Part shown: positions 1 through 64,000 of the stretch, one piece after another
Position numbering within the stretch: the stretch's first letter is position 1
How the letters are laid out: every line of letters begins with the position of its first letter
Assembly (NCBI RefSeq): GCF_003430825.1
Contig: NZ_CP024045.1
Span: forward strand, 1 to 64,000
Origin: Natrarchaeobaculum sulfurireducens
GTDB lineage: Archaea; Halobacteriota; Halobacteria; Halobacteriales; Natrialbaceae
Direction: 5' to 3'
Length of the DNA: 64,000 nucleotides
Made by a program: the position numbers and the translations under genes
Notes under the pieces: generated by a model
The model's database searches: none
What the model was told of the DNA's origin: nothing
What the model saw: the letters and a program-made list of their open reading frames with translations, nothing else

Positions 1-65
1 GGTGTTCCGCCATTCTTATCTATTGATTCCCTCTGCTGTCTATCGATTCCTATTCTTCCAAGGTA

Positions 66-370
66 TACTGGAAACGATGGGGCCTGTGATGTATATAAAA
101 GATCGTTTACTGGAAATACTGGAACCTCGTGGTTTTCTGTTCTGTGAGCATCCAACTGGAACCACCGAGAATTACTGGAAATAACGGGGAGAGTTTGATG
201 ACTTGTGAGTTGAGGTCTTTACTGGAAATAGTGGGGTGTAGTGCCTCAAAGATGCTTTCTTCATGACAAACCAAATGACCTTCTTTCAATAGACTGGAAA
301 CAGTGGGGTCGATCTCTAATAGTGGAAATCATGCTCCTCATGGTTATACTGGAAATAGCGGAAACAGTGG
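66..370. repeat. Origin-recognition-box-like repeat array (putative replication origin)
   Basis: At least six direct copies of a TACTGGAAATAGTGGGG-like repeat lie at about 66-82, 108-123, 172-190, 220-237, 292-310 and 347-370, with weaker matches near 152-170 and 320-330. All have the same orientation, pointing toward the initiator gene that begins at 413. The shape, TGGAAAC/T followed by a G-run, resembles haloarchaeal origin recognition boxes bound by Orc1/Cdc6. Arrays of this kind beside an orc1/cdc6 gene usually mark a replicon origin, so I infer the plasmid origin is here. The left end of the window may cut the array or an AT-rich unwinding element. Confidence 0.75.
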
Positions 371-412
371 TCGAAACAGTTATGATTCTTGCCTGAATCA
401 GTCGAACACAAT

Positions 413-1651
413 ATGACTCCACGATTCCAGCCGGACGACACACTGTACAAACGACGGAATACACTCAAAGTCGAGTACGTTCCAGACGACATCGTCGGAC
501 GGGATAACGAGATTGAGGAGTACGAGGCAGCCCTCCAGCCGATCATCAACGGTGAGTACCCCGATAACATCTTCATTTACGGCAAGACCGGTGTCGGGAA
601 GACTGCTGTGACGAATTTCTTGCTAAACGAACTCCAGGAATCTGCAAAACATTTTGAAGTCGATCTCTCTGTCATCACACTCAACTGCGATGGCCTCAGC
701 ACGAGCTATCAGGCCGCGATCAGTCTGGTGAACAGTCTCCGAGAACCCGAACACCACATCGCTGAAACCGGTCATCCGCAATCCAAGGTCTATCGCCTTC
801 TCTGGGATGAACTCAATAATCTCTCTGGGACTGTCATCATCGTTCTCGACGAGATCGACCACATTACGGATGATACGTTCCTCTACCAGATTACTCGCGC
901 AGACAACAACGGATACATCGACAACATTCAACTTGGCCTCATCGGGATTAGCAACGACTCGACGTTCCGAGAGCAGCTTGACGCGAAGGTTCAATCGTCT
1001 CTGTGTGAAACCGAGATCTCGTTTCCGCCGTATGGAACTGAAGAGCTCCAGAAAGTTCTCGAACAGCGAGCAGATATCGCGTTCCATCAAAGCGCACTCG
1101 AGGACGGAGTGATTCCGTTGTGTGCTGCCCTTGGTCGCCAGGATGGTGGAGACGCCCGACGAGCGATTACGCTCCTTCGGAAGGCTGGCGATCTTGCACG
1201 CACCGAGAACGCGGATTCGGTTACGACTGATCATGTTGAACGCGCCCAGGAGAAACTTGAAGCACAACAGAGCATGGACATCATGCGCGATCTCACCGAA
1301 CACGAGCAGCTAACTCTCTATGCGTTGACTACGCTCGCTGCTGAGGGGGCCACGCCAGCTCGCTCACGTGTTGTCTATCAGCGTTACAAAGAATTCTGTG
1401 AGTATCAGGGTCGAGATCCCCGTACAGCCCGGCGGATGCGTAGCTTCCTCTCTGATTTCGAGATCCTCAATCTAACGCTCTCGCAGATGGAGCACCGTGG
1501 TCAGGACGGTGGTACATACCGTGAACATGAACTCAACCGCGATATTGCGACCGTCGTCGATGCGCTCCAAACAACAATCAGCGAGTTCGGTGCACACCGG
1601 AGCATCATTGAATATCTCCCTGATTCCGGAGAAGAATTTGCTGTGATGTAG
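413..1651 (+). CDS. Orc1/Cdc6-family replication initiator
   Basis: This is an AAA+ origin-binding protein that would recognise the upstream repeats and start plasmid replication. From the ATG at 413 it has 412 residues, typical for the family. The Walker A motif GKTGVGKT is at about residues 57-64 and a Walker B stretch VLDEID is near 145-150. A C-terminal winged-helix region follows after about residue 300. The reading frame is open to a TTG at 389, but the ATG at 413 gives the usual start just before the conserved basic N-terminus. The neighbouring origin-box-like repeats support a replicon-specific initiator. Haloarchaea carry many such paralogues, so no numbered symbol is given. Confidence 0.93.
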   Translation: MTPRFQPDDTLYKRRNTLKVEYVPDDIVGRDNEIEEYEAALQPIINGEYPDNIFIYGKTGVGKTAVTNFLLNELQESAKHFEVDLSVITLNCDGLSTSYQAAISLVNSLREPEHHIAETGHPQSKVYRLLWDELNNLSGTVIIVLDEIDHITDDTFLYQITRADNNGYIDNIQLGLIGISNDSTFREQLDAKVQSSLCETEISFPPYGTEELQKVLEQRADIAFHQSALEDGVIPLCAALGRQDGGDARRAITLLRKAGDLARTENADSVTTDHVERAQEKLEAQQSMDIMRDLTEHEQLTLYALTTLAAEGATPARSRVVYQRYKEFCEYQGRDPRTARRMRSFLSDFEILNLTLSQMEHRGQDGGTYREHELNRDIATVVDALQTTISEFGAHRSIIEYLPDSGEEFAVM

Positions 1652-1666
1652 TGAGGCGGCTAGCTA

Positions 1667-2176
1667 CTATCCTTCGTTATTTTCGTCAAGTTCTTTTTCG
1701 GCAAACTCGAGTAACTTCTGAAGCCGATCATTGAATTCGTCCTCAAATTCGGTGTGCAGAGATTCGTCATACATCTGTAACGTACGACTGAGACCCATTG
1801 CGGCTAGCCAGTCACGAAACTGCTCGCTACTCATGTCTTCAACAGGAGTGTTCAACCCCTCGGAACTGGAACCCGCAGCCCAGAGTTGGAGCAGATCTAA
1901 GTCCTTGACCATCGCCAGACGAGCAAAATCAGCGAAGGCGGCACTCACTTCTCGCGACAATTGGGTATAAGATACCGAGTCTCTGTCCAGATCTTGCTCT
2001 CCGTTCAGTAGGTTGTTGACGTACGAGAGTGAGCGCAACGAGAGGAAGCCTTCACGATCGACTGCCATCGGAGGATCGTTTTCTGACTCTGCAATATCTG
2101 AAAGCGCCTGACCACATGACCCGCAGTAGTGATGAACGCCTTTGACTCGATCTCCGCAATTCGGGCAGTAGGGCAT
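1667..2176 (-). CDS. Zinc-ribbon protein of unknown function
   Basis: The 169-residue protein starts with a double-zinc-ribbon signature, CPNC at residues 4-7 and CGSCG near 18-22, which should bind one zinc ion. The rest is acidic and helical with no motif I recognise. It converges with the initiator gene (stop codons about 15 bp apart), so it may belong to the replication and partition neighbourhood without sharing a transcript with it. The upstream gap 2177-2392 holds an AT-rich stretch near 2290-2310 (ATGATATATATTG) that could carry its promoter. A role in DNA or RNA binding is only a guess. Confidence 0.6.
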   Translation of the reverse strand: MPYCPNCGDRVKGVHHYCGSCGQALSDIAESENDPPMAVDREGFLSLRSLSYVNNLLNGEQDLDRDSVSYTQLSREVSAAFADFARLAMVKDLDLLQLWAAGSSSEGLNTPVEDMSSEQFRDWLAAMGLSRTLQMYDESLHTEFEDEFNDRLQKLLEFAEKELDENNEG

Positions 2177-2372
2177 ACAGACTACCTGCGACTCGCGACT
2201 ACACAGACTTTTCCAAGGGTATCACTTCAGGGTGGATCGATAGGGTTTGGTTTGACCTTTCTCGCCAATGACTGGATAGTATAGCGAGTGATGATATATA
2301 TTGTCTTCAAAAAGGGAGGAGAGTCGATACTGAGTCTCTCATCTCGACACCGGGCAGTCCTCACAACATTCG

Positions 2373-2402
2373 GGATTCAGTGAATCAGTGATTCATTGAT
2401 CA
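2373..2402. repeat. TGAATCA/TGATTCA repeat cluster at the end of the par operon
   Basis: GATTCAGTGAATCAGTGATT followed by CATTGATCA forms overlapping palindromic half-sites of the same 7-mer that fills the region upstream of parA. It overlaps the stop codon of the small gene downstream of parA, so the partition operon is bracketed on both sides by the same putative partition-protein binding sites. Confidence 0.6.
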
Positions 2403-2845
2403 ACGTCTTGCTTGGCGAGTTCGCGAATCTTTTCTTTCGTTTCCTCGCGGTGCTCGCCGAACGCCACTTCGAAAACCCCGTGGTAGAAGTGTTTGTTTTT
2501 TTCCAGCGTGATGTCCTCGCGTTTGAGCTGCTTTTTTAGGCGGGTAAACGTGATCTCGATGTCCTCGCTTTGCTCGGGTTCAACGTATATCGTGGCTGAA
2601 TCCCAATCCTCGCGGATGTTCAGCGGTTCGTCATCTGTCTTTCTTGCCTCACTGGTCGACGAATCAGTATCGGTCGTCGATGCGGTCCTCTGCTGATCTG
2701 ATCGACTTTCAGTCGCCGCCGCAGTTTCACGTCCCTTTCCTTCTGGTTCCACCGACGTCTCCGTGGTCTCCTCGTCTGTGACCGCGTCCTCCTCTTCCCC
2801 TTCGTCTGAAGGATCCTCGAATCGCTCATCCATTCCTCGAGGCAT
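2393..2845 (-). CDS. Small acidic partner of ParA (possible centromere-binding protein)
   Basis: From the ATG at 2845, two bases after the parA stop codon, this gene encodes 150 residues. The N-terminal 70 residues are Glu/Asp/Thr/Ser-rich and probably disordered. The C-terminal 75 residues are charged and helical. The tight coupling with parA and the flanking TGAATCA repeats suggest it is the second component of a partition system, playing the ParB-like adaptor role without an obvious ParB fold. The frame is open further upstream, inside parA, but the ATG at 2845 is the natural start. The partner role is inference; no DNA-binding motif is obvious. Confidence 0.6.
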   Translation of the reverse strand: MPRGMDERFEDPSDEGEEEDAVTDEETTETSVEPEGKGRETAAATESRSDQQRTASTTDTDSSTSEARKTDDEPLNIREDWDSATIYVEPEQSEDIEITFTRLKKQLKREDITLEKNKHFYHGVFEVAFGEHREETKEKIRELAKQDVDQ

Positions 2846-2847
2846 AC

Positions 2848-3759
2848 TTACACCTCCACCTGCGTTTTGTCGAACGCCCGCTCCATTGTTTCTGCAACCT
2901 CGAGGAAGATATCGCGCTCTACTTGCTGGTCGTTCGCGTCCTCCCATTCGAAAATATCCCGTCCGTTGTCCCACGCACGCTGGATCGCCACCCGCATTGG
3001 GAGTTTGAAAATCGGCGCCATCGACGCGAAGGACTCGTCGAATGCGCTGAGGAACTTTTGCGACTGACCGTCGTCACGATACATATTTGCTAGGAGTCCG
3101 ACGATAGCAATCTCGAGCTGCTGGTTGTCCTCGATGGACTCCAGTTGGTCCCACAGGTCATCCAGCGCATCCCGTGACGTTGCTTGGGTTTGTGCAGCCA
3201 GGAAGACATTCTGAGCCGCGATGAACGCCGCATCCGTCAGGACTGAGAGGTCGGGAGGACAGTCGATTAAGATAAAATCGTAGTCGTATCCGTCCTCAAC
3301 CATCTCCTCGAGGGCGAGTTTCAGAGAGAGCCGGGCGTTCGCATCGTCCATCCAATCTCGAGCAAGGCCCATGTCCTTGTGACTGGGAATTAGATCGAAG
3401 TTCAGATGGTCGTACTCGTCGGCTTCGATCACGATCTCTGAAAGGCTAGTATCGTGCGTGCGCGGATTGTCGACGAGTACGTCGAGTAGGTTCTCGTCAT
3501 CGGTGACTAGTGTGTTGGGGAGTTCGTTCTTCGGGCTTGATGGATCGTTGTCGTCGCCTGGACCCAGTCCAAGTCCTTTCGTCATGTCGGCTTGTGGGTC
3601 CATATCGATTGCAAGAACATCGTGGTCGCGAGTGGCCAGCGCCGCGGCACTGTTGATCGTCGCCGTTGTCTTTCCAGTCCCGCCTTTCTGGTTACCGAAG
3701 GCGATCGTAGGGATGCCAGTTGATGGTGTGACGCCCCATCCACGAGGTGTCTCGGTCAT
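2848..3759 (-). CDS. ParA-family partition ATPase
   Basis: This is a deviant-Walker ATPase of the ParA/Soj/MinD superfamily, 303 residues, near the usual length. The deviant P-loop KGGTGKTT lies at about residues 29-36, followed by the switch-like D-MDPQAD motif (about 56-62) and LIDCPPDLS (about 162-170). It would drive plasmid segregation by nucleotide-dependent binding to DNA together with the small protein encoded immediately downstream. The start codon lies within the repeat field that begins at 3765, so operon expression is probably controlled by the same protein that binds the repeats, as in many plasmid par loci (inference). Confidence 0.93.
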   Translation of the reverse strand: MTETPRGWGVTPSTGIPTIAFGNQKGGTGKTTATINSAAALATRDHDVLAIDMDPQADMTKGLGLGPGDDNDPSSPKNELPNTLVTDDENLLDVLVDNPRTHDTSLSEIVIEADEYDHLNFDLIPSHKDMGLARDWMDDANARLSLKLALEEMVEDGYDYDFILIDCPPDLSVLTDAAFIAAQNVFLAAQTQATSRDALDDLWDQLESIEDNQQLEIAIVGLLANMYRDDGQSQKFLSAFDESFASMAPIFKLPMRVAIQRAWDNGRDIFEWEDANDQQVERDIFLEVAETMERAFDKTQVEV

Positions 3760-3764
3760 GGTTC

Positions 3765-4240
3765 GATCATTGAATCAATGACTCATAAATCCATGTCAGA
3801 CACTTAGTTGTGTTCCTCCCAATCTGTTCATAACGGATATCGTTGTCTGAGGGGTTGAATGGCGCGATATCACCACATGCCTTCCTTATCATTGAATCAG
3901 TGATTCACTGCATCTTTACATCACTGATTCAGTGAACCACTGATTCAGGGGCTCAATGATTTTCTGATTTGGGTTGTTGGGGGGTCTGGAATCTCCGATT
4001 CAATGCTTCAAATACTCGCTGATTCAGACACTCATTGACTCATAGATTCAATGAATCTGTGACTTAAATTGTGGGGATTCCTGAATCTTCAATTCAGTGC
4101 TTCAGTTATTCAGTGAATCATTGAATCATGGACTCAATGAATGCCCCTGCTAGCTGTTACATGATTCAAAGCTCATGGGATTACAGAGCCGCCGCTTCCA
4201 CTATTCACTACTTCATAGAATCACTGATTCCATGATTCTA
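3765..4240. repeat. Dense TGAATCA/TGATTCA repeat field (putative centromere and par operator)
   Basis: About 20 half-sites of the motif TGATTCA or TGAATCA, often as overlapping palindromes such as ATTGAATCAGTGATTCACTG (3891-3910) and CACTGATTCAGTGAA (3921-3935), are spread through roughly 480 bp. Further clusters lie near 3766-3786, 4018-4060, 4081-4140 and 4215-4235. No credible gene lies between 3760 and 4465. The field begins just upstream of parA and the motif recurs at 2373-2402 after the operon. This fits a partition centromere plus operator. An iteron-type accessory origin is the main alternative. Confidence 0.7.
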
Positions 4241-4465
4241 TGGTACAAATATCGGCTAGGAAAGACAACTGGACAGGCTTGACTGATGTCAACTGGTGTT
4301 CTTTTCGAATCGTTTCACGACACCGCTTCCCCAGTAGAGCCCCCAACCCTAGGTTCCGAGATCGTTGTAGACTGGCTCGTTCGCGTCGACGGGATAGCTG
4401 AAATCATATTTCGATATAGAACGAACTACCTCAACCTATATTAAGACGGGGTGCGAACTGCACGT

Positions 4466-5008
4466 ATGACCGAAAACGGATCGAGTTCCGAGGGTGGACT
4501 CATGGATCGCCAGACTACGGGTGAAGACCGTGTGCGGATGGTCGCCCGACAGCTATCGGAGCCGCGGACGGCAAACTGGATCGCGTCCGAAGCGGGCTGG
4601 TCACATGAGCCCACCAAACGCGTCCTCGAACGACTCGTCGATGATGGTATCCTCCATCGTGACGAGAGCGGCACCCATACGACGTATTATCCTGATTACC
4701 GCCGACAAGCGATGCAGGAAGCGATGCGCCTTCGGGACAGCGAGCACACCGTTGAGGAGCTCACGGATCGTCTCGCCGAAATGAAGGCACAAATCCGGGA
4801 CTGGGAGGATGAGTTCGATGTCGAATCACCGAATCAACTTCGCGGGACGCTCGCCGACGACGTCCTCGACGCTGACGAGGAAGGCCGTCGCCGTGAGATC
4901 GCCCGCGAATGGGAGCACCTCCAACGTCGCATCCGAATCGTTGGGTTCACCATCCGTGAATGGGATTTTTTGGCCCCAACAACAGAGCCCGCTGAGGCCC
5001 GCAGCTAA
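4466..5008 (+). CDS. Winged-helix protein resembling DUF7342-type antitoxin/regulator
   Basis: The protein (180 residues from the ATG at 4466) contains a helix-turn-helix around residues 30-75 with the pattern ANWIASEAGWSHEPTKRVL followed by a wing-like GTHTTYYPDY segment. A long charged helical region follows, which may mediate dimerisation. Its stop codon is three bases before the next gene, a TumE-like protein. In haloarchaea such pairs are widespread and look like toxin-antitoxin modules with the DNA-binding protein as antitoxin. A TATA-like CCTATATTA near 4434 fits a leaderless or very short leader transcript. Family naming is from memory of the fold and context. Confidence 0.65.
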   Translation: MTENGSSSEGGLMDRQTTGEDRVRMVARQLSEPRTANWIASEAGWSHEPTKRVLERLVDDGILHRDESGTHTTYYPDYRRQAMQEAMRLRDSEHTVEELTDRLAEMKAQIRDWEDEFDVESPNQLRGTLADDVLDADEEGRRREIAREWEHLQRRIRIVGFTIREWDFLAPTTEPAEARS

Positions 5009-5011
5009 CGG

Positions 5012-5470
5012 ATGTCGGTCCCGCATCCGGGTGGCGACCCGAACGCGAATCTATACGCCCAACTGAAGCGGGACGTCCTCGACCGTGTTCCACAGATCAC
5101 TGCAGTTGAGTACGTTCCGGATGATCTCGAGGCTAAGCAGTTGCGAGCAATTTTCGATCCAGACCGTCTTGACCCACCAACAGGGCCGGATTCGCCGGCA
5201 CTGACCGTCAAATGGTATCGACAGGATCCACACGACTGGTTTCGAATCAACTACACCGACCCAAACACGGGATTTCACGCTGGCTGGCACCAGGACGAGG
5301 ACCATCCCGACCTTGGACGGGCACATTTCCAGTATTCAGTCGCCAATGTAGAGGACCGGTGGGGTATCATATTCGAACACGAGACTCCCTCCTTGATTCT
5401 CTGGGAAATCGTCGAGGATCTCCTCGAGGATGTTCGGCCAACATACCAGTATTCAAACCACGAAAGGTGA
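5012..5470 (+). CDS. TumE-like (DUF6516-type) putative toxin
   Basis: The protein has 152 residues. It resembles TumE-like proteins in its central aromatic and histidine-rich stretch (DWFRINYTDP, then GWHQDEDHPDLGRAHFQY). The N-terminal helix-rich part is followed by a beta-rich core, and the C-terminus is acidic. It is co-oriented with and three bases downstream of a winged-helix gene, the usual organisation of the haloarchaeal pair. By analogy it would be the toxin, acting on nucleic acid or translation. No activity is shown by sequence alone, and the gene could be an orphan regulator. Confidence 0.55.
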   Translation: MSVPHPGGDPNANLYAQLKRDVLDRVPQITAVEYVPDDLEAKQLRAIFDPDRLDPPTGPDSPALTVKWYRQDPHDWFRINYTDPNTGFHAGWHQDEDHPDLGRAHFQYSVANVEDRWGIIFEHETPSLILWEIVEDLLEDVRPTYQYSNHER

Positions 5471-5496
5471 CTCCTCATCTATTATATGAGCGCCTA

Positions 5497-6804
5497 TTAT
5501 GTCCTCTCGCCGAAGGCTGTATCCAGCTGGTCCCGCATGAATTCACGGCGGACGCGGCGAGATCGCGAGTCTGAAAGATAATTCCGCATGACTACCTGAG
5601 GATCGCTACTACCCTGTTCTGCAGCTATGTCTTCGACACCCTCGAGAACGCCCTCGAGGACTGCTGTATAGGTGTCGTACCAGAAGCGACGACAAAGCTG
5701 CGGACTCGGGCGCTCACCTTCGATCCGTTCGGGGAGGCCAGCTTTCGACGATAGATCTTGGAACCAGTTCCGGATCGTATCTCGTGTCACGTGTGGTGTT
5801 TCTCCTTGTGAAGATGGGAACAGATACCCAGTCCACGACTCGTCGTCCGCTAGCTCGTCGATTCGGGAGTCAAGGATATCGAGGCCAAACAGTAGCGACA
5901 CTTCTCCTGGCCCGTTCTTGCGGCTCTCGAACGCAATAAAGGGGACGTCGTCTTCGGGAACATCACGATTGAACTGTGAGACGTGTAGTGCTGCGACCTC
6001 GCTCGCTCGAAGCCCCCAGGCAGCTAATGCTACCACTAGCAGCTGTTCTCGTGTCGTTCTTGCTGCCTGCATCAGTTTCCGTACGTGCGTTGCCGAAAGG
6101 GCTGGTGTAGGTGACTCCTCGACCTCCCACTTGAACTCGTCGTAGAGACCGCTCGCAGGATTTATCGAGGCGATCCGCCGCCCAACGAGATGCTGGTACC
6201 AGGCGTCGACGACCCGTCGCACACGCTGAAGCGTCTGAGCACTGTATGAGCGCTCTGTTCCTTCGTTCAACCAGTCGAATGCTGCGTAGCACGCGTCGAC
6301 GGCTTCGTAGGCTGGTGTCTCTTGTTCCCGTTGAATTGGTGAAAGGAGATCACCTGTGCCGTTCGCCTCACGATACGCATAGACGTAGAGATTTAGTCGT
6401 GTTCGGAGCGTGTTGACGGAAGAAGTCGAGAGACTGTATCGGGACTTTCGCCGGTCAAGAAACTGGCACAGGGCATCGATCGTTTCTTCGTCTTCTGTTT
6501 CCCACGCGTAGCCCTCGTCATCGTCACCGAGACCGAGGTCCTTGTTCCAAAACTCTCCGAAGGAGCGATCGTGATGGCGTCGTAGTGCTGCAAGGAACGA
6601 CCGTGCATCATGATCTCGAAACCACTGATGGGTCGGTTTCTCGCTTGTCGGATCGATACCCTCCGCCTCGAGACATGGGGCGATCTCGTTCCAGTATAGA
6701 TTGGTGAAGTCCTCGAGTGAGCATGATGTCCATCGGACACCATCGAACGAGGGTGTCTGCTCTACTTCGATTTCGGCATCCTGATCAGTCTCTGACTGGC
6801 TCAT
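5497..6804 (-). CDS. Tyrosine recombinase/integrase
   Basis: The protein has 435 residues from the ATG at 6804; the open frame extends to a TTG at 6819. The C-terminal half carries the recombinase core: catalytic arginine I in GLRASEVAAL (R about 266), the second box as SPQLCRRFWYD, where the usual histidine of HxxR reads as glutamine but the arginine is kept, and the nucleophile tyrosine in VMRNYLSD (Y about 409). The N-terminal half is a SAM-like core-binding region. It would catalyse site-specific integration or plasmid-dimer resolution. No tRNA or repeated attachment core was recognised nearby, so resolution is as plausible as integration. Confidence 0.85.
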   Translation of the reverse strand: MSQSETDQDAEIEVEQTPSFDGVRWTSCSLEDFTNLYWNEIAPCLEAEGIDPTSEKPTHQWFRDHDARSFLAALRRHHDRSFGEFWNKDLGLGDDDEGYAWETEDEETIDALCQFLDRRKSRYSLSTSSVNTLRTRLNLYVYAYREANGTGDLLSPIQREQETPAYEAVDACYAAFDWLNEGTERSYSAQTLQRVRRVVDAWYQHLVGRRIASINPASGLYDEFKWEVEESPTPALSATHVRKLMQAARTTREQLLVVALAAWGLRASEVAALHVSQFNRDVPEDDVPFIAFESRKNGPGEVSLLFGLDILDSRIDELADDESWTGYLFPSSQGETPHVTRDTIRNWFQDLSSKAGLPERIEGERPSPQLCRRFWYDTYTAVLEGVLEGVEDIAAEQGSSDPQVVMRNYLSDSRSRRVRREFMRDQLDTAFGERT

Positions 6805-7245
6805 TGGACTATTTTCCAAGGATTTCGTCTGTTCAGATCTCGAGTGGAGTTGAATTCTGTTAGAAGCCCACTCGCGTCACCGGTTGGCAATTCTGAGAGT
6901 GGCATATTCGGGTTGTTCAGCGTTTTAGTTGGATTCCTTATTAGTTTGTGGGTTTGGCTGACTGACAGAGTCTGCTAAACCCATGTTAATTTCGACGAGA
7001 TAATACGCCATTTTGATAAACCACATACTGCGATACAAACTCTGGTGGCCCTTTACCCGAAGTCACGAATTTGCCTTCTAAAAATCAGATGCTGAACGGT
7101 AAATCAGTCTGTCAAAGGATGTTCCGCGTTAATTCACGACCGTGAGTCCACTTACGAAACTCTCGATGTCTGCTTGATCAGTGTAATTGCAACTTATACA
7201 AGTTGTTCAGGCGGCGAGGGGTCGTCAACGTAGACCTATCGAAAA
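6805..7245. other. Intergenic stretch without a gene
   Basis: About 440 bp between the integrase start and the end of the next gene cluster. It is more AT-rich than its surroundings. I see no open frame worth calling and no clear inverted repeat. It probably holds the integrase promoter and the 3' end of the long leftward transcript from the DNA-processing island. Confidence 0.5.
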
Positions 7246-10200
7246 TCACTGTATTTGAGCACGTTTGAAGTTCGACGACTTACCAACCTTTCGCTCTAAC
7301 AACTCTGCAATATCTTTGTTAGCTGTTGCGAAAAGTATCTGCCGACGATTATCCGTGGCAAGTTCGATGAGTAAGTTAAAAAACGAAACCGTATTGATAT
7401 CGTCGAGATGGGCAAACGGCTCATCGAGCAGCATTAGCGGCGGTGCGTGAGGATGGGCCAAGTTGTTCGTGACGAAGATTGCGAGGGCCAACGCTGCACG
7501 TTGGCCAGAACTCATATTGCTGATGGGTTCACTCTTCTGGTAGCCACGGCGTGTTACACGGACTTCTCCGTTTTCAAGCTGGACACTCTCAAACTCGTAG
7601 GGTCGCTGGAAAGCCTGGAACAATGTCGTGATCACGGACATATGTTTTTTGACGAAAGATGTGAATTCTGACTCTCCGCCGACCCGCTCGAAGGCCGTTT
7701 CTAGCCGCTCAATCCCGTCTTGATATGCTTTCTTCTCAGCCTGCAGCTCAGCGATACGCTCGTTCAAATCCTTAATCTCTTCCGATAGTTCAGCCGCCGA
7801 CGCCAGCATCGTCGGTTCATCATCGATCTCAGCAAGCGTGGCACGGAGAATCCGATAATCGTCTTGGACATTCAGAGTACTATGCCACTCCTCATCAGAG
7901 ATGTGTTGTTCGATGACCTGTTTTCCAGCTTCGAGGTCATCTAATCGCGCTTGCAGGTTGCTCAACATCGCCGAGGTATCGTCATCTTCGGCGTCAAACT
8001 TTGGAATATCAACGCCTACTTCAACGATACTCTGCGAAATCGCATTTCGAGTCTGCTGAAGACGTTTAGCCGGTTTTGTTTGGTCGGCTGCGTCCACACC
8101 AAGCTTTCGCAAGGCCTCTCCAACGGTGGTACTCGTTGACGAGGTTGCATTGGGGAAGGACTCAACATCTGGATTTTCCTGAAGCAGTGCCTGAAGTTGT
8201 TCAAAGTGTTTCATACCACAGAGATCGTCGAATCGAGCAGAGACATCGTATTGAATCTCCGACCAGGAAGTCTGCTCAAGAATCTCAATTGCGTCCGTGA
8301 CAGTAGTGATTGTCTGGCGAAGCGATTCTGGAACATCGGTCTCGTCAATGAGCAGATCAGCTGGCTTGTCTCTAGTTCGAATATCCGCGTGACTCTGCTC
8401 AATGTAACAGGCAGGACAGTACTTGACAGTATCTGTGATCGTAAGATAGTCTTCTGTTAACGATCGAATTTCCGCCTGCAGCTCGCGTTGACGGGCCTGC
8501 AAATCAGAGATCTCTTCTAGTGTGTCTCGCCGCTCCACTAGTTCATCTTTGTGCTCTATAAGTCTCTCTTGAAGCGTCGATCGCCATTCCTCGATAGAGC
8601 CTACTTCGATCGAATCATCAAGGTCTCTTGTAGCGTCTGCAATGACGCGTAGATCAGATGGTTGGATTCCATGAGTGCTGAGAATAATCACAATAACGGC
8701 TGTGGGGGTTGAAATAGACTGCCATGCTGGCTTCTCAAAAAAAGTTTGAAGCCGCTTCAATTCAGCTCGATCCGTTTCGAGCGTTTTGATCTCCTCAAGT
8801 CGGTCGATACGTGTCTCTATCTCATCGATTGTGACTGTAAAGTGGGTGTGAAGGTCACCTGGTGTCGTCGGCAGCTGCTCGTCTTCATCTAAGGCTTTGA
8901 GGCTCGTGCGGAGGTACTGGAAGCGCTGCTTCCACTCTGCCCAGCTTTCAGGCCATTTAGTTCTAGAACCCGCACTTGGAACGTCAGCGACGTGCTCGAA
9001 ATTAGGCGGCTTGGTAACCAGGGACTGGGTAGCAGGCGATAAGTTCTTTGCAGCATTGCTTGCCTGAGATAAGATCGAAGTCGCCCGTTCTCTGTCCTCT
9101 TTTGCTTCCTGGAGTTGGATTTCTAGCTTCCGAATTTTGTCTTCCCGTTCGGAAATTTCGTTGTTTGCTCTCTTGATGAGCTCATCCTTTTCGTGACTTG
9201 CTTGAGACAGTCGTTCACCGTAAATAAATCGTCGAATCGTCCTTTCGAGATTCTGATCAGAATCCGACTCAATAAGACGGGTAGTCGCACCTGCTTCGTG
9301 GTAATTTACTCGATAGAACTCAATATGTTTGTGTTCATTACCCTGGGGACGGAATCCGAACCAATCAGCAATTCGATCACTTACATCTGCTGGATCGTTA
9401 GAGAGTGAAACTGAGTTCTCATCATCATCGATCAGAGTGACACGCAAATCATCATAGGCGTGGCTGCGGTTCTCTCCCCGTCGAATCTGTCCGACCATTC
9501 CAAGAGTTGCCCCATCAAGTAAACTTGTCTTTCCACTCCCGTTGCGGCCATAGAGAAGCGTGAACGGCTCGGCAGACAGCTCGCGACATTTTGCTGCTGG
9601 ACGGAATGACTCCCCGAGTTCGATCGTTTCTATAATTCCTTCGTAGGGATCCTCGATCTTCACTTCCTGCTCTGCAATCTCTGAAGGAGAATCGCTAATC
9701 AGCAGTTCGAGCCGCTCATCACGATTTGTCGAGTCAGTGTCAAAGAGGAAACCGAGATCGGCATCAAGAAGACTTTGAATCAACTCGCCCCGATCGAAAT
9801 CCGATTCGATCTTCTTGAGCTCTTCTTCTACAGCTCCGAGAGGTGTGAGAAAAGCTTCCAACGCGTCGGCAGTGACAGAGCGTCGAATTGCAAATCGCGT
9901 ATCTTGTTCCAATTCGTCGCGAATCGTTTCATCCAGATCTGTGCCTTCACGACAAGCCCAGATAAGCTGGATATTCCAGCGATTCGCGATCTCCTCATTG
10001 TAGAAAAGGACCTCCAACTCCCGGTTGTCTTCCTCGAGTAATTTCTCAGGATCCGACTCCGACCCTAAGAAGCGAATGAGTAATGTCTCATCACTGAATC
10101 CTTCACGTTCGTGCTCGATTTTGTACAGCTCGCCTGGACGATCCACTCGCTGGATTGATTGGGGCGAAAATAGATCAGTAAGCCTTTCGTATCCGTTCAT
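7246..10200 (-). CDS. Rad50/SMC-like ATPase with N-terminal extension
   Basis: A 984-residue ABC-type DNA-associated ATPase. Walker A GRNGSGKT is at residues 218-225, after an N-terminal extension of about 200 residues that I do not recognise. Long charged coiled-coil stretches (about 340-410, 460-600 and 730-860) flank a central CPAC (about 595) that could be half of a Rad50-type zinc hook. The C-terminal lobe has the signature MSSGQRAALALA (about 896-907) and Walker B LMLLDEPFAHLD (about 922-933). Rad50, RecN and SbcC relatives tether or scan DNA ends. The N-terminal extension sets this protein apart from canonical Rad50. No Mre11-like nuclease lies beside it. Its start is two bases after the stop of the nitrilase-like gene, so the two are almost certainly co-translated. 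Confidence 0.85.
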   Translation of the reverse strand: MNGYERLTDLFSPQSIQRVDRPGELYKIEHEREGFSDETLLIRFLGSESDPEKLLEEDNRELEVLFYNEEIANRWNIQLIWACREGTDLDETIRDELEQDTRFAIRRSVTADALEAFLTPLGAVEEELKKIESDFDRGELIQSLLDADLGFLFDTDSTNRDERLELLISDSPSEIAEQEVKIEDPYEGIIETIELGESFRPAAKCRELSAEPFTLLYGRNGSGKTSLLDGATLGMVGQIRRGENRSHAYDDLRVTLIDDDENSVSLSNDPADVSDRIADWFGFRPQGNEHKHIEFYRVNYHEAGATTRLIESDSDQNLERTIRRFIYGERLSQASHEKDELIKRANNEISEREDKIRKLEIQLQEAKEDRERATSILSQASNAAKNLSPATQSLVTKPPNFEHVADVPSAGSRTKWPESWAEWKQRFQYLRTSLKALDEDEQLPTTPGDLHTHFTVTIDEIETRIDRLEEIKTLETDRAELKRLQTFFEKPAWQSISTPTAVIVIILSTHGIQPSDLRVIADATRDLDDSIEVGSIEEWRSTLQERLIEHKDELVERRDTLEEISDLQARQRELQAEIRSLTEDYLTITDTVKYCPACYIEQSHADIRTRDKPADLLIDETDVPESLRQTITTVTDAIEILEQTSWSEIQYDVSARFDDLCGMKHFEQLQALLQENPDVESFPNATSSTSTTVGEALRKLGVDAADQTKPAKRLQQTRNAISQSIVEVGVDIPKFDAEDDDTSAMLSNLQARLDDLEAGKQVIEQHISDEEWHSTLNVQDDYRILRATLAEIDDEPTMLASAAELSEEIKDLNERIAELQAEKKAYQDGIERLETAFERVGGESEFTSFVKKHMSVITTLFQAFQRPYEFESVQLENGEVRVTRRGYQKSEPISNMSSGQRAALALAIFVTNNLAHPHAPPLMLLDEPFAHLDDINTVSFFNLLIELATDNRRQILFATANKDIAELLERKVGKSSNFKRAQIQ

Positions 10201-10202
10201 TG

Positions 10203-11933
10203 TTATAGATCCACAAGTCCGGCATTCGCGTCGACCTCTTCTGGATCACTCATCACACTAGTTGCATCCTCGTATTGTGCAAGCGTTTTCATCTGCCCAT
10301 CTCCAATTATTCTATTCACCACTACGACTGGCTTGAAGCTAATGTCCTTTTTTCTGAGCCACTCTTGCAGCCATTTTGCGCGGGCAACTTCGTCTGGCTC
10401 TGACTCTTGGGGGAGAAACGAGAGACAGATGGGAACATTATCTTCTTGGTATGTCGCGTTCACTGGGACTTTTGTCTGATCAAAGTCTGGATCCAGCTCG
10501 ATCTCCTCTTTCTCTTCGACGAGTCTCACAACCCCTAGCAATTCGTTCGCAATTGTCTCTGGATGGTTTTTATTACTTGGCCGGTGTTCTGTCGTCGGCT
10601 CACGGCGATCGTGCAAACAGAGTAATGGGCCAAATTCCTCCGTCTCACCACCATGAAGCGCTTTTAATGTTTCCCACCGCAGGTGCTCTAATGGGTTGAA
10701 TCTGTCAGGAATCGACTTGACATCGATTTCTGCCCGCAGGATAGCACCGATCAGTTCTTCATGGAGTGGGGTTGTATCAAGCAGCTCGCGCCAATCCCTG
10801 CAATGAGCGGACCCATTGGAGGAAGTTGATGAGATTTCAGTATAGTTATCGCCATTATATACCCACGTTTTGACGAGCTTGAGATTCGCCATACGTCGAT
10901 TCATGGCAGGAGGGCTATTGGGGTCTGAACGAGCAAATGTGAACTTACTGATCACATCATCTAGCAGCAGACACACATACTCGGATTTGCACTCAGGTCT
11001 GGTCCCAATCAAGCCGCCAAGTTGACAGGTCTTGTCGTATTCGCTGCCGAGCACTGTTGAGTGAGCGGTTTTAGTATATATGCCTGAGTACCCGCAGTGC
11101 TCAGAGTCGTTGATCGTTCCCCAGTTTGCACTGATATATGTAACTTGTGTTTGAGTTTCGAACAGGTCTTCGCGAAACCGTGTCCAGTTTTTATCAAACG
11201 GTCCCGGATTACACTGTACGTGCACAATATAGGACCGTTTTGTGCGGCCGAATTCGATCATTTGCTCTTCCAGTTCTGGATCTCCCACATCGGAACAGGT
11301 CCACACAGCGAGTTCCGATTCAGTACCTGCGGGATTGACTCGCCAGACGCCGCTCCCCTCAGCCAGCTTCCGCTCTTCAGCGCTGTTTATGCCGCCGCTC
11401 ATGTGTTTGTTTTTGAACTGAATTAGCAGTGCGTCCTCTGCGTTGCTGCTACGAGCGGCAGCCTTAATTGGAATGATCGTCGGCGTGACGAACTCTTTTG
11501 CGTCATTCTGCGGAACAAGAGTGTTGTTCCTATCGACTACAGTTTCAGCGGAGAGACACTCATAGTTCGAATCCAACTGCTCAATGAAATTGCCCATATT
11601 TTCGATTTCCACAGGCGCACACCCAAGCAAAAAAAGCGGACTCTCGGGGGCGAACAGAAATTCTTCATGATCGTGGATCCAGCTAATATCATATGCCCAT
11701 TCAGGCGCCACTGCCAGCTGACATCCGCTTTCGACAGCTCGCTGGAGGAACGACTCGGCTCTATCCTTCATGTCCACCAATGATGGCAATTCATGGAGAT
11801 TTCTCACTCGTCCACTCGGTTGCCAGATCATAACCTGCTTGTCCTGTGTCGCGTCGTCGAAAATGGGATATCTATTAGCAGTTAGATCCCCAAGAGCCTC
11901 TTGAGCACTACAGATCCGGTCAAAATCAGTCAT
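10203..11933 (-). CDS. Nitrilase-fold (C-N hydrolase-like) protein in a DNA-processing operon
   Basis: The 576-residue protein shows the Glu-Lys-Cys arrangement of the nitrilase superfamily: APEWAY with E about 78, FKNKHMSG with K about 176, and AVWTCSDVGD with C about 213. The family-like asparagine strand (VHVQCNPGP) and SANWG follow. This suggests an intact hydrolase site for C-N bonds (amide or nitrile type). The C-terminal 250 residues are not recognised. It sits directly upstream of, and two bases from, the Rad50/SMC-like gene and follows the helicase-nuclease genes, an unusual context for a metabolic enzyme. A role in modifying a nucleotide, signal or protein during defence is possible but speculative. 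Confidence 0.7.
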   Translation of the reverse strand: MTDFDRICSAQEALGDLTANRYPIFDDATQDKQVMIWQPSGRVRNLHELPSLVDMKDRAESFLQRAVESGCQLAVAPEWAYDISWIHDHEEFLFAPESPLFLLGCAPVEIENMGNFIEQLDSNYECLSAETVVDRNNTLVPQNDAKEFVTPTIIPIKAAARSSNAEDALLIQFKNKHMSGGINSAEERKLAEGSGVWRVNPAGTESELAVWTCSDVGDPELEEQMIEFGRTKRSYIVHVQCNPGPFDKNWTRFREDLFETQTQVTYISANWGTINDSEHCGYSGIYTKTAHSTVLGSEYDKTCQLGGLIGTRPECKSEYVCLLLDDVISKFTFARSDPNSPPAMNRRMANLKLVKTWVYNGDNYTEISSTSSNGSAHCRDWRELLDTTPLHEELIGAILRAEIDVKSIPDRFNPLEHLRWETLKALHGGETEEFGPLLCLHDRREPTTEHRPSNKNHPETIANELLGVVRLVEEKEEIELDPDFDQTKVPVNATYQEDNVPICLSFLPQESEPDEVARAKWLQEWLRKKDISFKPVVVVNRIIGDGQMKTLAQYEDATSVMSDPEEVDANAGLVDL

Positions 11934-12148
11934 TGTTGCAGCTTAGTGTATCTGAATATGATTTTCAGTGTACTATATATTTTGCCCATATGAGGTAACT
12001 CTCTAGTCTATATAACAAAGAAAGGTAGTACAATGGTGTTTACAACGAATGTTCTGGTCGGCCTTATGATGACCGAGGCATTCTAATCAATATTGGCCTC
12101 CAAGATTACAAAAATATGGCTGCAGTTTCTAATCTGTGTACTTCCGGA

Positions 12149-14716
12149 TTATGAAATCGAGGCTGGTGGTCGCTGTTCATCGGCAGGAATCACTTCACTA
12201 TCCGTCTTTGGTAGGTGCTCATCGAGGTCATCCTCCTCTTGATCGCCGAGCAGATGTTTGAGGACGTCCGCAGCTGCAGGAGAGTACAGCGGGCGGTTGT
12301 CGTTCCCGCAGCGGTCGTCCATCGTACAGGCCGGACACCCTTCATCACGACCGCATGAGCAGTCGGCGATGAGGTCGTGGGCACGTTGGGCAACGTCTTC
12401 GAAGTGTTCGTAAATCGACCGCGAGAACCCGAGACCGCCCTCGATCCCGTCGTAGATGAACCATCCACTTTTCTCGGGATTACCAGGAAGCCGATTCGTC
12501 GCAAGCCCGCCGATATCTCCGCCATCGACTTTCAACTCAAGTGGAGAGACAGCGATCATGGCGTGCTCGACAGCGTGAATTCCACCGAGGTACCCATGAA
12601 GCCGTGGTGGGAGGTTGATGCACTCCGGGTTGTGGTACTCCGAGTGCTTGTTGAGCATCGCCCGTTCGATGTCGTTGGGGGTCTCGGCCCAACATAGCTG
12701 GGTTCGCATCTCTAACGGGGGGACACCAGTATCATTGCCTAACTCAAGTACTTCTCCACTTCCGATTTCACGCTTGAGGTACGTGCTATAGTGGACCGAT
12801 ACCGTTCCATACCCCCAATTGAGCGTGAATGGCCCAACCTCGCGCGAGTCTTCGATAACTGTGTCATAGATGTTGACTTGCCCCTGTGACTGAGTGTAGT
12901 AATTCACGTTTGCTTTTTCAAGAGAGATGTATGGCTGAGGAATGTCTTCTCTGAGTTCAACGACCTGATACTGCTCACCCTGGTGCAAGACAGTTGCCCC
13001 CTCATGGTAGTCTCTGTATGCTCTATCGCGACCTATTGACTGATGATCGATCGTATTATCGCCGACCAGCCGGACATCGAAGGTGTTTCCGCCGGAAGAA
13101 TACAGGCTGATCAAGTCCTGGGGGCGATCGCGATGATTGTACATCACTCCGCCATCGAGTGATCCTTCGAGATCACCCTTCCGTCGGCCGTACTCAACAG
13201 CACGTTTCAACCGTTCCTCTCCTCCAAAAGCGTCCGCATCATCCCATGTAAGCGGGAGTTCCTGCGCAGCACAGTTGAGTTGCTGGAGATACACTGGGTT
13301 GTTGTCCAAGTCGACGACGGCGCTCTCGTGGTCCTCTTCGAGGACGTACTCTGGGTGTTGTAGGATGTACTGGTCGAGAGTGGAATGGCTCGGAACGAAC
13401 ACCGAGAGTGCGTCTCGAGTTCCCCGGCCTGATCGGCCTATCCGTTGCCAGAACGACTGTCGTGATCCCGGATAGCCCATAAGAACGGTTCCATCAACAC
13501 CGCCGATATTGATACCAACCTCGAGGGCGCTTGTCGTCGAGACGCCATCGAGGTGGCCCTCTTTGAGCTGGTACTCAGTCGCTCTTCGTGACTTTTTGCC
13601 GTGTCCAGCGTGGTAGGCGGCAAGATCGGACCCCTTCTGATAGTTGTTCTTCGGATTGCTGAGGAACCTTTTGGCGCGATTGACGGACAATTCAGTAAGT
13701 TTTCTCGAGTCACAGAATAGGAGCGATTGGACATTCTTCTGGCACATATGCGCCCATACTTCTGGGGCCTCAACCGTTGCTGGACGCTTAGCCAGCGCCG
13801 GTGAGTCGATATCGTCAGTAAGGCCGTCATCGCCGCTCATCGGGGGATCCCAAAAGACGAGGTGGCGGATTCCTCTTGGAGAGCCATCTTCGTCGACGAC
13901 CGTCGCAGGCTCACCCGTGAGTGCGAGAGCATGTTCGGCAGGATTACCGATCGTTGCTGTTGTTAAGACGTACTGTGGGTCGCCGCCATAGTAGTCGATG
14001 ATTCGTTGGGCGCGTCGAAGTATCCAAGCGACGTGCATACCGCCGAGGCCAGTCCACATGTGGGCTTCATCGATAACAACTAGCGAGCAATTCGAGTGAA
14101 AATCAGCCCAGAGGTGATGTCCTTCTAAGTACTGATTTAATCCAACAAAGTTCGTGATCACGACATTGCACTCCTCGCGGATACGAGACTTCTCCTCGCT
14201 CTTTGTGTCGCCATCATAAACGCCTACACTGATGTCCAGTCCAAGCGTGTTACGCAGGAACTCGTTGAGCTCTTGCTCCTGGTCACGGCTGAGCGCCTTC
14301 GTCGGATAGACGATGAGAGACCGTGTATCTGGGTTCTTAATGTATTGGCGGGCGATGTGGAGGCCGTACACGAGTGTCTTCCCGGAGGACGTACTGGTTG
14401 CCACACAGACGTTTCTCCCACGTTCAAGCACGCGGAGCGCTTCTCCCTGGTGACTCCACGGGTCAAATTCGAGATTTTGAGCGATCTTAGGAGGAAGTAC
14501 ATCTTCTGCAGGAACGGTCTGTTCCTCTCGAGCGGGAATCTCGAAGTTCTTGTGGACCTGTCCAAAGTATCGGTTCTCTGGGTAGGTATTCTTGAGTTCC
14601 CTGCCAGTAAGTTGGAGGACGTCTTTCCCTGTGTCAACGCCTTCTTCGTCGTTTTTGTTCCCCGAATCGTTCCCGAGGCTTGTCTGACTGTAATCGGTGT
14701 TGTGGTCGTCGTACAT
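12149..14716 (-). CDS. MrfA/Hrq1-type SF2 DEAH helicase with C-terminal cysteine cluster (copy 1)
   Basis: An 855-residue superfamily 2 helicase. Walker A STSSGKT is at about residues 108-114, DEAH at 216-219, motif III TATIGNP at 253-259, and motif VI GRSGRG in the second RecA lobe. The C-terminal MrfA/Hrq1 (DUF1998) region ends in a CxC-x5-CxxC-x5-C cluster (C786, C788, C794, C797, C803), likely a zinc site. B. subtilis MrfA of this class is a 3'-5' helicase that works with the exonuclease MrfB in repair of mitomycin damage. Here an MrfB-like gene lies directly upstream with a two-base gap, so the pairing is conserved. Confidence 0.9.
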   Translation of the reverse strand: MYDDHNTDYSQTSLGNDSGNKNDEEGVDTGKDVLQLTGRELKNTYPENRYFGQVHKNFEIPAREEQTVPAEDVLPPKIAQNLEFDPWSHQGEALRVLERGRNVCVATSTSSGKTLVYGLHIARQYIKNPDTRSLIVYPTKALSRDQEQELNEFLRNTLGLDISVGVYDGDTKSEEKSRIREECNVVITNFVGLNQYLEGHHLWADFHSNCSLVVIDEAHMWTGLGGMHVAWILRRAQRIIDYYGGDPQYVLTTATIGNPAEHALALTGEPATVVDEDGSPRGIRHLVFWDPPMSGDDGLTDDIDSPALAKRPATVEAPEVWAHMCQKNVQSLLFCDSRKLTELSVNRAKRFLSNPKNNYQKGSDLAAYHAGHGKKSRRATEYQLKEGHLDGVSTTSALEVGINIGGVDGTVLMGYPGSRQSFWQRIGRSGRGTRDALSVFVPSHSTLDQYILQHPEYVLEEDHESAVVDLDNNPVYLQQLNCAAQELPLTWDDADAFGGEERLKRAVEYGRRKGDLEGSLDGGVMYNHRDRPQDLISLYSSGGNTFDVRLVGDNTIDHQSIGRDRAYRDYHEGATVLHQGEQYQVVELREDIPQPYISLEKANVNYYTQSQGQVNIYDTVIEDSREVGPFTLNWGYGTVSVHYSTYLKREIGSGEVLELGNDTGVPPLEMRTQLCWAETPNDIERAMLNKHSEYHNPECINLPPRLHGYLGGIHAVEHAMIAVSPLELKVDGGDIGGLATNRLPGNPEKSGWFIYDGIEGGLGFSRSIYEHFEDVAQRAHDLIADCSCGRDEGCPACTMDDRCGNDNRPLYSPAAADVLKHLLGDQEEDDLDEHLPKTDSEVIPADEQRPPASIS

Positions 14717-14718
14717 TG

Positions 14719-16176
14719 TTAGAAGTCCATGAGTCCGGTCTGTGTGGTGTTTTCATCGGCTAGGATGCTGGCACGTTTGTGACCGGGTGCTGCCTCAGCA
14801 ATGGATTCGTAAACTGCAGCCAACTCGCGGACGTCAGCTTCGCAATATGCTCGAGCCGACTCCCAATCTACGTCACGTGCACGTTCTGGTGACGCGAGAA
14901 GGCGCTGAACGGTCTTGGCCAGCGATCCTCCGTCGACGCTTGCTGCTGACGCATCACGGCCATGTCCAAGTGCTTCAGCGACATCTTCGATCTGGTTTGT
15001 TCGACCAGGAAGAATGGCGTTGCCTTTTCGTACGGCCCAGTCCAGTAGGTCGTACTCAAACACAGAATCTGTCCAATAGTCCGTATACTCCGGTGCGTGT
15101 CCCCTGATGAATCGGCTGAGGTATTTGAAGTCAAAATCGTGGCCGTTCCATGCAATAAGTGAAGGACGATCGTGCTCACTGGCAAGCCATGCGATAAACT
15201 CTCGGGTGGCTTTTCCAGGATTGTCTCGTGACGGCTCTTTATCGATAAAGTCTACATATTCATCTGACTCAGGATTGTAGACGCCGATGAGCCAGATGAT
15301 ACTTGGATTAAGGCTATCCGTCTCGATATCGATGAACAGCGGAGTGTACTCTGCTGCAGGGACAGCTTCGTTCGTGAGTCGGATGACACATCCTTTGGAA
15401 AGCGCGTGGGCACTCTGGCGGATGCTCTGAGCTTTTGATTCTCCGATTCCCCGAATCTTTTGAAGTTCTCGTTCAGTTGCAGCTATGACATCATCGCGCG
15501 TCTTATAGCCGTTCTGAGCTAAATTCTGGGCGGTTTCCCCACCTACGCCGGACAACGCACGAAGCCCGAATTTATTCGCTGGTGTTGTCGAGACTGCAAT
15601 GTGGCCATCTGGACCGAGCGAAAAACATGCGAGTTCCGGTTCTCCTTGACGACGATTTGGAGCGAGTCCACGAACGGAGAGGCGAACGCTCTCACCGTCG
15701 ACATTGGCATACCATACGAAATCGTAACTGGCTTCCATCGTCCCTGTGAGGTACGTCGTATCTTGAGCAGCGTGGTGCTGGTAGCGAGCAAGATGTTCGA
15801 GACCCTCGAGCGAGGCATCCATTGTGACCGAGTCAGTGTTCGTCTGGATCTCATCACAGATGACGTAGTCCGCGTCGTTCGGGATACTCTGACCACTAGC
15901 GGTAGAGGCTCCGCCTATGTAATCGAGAGATCTGATGATAGATACGGTAGTACCCTCAATTTTCTCGGTGTGGACTGCACTCCGCCGGGTGTATACTACT
16001 GGGCACGAGGCGGTACGTTCGATCGTGCTTACAATTCGCATATCCAGCTTTTCCTCGACGATATAGATGAGATCAGCCTCGAAGTAGCCGACGAGATCGC
16101 TGATAGCGGTCGTTGTTGCTTCGGCTAACGCGTCGCATCGAAGGGCGAGCAAGCGTACGCCGGAATCACCTGTCAT
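14719..16176 (-). CDS. MrfB-like HhH/RNase H-fold exonuclease
   Basis: This 485-residue protein has an N-terminal domain with RecB-like features (up to about 200), a helix-hairpin-helix pair (LSGVGGETAQNL and IRGIGESKAQSI, about 208-253) and a C-terminal RNase H-like 3'-5' exonuclease domain. The exonuclease motifs are FIDIETD (D283, E285), WNGHDFD (D349) and YCEADVREL near 448-456, matching the DEDD-type YprB/MrfB class. It would digest one strand after unwinding by the helicase encoded two bases downstream. The HhH part should give non-specific DNA binding. The start at 16176 follows an intergenic stretch of about 160 bp that likely carries a promoter. Confidence 0.85.
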   Translation of the reverse strand: MTGDSGVRLLALRCDALAEATTTAISDLVGYFEADLIYIVEEKLDMRIVSTIERTASCPVVYTRRSAVHTEKIEGTTVSIIRSLDYIGGASTASGQSIPNDADYVICDEIQTNTDSVTMDASLEGLEHLARYQHHAAQDTTYLTGTMEASYDFVWYANVDGESVRLSVRGLAPNRRQGEPELACFSLGPDGHIAVSTTPANKFGLRALSGVGGETAQNLAQNGYKTRDDVIAATERELQKIRGIGESKAQSIRQSAHALSKGCVIRLTNEAVPAAEYTPLFIDIETDSLNPSIIWLIGVYNPESDEYVDFIDKEPSRDNPGKATREFIAWLASEHDRPSLIAWNGHDFDFKYLSRFIRGHAPEYTDYWTDSVFEYDLLDWAVRKGNAILPGRTNQIEDVAEALGHGRDASAASVDGGSLAKTVQRLLASPERARDVDWESARAYCEADVRELAAVYESIAEAAPGHKRASILADENTTQTGLMDF

Positions 16177-16338
16177 GTCTTAGTGCGTAGTAGTACCTAG
16201 GAGTCAGATGTCTTATAACTAGCGACTAGTCACTATACGATGTTGCTATTTCTAGATTTTAGCCCATCCTCATTCTATACTCACTATGGTTTCTATTCTA
16301 ACAAGATCAAAATTTCACCAGTCACCCATTGAATCTTT

Positions 16339-18804
16339 TTAGTGCCGAACAGGGACTTCTAACAGTTGCTCCACAAGACGAACTGCAAGCTGCTTGTTCA
16401 GTGTTCGATTCGCGTTCCCACACTGAGGGGAATGAACACATGAAGGACACCCATCTTCGCATGGGCAGCTACGGAGCATCTCTAACGTCCGCTTGAGCAT
16501 CGTTTCTAACTTCCCAAACGCTTCTTGCGAGAGACCTACTCCACCTGGATGGCCATCGTGAACGAAAATCGTGCTCTGACCCGTATGAGGATGATATTCA
16601 GTTGAGAGACCGCCGACGTCGCGACGAGCACAGAGTATCTCGAGCGGGAACAGCGAGATTAGTGCGTGTTCCAGAGCGTGAATACTCGCGAGGAATCCAT
16701 CCTCTTTTTCGCTTACTGCTTTAATGTCCTCCTCAATCTGGGACGGGATCGTGAAATAGAGACCACGGGTATGAATTGTTCGTTCAGGAAGCGGCTCGTC
16801 AAAATCCCGCTCGACCCCGTCTTCATCTGACGGATGATCGTATAACATGTAGCCGGTCACTTTTTCTGCTACTGTGATGTCCGCGAACCCAACTGAGATC
16901 GTTTTGTGTGATGCCAGCTTGCTTGCCTTGAGTTCTTCTTTGACCATAATCTGCTTCTCAGTGAGTGGGCGGGTGTAACCCATCGTATTCACCGACTTTA
17001 GCAGCACACGGTCAGCATCGAAATCTGCCTCCGTCACACGGTAAGTTTCCTTCTGGTGATGATATATCGCTCCGGGATGAGCATCACGCAGTGCGTCCCC
17101 AAACGGTAACGAGGTGAGTGTCTTGTCTCGCAGGCGATCGTAAAGGTCGATTTGCCGATCGTCAATGGAACGGATATCCATCGTATGCTGTGGGCTGTCC
17201 TCTCCGATGTACTTCCACCGAGGGCCGGTTCGGGAACTGAATCGCTCTAATTGGTTTTCCTCATCGAGGGATGCAACAGTCGTTGGATATTCGTCGCCGA
17301 AGTAGGACTCATCATTGGTTCCCAGGAACAATTCTTGAGCCGCACAGCAGACATGGTCATCTAATATTTGTGTGTTTGAGGGGTTGACAGCTGCCTGTTC
17401 TGGATCACCATCGAACAAACGATCTGGATTCGCCATGCAATATTGGTCCAATGGGTTAGGACTCGCGACGAGGGCGACCAGACTTGGACTCTCTCCTCGT
17501 CCAGCACGACCTGCACGCTGGAATGTGCTCATATTGGTTCCCGGGTGACCGTCGAGGAGGACGACATCGAGACTGCCGATGTCAATTCCGAGTTCGAGGG
17601 CGTTCGTACTCCAAACTCCACGAATGGATCCGTCTCGAAGGCCAGCTTCGATGGTTGTTCGCCGCTTGTCCGGAAGCGCTGAGTGGTATGCAGTAATTTG
17701 ATCTGCAAGCTCGTGTTCGCCACGCTTCCGGAGCTTGCTGTCGCACCAGTTCGCATATTGCTCAGTCCCCTGTCTAGCTCGTGTGAAGACTAGCGTCTGA
17801 TAGCCTCGTTGAACGAGATCACAAAACAACTGAACCGTCTCTGGATGATGAGATCGACGCTCGCCACCGATGATCTCATTGTGATGAGGGACTTCAACTG
17901 GCACCGTTGGTGACTGACCTGTTTTTGGATCTCTATCCGTAGTTGATGGTAATCCATCGGCAGTGGAGATCTTTGGATCGTGTTCCTCGTTTTCTCTTAT
18001 CGGGGGATTCCAAAAGATCCAATGGCGGGGACCTGTTGCGCTGGCATCGTCGTCAATAAGGGTGAATTGAGAGGACGGTTGTCCAGTGACGGATGCTGCG
18101 TGTTCAATCGGGTTTCCAATGGTTGCTGAACAGCAGATGTACTGGGGAGTAGAGTCATAATATTCTGCCAGACGTGAGAGTCGACGGAAGACAAGAGAGA
18201 CATGACTCCCGAATATCCCCCGGAACTCATGCACTTCGTCAATTACGATCGTTTCGAGCTGCTGGAATAACCATTTCCAGTGCTTTGGCGACTTAGAATA
18301 TGGGAGAAAACTTTTGTGAATCATATCAGGAGTAGTCAAGAGAATATCTGGCTGCTGGGCCCAAACTTCGCGCTTCTCCGAATCTGTTAATAGACCTGTA
18401 TACGTGGCTATGTTGATGCTCCTATCATTATTAAGGTCTTCAGCTATATTGGAAATTGTGTCCTTTTGATCATTGATCAGAGCATTCATTGGAGCAATAT
18501 AGAGCGTTTTCCCATGATGATCCAGAGCGCGTTCAAGAGCTGGAACCGTGTAGGCGAGACTTTTTCCACTGGCTGTTGGAGTAGCGAGTACGACATGCCC
18601 CCCATCTCGAATGGTTTCGATTGCATCCGCTTGGTGTTGGAAAGGTTCATTGATATTGCGTCGAGAGAGCGCACGTGCTAACCGATCGTCGAGATTAATC
18701 GGCGCGGTTTCAGCGGATGTCCCTGGCGTTCGTTCTTGGTGGATAATTTGGCCTTCGTAGTAGGGCCGATCTTTCAGCCACTCGATTGTATCCTCTATAG
18801 ACAT
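16339..18804 (-). CDS. MrfA/Hrq1-type SF2 helicase (copy 2)
   Basis: An 821-residue paralogue of the helicase at 12149-14716 with the same architecture: Walker A TPTASGKS (about 75-82), DEVH (189-192), SATIGNP (motif III), GRAGRG (motif VI) and the C-terminal CxC-x3-CxxC-x5-C cluster (C780, C782, C786, C789, C795). It differs in having DEVH instead of DEAH and a shorter N-terminus. Two divergent MrfA-type helicases around one MrfB-like nuclease suggests either division of labour on the two strands or fusion of two ancestral operons. It lies 50 bp downstream of the PLD-ATPase gene and is probably co-transcribed with it. Confidence 0.88.
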   Translation of the reverse strand: MSIEDTIEWLKDRPYYEGQIIHQERTPGTSAETAPINLDDRLARALSRRNINEPFQHQADAIETIRDGGHVVLATPTASGKSLAYTVPALERALDHHGKTLYIAPMNALINDQKDTISNIAEDLNNDRSINIATYTGLLTDSEKREVWAQQPDILLTTPDMIHKSFLPYSKSPKHWKWLFQQLETIVIDEVHEFRGIFGSHVSLVFRRLSRLAEYYDSTPQYICCSATIGNPIEHAASVTGQPSSQFTLIDDDASATGPRHWIFWNPPIRENEEHDPKISTADGLPSTTDRDPKTGQSPTVPVEVPHHNEIIGGERRSHHPETVQLFCDLVQRGYQTLVFTRARQGTEQYANWCDSKLRKRGEHELADQITAYHSALPDKRRTTIEAGLRDGSIRGVWSTNALELGIDIGSLDVVLLDGHPGTNMSTFQRAGRAGRGESPSLVALVASPNPLDQYCMANPDRLFDGDPEQAAVNPSNTQILDDHVCCAAQELFLGTNDESYFGDEYPTTVASLDEENQLERFSSRTGPRWKYIGEDSPQHTMDIRSIDDRQIDLYDRLRDKTLTSLPFGDALRDAHPGAIYHHQKETYRVTEADFDADRVLLKSVNTMGYTRPLTEKQIMVKEELKASKLASHKTISVGFADITVAEKVTGYMLYDHPSDEDGVERDFDEPLPERTIHTRGLYFTIPSQIEEDIKAVSEKEDGFLASIHALEHALISLFPLEILCARRDVGGLSTEYHPHTGQSTIFVHDGHPGGVGLSQEAFGKLETMLKRTLEMLRSCPCEDGCPSCVHSPQCGNANRTLNKQLAVRLVEQLLEVPVRH

Positions 18805-18854
18805 CTTCCCTTCACGAGATTTTGTGTTATAGGTATCATTTGCGTTTTATCTTC

Positions 18855-21002
18855 TTACTGGCTCAGAAGGTTACGTGCCCGTGACAAGAATCCTTCACGG
18901 GAATCTTCAGTTGAGGTCTCACCGAGCCAATCAAAGAACTCATCTGGTGTCTTAATGATCAAATCGAGCCCTCGTTTCTCGATTCGGATAGTCATAGGTG
19001 GATCGCGTTTGTACTCGTGGAGTTCGAAGTTCATTGACTCCGGGAAGGTCACCTGTAGCGTGTCACTGTCTTTAGTGATTTCGACGTCCTCTCGGTCGAT
19101 GAGGTTTCGCCAGCGCTCTCTGCCAGTGTCATATGCTTTCTCAGCCGGTTCGGTGGGGAAGTAGTCTGGCAGCGGTCGGTCGGCATGCTCATAGAGGTCC
19201 TGCATGGCTGCCCTCACTTCACGAAGTGCGTCAGAGTCCGTTCCAAGTACGAGATCGCGGTTGAGATATTCGTATCCGAACCACTGGAAAATCGGGTTCT
19301 CCGTGTCGATTAGACGGTTTACTTCAGCTTCCCCCTGATGTGAGGTCATGAAATTCACATCGAATCGGAGGATTTTAGCACGGTTTCGGAACCACTCTCC
19401 AGGCCGCTTATCGTTCGAGATGAAGGCGAACATCGGATAGGCCGTTTCGCCGGTCCATCCACTCCAATAGTTTCGAAGCGTGTCCAACGAGTTCACCTTC
19501 TGCTTGGTGATGTCGTCGACGACGACGGGGAACGACGTGTGTGCTGAACGTAGATTCCGGACTTTTCGTTTCCCAATTTCATCTGCGTCGACGGGTGCTT
19601 CGACACGGTTTCCACTGATCAGCGACAAGGCAAACCGACAGAACGTCCCTTTTCCTCCGTTTGACTCACCAAAGACGTAGAGGTACGGGAGAGCCTTGTC
19701 GAGGTTAATCCCGTGCTCACGGTAGAACGCGGCCTGCCGATTGGCGAATGGGGCCCAGAAAAACCAGAGTAGTGCTTCGTACATGTGGGCTTTGACCGCT
19801 GTTGGGTTGTTGGAATTCCCATAGTTGTCTACCGTCGCAAAGTAGTCCTCAATCTCAACAAGTGCCTGATTGACCTGCTCTGGGTCAGATGGGGGCTGCG
19901 TGACACGATAGACTGTGCCGTCGTAGTGGAACTTGAGCTCGTCCTTGGACTCGTTCAGGTGCATTGTCGGGACATCGAACACCTGTTGTGCGTACCGCTG
20001 GAAGGCATCTGGCGTTGTCGTCAACGTGTCATTCGACACCGTCGCATCGAAATCGGTCATCTGCGACAACGTATCAACTGTCGACTCTTCGTACCCGCGT
20101 AGAGACAAGGTGATGCGGTCCTGTGGCGCATCTTCTAAGTCCGGATCCTTCTTGCTAGATTCGCCTTCTGAATCGAGCTCTGCCTCCTCTGATTCCTGTT
20201 CTGCGGCGGTATCTGTACCTCCATCGAGTGCGAGATCCACTGTTTCAACTTCTGCATCGATATGGTCCGCCAGACGACCGTGAACCTCTCCCAGTTCGTC
20301 TTGTGTCCCCACACGTCCTTCGGTGTACAGTTTGATTACCTCTTCCCGGTCATCGTCCGAGAGTTCGAGTTGTTCGGAGAGATCTTCCAGGAAGGGTCCG
20401 CCACTGTTGTATGAGTCTCGGTGATCGCGATAGAGTTCCTCGAATTCCCCGTAGAGATTACTGTCTGTCTTCGTATCATAGACGACGCCTACGTTGGTCT
20501 GATTCGACCATGCATTTCGCGAGAGATTCGGAGAGCCAACGATGACTTTTGCTGGTGTACCGTCACCGGTGTCCTCGAGTTCGGATTCATCCGTAGCCTT
20601 TCCGCCGAGGGTCATCTGATCTTTATCACCGTCCTCATCCTCTCCTTCTAAGACAGAGTCGTCGTACTCGATGAGATACAGCTTGGAGTGGACCTCCTTG
20701 TTCTCACAGAGGTAGATTACGAGCTTGCCTTCACTCCTGAGTTGTTCAAGCCGATCTGCGAGATCCGGCTTGTCGATGAGGCGCTCTCGGTAGTCAGAGA
20801 CGTCCCCAACGACCACCTCCAGGGACTCCAAGTCGTCGAGGTCTTCGAAGAGATCCAGAATAAACTCGGGGGAGTCACAATAGGTGACGACACGCATTCG
20901 TTTTGCACCATCGAATACGTCGGAGAATGACCGCCAGCTCTTGAAAATCTCGACGTGGCTGTGATCACTGCTTCTGGTATCAAGGGGAACGTCGAACTTC
21001 AT
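18855..21002 (-). CDS. Phospholipase D-like domain fused to an SF3/D5-type ATPase
   Basis: This 715-residue protein joins two functions. The N-terminal 200 residues form one phospholipase-D half-domain with HSKLYL (H105, K107) and GSPNLSRNAW (157-166), the HxK...N signature of PLD-type nucleases. A low-complexity acidic linker follows (about 255-295). The C-terminal half has a P-loop GESNGGKGT (445-453), Walker B FPVVVDD (491-497) and a sensor-like SNDKRPGEWF, reminiscent of D5/SF3-type helicases of plasmids and viruses. A single PLD motif implies dimerisation for activity. A nuclease fused to a replicative-helicase-like motor is odd and fits invader-directed DNA cleavage. The gene is divergent from the OB-exonuclease gene. 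Confidence 0.75.
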   Translation of the reverse strand: MKFDVPLDTRSSDHSHVEIFKSWRSFSDVFDGAKRMRVVTYCDSPEFILDLFEDLDDLESLEVVVGDVSDYRERLIDKPDLADRLEQLRSEGKLVIYLCENKEVHSKLYLIEYDDSVLEGEDEDGDKDQMTLGGKATDESELEDTGDGTPAKVIVGSPNLSRNAWSNQTNVGVVYDTKTDSNLYGEFEELYRDHRDSYNSGGPFLEDLSEQLELSDDDREEVIKLYTEGRVGTQDELGEVHGRLADHIDAEVETVDLALDGGTDTAAEQESEEAELDSEGESSKKDPDLEDAPQDRITLSLRGYEESTVDTLSQMTDFDATVSNDTLTTTPDAFQRYAQQVFDVPTMHLNESKDELKFHYDGTVYRVTQPPSDPEQVNQALVEIEDYFATVDNYGNSNNPTAVKAHMYEALLWFFWAPFANRQAAFYREHGINLDKALPYLYVFGESNGGKGTFCRFALSLISGNRVEAPVDADEIGKRKVRNLRSAHTSFPVVVDDITKQKVNSLDTLRNYWSGWTGETAYPMFAFISNDKRPGEWFRNRAKILRFDVNFMTSHQGEAEVNRLIDTENPIFQWFGYEYLNRDLVLGTDSDALREVRAAMQDLYEHADRPLPDYFPTEPAEKAYDTGRERWRNLIDREDVEITKDSDTLQVTFPESMNFELHEYKRDPPMTIRIEKRGLDLIIKTPDEFFDWLGETSTEDSREGFLSRARNLLSQ

Positions 21003-21277
21003 TGGATTCGAAATTGGACCTTCATCATTTAGGTGTAGTCCGGCCGAGGTTCGTTAGGGCCACTTTCCGTACGACAATCTGTAGGTTCGATCCATCCAGC
21101 TGTAATCTCGGCTCGTTTGTGGGATGGATTCCGACTCGTGTGTTCATATGCCATCCTCTTTGAGGCCACCAATACTCTGTCAGGAAATAAATGTTCCGAC
21201 TAGAACCATCTCAAACACGGTATTATGAAAATACTACCATCAAAAAGTAGTTATATCTCTAGTCTGGTTGAGGTACT

Positions 21278-22405
21278 ATGGCAACAGATACCCTGACCGC
21301 GAGTAATCTCGTCGCGGCGGAACGAGATGGCGAGTACGGTCTTACAGTCCCGTTGCGGATCGACAAGGTCGAACGAACCCCAGACCACGACTGGTGGGCG
21401 CAGCTTGTACACTGTTCAGATGTGCTGGGGACGCACGTGAAGATCACAGTTTTCGACGATGACGACTGCGATCTCGTTGACTACTCCTTTGAAGAAGGCA
21501 CCTGGTATGAATTCGACGACGTCAACCCTGACGTGTACCAGGGAACCATCGGTATCAAAGCAAAGTGGGATCGGCAGGTCCGCCAGCTCTCTGGGCGACC
21601 AGAGAGGTCGCCTTCAGACACGACTGACATTGTTCGTCGACTTGGTGCAGTCGATGCCATTGCAGCACTCGACATCGAGACGATTACGACTGTTTCCGAG
21701 CGAGAACTCGAACCACCAAACCCAGACCATCAAGAACTACTCTGTATCGGCGTTGGATACCGAGGTAGTCCGAGCGAGGAGATTGAGGCTGAGGTCCTCT
21801 TCCGTGAAGGCGAGACGGCTTCTGCGGAACTCGACGCTATTGAGTCGGTTGTGAACTGGCTCGATGCGAGGAATGTCGATGTTCTCATCACCTTCGGGGG
21901 CGCGTGGTTCGACCTCCCAGTCTTGGTGGGTCGTGCGGAACGGGCAGCTGCGGAAATCGGTGAGCCTGGACGAGCAGAGAATGTACGTACAGCACTCGAG
22001 TCCTACTACCATGCCGACCTCTCGTCGGCAAAGAATCGGGTGCTGGGGGAAGGTTCACTTGAGGATATGGCTGAACATATTGGATCGCCCGCACCGAAGA
22101 CGCTCTGGACGGATTACGAAACTGGCCTTGAACCGCAGACGTGGCGCGAGAGTCAGTGGGAGATCATGCGAGAGGAAGACAGCGACCCCCCGTCTGACGA
22201 TCTTGGGGATCCCACCGTATTCAATAGCGATATTCCATACTTCGGTGAGGCGTGGCTAACGGCTAGCGCAGCAGGAGAGGACAACCGAGCCTCGAACCTG
22301 TACGCGTGTCTCCAAACCTATACGCTCGCAGACATCCATCCCTTGTTCGCTATAGCTGACGATGAGCGGTCGACCGGTCAACCGTCATTCTCGATGACCT
22401 ACTAG
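21278..22405 (+). CDS. OB-fold plus DEDD-type 3'-5' exonuclease
   Basis: A 375-residue protein on the opposite strand to the rest of the island. Residues 1-110 look like an OB-fold for single-stranded DNA (LRIDKVERTPDHDWWAQLV, KITVFDDDD). Residues 125-360 look like a DnaQ/PolB-type exonuclease: ALDIET (D132, E134), TFGGAWFDLP (D212) and a third motif TLADIHPLF. The protein probably binds single strands and trims 3' ends. A TATA-like TTATATCTCT near 21250 fits a short-leader transcript. Its TAG stop overlaps the TAG stop of the convergent helicase-nuclease gene within the palindrome CTAG (22402-22405). Confidence 0.78.
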   Translation: MATDTLTASNLVAAERDGEYGLTVPLRIDKVERTPDHDWWAQLVHCSDVLGTHVKITVFDDDDCDLVDYSFEEGTWYEFDDVNPDVYQGTIGIKAKWDRQVRQLSGRPERSPSDTTDIVRRLGAVDAIAALDIETITTVSERELEPPNPDHQELLCIGVGYRGSPSEEIEAEVLFREGETASAELDAIESVVNWLDARNVDVLITFGGAWFDLPVLVGRAERAAAEIGEPGRAENVRTALESYYHADLSSAKNRVLGEGSLEDMAEHIGSPAPKTLWTDYETGLEPQTWRESQWEIMREEDSDPPSDDLGDPTVFNSDIPYFGEAWLTASAAGEDNRASNLYACLQTYTLADIHPLFAIADDERSTGQPSFSMTY

Positions 22406-25400
22406 CGGCCTCCGTTTTCTTGACGCCATTCTTCCCCGCAGGGAAGGGAACTGTGCTGGCACCACCTACAGTGTTCTCCAGTCTCGTACCCGCTGAACGA
22501 TGTCTCATTGATTCGATCCATCGTCGTCGACACTGCTGCTCGTACTGAATCTAATTCACCTTCATCGAACGAACGGGTCTCGATTTTCGGACCGATATTG
22601 CCGACATAGGCGTATCCCGCGCGGGTAATCGGTTCCTCGTAGAGGTCACGACAGGCGAGCAGGTACAGTGGCAGCTGCTTGTTCTCGTCAATGTCTCGGT
22701 GACGCTCGGTGGCTTTGTAGTCGATGACGACCAACTCACTGTCCGGGGTCCGATAGACGGCGTCGATAAACCCGACGAGTTCGTGGCCATCCACTTCTAG
22801 CTGGAACTCTCGTTCAGCATCGACGATTTCCCAGCCGCTTAGATCGAGGTCGAAATACCGGTCGATGCATTCCTTCGCGACCGGTAATTCATCCGTGGCA
22901 CGCCGTTGTCCGGCCAGCCGCTCACAGATAGCGTACCATTCTGCTCGCTCTGCTGCCTGTTCCTTCGCAGCAATCTCTGCGGTATCGTGAAACAGAAGCC
23001 CGACTATCCGCTGTGAGATACCGTCTCCGCCATAGCCGTTCTCGCGGTAGTCGGAGAACCCGTTGACGACGTAGTCCAGGAAGTGCTGTCGGGGGCACTC
23101 CTCGTAGGCCTCAAGTGAGGTGTAACTGTGCTGGAGTGCCGGGTTTGGGGTCATTGGCCCAGTCAGGGCGTCAATTGAAAATCGTCGGTTCTCAGGTTCT
23201 CTCTCTATTGAGCCTTCTATGAGCTTGTTTCCGAATGTGATTACCCGGTCTCGTCCGTCTGATGCTGAGAGCTTCTCAGAGCCGTACGTCACTTGTCCAG
23301 AGACATCCCCAACTACCGTGCTCGCGAGGGAGGCTGTCCAATCAGCATGGTCCGATGGAAGGCACTCCTGCAAATCGCGCCAGATCGGGAGATGACCGCT
23401 ACCTGGCCGCCAGGGAACGGATTCTGGGAGGATGCTCTCGACAGCATCGTGTACGGGCCTTTCGTCGTCAGTGTCGTCTTCATCCCTGCTCCCGTGGAGT
23501 ACGAGTATCTCTTCGGCGCGGGTGATCCCTACGTGGAGTATCCTACGGGCTTCATTGGCATCTTGAGCGACGGAATCTTTGTCGAATGCTGATTCTGGAC
23601 CTTCAGACAGTGCTGACTCGAATGTATCGTAGGTTCGTGACCCTGGTTCCCACTCGTCAGCGGTCAACCGGGGCATCAGAACCACGGGAAAGTCGAGTCC
23701 CTTACTCTTGTGAATGGTCATGACGTTGACCGCGTCGTCGGCCAGTTCTGGCTGACTTGTCGGTGCCGACCCGCTCTCCTCGAGGAGCGAGTCATAATGC
23801 TGCAGCGAATCGATGAATTGCGGCGTGAGTGGGGGCTGTACAGCGTCGTTTCCATACTGGTCGATAATCTCGTCCAGCTGCGCCAGGTCACGACGCTCTT
23901 GCTCGCTGAGGTACCAGTCGATGTTGGTCAGGCGTTTGAGTTCCCGGTAAAGGTGGCTGAGGGAGGCTGTTTCACGTAGTTTGAGAAGGCGAAAAATGTG
24001 TTCTCGTACTTCCTGAATACGGTTGGGCTCATCGAATACTTCGAGGGGTTGGTTGCATACCCCAGCATATGTACCGTCATCGTGGCTATTGACACGACGC
24101 AGATCAGCATCGGTGAGACGGTAACGCATCGTCAGTACCCGGTTCCAGCTTACGTCGTCTTCTTCGGGACGTGCCAGCGCCTTTAGATAGGCGACGACGG
24201 TGCCGACCCCGATTGATTCGGTGGAGAGGTCCCCCGCAACCTGATAGGGAATTCCTGCCTCGTCGAACCCTTCGAGAATTGGGGTTGCGTGGTCGTTATT
24301 CCGAACGAGGAGTGCGATTTCCCCCGGATCGTACGCCCGATCTAGTGCTTCTGCATAACCACTCAGAAGATTTCGGGTGACAGTTACCAACTGCTCAGCT
24401 CGGTCGCCTTCGTCGTCGGCTTCCTCCACGACTGCGACCGTGTCTCCGTCGAAGTCGGGTTCGTGGACACGTGTGAGCGTTTTGGTACTCCGCCGATCCG
24501 CTAACCGCTCTAGTGCTTCATTTGCGAGGTCGAGAATGGGCTGACGTGACCGGAAGTTCTGTTCTAGCGGTTCGTCTTCGAGATCGGGCCCGAAGACGTC
24601 GTCGAGTTCGTCAGTGATGTTCGCGACGTTCGCGCCGCGCCATTCGTAGATTGCTTGGTCGTCATCGCCCACGACGAATAGGCGATCTTCTGAGACGAGG
24701 GACGTAATGAGGCCGAACTGGAGACGATCGGTGTCCTGGAACTCGTCACAGAAAACGTAGTCCCATCGATCGCCCAGTCCCTCTCCGACGTCAGTCTCGA
24801 GCAGCTCTACTGTCTTAACCACGAGACCATCGAAGTCAAGCAGATTTCGCCGGTCGAGCTCTCGCTCGTATGCCTCATACCCTGCGTTCAAATCCAGGGC
24901 AGTTTTACACTCGCTGAGGGCATCTCGGAGATAGTCTGTCAGTTCGAGCTTCAGGTCGTTTGGTATCCCGCTCGGAGCTCCACTACTGTACCCTCCAAGC
25001 AGATATTTCGGCAGCTTGTGTGCATCCTCGGGAAGCGACCGCTCACCAGCCTCATGCTCCTCAAACGCCACTTCGAGCGCGTCACAGAGGTCAACGAGTC
25101 GGTTGAGGAAGTCTTTAATGCTCGCCTCTAATCCTTCATCGCGGAGGGTATCCCGTTCTGCGACGAGGTCGGCTCGTGTATCCGAAATGCCGTCGAGGAC
25201 GGTCGAAACTGAACGGCCACCAAGATGGTCGCCTGCAATCTCCTCAATACGATCTGGCACAGCATCGAGTTCATAGACTTGTTCCGGTGATCCGAGATAT
25301 TCCTCGATCTCTGCGGGCGAAATCCCACTTCGCTTCATCGACCCGATAAACGAGAGGAGTTTCGATGCGACGCCGCTCCCGTATGAATCTGGGCCGTAGA

Positions 25401-25839
25401 CATTGGGTTTGACGGCACGGTATTCGATCTCGTCGAGGACGTCGAGTACGATGACGTACTTTTCAGCATCCGTTGCGATCTCGAAGTCTGGATCTAATCC
25501 CGCGTCATAGGCATAGTCCGTCAGTATCTCGTTGCAGATAGAGTGGTATGTGTACGCGTCGACGTCGTAACCTGCTGGTCCGAGTTTTACGTTGAGTTTC
25601 TCACGCATCGAATCAGCGGCGTTGTTGGTGAAGGTCAACGCGAGAATCCGATCCGGAGAGACCCCGTGTTCATCGATGAGATTCTCGATTTTCCGGACCA
25701 TCGTGAACGTCTTTCCAGTACCCGCACCCGCGAGTACTCGCATAGGGTACCGCTCCGACTCGATTATCGTCCGCTGCTGTGGCTTCGGATCCTCATCGTC
25801 TTCGATGGTTGGGAGCCAGTCAGGCACGTCGTCGCTCAT
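22402..25839 (-). CDS. AddA/RecB-like UvrD helicase with C-terminal Fe-S PD-(D/E)XK nuclease
   Basis: From the ATG at 25839 (overlapping the upstream stop as ATGA) the protein has 1145 residues. SF1 helicase motifs are clear: Walker A AGAGTGKT (37-44), CDEFQDTD, VVGDDDQAIYEWRG and TIHKSKGLDFPVV. The C-terminal 250 residues are a RecB-type nuclease with ECPRQHF, GFIDAVY, VVIDYKAT and a final CRWCxxxxxxC, so four cysteines could hold a 4Fe-4S staple as in AddB and Cas4. It would unwind and resect double-strand ends. With its two upstream neighbours it forms an AddAB/RecBC-like complex, unusual in archaea, which typically use HerA-NurA with Mre11-Rad50. Confidence 0.9.
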   Translation of the reverse strand: MSDDVPDWLPTIEDDEDPKPQQRTIIESERYPMRVLAGAGTGKTFTMVRKIENLIDEHGVSPDRILALTFTNNAADSMREKLNVKLGPAGYDVDAYTYHSICNEILTDYAYDAGLDPDFEIATDAEKYVIVLDVLDEIEYRAVKPNVYGPDSYGSGVASKLLSFIGSMKRSGISPAEIEEYLGSPEQVYELDAVPDRIEEIAGDHLGGRSVSTVLDGISDTRADLVAERDTLRDEGLEASIKDFLNRLVDLCDALEVAFEEHEAGERSLPEDAHKLPKYLLGGYSSGAPSGIPNDLKLELTDYLRDALSECKTALDLNAGYEAYERELDRRNLLDFDGLVVKTVELLETDVGEGLGDRWDYVFCDEFQDTDRLQFGLITSLVSEDRLFVVGDDDQAIYEWRGANVANITDELDDVFGPDLEDEPLEQNFRSRQPILDLANEALERLADRRSTKTLTRVHEPDFDGDTVAVVEEADDEGDRAEQLVTVTRNLLSGYAEALDRAYDPGEIALLVRNNDHATPILEGFDEAGIPYQVAGDLSTESIGVGTVVAYLKALARPEEDDVSWNRVLTMRYRLTDADLRRVNSHDDGTYAGVCNQPLEVFDEPNRIQEVREHIFRLLKLRETASLSHLYRELKRLTNIDWYLSEQERRDLAQLDEIIDQYGNDAVQPPLTPQFIDSLQHYDSLLEESGSAPTSQPELADDAVNVMTIHKSKGLDFPVVLMPRLTADEWEPGSRTYDTFESALSEGPESAFDKDSVAQDANEARRILHVGITRAEEILVLHGSRDEDDTDDERPVHDAVESILPESVPWRPGSGHLPIWRDLQECLPSDHADWTASLASTVVGDVSGQVTYGSEKLSASDGRDRVITFGNKLIEGSIEREPENRRFSIDALTGPMTPNPALQHSYTSLEAYEECPRQHFLDYVVNGFSDYRENGYGGDGISQRIVGLLFHDTAEIAAKEQAAERAEWYAICERLAGQRRATDELPVAKECIDRYFDLDLSGWEIVDAEREFQLEVDGHELVGFIDAVYRTPDSELVVIDYKATERHRDIDENKQLPLYLLACRDLYEEPITRAGYAYVGNIGPKIETRSFDEGELDSVRAAVSTTMDRINETSFSGYETGEHCRWCQHSSLPCGEEWRQENGGR

Positions 25840-26744
25840 CGCTGCACCCCCTCCGCGAGAGATTCTACGCACATCTCTCGGAACGTGCAGTCGGGACAGG
25901 CCTCATCGTGAATGAGTGGGAATGGATCTGGGTCGTGAGAACCGCTCGTAATCCCTTCGTGTGCACGTCGCAGGAGATTCCATATCGTGTCATGATACTC
26001 TTCGTAGATGTCCGTCGTATCGCGTGGATAGCCCCGTACAGAGATTTCGTATCCGTCTGGTGTGCTTTCGAACGACGTCCGATTCAGGAGACCGTAGAAA
26101 CTGAATCGAACATTCATCCCATCCTCGTAGAGGTCAGACTGTTTGACGCCCTCGATGTATGTGGCCGCCTGAAATGCGTTCCTGACTCTCTTCGGGTCAT
26201 GATCCGTTCCGTTTAGGTGATCCTCGAGGACGCTCGCAGTATACGACGTGATCACGTCATTGAGGTTCCGTTTGTAATCGATGACATGGAGACCTTCGTC
26301 AGTACGGAGGATGTTGTCGGCTCTCCCACGCAGTCCGAGGCCGTTCTCCACGCATTCGAGCCACTTCTCCGTCGCGATCGATTGACGAGCGTGATCAATG
26401 CCGTGGCCACCATCCGGGTCAAAAAAGGTCTTGATAGCCTCTAGATTTTCGAGGCGCTGGTATTCCTGGTGGGCGTTGGACGCGTACTCATCCGGGTCGA
26501 TATGCTCTCTCCATTGCTCTGGGAATGCCTCTACTGCCCGATCGTAGATGAGATGGGCGTCATCTTCTGGACTAGTTGCTTCACAGACAACCTCGATTGT
26601 TCCGTGATAGGCACGCCCCTGATTCAGGTACAACCGTGTCTTCTCTGGGGTGTTGACCTTCTGTACGTACTCATAATCGAACTTCCGCTGGCAGTCCGCG
26701 TAGGTCGCAAGACGCGACGGCGAAAGGAAGGTAACGTCAGTCAC
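25836..26744 (-). CDS. Stand-alone Fe-S PD-(D/E)XK nuclease (AddB/Cas4-type)
   Basis: The likely start is the GTG at 26744, which overlaps the upstream stop as GTGACTGA; the frame is open to 26822. The resulting 302 residues contain the RecB-family nuclease motifs: C18 in YADCQRKFDYEY, H47, GRAD (140-143), VIDYKRN with D156 and K158, and a later Q in FQAATY. The end is CPDCxxxxxC (C283, C286, C292), giving the four-cysteine Fe-S staple. It looks like the nuclease domain of AddB detached into its own gene, because the upstream AddB-like protein lacks it. The two junctions by overlap imply translational coupling with both neighbours. Confidence 0.85.
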   Translation of the reverse strand: MTDVTFLSPSRLATYADCQRKFDYEYVQKVNTPEKTRLYLNQGRAYHGTIEVVCEATSPEDDAHLIYDRAVEAFPEQWREHIDPDEYASNAHQEYQRLENLEAIKTFFDPDGGHGIDHARQSIATEKWLECVENGLGLRGRADNILRTDEGLHVIDYKRNLNDVITSYTASVLEDHLNGTDHDPKRVRNAFQAATYIEGVKQSDLYEDGMNVRFSFYGLLNRTSFESTPDGYEISVRGYPRDTTDIYEEYHDTIWNLLRRAHEGITSGSHDPDPFPLIHDEACPDCTFREMCVESLAEGVQR

Positions 26745-28809
26745 GACGAATCCCTCCGGCAGCGAACTCGATACGTGCTTGCAGCGCATCCCGAAGCTGC
26801 TCGCCACGGGTTCCGCTTTCACTGAGGAGGTGCTGAATCTCCGAAAGCTCAGTTTCGACCTCGTCGAGAGAGACCGTCACATCCTGGCTGTGAGAGCGAC
26901 GGACGTCTGCAAGGGCGTTGTCGATCCGAGAGAGCAGGTATTCTTCCGCTCTTCGCTCGCTCCTGATCTCTGATTCTGTCGCCTCTTTCACCCACGGCAA
27001 CTGCCGATAAGCGTCCGTGAGAAACCGCGACGGCTGAGCACGCTCTTCCAGTGCGGTGTCTTTGTGATTGTACAGACAGAAGTACAGGCGGTCGCCAGCA
27101 GCGGTTGCTCCGATGGCGAGCCGCCGCCGCGCGTGCTCTGCATGGTATCGTCGGAACGAGCGGCTTGACGCTGTCGAGGACGTCGGGAAGGTGTTGGTGA
27201 CATCTTCCGCCTCGACCTGTGTTACGCCCGGATAGTCCGGCATCTCTGAGAGGCGTTCTTGGGAGAACAACCGAGTCAGGGAAGGTGATCCAGGGTACTC
27301 TTCGTCGACGATGTCCAGCAAAAAGACTGCTCGGAAGGTTCCGTTTTTAATCGCCTGTAAGTGATCGACCCGGACACCTCCGTCAAGTTCGGTCGAACTT
27401 GTTTGGTTCTGTTGAGGGGCATACTCGTGAGCCCGTTCAAGCATCGAGGCGAACGACTTCCAGGTCGTTTCGATGAACGACGTGTCTTCTACGAACTCCG
27501 CCATAGCGAACGCCCGCCGAACGTTCCCGAATTGGGCACGAACGTTCAGTGGGGACGTCTCCTCAGCAATTCGAACCTTCATGTTTGACTCGGTTGCCCA
27601 CCGTCGGAGCGGACTCGAGAGGCCCTCCATCTGCTCGATAGAGGCCAGAATCGATTCGTCTAAGACCGAGGCTTCCAGCAGCTCTATTCGAGTATCGTCA
27701 TCATCGGCTGCCAGATAGCGAACGACTTGTAGTAGCTCTCGAATCGCGGGGTCATCGCCGAACCCTGTGACAGTCGAGGACTCTGTCGGAACCCCTGTCT
27801 GCTGGAAGGCACGAAGCGTCTCGATTACTGCGGAACCGCTCTGTTTCAGTGCGACGGCGAAATCCTCGTACTCCCAGTTCTCTCGATCTCTAAGCCGCTC
27901 GATTTCATCGGCGACTTTCTTGATCTGTTCGTCGGCGGTTTCTGTCGGAATAACGTTCACCTCCCCCGCCTCGGGATCTTCGTGAACGGTTTCATTCGCT
28001 AGGTACGCACCCGTCGCATCCGGACGAGATGGGGGCGCTGTCCTTGCAGTAGACTCTGTCCTCGAAAATGAGACGTAGTCAGTAATTGGCCCCGGCTCGA
28101 TCCATGTACGCCGAACACTTGCGTTCTCTTCTGCTACACATACGAGTTCCAGCCCATTTGCTAAGGTAGCGAGATAGCGACGGTCAAGCGGCAAGAATTC
28201 CTCAAACTCGACGGTGAGGATTGCCTCGACATCCACTACGTCGTCTCGTTTCTCGGTCTCCGATAGCGCCGCATTCGCCTCAGTGATTAGCTGGCCGCGT
28301 TCCAGGTGGTCATGTTCGCTGAGCCATTTGTGGAACGCTTCCACGAGTTCTGCAACTTCGACTAGCTCTGGTGTCTTCTCAAAGGAAACATCCTGCCACG
28401 TGATAGTTTCCATGAGCTGGGCGATATCACTCAGGAAGGAGGGTTGTTCGGCTGCACGCTGGAAATGCTCGCTGTCCCACTCTTGATCTTCGAGGAACCG
28501 ATGGACGAGTTCGCGACGAATCGCGTCGGAGAGGATCGCCCGGTCATCGGTCTGGTTTACGACGTCGGTCGCTTGAACGACTAAAGACGTTACTCGCGGG
28601 ACTGCTGCACCGGGTGTTGTATCTTCGAGTTCGTCCCGAAACGTATCCATGCTAGTCGGCGACCCGGTGATGACGAGGATGTCCTCTGGGCCGTATTCGT
28701 TGAGCAACGACTCATACTGTTCAATTACCGTGGATATGAGATCTCCAGTGCCAAATGGAACGGTAATCAAAGTCCCCTCAAAGTACTGTACCTCAGACAC
28801 GCTTGACAC
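26737..28809 (-). CDS. AddB/RecC-like subunit with degenerate P-loop and no nuclease domain
   Basis: This 690-residue protein (GTG start at 28809) resembles inactivated UvrD-like subunits of AddAB and RecBCD. AddB-like features include LLDIVDEEYPGSPSLTRLFS and RRLAIGATAAGDRLYFCLY in the second half. The N-terminal loop, where AddB has a P-loop, reads VPFGTGDL (17-24), so the key lysine is aspartate and ATPase activity is unlikely, as in RecC. There is no C-terminal nuclease. That part is encoded by the next gene, which overlaps by 8 bp. Its job is probably structural, holding the nuclease and scanning DNA. It heads the leftward AddAB-like operon. Confidence 0.75.
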   Translation of the reverse strand: MSSVSEVQYFEGTLITVPFGTGDLISTVIEQYESLLNEYGPEDILVITGSPTSMDTFRDELEDTTPGAAVPRVTSLVVQATDVVNQTDDRAILSDAIRRELVHRFLEDQEWDSEHFQRAAEQPSFLSDIAQLMETITWQDVSFEKTPELVEVAELVEAFHKWLSEHDHLERGQLITEANAALSETEKRDDVVDVEAILTVEFEEFLPLDRRYLATLANGLELVCVAEENASVRRTWIEPGPITDYVSFSRTESTARTAPPSRPDATGAYLANETVHEDPEAGEVNVIPTETADEQIKKVADEIERLRDRENWEYEDFAVALKQSGSAVIETLRAFQQTGVPTESSTVTGFGDDPAIRELLQVVRYLAADDDDTRIELLEASVLDESILASIEQMEGLSSPLRRWATESNMKVRIAEETSPLNVRAQFGNVRRAFAMAEFVEDTSFIETTWKSFASMLERAHEYAPQQNQTSSTELDGGVRVDHLQAIKNGTFRAVFLLDIVDEEYPGSPSLTRLFSQERLSEMPDYPGVTQVEAEDVTNTFPTSSTASSRSFRRYHAEHARRRLAIGATAAGDRLYFCLYNHKDTALEERAQPSRFLTDAYRQLPWVKEATESEIRSERRAEEYLLSRIDNALADVRRSHSQDVTVSLDEVETELSEIQHLLSESGTRGEQLRDALQARIEFAAGGIRRD

Positions 28810-29042
28810 CCCATAGGTTCACCTGTCCTTCCATGATAGGTTTCGAACTGCTCCAGATTCCCGTTATCTGAGCGCTTGAGTCTGAATTAGGATACACTCT
28901 GAAAGAGGATCTTGCTGGATGAATATACATCATACTGAAAGGTCTCACATTCCACCTACAAGAACGTTCGTGCTACGCTAAAACTGAAAATTGGACCATT
29001 CAGATGGTACATATTTATATTATGCCAGAGTGAAGTTCCTAT
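28810..29042. promoter_or_regulatory. Divergent promoter region of the AddB-like and AAA ATPase genes
   Basis: A 233 bp gap separates two divergent genes. ATATTTATATTAT (about 29010-29022) is a good TATA box about 22-33 bases upstream of the ATG at 29043, implying a leaderless or near-leaderless transcript. No clear palindrome was found. Confidence 0.5.
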
Positions 29043-30749
29043 ATGACAGACCCATCTGATGGTTCTGATTTCATTGCAGATGCTGAATGGCACAACGAAT
29101 GGTGGGATACAGATGCTGGTTCATTATCTGAGTTAGAGGAAACCGCTTCTCTAGACCCTCGATCGGATTTGCTCAAGGTTCTTCAGTCAATTGACGAGGA
29201 GCGAGAGAACGGAACCAAGAGTCTCGTATATCCAATTTATGGGCCAACCGGAATCGGGAAGACGACGCTTCTCCAACAATTCATCGCTGCAATCCTTCAT
29301 TCAGACATTGTCGAATTCTCTCCAGGACACCGTGATTTAGATATCGTTGGGTCTATTGATCCACGTCAGATCCTCTATGTTCCTCTTGAGGATTCTCTCT
29401 ACCATCTCGAACCCTCGAGCAGTGCTGTGGAAAAATTAGAAAACGTTATCGACTACTTCCGTTCCCATGTGGCTCCCCGCCGAGGCCGCAAGTACATCAT
29501 CCTCGACGATATCGGTGCTCTACGACTCGATGAAAATGAACAGAGTGCGCTTCTGGACCTCGTAGACGATGATACCTATCTACTGCTGACCGGTATTGTA
29601 GAATCGCAGGTCGATCTGCGTGGTATCTCGGCTTCGAGCGAGCCCAAACTCAATTATCCTCGACCGATGTTGCCGATGAAGTTCATAGACACAATCAAGC
29701 AGGGGGCATATGATGATTCTGCGTTAATCGAGACAGACTCTGATTTTGCTCTTCGAGTGGAGTCTCATCAAACGAGGAGTATGGATGGTGAGTCGCTGAT
29801 AAAGGATGTTCGTAGTAATTTGTCTGAATCGGATGACTTGGACGACGCAGTCGCTTCGTTGAATCAGCTTTACTTTGAGGTTTTCTCGGATGTTGAACGA
29901 GATGGGCTGTATGAGGCCGCTCGTGAGTACCTGCAGAAAGGGGGAATCTTCCTACGCGCTAAGGAAACCCCGGTGAAAAACGAACTTATCCGATCTCATC
30001 TCCTCTTGTATCTCTACAAGGAACTCGCAGAGTATGAATCGATTCAACGACCAGAGAACCTCCATCGGGTCGCTTCATTAGCTGCGAGCCAGGCAGGGAA
30101 TGAACTCAGATATACGGACATCAGTGATCAATTAGAGGTTGACCGTCGGACTGTTGATTCGTACTTATCCGTGCTGGATGACGGACTCTCAGTTTCGGAA
30201 TCCCACGACTTCTCACTTCAACGTCACCGTCGTACTCGACTTTATCTCCGGAATCCGCGCCACGTTGTACTTCTGTCTCAGCGTCAGGAGCACCACGGAT
30301 TTGAAACATACGAGAAGACCCGGTCACTCAATCACGAGTTCGAGTATAAGCTAGCTCGAACCGTCGCATTCGACCATGCAAAACGACTGGCGTGGAGGGT
30401 TGGCGGCTCAGGTGACGAGGATCCTCAGGTCGAATACTTCGAAACTGAGTCAGGGACGGTCGATTACATCCTCCACAATGAGGATGGGTTAGTTGTCCCG
30501 TTCGTTCTCTCCTACCATCCACATGCTGGAAATGCCGACGAAATCGCAGCAGAATTTGACCCATCCGTTGGGAAACATCCGATACCCGGTGGGGAAGAAC
30601 TTCGCGATCTCAATTATGAAGCGCCTTATCGGTTTATCATCACCGATAGCTTGCCAAAGGAAGTGACGAAGTCTGGTTCACTTGTCGTAGAGTATGAAGG
30701 TGTCGATCTCTGTTACATCCCCTACTGGTTGTTCCTTCTCATTTGCTAG
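29043..30749 (+). CDS. AAA-family ATPase of the DUF4143/AAA_14-like type
   Basis: The 568-residue protein has Walker A YGPTGIGKTT (about 66-75), Walker B YIILDDIGAL (about 150-159), a helix-turn-helix-like segment in the middle (YTDISDQLEVDRRTVDSYLSVL, about 359-380), and a C-terminal region ending in a hydrophobic tail YWLFLLIC. This arrangement resembles the archaeal/bacterial ATPases with DUF4143 C-terminal domains, some of which carry a PD-(D/E)XK-like fold. It is divergent from the AddB-like gene and could be a sensor or regulator of the island or an unrelated accessory ATPase. Function is not known for most family members. Confidence 0.7.
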   Translation: MTDPSDGSDFIADAEWHNEWWDTDAGSLSELEETASLDPRSDLLKVLQSIDEERENGTKSLVYPIYGPTGIGKTTLLQQFIAAILHSDIVEFSPGHRDLDIVGSIDPRQILYVPLEDSLYHLEPSSSAVEKLENVIDYFRSHVAPRRGRKYIILDDIGALRLDENEQSALLDLVDDDTYLLLTGIVESQVDLRGISASSEPKLNYPRPMLPMKFIDTIKQGAYDDSALIETDSDFALRVESHQTRSMDGESLIKDVRSNLSESDDLDDAVASLNQLYFEVFSDVERDGLYEAAREYLQKGGIFLRAKETPVKNELIRSHLLLYLYKELAEYESIQRPENLHRVASLAASQAGNELRYTDISDQLEVDRRTVDSYLSVLDDGLSVSESHDFSLQRHRRTRLYLRNPRHVVLLSQRQEHHGFETYEKTRSLNHEFEYKLARTVAFDHAKRLAWRVGGSGDEDPQVEYFETESGTVDYILHNEDGLVVPFVLSYHPHAGNADEIAAEFDPSVGKHPIPGGEELRDLNYEAPYRFIITDSLPKEVTKSGSLVVEYEGVDLCYIPYWLFLLIC

Positions 30750-30778
30750 CTTCTATTCCTCTGCTATTGGTTGAACAC

Positions 30779-31150
30779 CTATTTTGGATTTACTGGTGCA
30801 ATGTACTCATTCTTCCAGGACTCTCCGTCTCGCCACTGCCAATAATAGTATTGATAGCCCGGCTTTGTTTCTTTGATAGTTATATAGGCGCCACCTGTGG
30901 GAACTTTCTCGTAATCTTTTGGGTCTGTTGAGATTTCACGATCTTCAAGATTCTTGAGTTCACCTTCCTCAATTTCATCTTCATCTCGTTTTTGTTCGAG
31001 TTCGTGCCTTTGTTTTGCTCGTTTCCAGGTTGCTAGGTTAGCTGCATACTCGGCGATCAACTCGAGCCGTTTTGGTGACTGGCTCTCGAGGGGATCCAGT
31101 ACATATGCAGGTAGCTCTGGTGGGTCTGGTTTCACTGGGGCGGCACTCAT
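30779..31150 (-). CDS. Small conserved haloarchaeal protein (DUF6788-like)
   Basis: A 123-residue acidic protein. The middle is a charged helix (KRAKQRHELEQKRDEDE). The C-terminus has an aromatic beta segment GYQYYYWQWRDGESW typical of a small haloarchaeal plasmid family, which I would tentatively place in DUF6788. Its start codon is two bases from a large inverted operator (31153-31192), so transcription is very likely repressed by the protein that binds that site. Function unknown. Confidence 0.6.
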   Translation of the reverse strand: MSAAPVKPDPPELPAYVLDPLESQSPKRLELIAEYAANLATWKRAKQRHELEQKRDEDEIEEGELKNLEDREISTDPKDYEKVPTGGAYITIKETKPGYQYYYWQWRDGESWKNEYIAPVNPK

Positions 31151-31152
31151 AG

Positions 31153-31192
31153 TTACCCCACACGATCTAACATCTTGTAACTTGTGGGGTAA
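31153..31192. promoter_or_regulatory. Inverted operator TTACCCCACA / TGTGGGGTAA, copy 1
   Basis: TTACCCCACA (31153-31162) and its exact reverse complement (31183-31192) are separated by 20 bp. The site lies immediately upstream of the start codon of the leftward gene, in its promoter. An almost identical arrangement occurs at 45687-45725. The 10 bp arms are perfect in both. Confidence 0.75.
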
Positions 31193-31370
31193 TTCAAGAG
31201 ATACTCTTTAAGCAACTTCTCGCCACCGTTATCTGGAACTGTCCTCGGAACGATTCATCTGGCAGTAAATCCACTGAAGGCAGAACTGACTGCTTCTTCT
31301 ACTCTAATATGGTAATTCACTACCTCTCCATAGATTGAATTTAAATATGATCGAAAGGTCAGATCTCAAT

Positions 31371-31793
31371 ATGGCTTGGTGGAACTTCGTTGCGTTCGTC
31401 TTTGGCCTTAGCTTCTGGCACCACCTCAAACAAGAACGCCGGCAGACTACTCTTTCAGATCGAATTGAAATTGAGCCGGGATCCTATGAGACACTCTTTT
31501 TTGCTCTTGAGGAACCAGGGCAGTGTCAGTACTCAATCGAGGTTCTCGATGGGCCACCGATTGAAACAGTGCTATTGGACGGTCATGAGTTTCGTGCTCT
31601 TGAGGCCAAGAGAGAATATCGGTATTACGAGGAAGGATCTCTTTGGGAAGTGAATCACGCTTCGCGATCGATCGACCTCTCCGCTGGTGAATACGTCTTG
31701 CTTATCGGACTACCAGTTGATTTTGCAGTTGAATACGGGGATTATCCTCTCGAATCTACGATTGCTGATGTGGATCTTGATGTCTCATATTGA
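31371..31793 (+). CDS. Membrane-anchored beta-sandwich protein, unknown function
   Basis: From the ATG at 31371 (140 residues) the protein begins with a hydrophobic segment (WWNFVAFVFGLSFW) that could anchor it. A beta-rich domain follows with GSYETLFFAL and LSAGEYVLLIGL strands. A TATA-like TTTAAATA near 31340 suits a leaderless start at 31371; an alternative in-frame ATG is at 31347. Position upstream of the conjugation genes suggests, but does not show, a surface role. Confidence 0.5.
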   Translation: MAWWNFVAFVFGLSFWHHLKQERRQTTLSDRIEIEPGSYETLFFALEEPGQCQYSIEVLDGPPIETVLLDGHEFRALEAKREYRYYEEGSLWEVNHASRSIDLSAGEYVLLIGLPVDFAVEYGDYPLESTIADVDLDVSY

Positions 31794-31886
31794 TTGGTTA
31801 TTTTATCAGGAAATTTTATGTATACTGGATCAATACTGGCTGGTGAGGTATCGTGATTCACCCCCGATCATCCCTCCAGATGCCCT

Positions 31887-32159
31887 ATGCAATCACGGTC
31901 AATAACGCTCGAAGAGATTGACGAGTTGTTCCTCAAGTGGAACGACCACATTAACGCGTCAGCCCTCTTCCGACAGGCGCTCAAAGAAGAAATGCGAGTT
32001 CGTGACATCGATCCACACGAGTTTCGCGACTTGTTCAAGCGGGCAGAAGAACAAGGTTACGAGTTCGAAGAGGTTCTCGAGCAAACGAATCGGATCGATG
32101 ACCTAGAGCGTCTCGTAGAGGGCAGTGTGGCTTCAACTCGGTCAACCAGAACAGACTAG
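31887..32159 (+). CDS. Small helical protein at the head of the conjugation operon
   Basis: 90 residues, acidic and helical (IDELFLKWNDHINASALFRQAL). No motif recognised. It precedes the VirB2-like gene by 36 bp in the same direction and is probably the first gene of the transfer operon. Confidence 0.5.
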   Translation: MQSRSITLEEIDELFLKWNDHINASALFRQALKEEMRVRDIDPHEFRDLFKRAEEQGYEFEEVLEQTNRIDDLERLVEGSVASTRSTRTD

Positions 32160-32195
32160 CGTAGCCAAATCTGGCATCCCCCAACGTGATCAACG

Positions 32196-32618
32196 ATGAC
32201 CAACAACCCCCATAGCAATACGGACTCGACTGGAGCGCAAACAACCTCTGACCGCATTCAAGGGCGTTTCGTTCGCCAGCTCGCCCTTGTAGTGGTTCTG
32301 TTCAGTCTCATCGCAATCAAACCGGTCGTCGCTCAAGACGACGTTGTTTGCGAGGCAGAGCAACTGCCAGGCATGATTTCGGGATTCTTCCAGATCACAA
32401 CGGCGCTCGGAATCGTTGGACTGGTCGTTGTCTGGCAGGCCGATTCACTCGCTGAAATGTTCACGGTGAATCCTGAGCAGAAGAAGGGGCTGAAACAGCA
32501 CAAACGAACCGCGCTGAAATCAGCAGTGATCCTGCTGGTACTCGGTCCCCTGTACACAGTCGCTGGTTCGACGATGGGACTCCCCCTCGCTGAGTGCGTT
32601 GATCTGGTCCCCTGGTAA
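32196..32618 (+). CDS. VirB2-like pilin candidate
   Basis: The 140-residue protein has the layout of type IV secretion major pilins: an N-terminal signal-like hydrophobic helix (LALVVVLFSLIAI, about 30-45), a short loop with C52, and two transmembrane helices (about 62-85 and 108-128) separated by a charged loop. The two cysteines (C52 and C135) lie in the non-membrane loops. It is the third gene of a rightward cluster containing VirB6-like and VirB4-like proteins, which supports the pilin call; sequence similarity alone would not. Confidence 0.5.
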   Translation: MTNNPHSNTDSTGAQTTSDRIQGRFVRQLALVVVLFSLIAIKPVVAQDDVVCEAEQLPGMISGFFQITTALGIVGLVVVWQADSLAEMFTVNPEQKKGLKQHKRTALKSAVILLVLGPLYTVAGSTMGLPLAECVDLVPW

Positions 32619-32660
32619 CGCCGTCTCCCAGCTGAACACGCCCATCAACACGGCCCTCGA

Positions 32661-34409
32661 ATGCGTCAGTTGGCCTTCACCCTCGGGATTGTCCTGATCA
32701 TCAGTGGTTTCGTTGCCGCTGTTGGTCTCGTGAGTGCCGACCATCCACCGCGACCCGGCACCGATGATACCGATCTCGATGAGAACGAGACAGCTACGCT
32801 GTGGTCGAAGGAGCCAAACGAGTGTCTCAGTGACGAGGAGTACTACGACCGCTACGGCGAGAACCGCACCGACCTTCACGCGCTTGGGAACTGCACCGAT
32901 ATCACGTTTGCAGAGCCCCCAGATACAGCGGAAACCTGGACTGCATACGACTTCGAGTCACTCGAGCCCGGTGATAGTGACACGTCCGTGTATCCAGAGT
33001 CCGCTGAGACGGAGGACTCACTCGGGATCGCGGACGCCCACGCAACCGTGTTTGCCGTTCAGCCGTCGACGATTGTTCACAAAGACGAGAACGAAACGCC
33101 GCTATACGTTGCTCCTGAAGGCGAGTTCCGAGGATTCGTAGATTATCGAGTTCGTGTTCCGGATGATGACGTCGATGGCAATCGAACCATCGAGTGGTCC
33201 CTTCTTGAACACGACCTCGACGAGGTTCGACTGAAGCAGGACGGCGACGTCATTGCTGCACAAGATGGCCAACACACGCCTATGTTCGAGTATACTCTCG
33301 ATGGGAGTGGTTCGTCGACGCTCACAGTTGAGGCAGATATCGAGGTCCGCCTCGAGCGGGAAGTTACGGAGCGAGTCGGGAATCGAACCGTAACGCGAAC
33401 CGAACTCGAGACAGATACCCTCACCGTCTCGAGCGACCTCGATGTCGAGATATACGATCTCACTGCAACCGTCTATCACGCTGAGTATCCGGATGGCGAC
33501 GCTGGTGTCGCGATCTATCAGTCACAGCCATGGCACGGCTACGCTCTGACGAAAGATGATGAGGCCAGGGTCCGAGGCGTCTGGCGGTACTACACAGCTC
33601 GAGACACCGACTGGGATTCGCTCGTTCACGCGTCGGCCACTGATCGAGAAGTAGTCGACGCTGCTGCCCTGCCGGTGTACGTGCGAGCGTTTCCATCAGA
33701 GACCGGGCCACGTGCAGATCCGATCCGTGATGGGCCAGCTATCGAAGAGACGTGGGGTGCAGAGAGTGCCTCACCGAACACGACCGTCCACGAGAACGTC
33801 GACGTCGATATCGTCGACGAACCGTACACTCGCTCGTATGGCCTTGCGATTCGCCACGATACGGTTGATCCCGACTATCTCGAAGTGCAGGGGATCGTCC
33901 GAGGCACGACTGCTGAACTCGTCGAACCGGACGATGGGACCGAGCGTGATATCTATGAGAGTGAGCTCTCGGTCGAGGTTCGCGAGCAAAACGAGTCCGC
34001 AGCAACGCTCGAGATCGAACTTCGTGATGCCGAGTCTGGCGATCCGATCATGCTTGAGCAGCCGTTCGAGGATGACCCTCGGTTTGCACCGATCGGTGTC
34101 GAGACCCGTGACGGCTACATCACAATCGCTGACAAGCGCGTCGAGACGGACGAATCTGGTCGTGCGACAGTCACTCTAACCCAGCCCGGAATCCACACCG
34201 CAGAGTACCATCCCGGTTCGTGGCGGACGCACGACCCCGCGTACGTTGGGGATACGGCGAGTGTCTCGTGGCATCCACTGACGACGGCCAATGGCTGGTT
34301 CACACTTGTTGTCGATGTCCTCTGGCTCTCGATCCCCTTCGTGGTCGCGCTGTATGCAGGTCTGAAACTCGGCTCGTTCCTTCACATCCCAGACGAACAC
34401 AATCCATGA
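32661..34409 (+). CDS. Large exported surface protein with C-terminal anchor
   Basis: The 582-residue protein has a Sec-type signal (FTLGIVLIISGFVAAVGLVSA, residues 5-25), an acidic beta-rich ectodomain, and a C-terminal transmembrane helix (LWLSIPFVVALYAGLKLGSF, about 555-575). It overlaps the next start by four bases (ATGA). As a T4SS-operon ectodomain it may mediate contact between mating cells; that is inference. Confidence 0.65.
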   Translation: MRQLAFTLGIVLIISGFVAAVGLVSADHPPRPGTDDTDLDENETATLWSKEPNECLSDEEYYDRYGENRTDLHALGNCTDITFAEPPDTAETWTAYDFESLEPGDSDTSVYPESAETEDSLGIADAHATVFAVQPSTIVHKDENETPLYVAPEGEFRGFVDYRVRVPDDDVDGNRTIEWSLLEHDLDEVRLKQDGDVIAAQDGQHTPMFEYTLDGSGSSTLTVEADIEVRLEREVTERVGNRTVTRTELETDTLTVSSDLDVEIYDLTATVYHAEYPDGDAGVAIYQSQPWHGYALTKDDEARVRGVWRYYTARDTDWDSLVHASATDREVVDAAALPVYVRAFPSETGPRADPIRDGPAIEETWGAESASPNTTVHENVDVDIVDEPYTRSYGLAIRHDTVDPDYLEVQGIVRGTTAELVEPDDGTERDIYESELSVEVREQNESAATLEIELRDAESGDPIMLEQPFEDDPRFAPIGVETRDGYITIADKRVETDESGRATVTLTQPGIHTAEYHPGSWRTHDPAYVGDTASVSWHPLTTANGWFTLVVDVLWLSIPFVVALYAGLKLGSFLHIPDEHNP

Positions 34410-35248
34410 CTCAACACAATCACACAACCCGACGTACCGTCCTGAGTGGAATCGTGACCGGCGCAGCTGTCGCCGTGAGTGGGTGCCTTAGCGGCTCCGA
34501 GAACGGAGGTTCAGAGAACGGAGCGGATAGCCTCGATGATGACGAGATTTTTGAGGATCTCTTCGTCGAGGGAACCGAACTCGTCCTCGAATTCACCGAG
34601 GACTCGTCGGTCGATCAGGTGAACGTGATCGATCCGAACGGAGAGGCGTTCGCTGAACAGTCCATTGCAGCCGGTGTCGATCGTGAGACGATCGAAATCG
34701 GGACTGAATACGAACCCGGTGAGTACGACGTCGTCGCGCTCGAGAACGGTGACGAACAGACAACGCAGTCAGTGACGGTTGAACCAGATGTTCGCATTAC
34801 CGACCTTCGACTTGGTCGGAACCACCCAGATGAGATGTTTGAGGGTGCGAGTGATCGTGAAATTCGAAGTGAGGCTATTCTCACACTCGAGAACCATGGG
34901 ACTGGACCAGAGGCTGCTATCCGTCTTGCATTTGATGGCGAAATTCCCCGCCAGACACCGGATGAGGACGAGTACGAGGAAAGTGGAATTTATGACATGG
35001 AGAGCGATTTCAGTGGTCATGCAGATGCTGTTGTGATTCCTGCTGGCGAAGAGGTAACCCTCTATAGTCAACGGAGGCCATTCTCATCAGCATCAGAGAG
35101 AGTAGACTGTACACCTGAAACCGAGTACGGACAGTTTGAGGTAACTATTGAGACTGAAGTGTCGGATGAAGTGACCGCAGAGACGTACGAGGTCTCATAC
35201 ACAGGCGAAAATCTAGTTGAATGTGATATTGAGATTGAGGTGACGTAG
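34406..35248 (+). CDS. Tat-exported lipoprotein of the conjugation operon
   Basis: The 280-residue protein starts at the ATG overlapping the upstream stop. It has a twin-arginine signal (TRRTVLSG, R9-R10) and a lipobox VSGC with C27, so it should be lipid-anchored on the outer face of the membrane, the common haloarchaeal lipoprotein layout. The mature part is acidic with immunoglobulin-like beta strands. The frame is open further upstream, but only this start gives the signal peptide. Confidence 0.75.
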   Translation: MTQHNHTTRRTVLSGIVTGAAVAVSGCLSGSENGGSENGADSLDDDEIFEDLFVEGTELVLEFTEDSSVDQVNVIDPNGEAFAEQSIAAGVDRETIEIGTEYEPGEYDVVALENGDEQTTQSVTVEPDVRITDLRLGRNHPDEMFEGASDREIRSEAILTLENHGTGPEAAIRLAFDGEIPRQTPDEDEYEESGIYDMESDFSGHADAVVIPAGEEVTLYSQRRPFSSASERVDCTPETEYGQFEVTIETEVSDEVTAETYEVSYTGENLVECDIEIEVT

Positions 35249-36406
35249 ATGATGAATCCTATGTCACTCACCGAGTTTGGTCGTCGGTGGTTCGAAGACA
35301 TCGTTGAGACGGTTATTGAGTGGTTTCAAGAGGGTCTCGTAGACGGATATAACGATCTCACAGAGGAGTTGTTTGGAACACCTGTTCCCGAAACGGATGG
35401 GGATTTTGTGTTTGGCCAGCCAACGAACATGCCTTGGGTGGATTTGCATAATTCACTTGTCACTGGCGAGATCATGCTATTATCGCTGCTCTTGCTTGTG
35501 ATCTTCGTCCAAGGTCGTCACACAATTCGCATTTTCAACTTTGGGAGCATCTATGAGGCTCGCAAGGCTCGACGATCAGCGTGGACTGGAGCAGTTCTGA
35601 TTGTGACGTGGTACTGGGTCGCAGTTCTTGTACTCTATCTCGTGAACGGTTTCACAATAGCCCTTGTACCTGGTGTTGATGCACTTATCGATGGACTTCT
35701 AGACTTTCTAGAGGTCTCAATTTCGAATCCCGCGCTGGCGTTGTTGCTAGCTGCGATTGGCGCTATTGCGATGTGGATCTTACAGGCGCTGTTCTTCATC
35801 CGAGAGATCCTCTTGTACATCTATTTGTACGCCATGCCGATCGCAATCGCGGTTGCATACGGGTATCTTCCCGTCGTCTCTCGTATCACGAAGCAAATCG
35901 CTATTAAATTCGTTCCGCTGGCGATTATGCCACTCCCGGTTGCGATCTTGTTTCGCGGATATGATCTTCTCTTTGGTACCGGAGCAGAATCTTCACTTGC
36001 ACCAGATAGCGCCTTCTTGAGTTACCTGGTTGGGGCATCACTCCCGGTCTTTGCGCTCGTCTTGATCTGGAAGCTCTTCGCCTATGCGAGTCCGCTGACG
36101 GCGAAGGTTATCGGTGGTGCCACGAAAAGCGCAGTCACCGTTGGAGCAGCAATTGGAACCGCGAAGGTAGCTGGGCCGCTGGCTGCTACAACGGCCGCTC
36201 GCTGGGGACCGAAAGCAGCCGCATGGCAGGTCGCCGGCCAGCGACTTAGTGGGCAGCGTCGTGCCTCCAGTGCTCAATCGAGTAGTGGCCACTCGAGTTC
36301 GGGTGGAACCAGTGGAACAGCTCACGACAACGTCGTGTCGGACGCCTACGGCCAGCAGGGCGTTCCACAGTACCGTCGCACAGAGAACGATCCTGGATAC
36401 TACTAA
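35249..36406 (+). CDS. VirB6/TrbL-like polytopic membrane protein
   Basis: 385 residues with five or six transmembrane helices between about 70 and 280 and a low-complexity Ser/Gly C-terminal tail (SSAQSSSGHSSSGG). This is the layout of VirB6/TrbL channel components of type IV secretion systems and of archaeal Ced-like DNA transfer proteins. It begins at the stop of the upstream lipoprotein gene and is followed two bases later by the next gene, so co-translation is likely. Confidence 0.7.
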   Translation: MMNPMSLTEFGRRWFEDIVETVIEWFQEGLVDGYNDLTEELFGTPVPETDGDFVFGQPTNMPWVDLHNSLVTGEIMLLSLLLLVIFVQGRHTIRIFNFGSIYEARKARRSAWTGAVLIVTWYWVAVLVLYLVNGFTIALVPGVDALIDGLLDFLEVSISNPALALLLAAIGAIAMWILQALFFIREILLYIYLYAMPIAIAVAYGYLPVVSRITKQIAIKFVPLAIMPLPVAILFRGYDLLFGTGAESSLAPDSAFLSYLVGASLPVFALVLIWKLFAYASPLTAKVIGGATKSAVTVGAAIGTAKVAGPLAATTAARWGPKAAAWQVAGQRLSGQRRASSAQSSSGHSSSGGTSGTAHDNVVSDAYGQQGVPQYRRTENDPGYY

Positions 36407-36408
36407 CC

Positions 36409-37524
36409 ATGGCAGATCGAGAAGCAGCTTCCCGACGAATTATGGACGAACTAGGTGAAGAGAACCGCGTTCCGATCGTCAACGTCGACGAGGGTGACGT
36501 CTATGTCCTCCTCGGATTCCCGATTGCGGGATTGCTTGTTGGTGGCTTCAGTGGTATCGACGCACTCGTCTTCCCACTTGTACTGGGTGGTGTTGCTCTC
36601 GGGGTGGCATCCGTCTACGCCAGCCCGTCGCATCTGTCGGCTGCAACATGGCTCACTGATGTTTATCGACACTACTGCAAACGCCCTCGAGTGACATACA
36701 GCGTCCCCGAAAAGGACGAACACGCCCACAACCATTCGAATTCGACGAAGAACGAAGGCGGACTGGTCAACTACACTCCCTTCGCACCGGACGAGCGAAC
36801 GCAGGATCTAACCACTATCGAGCGAGCGTGGCCCGGTGCACGAACCGTCCAGCGTGCCGATGGGACGATGGAGGCGTTTCTCGAGATCGATCCGGGGAAT
36901 ATGGACTTCGCGATGAGCGGCGACTGGGTCCACGTTCAGGATGTCGCCGCCGAATTCGCAAACAAAGAGCTCGATTATAATCTGAAGTTCCATGCGACGA
37001 CCCGGTCGTTCCCCGTTGAGGACCTGATCACACAGATCGATGAGCGACTCGAGGACGAAGACGTTTCTGAGAACCCGATTTTCGAGGAACTACTAGCAGA
37101 GTACCGCGAGCAACGTCCTCGAGATCTCGACGGCGCTCAGCAGATTCGCTATTTTATCGGTGTTCAGGTCAATCCCCTTGAGGTCTACAACCGATATCGT
37201 GACGAACAATCGCCCGCTGAGAAACTGACGACGCTACCAGTTATCGGGTTTCTGTTCAACCCCTTCGTAACTCGTCGTGAGGATCTGAGCGACGCAGAAG
37301 TTCGGGCCAAGATGTTCGACAAACTCGACCGTCGTTGTCGGGCTGTCCAGACTGAACTGGTCCAGAACGCACCCGGATGGTCGGCTCGTCGCCTGAGTAC
37401 AGTCGAGTTGTTCGTCCTCGCGATGGACTTCTGGAACGGCGAAGAGCACGATTACGACGACGCGAGCGACGCCGTTCGCGAACAGCCTGCTATCGGTCAC
37501 CAACGGAGGGTGGACGATGAGTAG
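36409..37524 (+). CDS. VirB3-like plus VirB4 N-terminal-like protein
   Basis: The 371-residue protein has two closely spaced transmembrane helices (about 31-70), as in VirB3/PrgI proteins. The remaining 300 residues resemble the non-ATPase N-terminal domain of VirB4 (for example LTTIERAWPGARTVQRADG and IRYFIGVQVNPLEVY). It overlaps the VirB4-like ATPase gene by eight bases. The impression is of a VirB3-VirB4 unit whose VirB4 N-terminus has been partitioned into two proteins. The family assignment rests on topology and context. Confidence 0.6.
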   Translation: MADREAASRRIMDELGEENRVPIVNVDEGDVYVLLGFPIAGLLVGGFSGIDALVFPLVLGGVALGVASVYASPSHLSAATWLTDVYRHYCKRPRVTYSVPEKDEHAHNHSNSTKNEGGLVNYTPFAPDERTQDLTTIERAWPGARTVQRADGTMEAFLEIDPGNMDFAMSGDWVHVQDVAAEFANKELDYNLKFHATTRSFPVEDLITQIDERLEDEDVSENPIFEELLAEYREQRPRDLDGAQQIRYFIGVQVNPLEVYNRYRDEQSPAEKLTTLPVIGFLFNPFVTRREDLSDAEVRAKMFDKLDRRCRAVQTELVQNAPGWSARRLSTVELFVLAMDFWNGEEHDYDDASDAVREQPAIGHQRRVDDE

Positions 37525-39703
37525 CCCACTCTCTGTTGGCGGCGTCTCTGTCACCGATCTCGAGCAGTCTCTCGCGTCACTCGAGCCGACTCACATCGTT
37601 GCAGGGCTGGTTCTGGTTGGTGTCCTCCTCGGTGTTGGCGTGAAGACCTATCGGGACCGAGCGAACGACGATGAGGAAGAAGTCGACCTCTCAGCCCTCC
37701 TGGACGAGGAGACACTCGAGGCCGGTGACGTCGAAGGAGAGCTCCTCGAGGATATTGCTGAACGGCACAAGAGTGCTGTTGCTCCATCGGCGATCACGTG
37801 GGAGACGCGAGCTGCACAGGTCGGTGAGCAGTGGACGTCCACGCTGTACATTGCCGACTATCCCGACTACCCCAAAGACGGCTACCTGAACGAACTGTTC
37901 GAACTGACCGATATCGAGTTCGATCTCACCGTCCATATCACACCGAAAAATCAGCAGAAAGCCCGTGACGAACTCCAGCGAGTCGCGGATGATCTCCAGA
38001 TCGATGCGGACCTCGAGCAAAGCGTTCGCGGTGCGTACCTGCAGGAGCGGGCCAACGAAGCAGTATCGACGTACAAGGCGGTCGAGAACGGCAGCCGTGT
38101 GTTCGATCAGGGGATGTTCGTCACCGTCAGAGCAGATACCAAGGAAGCACTTCGAGAGTCAGTTCGAATCATCCGGAGCCGCCTTCGCGAGCAGCCCGCC
38201 GGTCTCTCACCGAAGACGGCGATCTGTAAGCAGTATCTTGCACTCCAGGCTGCGGCCCCGATCGGATCGAATCCGTTTGGCCGCGAAGCGATCTCGCTCG
38301 GTGGCGCCGTTGGCGCATTACTCGCCTCACCGCATAACGCGACGATTCTCGAGGACGGCGGTGTGGAGTTTGGAACCCACTGGAAGAACGAAAGTCCCGT
38401 CGTGATCGATCCGTTCGCTCGCGAAAACGGGTACGCAATGTTCACCATCGGCGATCCTGGCTCCGGAAAGTCGTTTGGTGCGAAGCAGAACTTCATCCGT
38501 TCGATCGAACAAAGCGAGGATCGAATTGGGATCATCCTCGAGCCACTGAACAATTGGGCTGGCGTCGCCGAAGCCCTCGGTGGAACGCGGATTACGGTCG
38601 GTGGCGATATGGGACTGAACCCACTCGAGATCAAGCCGACACCGGAGCGGATCCAGCGAGCGATGGGTGAGGATGCGAGTCCGTATCGAGAAAAGCTTGA
38701 CAGCGTGATGAGCTTCCTCTCGAACTACTTCGCCCTCCGTGGCATCCAACTCGGCGATAAACGAACGACACTCGAGACGGCCATCGAAGAAGCGTACGCT
38801 CGAAAGGGAATTACGGACGACATCGCGACACACGATAACGAGAGCCCGACGATGCGAGACGTCCTCGATATCCTCGAGGAGATGGTCGACAATGCAGAGG
38901 GGTTCGTGGTTAGAACCGATGAAGAGGCCAGAAAGATCGAGTCGGATGCAACGTGGCTGATCGACCAGCTCCGGTCCTTTGCAGAGGACGGCCGCTACGA
39001 AAATCTTGGGCGACCGACCGAGTTCGACCTTCGCGACGAGAAAGTCATCTACCTCGACCTGGCCCAACAGGAGGGCAGTCTGGGCGGCAGCACGAGTCTC
39101 ATCATGCAGCTGTTGATCACGCTGGTCTACGAACGAGCGAAGGAGACGGACAAGGAGGTTGTGTTCGTTATCGACGAGGCTCGGTACCTGATGCAGGATG
39201 CAGCGAGCCTCGAGTACCTCGAGATCGTGTTCCGTCACCACCGTCATCACGACCTCTCCATTCGGATGATCACCCAGACCGTTGATGAGTTCTTCCAGCA
39301 CACTGAGTCCGAGGCGATCCTCGATCAGTGTGCGATCAAGCAGTTCCACCATCTCGATGGGATGGACCAGCACTGGGCCAACGAATTCGGGCTGAACTCG
39401 GCACAGATGCGGTTCGTACAGGACGCTGTCCCCGGAAGTGAGGACATCGGGTATTCGGAGGCGCTCGTCGGCGTCGACGGTGACTGGCGAGGTATCGAGG
39501 TCCACGCACTCGAGAAGGAGAAGGACGTGATCGACTTCGACGCCAAAGAGCAATCTCGAACAGAGCTGCCCGGAGTCTCTGAAGAAGTTGGACGACAACC
39601 CGAAGAGGATACGCGACCAGACGAGACGGCGCCCAAAGAGCAGCAAGACGCGGATCGTGAGGTGCTGACGTGGTCAGACGGAGGTGACCGTCCCAATGCG
39701 TGA
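37517..39703 (+). CDS. VirB4-like T4SS ATPase
   Basis: 728 residues with an N-terminal membrane helix (about 26-44), a VirB4-like middle region, and a RecA/FtsK-like ATPase domain. Walker A GDPGSGKS lies at 312-319, Walker B VVFVIDEARYLMQ near 544-556. VirB4 powers pilus assembly and transfer in type IV secretion. It overlaps the upstream gene by 8 bp and the downstream coupling-protein gene also by 8 bp. The C-terminal 45 residues are acidic and disordered. Confidence 0.85.
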   Translation: MSSPLSVGGVSVTDLEQSLASLEPTHIVAGLVLVGVLLGVGVKTYRDRANDDEEEVDLSALLDEETLEAGDVEGELLEDIAERHKSAVAPSAITWETRAAQVGEQWTSTLYIADYPDYPKDGYLNELFELTDIEFDLTVHITPKNQQKARDELQRVADDLQIDADLEQSVRGAYLQERANEAVSTYKAVENGSRVFDQGMFVTVRADTKEALRESVRIIRSRLREQPAGLSPKTAICKQYLALQAAAPIGSNPFGREAISLGGAVGALLASPHNATILEDGGVEFGTHWKNESPVVIDPFARENGYAMFTIGDPGSGKSFGAKQNFIRSIEQSEDRIGIILEPLNNWAGVAEALGGTRITVGGDMGLNPLEIKPTPERIQRAMGEDASPYREKLDSVMSFLSNYFALRGIQLGDKRTTLETAIEEAYARKGITDDIATHDNESPTMRDVLDILEEMVDNAEGFVVRTDEEARKIESDATWLIDQLRSFAEDGRYENLGRPTEFDLRDEKVIYLDLAQQEGSLGGSTSLIMQLLITLVYERAKETDKEVVFVIDEARYLMQDAASLEYLEIVFRHHRHHDLSIRMITQTVDEFFQHTESEAILDQCAIKQFHHLDGMDQHWANEFGLNSAQMRFVQDAVPGSEDIGYSEALVGVDGDWRGIEVHALEKEKDVIDFDAKEQSRTELPGVSEEVGRQPEEDTRPDETAPKEQQDADREVLTWSDGGDRPNA

Positions 39704-42700
39704 GTATATTCGAGTGACACCAACCTCTGAAGAACTTCACACCACAGAGATTCCAGCCGCACTGGAGAGCCTGCACAAACTGACGAACCCGAATGTACGT
39801 GGGTTGTCGGACCGGCTGAATCCGTTTGCTGATACTGCCCCGCCGACGTTCGAATTCCTCGCTGTCAGTGAGGGCGAAGACGAGCCGGTCGAGTTCTACT
39901 ACGGTGTTGACCAACCAGCACACCTCGAGACGCTCGAGAAACGGCTCAAGACGATCTACCCGCGGACGTTCGACATCACGCGGTGTGAGCTGGACCTTGA
40001 GCGAAAACTCATCCAACCAGTCGAATACACGCAAAACGAGTATCGGGAACGACTTGCAGACGGAAGATTGCTGGAGTCTCCAGACACTGATGAACAGGTA
40101 GACCACGAGCAAGACGGAGTCGAGAGAACTGACGGTGGCCGGTCGATCGTCGACGACGAACCCGAGTTGGCTAACCTCGAGACGGAAGCCAACGACATCG
40201 AACGTGACGAATCAGTCCTCGAGTACACATCCGACGCGTCTACTAAAGACGGGGATTCAGCGTTCGATGAAGAAACGTCGTCCACTTCAGAGTCCGCGAC
40301 CATCTTCACCCGGCCATCATTCGAGGAGGTCGAGCCGATCGGTGTCCAGTGGTACGGTCGGGCCGAGCGCAAACGCGACTGGATGACAACTATCAAATCG
40401 TTCGCGAACCGGGATCCAGATCCAACCGAGTACGACACTGAGCAGCCTCCACTCGCGACGTTGATCGATCACCTCACCGAACTCGAGTACCCAATTGCGT
40501 TCCAGGTGGTCTGGCAGCGCAAAGCCGAATGGGGTGCTGACGCGGAGTTGCGAATCGAAGACCTTCGAGATGGACGAGATACGTTTGGGCAACGGTACAT
40601 CGGCCCGCTGTTCGAGATCGGCGAGATTGACCCAGAGGACCGACAGCAGAATCTCGGGACCGAAGCCCAGAACCGAATCGACCGGATCCAAGCTAAACAT
40701 CCAAAGCGGACGTTCACCGTCAATGCTCGAGCAGTTGCAGTACCAGCGCCCGATGATGGCGAGACGGACGACCGTATCGAAATCCAACTTGATCAACTCG
40801 CTCAATCGCTGAACGCCTTGGATGGCCCGTTCTACGAACTCGAGGGACACCGACTCCGATCGAAGGGCGTGTTGAATCGAATGAAACGAAAACGTGCTCG
40901 AGCGGTCCTCGAAAATATTCTCGATGGAGAACTGGCCACAGGTCGAGGGAAATGTAGGCCGGACCTCGTGTTGAACGCTGATGAGCTCGCGAATCTCACT
41001 GTCGTCCCATCGTCCCAGGACCTGACGGTCGAAGGAAGCCGTGGTACGCGTTCTGAGCAACGCTCTCGGAATCCGCTCCCACGACCACACCCGGATCTGA
41101 TGGACGAGTTTCGAGAGGGCATGGCAATCGGATATGCGATCGATGAGAACGGTGAGACAGAGGATGAACCGGTCTGTATCCCGCCGTCGTTACTTCCGAC
41201 TCATTACGTCCGTGCGGCAACCACTGGCGGCGGAAAGTCGAAATCACTGACCAACGACAAGCTCTCGCTCTACGAGCAGACCGACGGGCCGATCATCCTG
41301 ATCGACGCAAAGGGCGACGGCCTCTGTGAGGACTACATGCAAGCCCACGCTCGTCGATTCGGTGTCGACGATCTCGAGGAGAACGTCGTACATTTCCCGA
41401 TTCCCGAGGTACTCCCCGGATTTGCGTTCTTCAACATCGAGCGCCAACTCGAGAATGGTGTCCGGCGCGTCGACGCGGTCCAGAACAAGGCCGATCACTA
41501 CGAGGAAATTCTGAAGATGGTGATGGGTGAGGAGCGCTACGAGCGAGCAGTCGTCGCGCCAACGCTCATCAAGTATCTCATCAAAACGCTCTATGACGAC
41601 GAATATGGCCGTGAGAACGGTCGCTACCGAGAGAGCGTCGATTACTTTGCCCACGATCAACTCGAGTACGTCGTCGACCAACTCTGGCGGGCTGGACCAC
41701 CAGAGCCTGAGGAAGGGGCTGCCCCACGCTCGAATCATCCACAGGTGCAACGACGGATCGATCGTCAGCTCCAGCTTGATTCGAATACCTTCGCAACGGT
41801 GATGGGTGGGGTAAGCAACCGCCTCGACTACATTTCCCAGGACGAGCATCTCCGGCGGGTGTTCAACAACACTGAGTCGCAGTTCGACTTCCGCGACGTC
41901 CTCGATGATCGCAAGGTAATTCTGTTCGACCTCAGTGGGCTTCGCGATGACTCGGCGAAGGCGATGACGGGTGTGATTCTGACGGAGCTTTACAACGCGC
42001 TGAAAGAGCGTGGTGACGGTTTGCAGCAGAAGCCGGATGACTACGTGGTCAATCTGATAATCGATGAGGCCTCGAGTCTGGCCGTCTCTGACGTAATGAA
42101 CACGCTGTTGGAGAAGGGACGGAGCTTTCGGCTTTCAGTGGGGCTCTCACTGCAGTTCCCCGAGCAACTCGACGTCAAGGGCGGCCGTGAGGTCTACCTG
42201 AACGTTCTGAACGACGTCGGGAGTCCAATCATCGGCAAGATTGCCGTCGACAATGAGATTGCGAAGGTAATGGCGCACGAAGACATGGACCCCGTCGAGT
42301 TCGCCAATCGGATCCGGTCACTTCCACGTGGCGAGTGGATTGTCCGCTTACCGAGTCCAACGTTCGGTGAAACTGGGCCGGAGCCGTTCAGTTTGGCTCC
42401 GCTACCGATTCCGCCAGGCCATCCCGAGAGTGATGATCCCCTGACTGACCGTGAGAAGCAGGCGTTTCAGAACGCGCTCGAGCGGATTCATGAGCGGGCG
42501 GACACCGAGCACGGCGTCGTAACGGACGCGCCGCCTAGTACTCAGACACCGATGGCCGTTCGTGATGAATTTGACCTACCCACTGATGATCTTGATGTAG
42601 CGCTTGCGACGGTCATTCGAAGCGTCCAACTTCAACACGGGGTTCGGAAGGAAAACGGATGGGTACCTGCTCCAGATGTTGACGACGAACTTCGGAGGCG

Positions 42701-44045
42701 CTTCGAAGCAGTTGATGCAGATCCACCTGCAATTGCAGAGCTTGGTGACGTTCGAGAGCGATCACACCTAATCGAGGTTACGCTCGATTCAGAACGGGAT
42801 GATATCGTCGTTCGGCTTACTGAAGACGGTGAATCCATCGCTGCGCCAGATACGGGGCACGTTCGAGCAGCAGGTGGCGAAAAACATGATGCTGCACTAC
42901 TGGACGTGGAGCAGATCCTCTCCGAATACGGCTTCGCCGTCACCGTATTCACTCAAGACGGGAGCGAAAAGCCCGATGCTCGAGCGACACATCCTGACTC
43001 TGAGCACGTCTTCGACATCGAGGTTGAGTCGACGACGCCGGAAAACCCAGTGAAGGTCTTGCAGAACCTGAAACGAGCACATGAAGCTGGACACATTCCT
43101 CTATTTGTTGTCGGCTCTGATGAAGCGAATCAAGATCGGTTGTCGACGGCAGCCCGTGTCGATCGAATTCTTTCGTCGCCGGTTAACACACTCGAGTCAG
43201 GAGATGTCCGTCTGTATACGACTGATACGTACATCACGTTCGATGGCGGTGCACATCGACGAAAAGGTGTCACTGCAGTACGCCCCCTCACTGATGGGTC
43301 CAAGCGAACGAACTGGCTTCTCGATGAGGGTTCGTACGTTCTTCTCAATGAGAACGGTAACGAACTCACTCGGGTTACGTCATTTGAGTCACTTACACGG
43401 GAGGACGTTCCAGCGGTCTACAGCTATAACCAGACCAGCGGAGAGTTTGTCGTCTACGAACACGGGAACAAACACCGGTACGATACGAAAGCAGAGTTCG
43501 AGCGTGAGTGGGCTCGAATCAAGCGTCCATTTGTTCCCGATGTTGACCTTCCAGCAGTCGATTTCAATTGTCGTGAGTACGCTGTTCTCGCACTGAGTTC
43601 GAACGATACTGACGACGCCTCACTTGTTATCTATGACGATGGTGAGACAATCCCGCTTTCAGACATCCATGAGTGGCTCTCGAGTCCAACGCAGAATTCC
43701 GATCGTGACTTCACGGAGGCAGAGACCGAGCAGCACGCAGACGTCAACGGGTCATCCGATACCCAGGAGATCCCAGAAGAAGCGTATGATGATCCTGATA
43801 CCGCGATTGCGTCGTTTGTCGACGCCTGCCTCTGTACTGCAGATGAAGGTTCCCTTACTCCGGATGAGGTCTATGCAGCGTATGAGATGTGGGCATCGGA
43901 CCACGGTATCTCGGTCGAGAGCAAGAACTGGTTTGCTCGTCGTCTCGGAGAACATATCGAGTTCGAGCGTGAGACTGTCTATCGGGATGGCAAAACGATC
44001 CGGTGCTACGCAGGATTAGCACTCCACCCAGAGGTCAAGCAATGA
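39696..44045 (+). CDS. Giant coupling ATPase (VirD4/TraG/HerA-like) with C-terminal nuclease-like domain
   Basis: The 1449-residue protein (ATG at 39696, eight bases inside the VirB4 stop) has a central P-loop ATPase: Walker A ATTGGGKSKS near 508-517, ILIDAKGDGL, Walker B NLIIDEASSL near 784-793. The ATPase resembles coupling proteins that hand DNA to the transfer channel. The N-terminal 450 residues are a helical domain. A region at about 1060-1140 reads as a restriction-endonuclease-like fold, with LLDVEQILSEYG, KPDARA and FDIEVESTTPENPVKVLQNL. The C-terminal 100 residues end in a helical DNA-binding-like domain. The protein is about twice the length of ordinary TraG/VirD4. Confidence 0.8.
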   Translation: MREYIRVTPTSEELHTTEIPAALESLHKLTNPNVRGLSDRLNPFADTAPPTFEFLAVSEGEDEPVEFYYGVDQPAHLETLEKRLKTIYPRTFDITRCELDLERKLIQPVEYTQNEYRERLADGRLLESPDTDEQVDHEQDGVERTDGGRSIVDDEPELANLETEANDIERDESVLEYTSDASTKDGDSAFDEETSSTSESATIFTRPSFEEVEPIGVQWYGRAERKRDWMTTIKSFANRDPDPTEYDTEQPPLATLIDHLTELEYPIAFQVVWQRKAEWGADAELRIEDLRDGRDTFGQRYIGPLFEIGEIDPEDRQQNLGTEAQNRIDRIQAKHPKRTFTVNARAVAVPAPDDGETDDRIEIQLDQLAQSLNALDGPFYELEGHRLRSKGVLNRMKRKRARAVLENILDGELATGRGKCRPDLVLNADELANLTVVPSSQDLTVEGSRGTRSEQRSRNPLPRPHPDLMDEFREGMAIGYAIDENGETEDEPVCIPPSLLPTHYVRAATTGGGKSKSLTNDKLSLYEQTDGPIILIDAKGDGLCEDYMQAHARRFGVDDLEENVVHFPIPEVLPGFAFFNIERQLENGVRRVDAVQNKADHYEEILKMVMGEERYERAVVAPTLIKYLIKTLYDDEYGRENGRYRESVDYFAHDQLEYVVDQLWRAGPPEPEEGAAPRSNHPQVQRRIDRQLQLDSNTFATVMGGVSNRLDYISQDEHLRRVFNNTESQFDFRDVLDDRKVILFDLSGLRDDSAKAMTGVILTELYNALKERGDGLQQKPDDYVVNLIIDEASSLAVSDVMNTLLEKGRSFRLSVGLSLQFPEQLDVKGGREVYLNVLNDVGSPIIGKIAVDNEIAKVMAHEDMDPVEFANRIRSLPRGEWIVRLPSPTFGETGPEPFSLAPLPIPPGHPESDDPLTDREKQAFQNALERIHERADTEHGVVTDAPPSTQTPMAVRDEFDLPTDDLDVALATVIRSVQLQHGVRKENGWVPAPDVDDELRRRFEAVDADPPAIAELGDVRERSHLIEVTLDSERDDIVVRLTEDGESIAAPDTGHVRAAGGEKHDAALLDVEQILSEYGFAVTVFTQDGSEKPDARATHPDSEHVFDIEVESTTPENPVKVLQNLKRAHEAGHIPLFVVGSDEANQDRLSTAARVDRILSSPVNTLESGDVRLYTTDTYITFDGGAHRRKGVTAVRPLTDGSKRTNWLLDEGSYVLLNENGNELTRVTSFESLTREDVPAVYSYNQTSGEFVVYEHGNKHRYDTKAEFEREWARIKRPFVPDVDLPAVDFNCREYAVLALSSNDTDDASLVIYDDGETIPLSDIHEWLSSPTQNSDRDFTEAETEQHADVNGSSDTQEIPEEAYDDPDTAIASFVDACLCTADEGSLTPDEVYAAYEMWASDHGISVESKNWFARRLGEHIEFERETVYRDGKTIRCYAGLALHPEVKQ

Positions 44046-44433
44046 GTGGTTCAATCCTTGATCGATGGTGTCCTTTCGAAGGGGTAGCCTGTCCAAGAAA
44101 ACCACCTATACCAAATTACATGTCCATTATTAGGTCGTTACGACATTTAGGGTACCCAATTGCTGTATCCCTCTCATTCGACCAACTTCGGGCGTCTCAG
44201 CGTTCTTACGGCATTTTCAATAAGCCTGGACGCAGTCTTACGGCATTTCGATTTGCCGTAAGACGTTCACGTCATGCGTTTTTCCGGACCCAGGCACGAT
44301 TCTTACGGCAAAAACCAACTAGTATAGAGAAGGGGTCCCCCGTTGGTCAGGGTAACTCACAATGTAGAATAGTCGAGATGGTGAATTGTTTGACTCCAGA
44401 GAAGTGCGGAGTCAAATCTGTAGGTGAGAACCA
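44046..44433. promoter_or_regulatory. Regulatory gap with TCTTACGGCA repeats
   Basis: The 388 bp between the coupling-protein gene and the primase-like gene contain four copies of the 10-mer TCTTACGGCA: direct at 44204-44213, an inverted pair forming a perfect palindrome at 44235-44264 (GTCTTACGGCA, 8 bp, then TGCCGTAAGAC), and direct at 44301-44310. TATA-like CTAGTATAGAG follows near 44320. The layout suggests a multi-site operator or a plasmid nick/origin-type region. No convincing gene is present here. Confidence 0.65.
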
Positions 44434-45657
44434 ATGAGTGAGACTGAAGCACCAATTAATGGGGGGACGATTCCGGAAGCGCTCATCGAACGAGCCCAGT
44501 GGATTTGCTGGCGAGCAGAGGATCGCGATGGGAAGACAACGAAAGTGCCAGTCGATCCAGAGACAGGAAACTTTGCATCGACGATGGACGACCGGACGTG
44601 GACTGTGTTCGAGCGAGCGCTCGAGTACGCGACGAGTGGTGCAGCTGATGGGATCGGATTCGTCTTCACGGCGACGGATCCGCTGGTCGGTGTGGACTTA
44701 GATGACTGCCGCGATCCTGAGACAGGCGAACCACTCGAGCCGGCGCCGTCGATCATCGAACAGCTAGATTCGTTCACCGAAGTCTCCCCGTCGGGAACGG
44801 GATATCACGTAATCCTCGAGGGCGACCTTCCCGATGGTCGGAACCGGCATGGCTCGATCGAGATGTACGATCAAGCTCGCTTCTTTACGGTGACCGCAGA
44901 CCACGTCGACGGAACACCGGCGTCGATCAACGAGCGCCAGGAGGCACTCGAGGAGGTTCACGAGGAATTCATCGCATCCAAGGTGAGTGGCGCGGCTGAC
45001 ACTGTTGATGCCGATCCACCGAACACAGGGACTCGTGATCAGTCACTGGAACTCGAGGATGAGGACCTCCTAGAGAAAGCACGGTCGGCGAGCAACGGGG
45101 AGAAGTTCGATCGACTGTGGCGTGGATCCACAGCTGGCTACGACAGCAAGTCGGAAGCCGATATGGCGCTGTGTTGTTTGCTTGCATTCTGGACCGGTGG
45201 GGATCGCACACGGATGGACCATCTCTTTCGACAGTCTGGACTGATCCGCGAAAAGTGGGACGAGGTTCACTATGCGGATGGGTCGACGTACGGTGAGAAA
45301 ACGATCGAACGGGCTATCGGTGCAACGGACGAGTTCTACGATCCGTCAGCAACTGGCTCAGGAAAGACGACGGAAACTGGAGTCGAATCTCCGTTCGAGG
45401 GCCATGTCCAGAACGATGCTTCGAGGCCTGAGCAGACCTACCTCGAGGAGAAAAACCGACTGCTCGAGCAACGAGTCGATGAACTCGAAGGGACCATCGC
45501 TGAGCAACGTGAGCAACTAGAGATGCTCACCGCAGAGCGTGACGAGCTGCGTACGCTCCTCGATCAGCGAGAGGAGGAATTGGAGAAAATTCGTGATCAA
45601 CTTGTAGATGAGCGATCCGTCCGTAGTCGCATGAAGCGGTTGTTTCGAAGCAGTTGA
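44434..45657 (+). CDS. NrS-1 polymerase-like primase/helix-bundle protein
   Basis: The 407-residue protein has an N-terminal region (about 10-180) resembling primase-polymerase-type plasmid and phage proteins, with acidic motifs GVDLDDCRD (about 87-95), SPSGTGYHVIL and the helix-bundle domain characteristic of the phage NrS-1 polymerase family near 205-290 (EKFDRLWRGSTAGY, SEADMALCCLLAFWTGGD). The C-terminal 90 residues are a coiled coil. I would expect it to prime plasmid replication or transferred-strand synthesis. The second NrS-1-like helicase domain is missing, so it may work with a chromosomal helicase. Confidence 0.75.
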   Translation: MSETEAPINGGTIPEALIERAQWICWRAEDRDGKTTKVPVDPETGNFASTMDDRTWTVFERALEYATSGAADGIGFVFTATDPLVGVDLDDCRDPETGEPLEPAPSIIEQLDSFTEVSPSGTGYHVILEGDLPDGRNRHGSIEMYDQARFFTVTADHVDGTPASINERQEALEEVHEEFIASKVSGAADTVDADPPNTGTRDQSLELEDEDLLEKARSASNGEKFDRLWRGSTAGYDSKSEADMALCCLLAFWTGGDRTRMDHLFRQSGLIREKWDEVHYADGSTYGEKTIERAIGATDEFYDPSATGSGKTTETGVESPFEGHVQNDASRPEQTYLEEKNRLLEQRVDELEGTIAEQREQLEMLTAERDELRTLLDQREEELEKIRDQLVDERSVRSRMKRLFRSS

Positions 45658-45686
45658 CTCGGCGTGTCCATCGAATTCCGGTTAGT

Positions 45687-45725
45687 TACCCCACAAAAAG
45701 GCCATTGTCTGGTGTGTGGGGTAAC
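45687..45725. promoter_or_regulatory. Inverted operator TTACCCCACA / TGTGGGGTAA, copy 2
   Basis: TTACCCCACA (45687-45696) and TGTGGGGTAA (45716-45725), 19 bp apart, lie between the primase-like gene and the next rightward gene. Sequence, arm length and spacing match the site at 31153-31192, so both ends of the conjugation module carry the same operator. The two preceding bases (AG) are also shared. Confidence 0.75.
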
Positions 45726-45781
45726 TGGTGTTTCTTGCTCCCTGGAGGGGCGAGGGAGTCACAGAATTCTCCCTCTGAACC

Positions 45782-46201
45782 ATGAGTTCTCAGAGATCAC
45801 AACCAGTTAGCAGTGAGTCAGAAGCGCTTCGAAATCGCACAGATTGGGAAGCCGACGACGTTCCTCAACTCCTCGTTCCAAATGATCGAAGCACTACGTC
45901 AATCATCTCTTTTGTCGAATGGGTACTCGTTGAGCTTACACACGAAAATATCGGCGCTGAGTACCGGTCGTCACATCTCTGGGGTCAAAAGCGAACTCAG
46001 TATACTGCAGCGGACTCCACAGGAGAGTTCTTTTTGAAGCGACACCACGATGCTCGACTCGGCTGGTACACCGAGACACTCCACCGAGAAGAACTCCGAA
46101 CGGAACTCGTAAGCCGATTATCGAGATCTCGTCCAGAGACATCCGATCCGTCTCTCGACACAACGTATCGGTGTGACCACTTTGTTTTCAAGCCGATCTA
46201 G
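45782..46201 (+). CDS. Hypothetical protein
   Basis: A 139-residue basic-to-neutral protein without a motif I recognise. It has an aromatic-rich middle (GWYTETLHREELRTEL). It follows the second copy of the TTACCCCACA operator by 57 bp and so is probably under its control. Confidence 0.4.
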   Translation: MSSQRSQPVSSESEALRNRTDWEADDVPQLLVPNDRSTTSIISFVEWVLVELTHENIGAEYRSSHLWGQKRTQYTAADSTGEFFLKRHHDARLGWYTETLHREELRTELVSRLSRSRPETSDPSLDTTYRCDHFVFKPI

Positions 46202-46260
46202 CAATTCCGCCAGAAATAGTCTCCCAGAAGTAGAGAAGAGCCAGCGGTAGTCTGAAGTAC

Positions 46261-46983
46261 ATGGACTTCGAACAAACGAGTATGACCGATACGGATCGCA
46301 TTCGTCCCGATGGTGGAATCGACGCGTTAGACCCACCACCGACAGACATCATGGACGAAGAGACGCTCGACCCGGCAGCGCTTGCCCAGAACGCACCTCG
46401 CCTCGAGACAGTCGTTCAACTCCTCAATCAGCCAGCGCTGGCTCGTGTGTACGTCTACGTCTGCTATTGGGGGCCCGTTTCGCCGCCGGAGATTATGGAC
46501 GGTCTCGAGCTATCGAAATCGACGACCTACGAATACGCCGACCAGCTGGTCGACCTCGGTCTCGTCGATCGAGATGACTCGACACGTCCGCAGCAATTGA
46601 CGGCCGATCCGATCATCATCGTCGAGCAGTACGTCCCCATCGTCATCACGCCGACGGTCTTGCACGCACTTGCGATGCAGGAAGTTGACGAGGATGTCGA
46701 GTACTTCATGGACCGCTACGGTGCTGGCAAACTCATCGCTGCGCTGCGAGGTGCAGGATTACACTTCGCAGGGAAGACGACCCAACGGATGGTCGCCACC
46801 GATATCGACGTTCGCGAGACCGAAGCAATGATGATCATCTACGCGCTCGAGCCAGCGCTGACTGTGGGCCGAACCCACGATCCGTTCTTCGAGCATCTGT
46901 TTCCGGATGTCCACGACCAAATGGACCTTCCTTCTCTTGACGAGGTAGATGGTGCCCCCAAAGAGTCAGATTCCCACGAGTGA
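46261..46983 (+). CDS. Winged-helix regulator (putative antitoxin partner of PIN protein)
   Basis: The 240-residue protein has a winged helix around residues 55-115 (ARVYVYVCYWGPVSPPEIMDG, ELSKSTTYEYADQLVDLGLV) followed by a helical dimerisation-like region. The next gene, 10 bp downstream, encodes a PIN-domain protein. Such pairs are common in haloarchaea and resemble toxin-antitoxin modules, the regulator also binding its own promoter. Alternative start at 46282 (MTDTD). Confidence 0.7.
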   Translation: MDFEQTSMTDTDRIRPDGGIDALDPPPTDIMDEETLDPAALAQNAPRLETVVQLLNQPALARVYVYVCYWGPVSPPEIMDGLELSKSTTYEYADQLVDLGLVDRDDSTRPQQLTADPIIIVEQYVPIVITPTVLHALAMQEVDEDVEYFMDRYGAGKLIAALRGAGLHFAGKTTQRMVATDIDVRETEAMMIIYALEPALTVGRTHDPFFEHLFPDVHDQMDLPSLDEVDGAPKESDSHE

Positions 46984-46992
46984 GGACGTTGG

Positions 46993-47523
46993 ATGAGCCA
47001 AGACAATCTACTCTCTTCCGAACAAGACGTCCTCGTCGACGCAAACGTCTTCTTTGCGATCGGTCACCCATCGAACCCGAAATACGCCCGATTTCGGAGT
47101 GCTGTCCGGAACGCCGGTGTCGTGTGCAAACTTCCTCAGCGCGTTATTGGAGAGCTTGGTGGCTCAGAGACGGATCGCGTACAGACAGCTCTTGATGAAG
47201 AATGGGCCGAAATCATCGAAGCACCACCGCCGACAGACGGAGATGCCGTCGCAGCAAGCGATATCGCCACGAGAACGATCGCGAACGAAACCGGCAAGCC
47301 CGAACATGAGGTCGAAAAAACGGATGCAATTCTCGCAGGACTAGCCATCCAGTACGTTAGAGATCGATCGACAGAGCGTGTGGTCGTACTGACCGATGAT
47401 AAGCCTGCCCGAAAAGGGATCGAAAACGCGGTCACCGCACAAGGCTATACTGATGTGATCTCCGTCTACGGATTGACAGACATCATCGGAAATGATTCCG
47501 GTGATTCGATGCGGTTAATTTGA
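46993..47523 (+). CDS. PIN-domain protein (VapC-like ribonuclease)
   Basis: The 176-residue protein carries the acidic PIN cluster: VDANVF with D16, GELGGSE with E54, EKTDAILAGL with D111, and LTDDKPARKG with D135 and D136. These would bind the divalent metal used to cut RNA. The C-terminal extension is short. It follows the winged-helix gene by 10 bp, probably forming a toxin-antitoxin unit. Confidence 0.82.
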   Translation: MSQDNLLSSEQDVLVDANVFFAIGHPSNPKYARFRSAVRNAGVVCKLPQRVIGELGGSETDRVQTALDEEWAEIIEAPPPTDGDAVAASDIATRTIANETGKPEHEVEKTDAILAGLAIQYVRDRSTERVVVLTDDKPARKGIENAVTAQGYTDVISVYGLTDIIGNDSGDSMRLI

Positions 47524-47840
47524 GCAAAGTGAGTAGATATGCCTACTTTGGCCTTGTTGAAATCCTCAAGCGGTGATAAATTCCTTTTGTCGTGCTGCAC
47601 ACAGAGCATAAGTTCAGCACGCAGTGTCTGTTTTGTTCGTTCAAAATCAGCTGAATCTGTTGGAAGTATGCGCTTGCGAACCCGACCTCGTAAGAGGAAG
47701 ATCATCGATTTAGATTGCGTTTCCTTTCAAGTTCGAACGACACAGCAGTCATTGAGTAGAATCAGGGAACATTTCGTATGTTTTTATCAACGCACCTGAA
47801 TCTTTTTATTATGGGATAGCAATCGTCAATCGTGTCCCCC
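47524..47840. other. Intergenic stretch without a recognised gene
   Basis: About 315 bp with no coding pattern that fits haloarchaeal codon use, though short frames exist. TATA-like CTTTTTATTATGG near 47801 lies about 25-30 bp upstream of the lipoprotein start and is the likely promoter. Confidence 0.4.
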
Positions 47841-48998
47841 ATGCGCCGCCGCCGGATTCTTTTGCTCACATCCTCCGCGACTGTCGGCCTCGCCGGCTGT
47901 ACTACCGCTCGAGAACGTGTCGGCGACATCCGTCACAGTCCACCGGAGCGCCGTGTTGCCCCCGACTGGCGCCCCGAACAGGGAATGTGGGCCGAACGAG
48001 ATTATGGCCCCCAGAAATGCCGACACAACCCCCACTCAACGGCACCACGAACCGAGCCTTCCATCGACTGGCAACGCGATCTCGACGAGGCGCTCAGCGA
48101 TGGCTGGCTCGTCGTCGCCGATGACACCGTGTATCTCGCAACGCGGCATCGACTGTGGGCACTCGACGCCAATGACGGAGAGCTTCGGTGGGAACACCAT
48201 ATCGACGGCTCCGCCGGACTGAAATACATCGATGGACGCTTATATCAGCTGAACTGGGATCTTCAGGCACCGGAGCTGGTGGCTCGCTCACCCGATGGAG
48301 ACGAGCAATGGCGAACCACCGTTTCACAACAAATCAGAGGCGTTCACGAGCAGAACGGATACGTGTTCGTCGCAGGTCGGAATCGGTATTGGGTGCTCCA
48401 CGCTGACACTGGTCAAATCGTGCGTGGGCGCGACGATTGGGTGAGAAACATGGCGTCAGCTGGCGATTCGTTATATGCTGCCTCTTCGGGGATTCTCGTC
48501 AGGTACGATGTTGATGGTCGGACACTCGAGGAGCGGTGGCGGGCACAGAGTGAGTATCCCACGGAATCGGGCCAGCCTGTGATTATGGAGGATCAAATCT
48601 GTGACCTACAGTATCAACCCTCTGCGGACGATGGAGACGTGGTGCTCTACAGTTCCGCAGGAGAGAAACGACACAGAATCGACCTCGATTACCGACCGTA
48701 CCGGCTCACAGTTACCGAGAACGGCCTGATCGTCTCGCCGTCCGCGACGAGCGACGGGCCCCTCCTTGCGATACGATCTGACGGTAGTCAACGATGGACG
48801 GCTGACGTGAGCGGGCACGCCAGCGCGATTGCTGCCAACGAAACAGTGTATGCTGGGTACCCATTGGTCGCACTGGATGTCGAGTCCGGTGAACGTCTCT
48901 GGAAGCAAGATTCAATCCGGCCCGTCCAGCTTGCCGCTACGGACTCGACGCTATACGCCGTAACGGGAGACAGTCGCCTCGTCGCCTTACGTGAGTGA
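47841..48998 (+). CDS. PQQ-binding-like beta-propeller lipoprotein
   Basis: From the ATG at 47841 the protein has 385 residues; a GTG at 47832 is an alternative. The N-terminus RRRRILLLTSSATVGLAGC has a lipobox with C20. The rest shows repeated beta-propeller blades (LWALDANDGELRWEHHI, RYWVLHADTGQIV, VALDVESGERLWKQDS), typical of PQQ-like propellers. Many haloarchaeal lipoproteins of this type have no known cofactor. Context is accessory DNA, so the function cannot be inferred from neighbours. Confidence 0.8.
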   Translation: MRRRRILLLTSSATVGLAGCTTARERVGDIRHSPPERRVAPDWRPEQGMWAERDYGPQKCRHNPHSTAPRTEPSIDWQRDLDEALSDGWLVVADDTVYLATRHRLWALDANDGELRWEHHIDGSAGLKYIDGRLYQLNWDLQAPELVARSPDGDEQWRTTVSQQIRGVHEQNGYVFVAGRNRYWVLHADTGQIVRGRDDWVRNMASAGDSLYAASSGILVRYDVDGRTLEERWRAQSEYPTESGQPVIMEDQICDLQYQPSADDGDVVLYSSAGEKRHRIDLDYRPYRLTVTENGLIVSPSATSDGPLLAIRSDGSQRWTADVSGHASAIAANETVYAGYPLVALDVESGERLWKQDSIRPVQLAATDSTLYAVTGDSRLVALRE

Positions 48999-49408
48999 TC
49001 TACTTCAGCTGACGGACAACACCATGGACGGAACTGCGCCTCGTTACGACAACCGCCATCCTAGGACCCATTCGCGCTATAGATTCAGCAGACGCTCGTC
49101 AACCTATCCGGAGAACGTCAGAACCGGCCTGCTGCATAGAGAGAGTGGATGCAGCACGACGACCCTGTTTGTTTCCCGCCGAAAGCGGTGAACCTTCCTC
49201 TCATCACACGTACGAACTGAACGACACACCCACCTCAAATCAGACTGAAAACGAGTTATCGGTTTGCAATAGCAACTGCCAGTGCTTCTAATTCAGGATG
49301 GCCATGATACCGCACTCTATTGCTTCTCTTGTCATGCTCAAGATACCCGATCTCGGTCAGTCGAGGGAGCACTGAGTGATAGTGATGCAGATGTATTTTT
49401 ACCGTTCA

Positions 49409-50481
49409 TCAGGGACACAGATAATTCCAGATGTTTGGTTCGTTGATCTGTGAGATTCCTCTCGCTAGATGTTGTTTCAGCCTCGGGAGATCTGGGATCA
49501 ACCGATGTTTGAACCACTCGTTTAGCTGATCCCAGCAACCTTCGACAGGGTTCAGCTCGGGGAGTTTCGACGGAAAGTACCACACTTCGAGGCCGTCTCC
49601 ACGCACGCAGGCGACCGAACTGTCTCCGACAGTTTCGGTCGCCCGCTCACCACTAACGTGTTCCCACAGATCCCGTGCATAGAAGTACCCTGCCCGGTCA
49701 AGAAATACCACTAACTCCTCCCCAAACTTCTCTTTCAACGCTTCTAACAGCCGAATCCCGTGAAATCTGTTCAGGTTTTCTTCCGTCCAGAAGTAGAAGC
49801 TGTCACCGTCGTCGGTGACAGCGCCGAGCACTGTCACCTTCTTCCAAGAGTTCGAGGTCTCTATTGTTGGATTCGAGCCAATCGGATACCACCCACGTCG
49901 TTGAACCGTCCCGACTCGCTTGGTGAACTGATCAACGACAACGACAGTCTTCTCGCTCAGTTCGGGCCGTTTTTTTCGACTGTCTCTTTAAATTCGGCTT
50001 CTTCTTCGGGATCGGCTTCGTGATTGCGAGGCCGCGCTGTCCGCCAGGACAGCCCGGCCTCGTGCAAGAGATATCGCGCGTGGCTTTCGGTGTACTCAAC
50101 GTCGAACTCTTCTTTGACGTAGTGAAGCAGAAGCTTTGGCGACCACGCTTGGTGCTCGTAGCCAAGTTCGGTCGGTGGCTGCTGGAGAGCTTCTTCCAAC
50201 TGCTCGCGTTCGTCAGCGGTGAGTTTCGATGGTCCACCCGGTCGAGGGTCGTCGTAGGGTGCCTGCTCGATCGGTTCTTCCTCGAACCGATCGAGCCAGT
50301 TACGGATGGTTTTCTCGACAACCCCGTGACGTTCAGCCAGCGTCGCGATCTTGTCGCCCTGCTTGCGGCCGATCGCCGCAAGCACTCGCTCCCGTGGAAT
50401 CTCTCCCTCTGTCTGCTCTCGAAGCTCGTGAAGCTCTTCTATAGAGATATCGTCCAGACGACCCATCACATCTCGTTGCAT
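49409..50481 (-). CDS. IS630-family transposase (programmed -1 frameshift)
   Basis: The first frame, from 50481 (or the internal ATG at 50466), holds a helix-turn-helix of the IS630/Tc1 type and stops at 49957. Near 49970-49976 the minus strand has AAAAAAAC. A -1 slip at A-AAA-AAC continues into the frame that holds the DDE catalytic domain: VVVVDQF (first D), FLDRAGYF, and LPELNPVEGCW, ending at 49409. The slippery heptamer at exactly the frame change indicates programmed translation of a fused transposase of about 350 residues, not a mutation. Initiation of the second frame at 49837 alone would lose the first aspartate. Confidence 0.82.
49611..50061. repeat. Three hairpins inside the IS630 transposase gene
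   Basis: 49611-49642: 14-bp arms with a one-base bulge (GCGACCGAACTGTC and partner). 49799-49822: perfect 10-bp arms (GCTGTCACCG / CGGTGACAGC) with a 4-base loop. 50028-50061: 15-bp arms with one mismatch (GAGGCCGCGCTGTCC and partner), 4-base loop. All lie in coding sequence. Confidence 0.8.
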
Positions 50482-50706
50482 TCAGACCGGTAAATCACTT
50501 TGGACATCACTATGATACAACTGCCCAGATATTTGTTCTCTGCCGCCATGAGCCTCCTTTTCGAGATGGTCAATGAGAGCAGTGAGTTGTGTAGTATCTT
50601 CCGACGAATTCCGGAAATACGAGAGGATAGGACGGCAGTACTGAGTGGCACAGATAGTTAGCAGATCGTTCGTCATAACAGTCTGTCCTGATTGTGGGTT
50701 TTCCAT

Positions 50707-51072
50707 TTTTGTAGTTCGCTTGTTGCAGCACACGTATGGACTGGTATGCGAACCACGTGAGAATCCACGGGAATGGACGGCGGCACGCCGTCGTCAAATC
50801 GTCCACTGCGTATTAGAGCGGACGCACACTATGTGATTTCGGATGCTGTACTCTAAACAAGGTGTGTCAACCAGATAAGTAATCGGGTAATGGTTCTATC
50901 AATTACTCTCAGGAAAACATTCGTTAAGTCTGTCGCCTATACTGACTGCTCACTACCATCGCAGATTGAATCACATCTCGTGCGACATTCGCGCCCTCTA
51001 TTCAGCAGTCAACTCTTGTCATCTACCGAGGGTTTCAACAGAGCCTCTACTTTGGATTTGAACCGAACAGGG
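50707..51072. other. Intergenic stretch without a gene
   Basis: About 366 bp between the interrupted winged-helix gene and the metallo-beta-lactamase-fold gene. Nothing coding was convincing; some frames are open but lack family features. Confidence 0.4.
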
Positions 51073-52722
51073 TTACTCGCTGCGTGGATCTGTCTTGAGC
51101 GTTAGTTCGATAATCTCCCCAGGTTCGAGTTCCGCCGGATCCAGAAGGTGCAGAAAGTGATCGCCTTCTTCCCCACTTAACACACGAGCCCTGACTGTCT
51201 CCTCCGAACGCTCGAGTTTCGCGTCGATCGCATCGAGTCGAGCGAGGAGTTCTGCCTCAAGCGACTGTTCTTCGAGTGATTCCGTTTCTGCAGGAAGCGT
51301 TTCAGTGTCAGATGCCACACTGTCGGAGTCCGTCGACGCATACGGATCTGCCGCAGTCCGTGCAAACGTTGCCTCGAGGGCGTCGAGGTTGACGCCTTCG
51401 GCCTCGAGAGTGATCGGTTCGCGTCGGTTGACATCCAGCGTGGTATCAGCCTTGAGAGATTGTTCCTGGACCGCCTCCCAATGGCGTCTTCGAATTCGTC
51501 TCGCAGTCGCTTCTGCGATCCACCCAGGGGCGTTCCAGCGCCCATCTTCGTAGAGTCGGTGGACGTCCTGGTCATTCGTCCCCCAGGTGAAACACCGATC
51601 GAAGCGGCGTTGAAACCGGTTGAGCGTATCACCTCTTGCATGTTTGATCACGACCTCGATCGGAGCGAGTGAGCGGACGACGTCGTCGATCGTCTCGAGT
51701 GTGGGATGGTTGCATAACCGAATCGACCGCGTCGTACACTGGGTATTCGGGATGCCGTCACCGTTCCCTGTCGCGAGTTGGAGAAACAACGCTCCTGGAT
51801 CGCCGCCAATTGTTTCGAGCAGTCGATGGGAACTCCCGGTTGTGGGTGATTCCGGGCCCGTAATCGTCACGCCACCAGCTTCGAGTACCTCCGCAGATCG
51901 CTCGAACACTTCGACAGGTGTGACCGATAGCTCGTCGTACTCGAGTGCGTTGTACAGTTTGGCGGCCTGCCCGACGATGGTAATCGGCAACTCGCGCTCG
52001 AGCGCCGTTGCAACGTGGGCGAGGATCGTCGCGTAGTGAACTCCGGTGAGCGAACTCGTTGCGACCACGACTCGCGAACCGGCGAACGCACGCTCGAGCA
52101 CTGTCTCGAGTGACTCGTTGAGCGCGGTCGTGTACGAATCGTCGCTCGAGACGTTTAGCAACACACAGTCGATATCGAACGGGTACGCGGTCTCGAGCCC
52201 TGGAAACCCGGCGCACGGTCGCGCCGTGAAATCCCCGGTAACGAGGAGGTGTTGTTCGCCGCTGAGAAGGTCGTCACTCGAGTTCTCGTCGCAAAATCGG
52301 AGTACGAATCCGGCAGCACCAGGAGTATGACCGGCCACGACCGGTCGGGCCTCGAGCGTGGGGAGTATCGACGTCCACTCGTCGATCGGTTCGAGAGCGT
52401 CGAGCGCAACCGAGATGTCGCCGAGGTCGTTGTCCTTTTGGGCTTCAGGTAACGCCTGCTCGAGGATCGTCGCCGTCGCGGGTGAGATGTAAATCGGGGC
52501 GCTGTGTTGAACGTTTCTCGCGAGTGTTCGGTAGTGATCGATGTGTGCGTGGGTAAGCAAAATTGCGTTTAGATACTCGTCGTCGCCGAGCATGGATTCG
52601 ACATCGACACCATCGCCAGCATCAATGAGAACACACGCACGCGTGCCATCCTCAGTGGTGAAGCGTAGGAGCGTCGACTCGTTGCCGCTGTGAACGTTCG
52701 CATGTTGGTAGGAGACACGCAT
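51073..52722 (-). CDS. Metallo-beta-lactamase-fold hydrolase (beta-CASP-like)
   Basis: The 549-residue protein starts with the MBL fold and has the metal-binding motif THAHIDH (H58, H60, D62, H63), a later VAGHTPGA and VTGDF, consistent with a binuclear zinc site. The length, with an inserted domain and a downstream helical segment, is closer to beta-CASP nucleases (mRNA 3'-processing type) than to small lactamases. The C-terminal 150 residues are acidic and probably disordered, ending in a small beta domain. It is likely an RNA/DNA hydrolase, but other MBL chemistries cannot be excluded. Confidence 0.8.
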   Translation of the reverse strand: MRVSYQHANVHSGNESTLLRFTTEDGTRACVLIDAGDGVDVESMLGDDEYLNAILLTHAHIDHYRTLARNVQHSAPIYISPATATILEQALPEAQKDNDLGDISVALDALEPIDEWTSILPTLEARPVVAGHTPGAAGFVLRFCDENSSDDLLSGEQHLLVTGDFTARPCAGFPGLETAYPFDIDCVLLNVSSDDSYTTALNESLETVLERAFAGSRVVVATSSLTGVHYATILAHVATALERELPITIVGQAAKLYNALEYDELSVTPVEVFERSAEVLEAGGVTITGPESPTTGSSHRLLETIGGDPGALFLQLATGNGDGIPNTQCTTRSIRLCNHPTLETIDDVVRSLAPIEVVIKHARGDTLNRFQRRFDRCFTWGTNDQDVHRLYEDGRWNAPGWIAEATARRIRRRHWEAVQEQSLKADTTLDVNRREPITLEAEGVNLDALEATFARTAADPYASTDSDSVASDTETLPAETESLEEQSLEAELLARLDAIDAKLERSEETVRARVLSGEEGDHFLHLLDPAELEPGEIIELTLKTDPRSE

Positions 52723-52808
52723 ACGTGGAGGACAGTTTTAATTCAGAACTGCATAAATTTCAGTTTTTGTGTTTGCGGCCGTGGTGAATCGCCATACGGA
52801 GGTTGATT

Positions 52809-53636
52809 TCACTGGTTGATGGCACGCTTGATGTTGTAGACGACACACATCAGGACGATTTCACGGAACTCTCGATACCAGGCTCGCGCACGCACGGCGT
52901 CGCCGAGCGTGCGCTTGATCACCGAGAAGACGGTTTCAGATAGCGCTCTTTGGCCGTAGAGTGTCTCATCGATCCGCGCGTTATGCGCGTGATCGATGGG
53001 GCGGAACTCTCGATGCTTTATCAGCGGTCTTACGCCCTCTTCCCGGAGTTTCTCGCGTAAGCGCTGCCAGTCGTAGCCTTTGTCTGGAGCGAGGCTGTGT
53101 AACTCGCCCGCGTTGCGGCGGGCGAGTTGCCAGCCGATCTGGGTGTCGTGACGTTTTCTGGTCGTGCAGTGAACGTCGGGGACAGCCTGTGATGCTGTAT
53201 CGACGAGAGTGGTGGTCTTGAGCGTCTGCACGCGGTAATTCGTTCGTCGGCAGTGGTGCTTGCTCGCGTTTTCGCGGTCGAAAAACGTCGCGTCCATCGC
53301 TGCATGACCAGATGGGCCGTGAAGCTGCGCCGACAGGCGCAGCATCACTCGCCAGACTGCCATCTTGATCCTATCAAACGCCTTTACTAGCGTCGAGTGA
53401 TCCGGGAGATCCGCCGCGTTGAGGCCTATCTTAGCCAATATTTGTGGTATCTCGCTCAAGAGGTCAAGCGCTTCGCGGTAGGATTTGTTCAGATAAATCC
53501 GCAGACAATGCAGCGAAACGACGGCATAGTCGGCGAATCCGCCGCCACCCTGCGGGGCGGCGGATTCGCCTCGGCCATCAACAGCACTTTTAGCCAGCGA
53601 CACGACCTTCCCAGTGAAGCGGGAAATCTTGGACAT
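52809..53636 (-). CDS. IS5-family DDE transposase
   Basis: The 275-residue protein matches the haloarchaeal IS5-type layout: FADYAVVSLHCLRIYL, HAAMDATFFDRE (first D), SLAPDKGYDWQRL (second D), ALSETVFSVIKR (E) and a C-terminal YREFREIVLMCVVYNIKRA. It is uninterrupted and probably functional. Three hairpins lie inside the gene or just upstream (53101-53128, 53324-53343, 53532-53570). Confidence 0.88.
   Translation of the reverse strand: MSKISRFTGKVVSLAKSAVDGRGESAAPQGGGGFADYAVVSLHCLRIYLNKSYREALDLLSEIPQILAKIGLNAADLPDHSTLVKAFDRIKMAVWRVMLRLSAQLHGPSGHAAMDATFFDRENASKHHCRRTNYRVQTLKTTTLVDTASQAVPDVHCTTRKRHDTQIGWQLARRNAGELHSLAPDKGYDWQRLREKLREEGVRPLIKHREFRPIDHAHNARIDETLYGQRALSETVFSVIKRTLGDAVRARAWYREFREIVLMCVVYNIKRAINQ
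53101..53570. repeat. Three hairpins inside the IS5 transposase gene
   Basis: 53101-53128: perfect 11-bp arms AACTCGCCCGC / GCGGGCGAGTT, 6-base loop. 53324-53343: perfect 8-bp arms GCTGCGCC / GGCGCAGC, 4-base loop. 53532-53570: perfect 15-bp arms GGCGAATCCGCCGCC / GGCGGCGGATTCGCC, 9-base loop. Confidence 0.85.
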
Positions 53637-53775
53637 AGGGCATCCGCCGTTTCCCGCTTCAACTCCCTAGTTATAACGGATCAACTGGACGCAGTCTGGC
53701 GATTCACCAGAGCCAACACGATGTATTAGTTAGTGAAAATATTTATATCCAATGAAATTATTAGTTGTAGACGCA

Positions 53776-54714
53776 ATGTCAGATGATCGCAACCTCAATA
53801 GACGTAAAGTTTTAAGAAATGCTGCGGCTGCTGGGTCTGCATCCCTCATTGGGATGGCAAGCTCGGTTGGTGCAACCCCGGAAGAAGCTTCATTTGATTT
53901 CGATCGATTGATGGAATCAGATAGGATAGTAAAGCTTAAAGAAGAAATCCCCGATCTTGAGTTCCATTTGGAAGATGCCCGCGCAATTGGAGGGGAAGAA
54001 GGCATTGTCGCTATTCCTGCAAATCATGGGACAGCTCTTACTCGCCCACCAGGACAGACAGACGCCGCAAGTTTCTATTTCGACGAGTGGGTTCGTGGTG
54101 TGGACTCTGATTGGGTTGAAGGAACTCAAGCACGGCTGAGGGTAACGGACGATGAAACGGTTCTGATCCGGACTGCTACTGATGAAGAGTCCGAGGCATT
54201 CCTCAGCTCCATCGATACGGATGAGCTCGATCATGAGAACACGAATGTAGCAGTCCAGCCGGACACTGGCGAAGTCACGATCACTCATGTCGACAGCGAA
54301 GATCGTCGATATGATCGCATTCAGGCGGCACCTGCTCAGGATGCTGGGGCACAGATTGCAACGGAAGGTAACGGCTTGACTGCCGCTAAATCTGGATTAG
54401 AGGTGACTGACCGCGATACTGAGCATTTCTCCGGCGGTTCTGGAGAATTTGGAACACAGTCATCCTGCGACCAAGATGACGTTGTCTTCTGTGTCATCGA
54501 GGCAGTTAGCTGCCTGCCCTGTGCCGCTGCTACTGCTACAGGGCCGCTTCTTGCTGTCTGTATCCTCTTTGTGTGCCTCGGCTTCCCTGCTGTACCGATC
54601 GCAACTATCTTGGCAGACATCGGCTGTACCAATGTGGCTGGTTGCACGGCAAGTGCGGCCGCAGATATCATGAGTGACTTGGCTGACGATTTAGGTGACC
54701 AAGTCCCCGTCTAA
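53776..54714 (+). CDS. Halocin-C8-like bacteriocin precursor
   Basis: From the ATG at 53776 the protein has 312 residues. It starts with a twin-arginine signal (NRRKVLRN, about 8-15). A long acidic pro-region follows. The C-terminal 85 residues are hydrophobic and contain eight cysteines (SSC, VFC, VSC, LPC, AVC, FVC, IGC, AGC). This is the plan of ProC8, the 283-residue precursor of halocin C8, whose Cys-rich C-terminal peptide is the mature toxin and whose N-terminal part gives immunity. ATTTATATCC just before 53752 is a good TATA box and suits a leaderless start at 53776. Two small membrane-protein genes follow. Confidence 0.72.
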   Translation: MSDDRNLNRRKVLRNAAAAGSASLIGMASSVGATPEEASFDFDRLMESDRIVKLKEEIPDLEFHLEDARAIGGEEGIVAIPANHGTALTRPPGQTDAASFYFDEWVRGVDSDWVEGTQARLRVTDDETVLIRTATDEESEAFLSSIDTDELDHENTNVAVQPDTGEVTITHVDSEDRRYDRIQAAPAQDAGAQIATEGNGLTAAKSGLEVTDRDTEHFSGGSGEFGTQSSCDQDDVVFCVIEAVSCLPCAAATATGPLLAVCILFVCLGFPAVPIATILADIGCTNVAGCTASAAADIMSDLADDLGDQVPV

Positions 54715-55034
54715 GATAACATCATCCGTGAGATAGTAGGCTTCGCCGTCTCGTGATGCAAAAGAGTTACCAACACGCTTTTTTAACGTGTGAAACCATT
54801 TCTACACGCTTTGAATGTTAATCGTGATTCTGTTTTGTGAGCTAAAACAGTATACGAACATCGTGATTCCCGTGTACAGGTGGATCATCTAAAACGTTGT
54901 GAGCGACCGCTTCCCACTCGCTGAGCATCCTGTGAGCAACATCCCAGACTAACTTAATGACTCGCTGGTTTCTCAAACTTCGCTAACTGACGCTGACCGC
55001 ATATATTAAGTTGGTGCAGGTGTAACCTATAGAT
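54715..55034. other. Gap between halocin-like gene and membrane-protein gene
   Basis: About 320 bp with no gene. GCATATATTAAG near 55001-55011 is a TATA-like element about 25-30 bp before the next start, so the following gene probably has its own promoter. Confidence 0.5.
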
Positions 55035-55292
55035 ATGAGTCAGGAAAGCATACGCTGGAGTACTCCGAAGGAGTTCGCATCAAAGACGGGGAAAATCATT
55101 GTGGCATTAGCTGGAGCGATGCTAATGACCGGCCTTCTGATGCTGGCTCTTCCGTATACCGAGTACAGCCCACAAACTCTAGAGAGAGTCATAGTCGTTA
55201 CCGTGTTTTATACAACTTGGATGCTTCTGTTGTTCAAGCTCTTTTTTGGGAAGTTTATTCCTCTGGGAATGTCCAAAGAGAGTGAGACGTAG
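55035..55292 (+). CDS. Small two-helix membrane protein (immunity candidate)
   Basis: 85 residues with two transmembrane helices (ALAGAMLMTGLLMLALP and VIVVTVFYTTWMLLLFKLFF). It follows the halocin-like precursor in the same direction with its own promoter. Small membrane proteins next to peptide-toxin genes often give immunity or processing, but the sequence is otherwise uninformative. Confidence 0.5.
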   Translation: MSQESIRWSTPKEFASKTGKIIVALAGAMLMTGLLMLALPYTEYSPQTLERVIVVTVFYTTWMLLLFKLFFGKFIPLGMSKESET

Positions 55293-55468
55293 CATTCATT
55301 AGAAGTAATTACTCCTCTTTGGAATCGGAAATTGGTCGAAAGCGGTGCCGATTGCTGTTTGTATTCCCTCGAGTTGAACTCTCTCGTCCACCTGGTGCGG
55401 TGGGCTCGAAGCGTTTAACATTGGACACACCGGAAGGCACAATATTCTGTGAGCCCATAGGTTTCTGT

Positions 55469-55570
55469 ATGTCCAGTATCACGGTTAACGTGGACAACGA
55501 CTTCAAAGCGTAAATGGAAAAACACCCGGAGATCTGATCGTGGAAAAGTCGGGAATGGAACCAGATTGAG
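55469..55570 (+). pseudogene. Decayed VapB-like antitoxin gene
   Basis: The frame starting at 55469 reads MSSITVNVDNDFKA, stop, MEKHPEI, stop, then tryptophan/serine-rich residues. This is a VapB ribbon-helix-helix sequence of the type common in archaea, in which the DDFK..MEKHPEI block is normally continuous. Two in-frame stop codons break it. No VapC follows. The surrounding gap 55293-55853 holds no intact gene. Confidence 0.55.
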
Positions 55571-55853
55571 TGACACAATTCATCGAGCCCCTGTCCAGTT
55601 CATTGAGATCGTTCCTGTGGGCGTCTTTATCTGCCATCGCGAGCTTCGTGGATCCGTCTCTCAGTTTCACGCACGTACACGCAAAGATGACTGAATCACC
55701 ACTATAGAGCACCCAAAGCAGGTTAGTATGGGTAGTTCTATTGGTGGTTTGCTCATATATTGGGCTAATACTCAACATGTGGTGTATATATCAATATGTG
55801 ATTTAGTAAGCCGACCGATAACCCAATAAGTATTCAGAAAATAACATCAGTTG

Positions 55854-56756
55854 ATGAGAGAAAAGCTAACTGAGAAATTGCATCAACCTGAATATACCGG
55901 AGAAAATCGATGTGAAGCGTGCACAGTAGTGAACATTATAATTGCAGGTGTGATTGGAGCAATCATTAGCCGGAAATCGAAACTTGCAGGAATAGCGTCG
56001 ATAGGCGTTTCCCTCTTGTTAATTTACCTTCGAGGGTATCTCATCCCAGGAACACCAACCCTCACAAAACGGTATATGCCAGCATCAGTCCTCCAGTTGT
56101 TCGGCAAGGATTCAGAACCCAAAATACGGAACGGTTTAACTACAAGCGATAACTCAAGTCTCGAAACCAGCAATACTAGTTCAACCACGCCCTCAACAAC
56201 CAATAACGATACTCAAGATGACTCTGACACGATGAAAATGCCTACAGAATCTCCAGAAGAATATTTCATTTCAATGGGGGCTGTAGAAGAATGCGAAAAT
56301 AAAGACGATCTGTGTATAGCAGAAGCCTTCGAATCAGAATGGGTTGAAGAGATAAGTGATCTCAGTAATGGGGATTTCACAGCAGAAGATGTTGCAGCAG
56401 CACTAGACCTCAACATAGAGAACGACGAATTCACGATTCAAGAAGATGATCAAACTCGTCGCTTGAAGCGTGATAAACGGGTCGTTGGCCAATGGCCATC
56501 TGAAGCTGCTTTAATTGCTGACGTTGCTTCTTCTCGGATACTACGATCACGGGATGAGGATTGGGACAAATACAAACCTGACAAAAAAGGAGAGCTTCTC
56601 AACGGGCTTCGATTATTCCTTGATACCTACCCAACGACTGAGGGCGAGATCGTGCTCAGCGAAGAAACAGTTGAATCCTGCTGTAGTACTCATGAAGTAA
56701 TTGTAGCAGTGTGTGAGGACACAGACGAGCGCATTTTCGAACACCCAATGCCGTGA
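55854..56756 (+). CDS. Membrane protein with acidic cytoplasmic domain near halocin locus
   Basis: 300 residues from the ATG at 55854 (frame open to a TTG at 55851). The N-terminus has RCEACTVVNIII with a Cys pair, followed by two transmembrane helices (about 28-65). A Ser/Thr/Asn-rich linker (about 97-125) leads to an acidic globular domain with a Cys pair near the end (ESCC). I do not recognise the family. It follows the halocin-like gene and could take part in transport or immunity; the neighbourhood is the only evidence. Confidence 0.5.
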   Translation: MREKLTEKLHQPEYTGENRCEACTVVNIIIAGVIGAIISRKSKLAGIASIGVSLLLIYLRGYLIPGTPTLTKRYMPASVLQLFGKDSEPKIRNGLTTSDNSSLETSNTSSTTPSTTNNDTQDDSDTMKMPTESPEEYFISMGAVEECENKDDLCIAEAFESEWVEEISDLSNGDFTAEDVAAALDLNIENDEFTIQEDDQTRRLKRDKRVVGQWPSEAALIADVASSRILRSRDEDWDKYKPDKKGELLNGLRLFLDTYPTTEGEIVLSEETVESCCSTHEVIVAVCEDTDERIFEHPMP

Positions 56757-56964
56757 ATCGGCTCAGGGGGCAAGCCCCATAGAATTTGTAGAGTCACAAA
56801 GGGGAGTTATTTTTTCGGAGTTTGGGTTTGGCTAATTAATATCAGTATACGGAAAGCAAATCAGGGTTGTTGAAGGGTCTTAAGCCATACCCGCTATTAA
56901 TATAAAGGAGAGGGTGTCATAGAACAGTTAGCATACCAAAGAGCAGGGTGAACGCTGAGGTGGA

Positions 56965-57953
56965 ATGAGTTCAGCGACCCTGCAAGATGAGCCTTGGATA
57001 GACGAGTTCTTTGATCTCGTGGCAGTCGAGACGCTTCCGCTCTTCGAATCCCTCGACTTTGACTTTCTCAGTGAGTATGACGTGTTCGCCCCCGCTCGGG
57101 GGCGAACACGAGATCATTATCCGCCAGAATTGTTCAAAGGTTTTCTTCACTGCTACTACAAGGAGATCTACGGCCCTCGTCCTGTCACCCGAGAACTCCA
57201 AAATACGGCCGTCTGGCTCAGCTGCGGGTTCAATCGACCGCCGTCAAGAGACGCGGTCGATCGGTTTCTCACTGATCTCGGCCTCGTCGTTGACGACGTG
57301 TTCAGTCACCTCGTCGAACAGGCCGCTATTCGCGGCCTGCTCGACTCTACCTTCCGAATCGATTCGACCGATCTCGAGCCCCTCGCGTGGAACGATGACG
57401 CTTCGTGGAACTACGATCCAACGGCTGAAGAGTACTACTACGGGTTCGGCCTCACGATCGTTTCCGCAGGGCCAAAGGTTCCGATTGCAACGGAGTTTAC
57501 GCAGGCGAAACAAGCCTCGAAGGAGACGGCAATGCGCGTCACGTGTGACGAGCTCGCGGCCAAGTATCCGATTTGGATGCTTGGGACAGTGGCTATGACA
57601 TCCTCGATTGGCACGACTTCCTGCTGGAAGCAGGAGTCGTGCCGATCGCCCCGTACAGCGCACGAAACACCACTGATCCGCTTGATATCGAATACCGCGT
57701 TGAAGACCGAATCAGCGAATTTACAGAGGATGTGACGCTCAAGCGTTCGATCCTCGCTGAGACCTACAAGCGTCGAACGCAAGTTGAACGAACGTTTGGA
57801 GCGTGTTCAGACTGCGGCCTCGGGACGCTTCGCTCCCGAGGCCGCGCCCATGCGCGGGTACAAACGTATCTTGAGCTGTGTCTCCGAGTAATCGTCGCCA
57901 TCACGAACTACGAACAGGGTGAAAACCCGGGTCGAACCAAGCTCGTGGCATGA
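56965..57953 (+). pseudogene. DDE transposase gene (IS4-like) broken by a one-base deletion
   Basis: From 56965 the frame encodes a haloarchaeal DDE transposase up to KYPIWMLG, and from about 57591 the homologous sequence continues in another frame as DSGYDILDWHDF to a stop at 57953. At the junction CTTGGGACAG has one G fewer than needed to keep the frame. No slippery heptamer is present. The expected uninterrupted protein would be about 330 residues with FRIDSTDLE (first D) and QVERTFGA. The element is probably inactive. Confidence 0.75.
57081..57845. repeat. Three hairpins inside the broken IS4-like transposase gene
   Basis: 57081-57110: perfect 14-bp arms CGTGTTCGCCCCCG / CGGGGGCGAACACG with a 2-base loop. 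57319-57339: 8-bp arms CAGGCCGC / GCGGCCTG. 57814-57845: perfect 12-bp arms GCGGCCTCGGGA / TCCCGAGGCCGC, 8-base loop. Confidence 0.85.
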
Positions 57954-57959
57954 GATGAA

Positions 57960-58430
57960 TTGTATGATGCCCTCCACATAGTTACCGTTCACCTGATTCA
58001 TTCCCAGGATATTCTGAATAAAGAGATCGTGCTACTATCTACTGACAATAGCCAACCGCTGAAAGCGATCAAGAAGGAGATCAAAGAGCTGTTCAAGGAG
58101 TATGGTGACGAGATCGACAGTCCCTACGATGCCCTTGAGCGGCTCCCACAGAAACAGCTCTCGGAATACGGCGTCGAGGTGGGAAGCGTCGAGGAGACGT
58201 ACATTTTTCAGGCGATCAAGGAGCGAATGCATCGACACCTGCGGGCAGGTGTCGAGCGAGTCTTCTCGCGTCTGAAGTCGTTTACCGGTCTTGACCGAGT
58301 CCGTGCGCGCAAGAAGAACAACGTCGAAACTCATGTCGTTCTCTCTGCGGTGGCACTGGTTGCAGCCTCACTGACCGCAAAACGTCAGGGCAAACCAGGG
58401 CTGATACGCTCGCCAAGCCGGTTGATCTGA
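57960..58430 (+). pseudogene. C-terminal fragment of another transposase
   Basis: The frame starts at a TTG and encodes 156 residues that match the end of a DDE transposase of a different type (GVERVFSRLKSFTGLDRV, HVVLSAVALVAASLTA). The N-terminal half with the first catalytic residues is absent. It contains a perfect 11-bp hairpin TCGACACCTGC / GCAGGTGTCGA at 58232-58255. It probably derives from a second insertion sequence nested against the first. Confidence 0.6.
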
Positions 58431-58461
58431 CGGAAGCAAACACCTGTCCGAAAAACAGATC

Positions 58462-58491
58462 GCCGCCTGAGAGGCGTCGCTCTCAGGCGGC
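58462..58491. terminator. Strong hairpin after the transposase fragment
   Basis: Perfect 11-bp arms GCCGCCTGAGA and TCTCAGGCGGC with an 8-base loop. It lies 31 bp beyond the transposase fragment and could end its transcript or be the terminus of the element. Archaea do not rely on bacterial-type terminators, so the function is open. Confidence 0.5.
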
Positions 58492-59456
58492 TCAATTCAT
58501 GACGAAACTTCGACCAGTAGCGGTGAATCAAGACACAACTCGACCGCTATTGTCAGGTAAACCACGATCGATCTACCCGATCTTGTCCTCGGTCGCTTGA
58601 ACAGCGGCTACCCTGCCACGTCGTGCGAACTGATTTTGAAGATGCAACAGGCTATACTGACAAGGTAAAACCGACACGTAGACACTAAAAGCCCCTGTCG
58701 CGCTTGAGTCCCGCGCCTGGCGAGACGCACGCGTCTCGCTGGCCTTCGCTCGTTTCACTCGTGAGGATCTCGCTGCGCTCCTCACACGGTTGCGGTGCTT
58801 GTGTCGTCGGGGTTCCCCGAGCAACGGAAGGCGCAAGCGCCTTCCGAGCATCGCGAACGCTCCGCGTTCGCTCAACGCGTCAGCCCCTTTCGATCCCACC
58901 CACGTGGTTTGATTGGGGGCTATCTGAAGCAATTGACTGTTCTACGTTTACGGCCCGCCCCGCTCGTCGCTGCCGCCCTCCGCATGCTCACGGCTCACTG
59001 CGTTCGCCGCTCGTCTCGAGGCGCTTCCCGGTGGTCGCGCCTCTTTCGCTCGCGACCGACCATTCCGGGCGGGCTTCCGCTCCAGTCGGTGCGGTTCCTG
59101 CCGGGCATCTGGTTTCGACGCCAGCACCAAGCGCGCTTTCGGTTGCGTCTCGCTCCGGTGGTCGCTCGACGGACACGAAATCGGCTTGTGTGCTGGCCGC
59201 TCGCTCCGGGCGGGTCGCCGAGTCGCTCACTCCGTTCGCGCCTCGAGTTCTGCCTCGCTTAGCTCGGCAGAACCACGCGCGGTGCTGGTTGAATGTTCTC
59301 CAGAGGCGCTCTCGCTCGCGCCCCAGGGGGACGCGAGCGAAGGCGCGAGCGAGAGCGCACATGGTGGATGAGTCGGTCAACGTCGAGAGCCACGGCTGGA
59401 GAGTCGTGGTGTTGGGAAAAGACGCCGAGTGAGCGTCTTTGGAACTAAGGATTCCA
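58492..59456. other. GC-rich, hairpin-rich region without a credible gene
   Basis: About 960 bp, very GC-rich from 58690 on, with open frames on both strands that are low-complexity Arg/Ser-rich and not protein-like. Hairpins: 58721-58738 (CGAGACGC / GCGTCTCG), 58825-58846 (CGGAAGGCGC / GCGCCTTCCG), 58853-58871 (GCGAACGC / GCGTTCGC) and 59306-59358 (perfect 17-bp arms, GCGCTCTCGCTCGCGCC, 19-base loop). The last hairpin lies about 100 bp upstream of the OB-fold gene. It could be a structured RNA leader, a replication or transfer region, or remnants of mobile elements. Confidence 0.7.
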
Positions 59457-60320
59457 ATGTCTAGTGAGAACTCAGTCAGTAAGGTCGTTTCGGTCGATGA
59501 ACAGGCATACGAACAGGCAGACGCTCGAGCGGAGCGCGACCCCGACGCGGAGTACGTCATCGACGAAACCCCGGAGTTCCGGGCAACGGTTGAGATGGAG
59601 ATTCAGGCGAAGGTGGATGCAAACCACCCAGACGGAATCGTCGATACAAGCGAGGATCGGATCTACGGCGTGACCCTGGCCCAGGAAGAGCGCATTCGAG
59701 CCAGAGAAGAAGAACTTGAGCACATCAGTGCTCAGGCCGAGTTCGGTCAGCAGAAGGGGCGGGCGTGGCGAACCCGAAAGAAAGTCGAAGTGATGCGTCG
59801 TGAGCAGCGGCGGTCGGAAAGCCGGATCGATCCCCGTGAGAAGCTCGAGCGCGAGCAGTTGGCAGCGGTCAATCAACAGGCACAGCGGTTGGCCGACGAC
59901 GTCCAAGGTGGCTACAGTCGGGCGGTCATCGCGAAGCGGATCGCCAGCCGCGTCCTCAAGGGTGCGGACATGTTCGAGGCCGTGATGGAGACAAAAGAAG
60001 AGCTGCTCGACGAGGCAGGAACGATCGTCCCGATCGGCAAACTCGAGGAGATCAATCGCGGTGAGGTCAGTGTCGAAGGGTGCGTGATCGAACTGTGGGA
60101 GCCTGCCTGCTCGAGTCAGCAGCAGGTTGGGCTAATCGAAGATGAGACGGGACGAACGAAGTTCACCGTCTGGAAGAAGAGCAAGCAGCCGCTGGTCGAC
60201 GAGGGCGAACGGGTGCGATTCAGGGCCGCAGCGAAGAACTGGTACAACGGTCGATGTTCGATCGCACTCACCCGGTGGTCACAGGTCGTCTTCCCAGAGC
60301 GTGACGCGTGGTGGGAATAG
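59457..60320 (+). CDS. RPA-like OB-fold single-stranded DNA-binding protein
   Basis: From the ATG at 59457 the protein has 287 residues. The N-terminal 160 residues are helical and highly charged. The C-terminal 95 residues form an OB fold (VEGCVIELWEP, VGLIEDETGRTKFTVWKKS, VRFRAAAKNWYNGRCSIAL), as in haloarchaeal RPA-family proteins. It probably protects single strands made during plasmid replication or transfer. An upstream in-frame start at 59439 is less likely because it shifts into the hairpin-rich leader. Confidence 0.75.
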   Translation: MSSENSVSKVVSVDEQAYEQADARAERDPDAEYVIDETPEFRATVEMEIQAKVDANHPDGIVDTSEDRIYGVTLAQEERIRAREEELEHISAQAEFGQQKGRAWRTRKKVEVMRREQRRSESRIDPREKLEREQLAAVNQQAQRLADDVQGGYSRAVIAKRIASRVLKGADMFEAVMETKEELLDEAGTIVPIGKLEEINRGEVSVEGCVIELWEPACSSQQQVGLIEDETGRTKFTVWKKSKQPLVDEGERVRFRAAAKNWYNGRCSIALTRWSQVVFPERDAWWE

Positions 60321-60529
60321 CCGTTCGTAGCCCCTTTTTTGCTGATGCGTACGGTCACCGCCACCGCCCACCACCTCCACGTTCCGGGCTGCTCACGGCC
60401 TACAGCCGTTGCGCTGCCGGGCTTTCGCTTACAATGAACATACTCAAATAACAGTCACTAACTCAGTCTCCTATGGGACGGGATGATTCGATGTTGAACA
60501 GAGATCTTATCCGGATCAAACCGCCCACA

Positions 60530-61075
60530 TTACCCTGGTTGCGATACGTACACATCATCACTGGTCGCTTCATCAAGGACATCAGCTGTGATTGACTCAG
60601 CTTGATAAGCTTCAGAGGTCGAACCATACCAATCAACTGAAAGCAGCCGGCTAGCTGGGAAGATCTGTGAGAAGTTAGCCCCTCGCCCTCGACCTGCAGC
60701 GTGTTGCTTTAATCGAGTCGCAGCCGCTTGGGTCACACCGACATATAGAAGACGCTCTTTTTCTTGTGCTCGATGTGCCCAGCTTCGATTCGTTTGAAGA
60801 TGGAATTCTTCGCGGAGTACTTTTTCAGTGACTGTCCGTTGGCGACACTCAAGGACATAGACCGCATCAGTTCGGAGTGACCCATCGGCAAACTGTTTCA
60901 GTAGTTCTGCGATCCGTCGTTCGTCGACATTATGGCATAAACACTCATTTGGACAATCAGAGCTAACGGGATCAAAAAGCGCAGATTCAACTCTTGGCAG
61001 GGTTTTAGACCGAATCTTATCTTCAAGTTCGGATTCGGTTGCATACCGCCATCGTCGTTTTTCTGTCGATGCCAC
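60530..61075 (-). CDS. GIY-YIG-type nuclease-like protein
   Basis: The frame is open from a TTG at 61129, but the GTG at 61075 is a better start (181 residues). The region VYVLECR, LLYVGVTQAAATRLKQHAAG, FSQIFPASRLLSVDWYGSTSEAYQAES matches GIY-YIG nucleases: a YVL/YVG pair, an R/H helix and a catalytic-like Glu in AES. A Cys pair (CPNECLC) lies in the N-terminal part. The target is unknown. A similar domain appears at 61607-62968. Confidence 0.65.
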   Translation of the reverse strand: MASTEKRRWRYATESELEDKIRSKTLPRVESALFDPVSSDCPNECLCHNVDERRIAELLKQFADGSLRTDAVYVLECRQRTVTEKVLREEFHLQTNRSWAHRAQEKERLLYVGVTQAAATRLKQHAAGRGRGANFSQIFPASRLLSVDWYGSTSEAYQAESITADVLDEATSDDVYVSQPG

Positions 61076-61168
61076 AGTCTTATCATGTTTGTATAGACAT
61101 AGAAAAGTAAATAATTTCGGTCTTAACAACTCTACATTTGATCCTCACTCCAGAGTGCAGCCAATTTA

Positions 61169-61417
61169 TCAGTCAAGTCGACGTTGACGTTCAGCCCAAA
61201 ACATTAGTTCATCTCGCATTTCATCAGGCACATCGCCAAAGAGACAACCCAACCGATTGCCTAGATTTTGCCAGCTTAGCTTATTGAACGTTCCCTCACT
61301 ATACGGGCCGTCTGCCAATGCATCTTCCCACCCCTTGTGAAAGGTACGTTCTCTATCCTTGTCAAGCGGTTTTCGTTCGTCCTCCTCAAACATCAACAGG
61401 GTCTCATTAGACACCAT
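61169..61417 (-). CDS. Small haloarchaeal plasmid protein
   Basis: 82 residues, with the pattern KLSWQNLGNRLGCLFG found in many haloarchaeal plasmid genes. Function unknown. It is leftward and about 90 bp upstream of the GIY-YIG-like gene, so they may share a transcript. Confidence 0.55.
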   Translation of the reverse strand: MVSNETLLMFEEDERKPLDKDRERTFHKGWEDALADGPYSEGTFNKLSWQNLGNRLGCLFGDVPDEMRDELMFWAERQRRLD

Positions 61418-61606
61418 GATTTGACTAGCTCGCTAATTGTTAATAAAAATACCTTTGGTATCGACAATTTTAGCGAAAATTTTGAAAAGGATAACGCCGT
61501 ATGCTCCGTAGCTGCTGTACTGACCAGAGGAAGCCTAGGTGTATCAATGGTTGTAGATTTAAACAGAATTATATTTTATCTATCAGTCAAAAACCTTGTG
61601 TACTGA

Positions 61607-62968
61607 ATGAGCAAAGCAGCGTTGTGGGAGTCATGGCTTGAGGAAACGCTCTTACAGGATCTCCATTCTTCTGAGGAACCAGATCCAGTTCCACTTTTCG
61701 AGACGACCGACAACGGACTCGAAACGAGCAGTGAGCTAGGGAGCTACAAGTGGGGAAAGAACGACGGTGACTACCTCTATCTCATATACCTCTTGGAGGG
61801 GTCAGTCACAGATGCACAAAGCGTGGTCCCGGTGTATGTGGGAGAATCAAGTAACATCAGCTCACGAATTGGGCAACACTCTCGAAAGATTCGCGATTCA
61901 CTCCCCATCACAGAGTGGGAAGAGAACGACCAGTGGGGAGGCTTCTCGAAATACGATCAGATCGCAGCCGTTGCAGAACGTGCAGACGATCCGTTGTACG
62001 TCTGGATTATCGACGTCGACGATCTTGAGTACGGTCCATATGGCTATGAGACCTATCGCCAGGAACTCGAGGCAAAACTCGTTGGGTTGGTTCACGCACA
62101 GTCCCAGTACGAGCGCATCTTCGCCAATCGCGAGTTCGTTCCAAATCAGATTCTACACGAAATCGGAAAAGCGGGCCCCGAATGGGTAGCAGAGGAAATA
62201 ACGTCTGGGTCTGTACAATCGGAGACTTACAATCCAAATACAGAGGCCGGTCTCACGACGAAAGCCGAGTGCTGGAGAGCATGGGTAAAAGAGTACATCT
62301 TAGCAGACATACAAAGCGATACGAGATCGGATCCAATTCCACTTTTCGAAGTGAACGACGATTTGCAGGTTCGAACAAGCGATAGTGAGATACTCCAGCG
62401 CTCTGTTGAGATCGATGCACGGATTCGCCGTGAAGGCCAAAAGTGTGTTACTCGAAACGGCATCCGTGAGGAGGGTTGCGACGGGTTGTTGTACGTGATG
62501 TACCAACTCGAGGAGCCTGCTTCGACTGCGACATCAGCTGATATTGTACCTCGCTACATCGGTAAGGCAGAAGCGTACGGAAAGAAGCGAGAACTCAGCT
62601 CGAATTTTACAGAAATCGCCTACGAACGGAACGCGACACGAAGCTTTGCACGATGGGGTGACGGAAACTATTGGCACGTTGGGGAACTCTCGATGGCACT
62701 CACCGGCAAAGACGAGCGCAAACAACACTGGGTAGAAGCGCTCTTCGAACCAGACTCACGAACATTGTCGCAACAGACCTACCTCTGGGTCTATGCTTGG
62801 AATAGTGAGGCAGACAGCAGTCCGCATCAAACACCCGCTACACTCGCAGAGGTCGAAGCATTGCTGATCGGGACAGCGTACGATGCGTACCCAGAATATC
62901 TCTTGAACAAGAGTGGGACACCAGACGACGCACCGGTCAAAGTGGAAACTCCAACGTTTGCTGACTAG
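61607..62968 (+). CDS. Double GIY-YIG-like protein
   Basis: The 453-residue protein contains two similar halves. The first has VPVYVGESSNISSRIGQH (about 65-85) and EAKLVGLVHAQSQ. The second has VPRYIGKAEAYGKKRELSSNF (about 310-332) and EVEALLIGTAYDAYP. Each half begins with the shared segment DPVPLFE or DPIPLFE. The tandem arrangement suggests internal duplication. Catalytic arginine and glutamate are better preserved in the first half. An unusual domain number for a GIY-YIG protein; role in plasmid maintenance or defence is unknown. Confidence 0.65.
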   Translation: MSKAALWESWLEETLLQDLHSSEEPDPVPLFETTDNGLETSSELGSYKWGKNDGDYLYLIYLLEGSVTDAQSVVPVYVGESSNISSRIGQHSRKIRDSLPITEWEENDQWGGFSKYDQIAAVAERADDPLYVWIIDVDDLEYGPYGYETYRQELEAKLVGLVHAQSQYERIFANREFVPNQILHEIGKAGPEWVAEEITSGSVQSETYNPNTEAGLTTKAECWRAWVKEYILADIQSDTRSDPIPLFEVNDDLQVRTSDSEILQRSVEIDARIRREGQKCVTRNGIREEGCDGLLYVMYQLEEPASTATSADIVPRYIGKAEAYGKKRELSSNFTEIAYERNATRSFARWGDGNYWHVGELSMALTGKDERKQHWVEALFEPDSRTLSQQTYLWVYAWNSEADSSPHQTPATLAEVEALLIGTAYDAYPEYLLNKSGTPDDAPVKVETPTFAD

Positions 62969-63061
62969 CGATTTTGCGGCTGCTCGTTGTTGGCGTGTTT
63001 TTTGGAACCCACTGAATGGTGGAGGTCTTCTCGAGAACGATTCGAGAAGCGTGACTCGATC

Positions 63062-63997
63062 ATGGTTACGAGCAGTAGCACCCGGGAAACGTTCGACGAT
63101 TCGGATACCCGGCACGACGAGATGCACAGTACGATCGAAACATGGCTTGAGGACCTCGTTGAGGAGGTTGACGACGCTGTTTCGAGCGAGCAATTCAGAG
63201 AGTGGCTCGACGTCCAGAGTCGATTCCACGACTACTCTCACCGGAACACTTTGTTGATAAAGTTACAATGTCCACACGCGATCAAGGTCGCCGGCTATCG
63301 AACGTGGCAAAACGAGTTCGACCGGCATGTGAAAGAGGGTGAGAAGGCGATCTGGATCTGGGCACCGATCATCGCGAGACAGTGCCCTGAATGCGAGAAT
63401 TCACCATCATACCACGGACGGAGTGACTGCGAGTACGATGACACTAAACCCGACGAGTGGGAGAAGGGACTCGTAGGCTTTCGGCCAGCGCCGGTCTTCG
63501 ATGTATCGCAGACTGAGGGAGAACCACTTCCGGAACTCGAGACAGAGGCAAACGGTAATGCCGATGAACTGGTGCCAGCACTCCTCGAGGCGGCGACCGC
63601 ACTTGAGGTAGATGTAGATGTCGTCCCTCCTCGGGCGTGGTCTCATGGCAGCGCCAAGGGCGTCTGTCAGTATCGTCTGGGGAAGCAGCCACTCGTAGAA
63701 ATCCGTGATCGTGAAAACGAGGCCGATCTTGCCATCACACTCGTTCACGAGTACAGTCACGCGCTGTTGCACGGTGGTTCCGATACTGAAGACGAACGAT
63801 CGAAACGCGAGCTCGAGGCCGAAGCCGTTGGCTACATCGTCGGTCGATATTTTGAGCTGGACACGAGTGGGTCAGCGTTCTACCTCGCTGCGTGGGAAGG
63901 TGACGAACCGGAGACGATCCTCGATCGACTCGAGCGCATTAGCTCGACTGCTCAAGAGATCATCGACATCGTCGAGGAGGAAATGGTCGATGTATGA
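63062..63997 (+). CDS. ArdC-like antirestriction/zincin protein
   Basis: From the ATG at 63062 (311 residues; the frame is open from 62987). The N-terminal 130 residues resemble the ArdC ssDNA-binding domain (FREWLDVQSRFHDYSHRNTL, GYRTWQNEFDRHV). A metallopeptidase motif LVHEYSHALLHG (HEYSH at 229-233) follows with a downstream Glu (ELEAEAVGY). A Cys pair CPEC (108-111) may form a zinc site. ArdC proteins protect incoming plasmid DNA from restriction during conjugation. That fits the transfer module in this replicon. Confidence 0.8.
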   Translation: MVTSSSTRETFDDSDTRHDEMHSTIETWLEDLVEEVDDAVSSEQFREWLDVQSRFHDYSHRNTLLIKLQCPHAIKVAGYRTWQNEFDRHVKEGEKAIWIWAPIIARQCPECENSPSYHGRSDCEYDDTKPDEWEKGLVGFRPAPVFDVSQTEGEPLPELETEANGNADELVPALLEAATALEVDVDVVPPRAWSHGSAKGVCQYRLGKQPLVEIRDRENEADLAITLVHEYSHALLHGGSDTEDERSKRELEAEAVGYIVGRYFELDTSGSAFYLAAWEGDEPETILDRLERISSTAQEIIDIVEEEMVDV

Positions 63998-64000
63998 CGG

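Follow-up and report, generated by a model that had tools for sequence, protein, structure and literature searches.

A divergent nitrilase paired with a Rad50-like ATPase in archaea: a candidate conflict module resembling Lamassu/ABC-3C

Introduction

To our knowledge, nitrilases are rare in immunity, DRT1 is the only well-studied immune example so far, and few such systems have been tested in archaea. Nitrilases need oligomerisation for activity. The middle component (LmuC/MC) is absent from some Lamassu/ABC-3C systems.

In Lamassu/ABC-3C systems, a Rad50-like sensor recognises aberrant DNA. The effector combines a variable enzyme domain with a C-terminal docking region; it is kept inactive at first and later set free (PMC10586767). 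The C-N hydrolase is among the effector domains listed for these systems in the same review, which cites Krishnan 2020 and Millman 2022. LmuB is typically ~650 aa long, and its Walker B motif usually, if not universally, has Gln instead of Glu (PMC10586767). Freed LmuA tetramerises (PMC12409362). In DRT1, the nitrilase is the effector domain of abortive infection and is active as a tetramer (PMC13275509).

Here we describe a two-gene locus on the minus strand of a 101-kb haloarchaeal contig, the first 64,000 nucleotides of which (the window) were analysed. An earlier note on this DNA had read the locus as a nitrilase-fold enzyme coupled to a Rad50/SMC-like ATPase, and had proposed that nucleic acid sensing might lead to a nucleotide or cofactor being depleted or modified.

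Results

The 576-aa protein belongs to the nitrilase superfamily

The open reading frame at 10203..11933 (minus strand) is real and intact by ORF calling and encodes a nitrilase-superfamily protein of 576 aa. It matched no model in Pfam, NCBIfam or PADLOC, so its identity as a nitrilase had to be tested. PF00795 did not match it even at E 0.1-0.5, a result that we treat as a test of sensitivity and not as a defining feature of the protein. PDB sequence searches with the single protein, and also with a seven-sequence profile, returned no nitrilase match, and thus a profile-profile comparison was needed. The canonical set consisted of 15 C-N hydrolases found by PF00795 in the window genome and in related archaeal genomes. 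The family profile (alignment A7) matched this set in hhalign with a probability of 93.6 and an E-value of 2.2e-7, whereas reversed and 20 column-shuffled control profiles gave E-values of 0.027 to 0.76.

An AlphaFold model of the full-length protein had a mean pLDDT of 43, with roughly 50-80 in the enzyme core, and was too poor for triad geometry. When this low-confidence model was used in Foldseek, all matches at E<=0.001 (18/18) were nitrilase-superfamily structures. The best were amidases and carbamoylases; the glutaminase part of NAD synthetase and the Lnt acyltransferase followed at weaker E-values. By profile comparison and by the fold search with a predicted model, we identify the protein as a nitrilase, and the fold assigned in the earlier note is borne out.

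The C-N hydrolase domain is N-terminal (about residues 31-300) and is followed by a family-specific C-terminal region. The stretch from about residue 340 to 576 (~235 aa; 10206..10916, minus strand) had no Pfam match and belongs to no recognised family. It is less conserved than the enzyme domain and is a candidate docking or regulatory region.

The catalytic tetrad is invariant

It had been proposed that E78, K176 and C213 form the catalytic Glu-Lys-Cys triad. In the profile alignment, E78 (codon 11700..11702, minus strand) and C213 (11295..11297, minus strand) fell on the canonical catalytic Glu and Cys, but the catalytic Lys is K174 (11412..11414, minus strand). Residue 176 is variable, being K, C, H, Q or Y in relatives, which rules it out as the catalytic lysine. 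A second conserved Glu, E186 (11376..11378, minus strand), completes the usual tetrad. All four residues are invariant in 18/18 homologous loci, among relatives that share 15-45% identity. The earlier note had held that a lack of triad conservation in homologues next to SMC-like genes would speak against its reading; with K174 as the lysine, the residues are invariant there, both in archaea and in one bacterium.

The partner is a Rad50-like ATPase with a putative middle-component domain

Two base pairs separate the nitrilase stop from the start of the SMC-like frame, as had been described, and the coupling is kept in 17/18 loci. The partner is a Rad50/SMC-like ATPase of 984 aa (7246..10200, minus strand), recognised by Pfam SMC_N/AAA_21, by PADLOC LmuB (5e-28) and by Rad50 structures in the PDB, where its best relatives are archaeal Rad50. 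LmuB models are the closest defence models and match 10/10 family members, with a best E-value of 6e-33. On the minus strand, the gene encodes a Walker A motif, GRNGSGKTS (residues 218-226; 9523..9549), which is conserved in the ATPase alignment (A5), and a zinc-hook-like CPACY (residues 595-599; 8404..8418), the CPxC of which is invariant in 10/10 members. An ABC signature, SSGQR (7498..7512), and a Walker B motif, LMLLDEP (7417..7437), in which the catalytic Glu is kept, were recognised from the sequence and the alignment. Within the family, the ATPases range from 984 to 1041 aa, and Walker B reads DEP in haloarchaea and DDP in Polaromonas and methanogens.

The ATPases begin with a domain of 180-195 residues (in the window about residues 1-195; 9616..10200, minus strand) that is weakly similar to ABC-3C Middle Component 1 (MC1, PF20289). 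MC1 was the top family for this region at scores below gathering, with E-values of 1e-4 for Polaromonas and 0.009 for the window. The N-terminus of a methanogen TPR protein also matched MC1 below the gathering score (E 0.02), and it matched the N-terminus of the Polaromonas ATPase at E 1e-9. Two other haloarchaeal ATPase N-termini gave no match to MC1, the match was visible in 1/10 full-length ATPase members, and a fold search with a model of the N-terminal domain gave no match below 0.001. An MComp1 family search of 146 haloarchaeal genomes also gave no match, but its controls were equally silent and the search was uninformative.

Haloarchaea have no separate middle-component gene; the MC1-like domain is fused to the ATPase. 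Two methanogens (G646 and G762) instead encode it in a gene of its own within the cluster. As the domain is fused in one lineage and has its own gene in the other, the gene-fusion argument suggests that the ATPase, the nitrilase and the MC1-like domain cooperate.

The two genes are found together in a few scattered genomes

We sought relatives in whole genomes, genome contigs and plasmids and found 18 distinct loci. Thirteen are from haloarchaea: the window, G170, G071, G047, G265, G079, G066 and G357, along with loci from Natrinema salsiterrestre (L025), Halonotius terrestris (L019), Natronorubrum bangense (L022), DL31 (L035) and a MAG (L023). Four are from methanogens (G646, G560, G810 and G762), and one lies on plasmid pPNAP01 of Polaromonas naphthalenivorans (L034); bacterial genomes were reached through plasmid records only, so that the bacterial range is under-sampled. 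The nitrilase is rare and patchy, occurring in 9/392 genomes of the order and in 4/200 of the methanogen class. Searches of phage and viral-contig collections returned no relatives of it.

Next to the nitrilase, 17 of the 18 loci carry a Rad50/SMC-like gene. The two frames usually overlap by 4 bp, but they are 14 bp apart in Polaromonas. When 243 genomes were searched for the ATPase, matches appeared in five, all of them nitrilase carriers. Thus, the pairing is close to obligatory, and the coupling of the two genes is far beyond chance. At the 18th locus, in the MAG, the nitrilase is intact and an ATG overlaps its stop, but the SMC frame ends after ~32 codons (L023:2163-2264). This remnant is either a decayed partner or an assembly fault.

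Gene order is inverted in G646 and G762, where a STAND-TPR-Rad50 fusion is followed by the nitrilase and then by an MC1-TPR protein. The methanogen fusion joins a STAND-like NTPase, TPRs and a Rad50 ATPase in one protein of 1687-1699 aa beside the nitrilase (L037:10239-15302 and L097:2604-7703). A 1457-aa protein at L097:9552-13925 has an MC1-like N-terminus, TPRs and a second nitrilase-like domain at its C-terminus. By eye, this second domain apparently lacks the catalytic Cys, with IGNE instead of ICYD.

The module occupies a cargo slot

Orc1/Cdc6, ParA-like and TraG/VirB4-like genes (window 389-1651, 2848-3759 and 37517-39703) indicate that the 101-kb contig is probably a plasmid, with conjugation-type genes. 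An AT-rich gap of 215 bp (11934..12148, minus strand) precedes the nitrilase and contains, by eye, a TATA-like CTATATATTTT at 11973-11983 (plus strand). These features suggest that the nitrilase probably has a promoter of its own in this gap.

Homology breaks against three related genomes (G046, G019 and G176) define a swappable cassette of 5.1 kb (7039..12152, minus strand). An upstream run is common to the window and these genomes, with 81-82% DNA identity over the matched part. The homology ends at about 12153, at the end of the second helicase, and restarts at 7038-6861 on the side of the integrase, which is 81% identical to the G046 integrase. In the G046 slot, the nitrilase and its ATPase are replaced by an Mre11-like phosphoesterase and a Rad50-like ATPase with a 4-bp overlap. 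The slot in G019 holds ORFs of 443 and 1157 aa that match the G046 pair in length, strand and overlap. Since different gene pairs occupy one slot, we regard it as a cargo site and the nitrilase pair as one complete cargo. The Rad50-like proteins of the window and of the G046 slot are distant relatives only; therefore, whole modules are swapped and not the effector alone. No convincing repeats were found at the boundaries of the cassette, and an Rfam scan of window 4000-22500 found no RNA family. The slot pair of an Mre11-like phosphoesterase and a 1157-aa Rad50-like ATPase lies at L078:12825-17596 and L088:7792-12593 (domains checked in L078 only).

The run at window 12149-21002 encodes a PLD/P-loop fusion (715 aa), an MrfA-like helicase, an MrfB-like nuclease (RNase H-fold with HHH) and a second MrfA-like helicase. 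We considered whether this run is part of the nitrilase system and rejected the idea: it is present without the nitrilase-SMC pair in G046, G019 and G176, and it was seen at none of the other nitrilase loci examined. Relatives of the PLD protein occur in 31/146 genomes, and the run may be an independent system for defence or repair. Further along, window 22402-28809 holds an AddAB-like cluster made up of a UvrD helicase/PD-(D/E)XK protein (1156 aa) and a further PD-(D/E)XK protein; G019 has ORFs of matching length at this place. Window 44434-45657 encodes NrS-1 polymerase HBD and ANG-1-like domains in one protein, and the neighbouring gene product (1453 aa; 39684-44045) gives a weak D5-like match.

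Known defence systems lie nearby

Genes near the nitrilase-ATPase loci include Hachiman HamA with a helicase, BREX PglZ (1e-185), Dsr1, type IIG restriction-methylation and HmaC. An integrase and transposases are also among the neighbours. The gene neighbourhoods, the patchy distribution and the swappable slot support the defence reading offered in the earlier note. Directly downstream of the nitrilase-SMC genes in three haloarchaea, we also observed an AddAB-like pair of PD-(D/E)XK and UvrD helicase genes (L008:9089-14535, L019:14875-20321 and L022:14881-20327).

Discussion

The module shares several properties with Lamassu/ABC-3C. It has a Rad50-like coiled-coil ATPase with a CPxC hook, for which LmuB is the closest defence match, and operonic coupling. 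Its putative effector has an N-terminal enzyme domain followed by a candidate docking region, and the N-terminus of the ATPase is a candidate MC1-like domain. Unlike in Lamassu/ABC-3C, the middle-component-like domain is here fused to the ATPase, or else to TPRs beside a STAND-TPR-SMC fusion. The ATPase is also longer (984-1041 aa compared with the ~650 aa of LmuB), and in haloarchaea its Walker B motif still has Glu. The nitrilase did not match the PADLOC LmuA models, and its C-terminal region has no recognised homology.

Other systems resemble parts of the module. DRT1, a class 3 UG reverse transcriptase with a C-terminal nitrilase domain, likewise has an intact nitrilase site and a presumed abortive-infection effector under a DNA-handling partner. 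In DRT1, however, the RT is in the same polypeptide, whereas the module has a separate Rad50-like ATPase; no RT domain was found in the nitrilase protein or in the neighbouring window genes that were scanned. Mre11-Rad50/SbcCD-like pairs, such as the one in the G046 slot, also couple an enzyme gene to a Rad50-like ATPase, but there the enzyme is a metallophosphoesterase nuclease and not a C-N hydrolase fold. By profile comparison, the nitrilase has the Glu-Lys-Cys and second Glu of canonical nitrilase-superfamily amidases (PF00795). It differs from them in being too divergent for Pfam, in its extra ~235 C-terminal residues and in having an ATPase gene almost always adjoining.

Based on these comparisons, we propose that the two genes probably form a conflict module with the logic of Lamassu/ABC-3C: aberrant DNA would be sensed by the ATPase, the nitrilase would be unleashed and abortive infection would follow. 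The first part of the model concerns the sensor. The Rad50-like coiled-coil ABC ATPase, with its CPxC hook, would bind abnormal DNA of an invader, such as ends, hairpins or replication intermediates. Before this, the two proteins may form a complex in which the enzyme is probably kept in check by the MC1-like N-terminus of the ATPase and by its own C-terminal region.

The second part of the model concerns the enzyme. DNA sensing would release or re-arrange the nitrilase and switch it on, probably in oligomeric form. Such a sequence of release and oligomerisation would agree with the Lamassu (LmuA) and the DRT1 precedents alike. The active Glu-Lys-Cys site would then cleave a C-N bond, either of an essential small molecule or of another amide, and the infected cell would stop growing.

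We weighed three other explanations. It is conceivable, if unlikely, that the nitrilase acts on the invader itself and not on a free metabolite. The ATPase would then present it with, for example, a modified base, a DNA-linked protein or an adduct at a DNA end, and the two proteins would act as a processing machine of the Mre11-Rad50 kind that uses C-N hydrolase chemistry. The Mre11-like and Rad50-like genes in the same plasmid slot of a relative (with matching lengths in G019) are consistent with this, as are the AddAB-like helicase-nuclease genes that follow the pair in three haloarchaea. However, the nitrilases known so far have small molecules or acyl groups as substrates, and because the whole cassette was swapped and the ATPases are distantly related, the swap does not show an enzyme replacing a nuclease.

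We think it quite improbable that the pair is a DNA-repair or housekeeping module carried on mobile elements. The homology of the ATPase to Rad50 could be read in this way, as could the helicase and MrfB-like genes that precede the pair in the window. Yet the repair-like genes upstream are present without the pair in three other genomes, and the nitrilase occurs in just nine of the 392 genomes of the order, on plasmids and on islands that adjoin known defence systems. Finally, the nitrilase fold might serve as an amidotransferase, an acyltransferase or a signal-making enzyme, with the product and not the loss of a substrate being what matters; the weaker fold matches to the NAD synthetase glutaminase part and Lnt, and the DRT1 authors' leaving open that the nitrilase domain generates a toxin (PMC13275509), lean this way, but no synthetase or transferase partner domain was seen and the top fold matches are amidases and carbamoylases, which makes this role very unlikely.

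The idea that a nitrilase serves in defence beside a Rad50-like ATPase is less new than the earlier note implied, because C-N hydrolases are already listed as ABC-3C/Lamassu effectors and a nitrilase is already the effector of DRT1. Our literature search found no text combining a nitrilase with Lamassu, and Krishnan 2020 and Millman 2022 may mention the exact family. Compared with described Lamassu/ABC-3C systems, the module stands apart in that its middle-component-like domain is fused to the ATPase, haloarchaeal members retain the Walker B Glu, neither LmuA nor Pfam models match the nitrilase, and the genes are rearranged in methanogens. More tentatively, the module may be an uncharacterised, second and RT-independent recruitment of nitrilase chemistry to immunity, in haloarchaea, methanogens and bacteria, in which a Rad50-like DNA sensor with a fused middle component could switch on a nitrilase, and an essential amide metabolite would be destroyed or converted by it.

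As the nitrilase is separate from the sensor, either protein can be expressed, mutated and assayed without the other. The methanogen loci, in which the MC1-like domain and the ATPase are distributed differently over the genes, are natural controls for sensor-effector coupling of the ABC-3C type. The substrate of this nitrilase, once found, would tell us which metabolite an immune nitrilase attacks.
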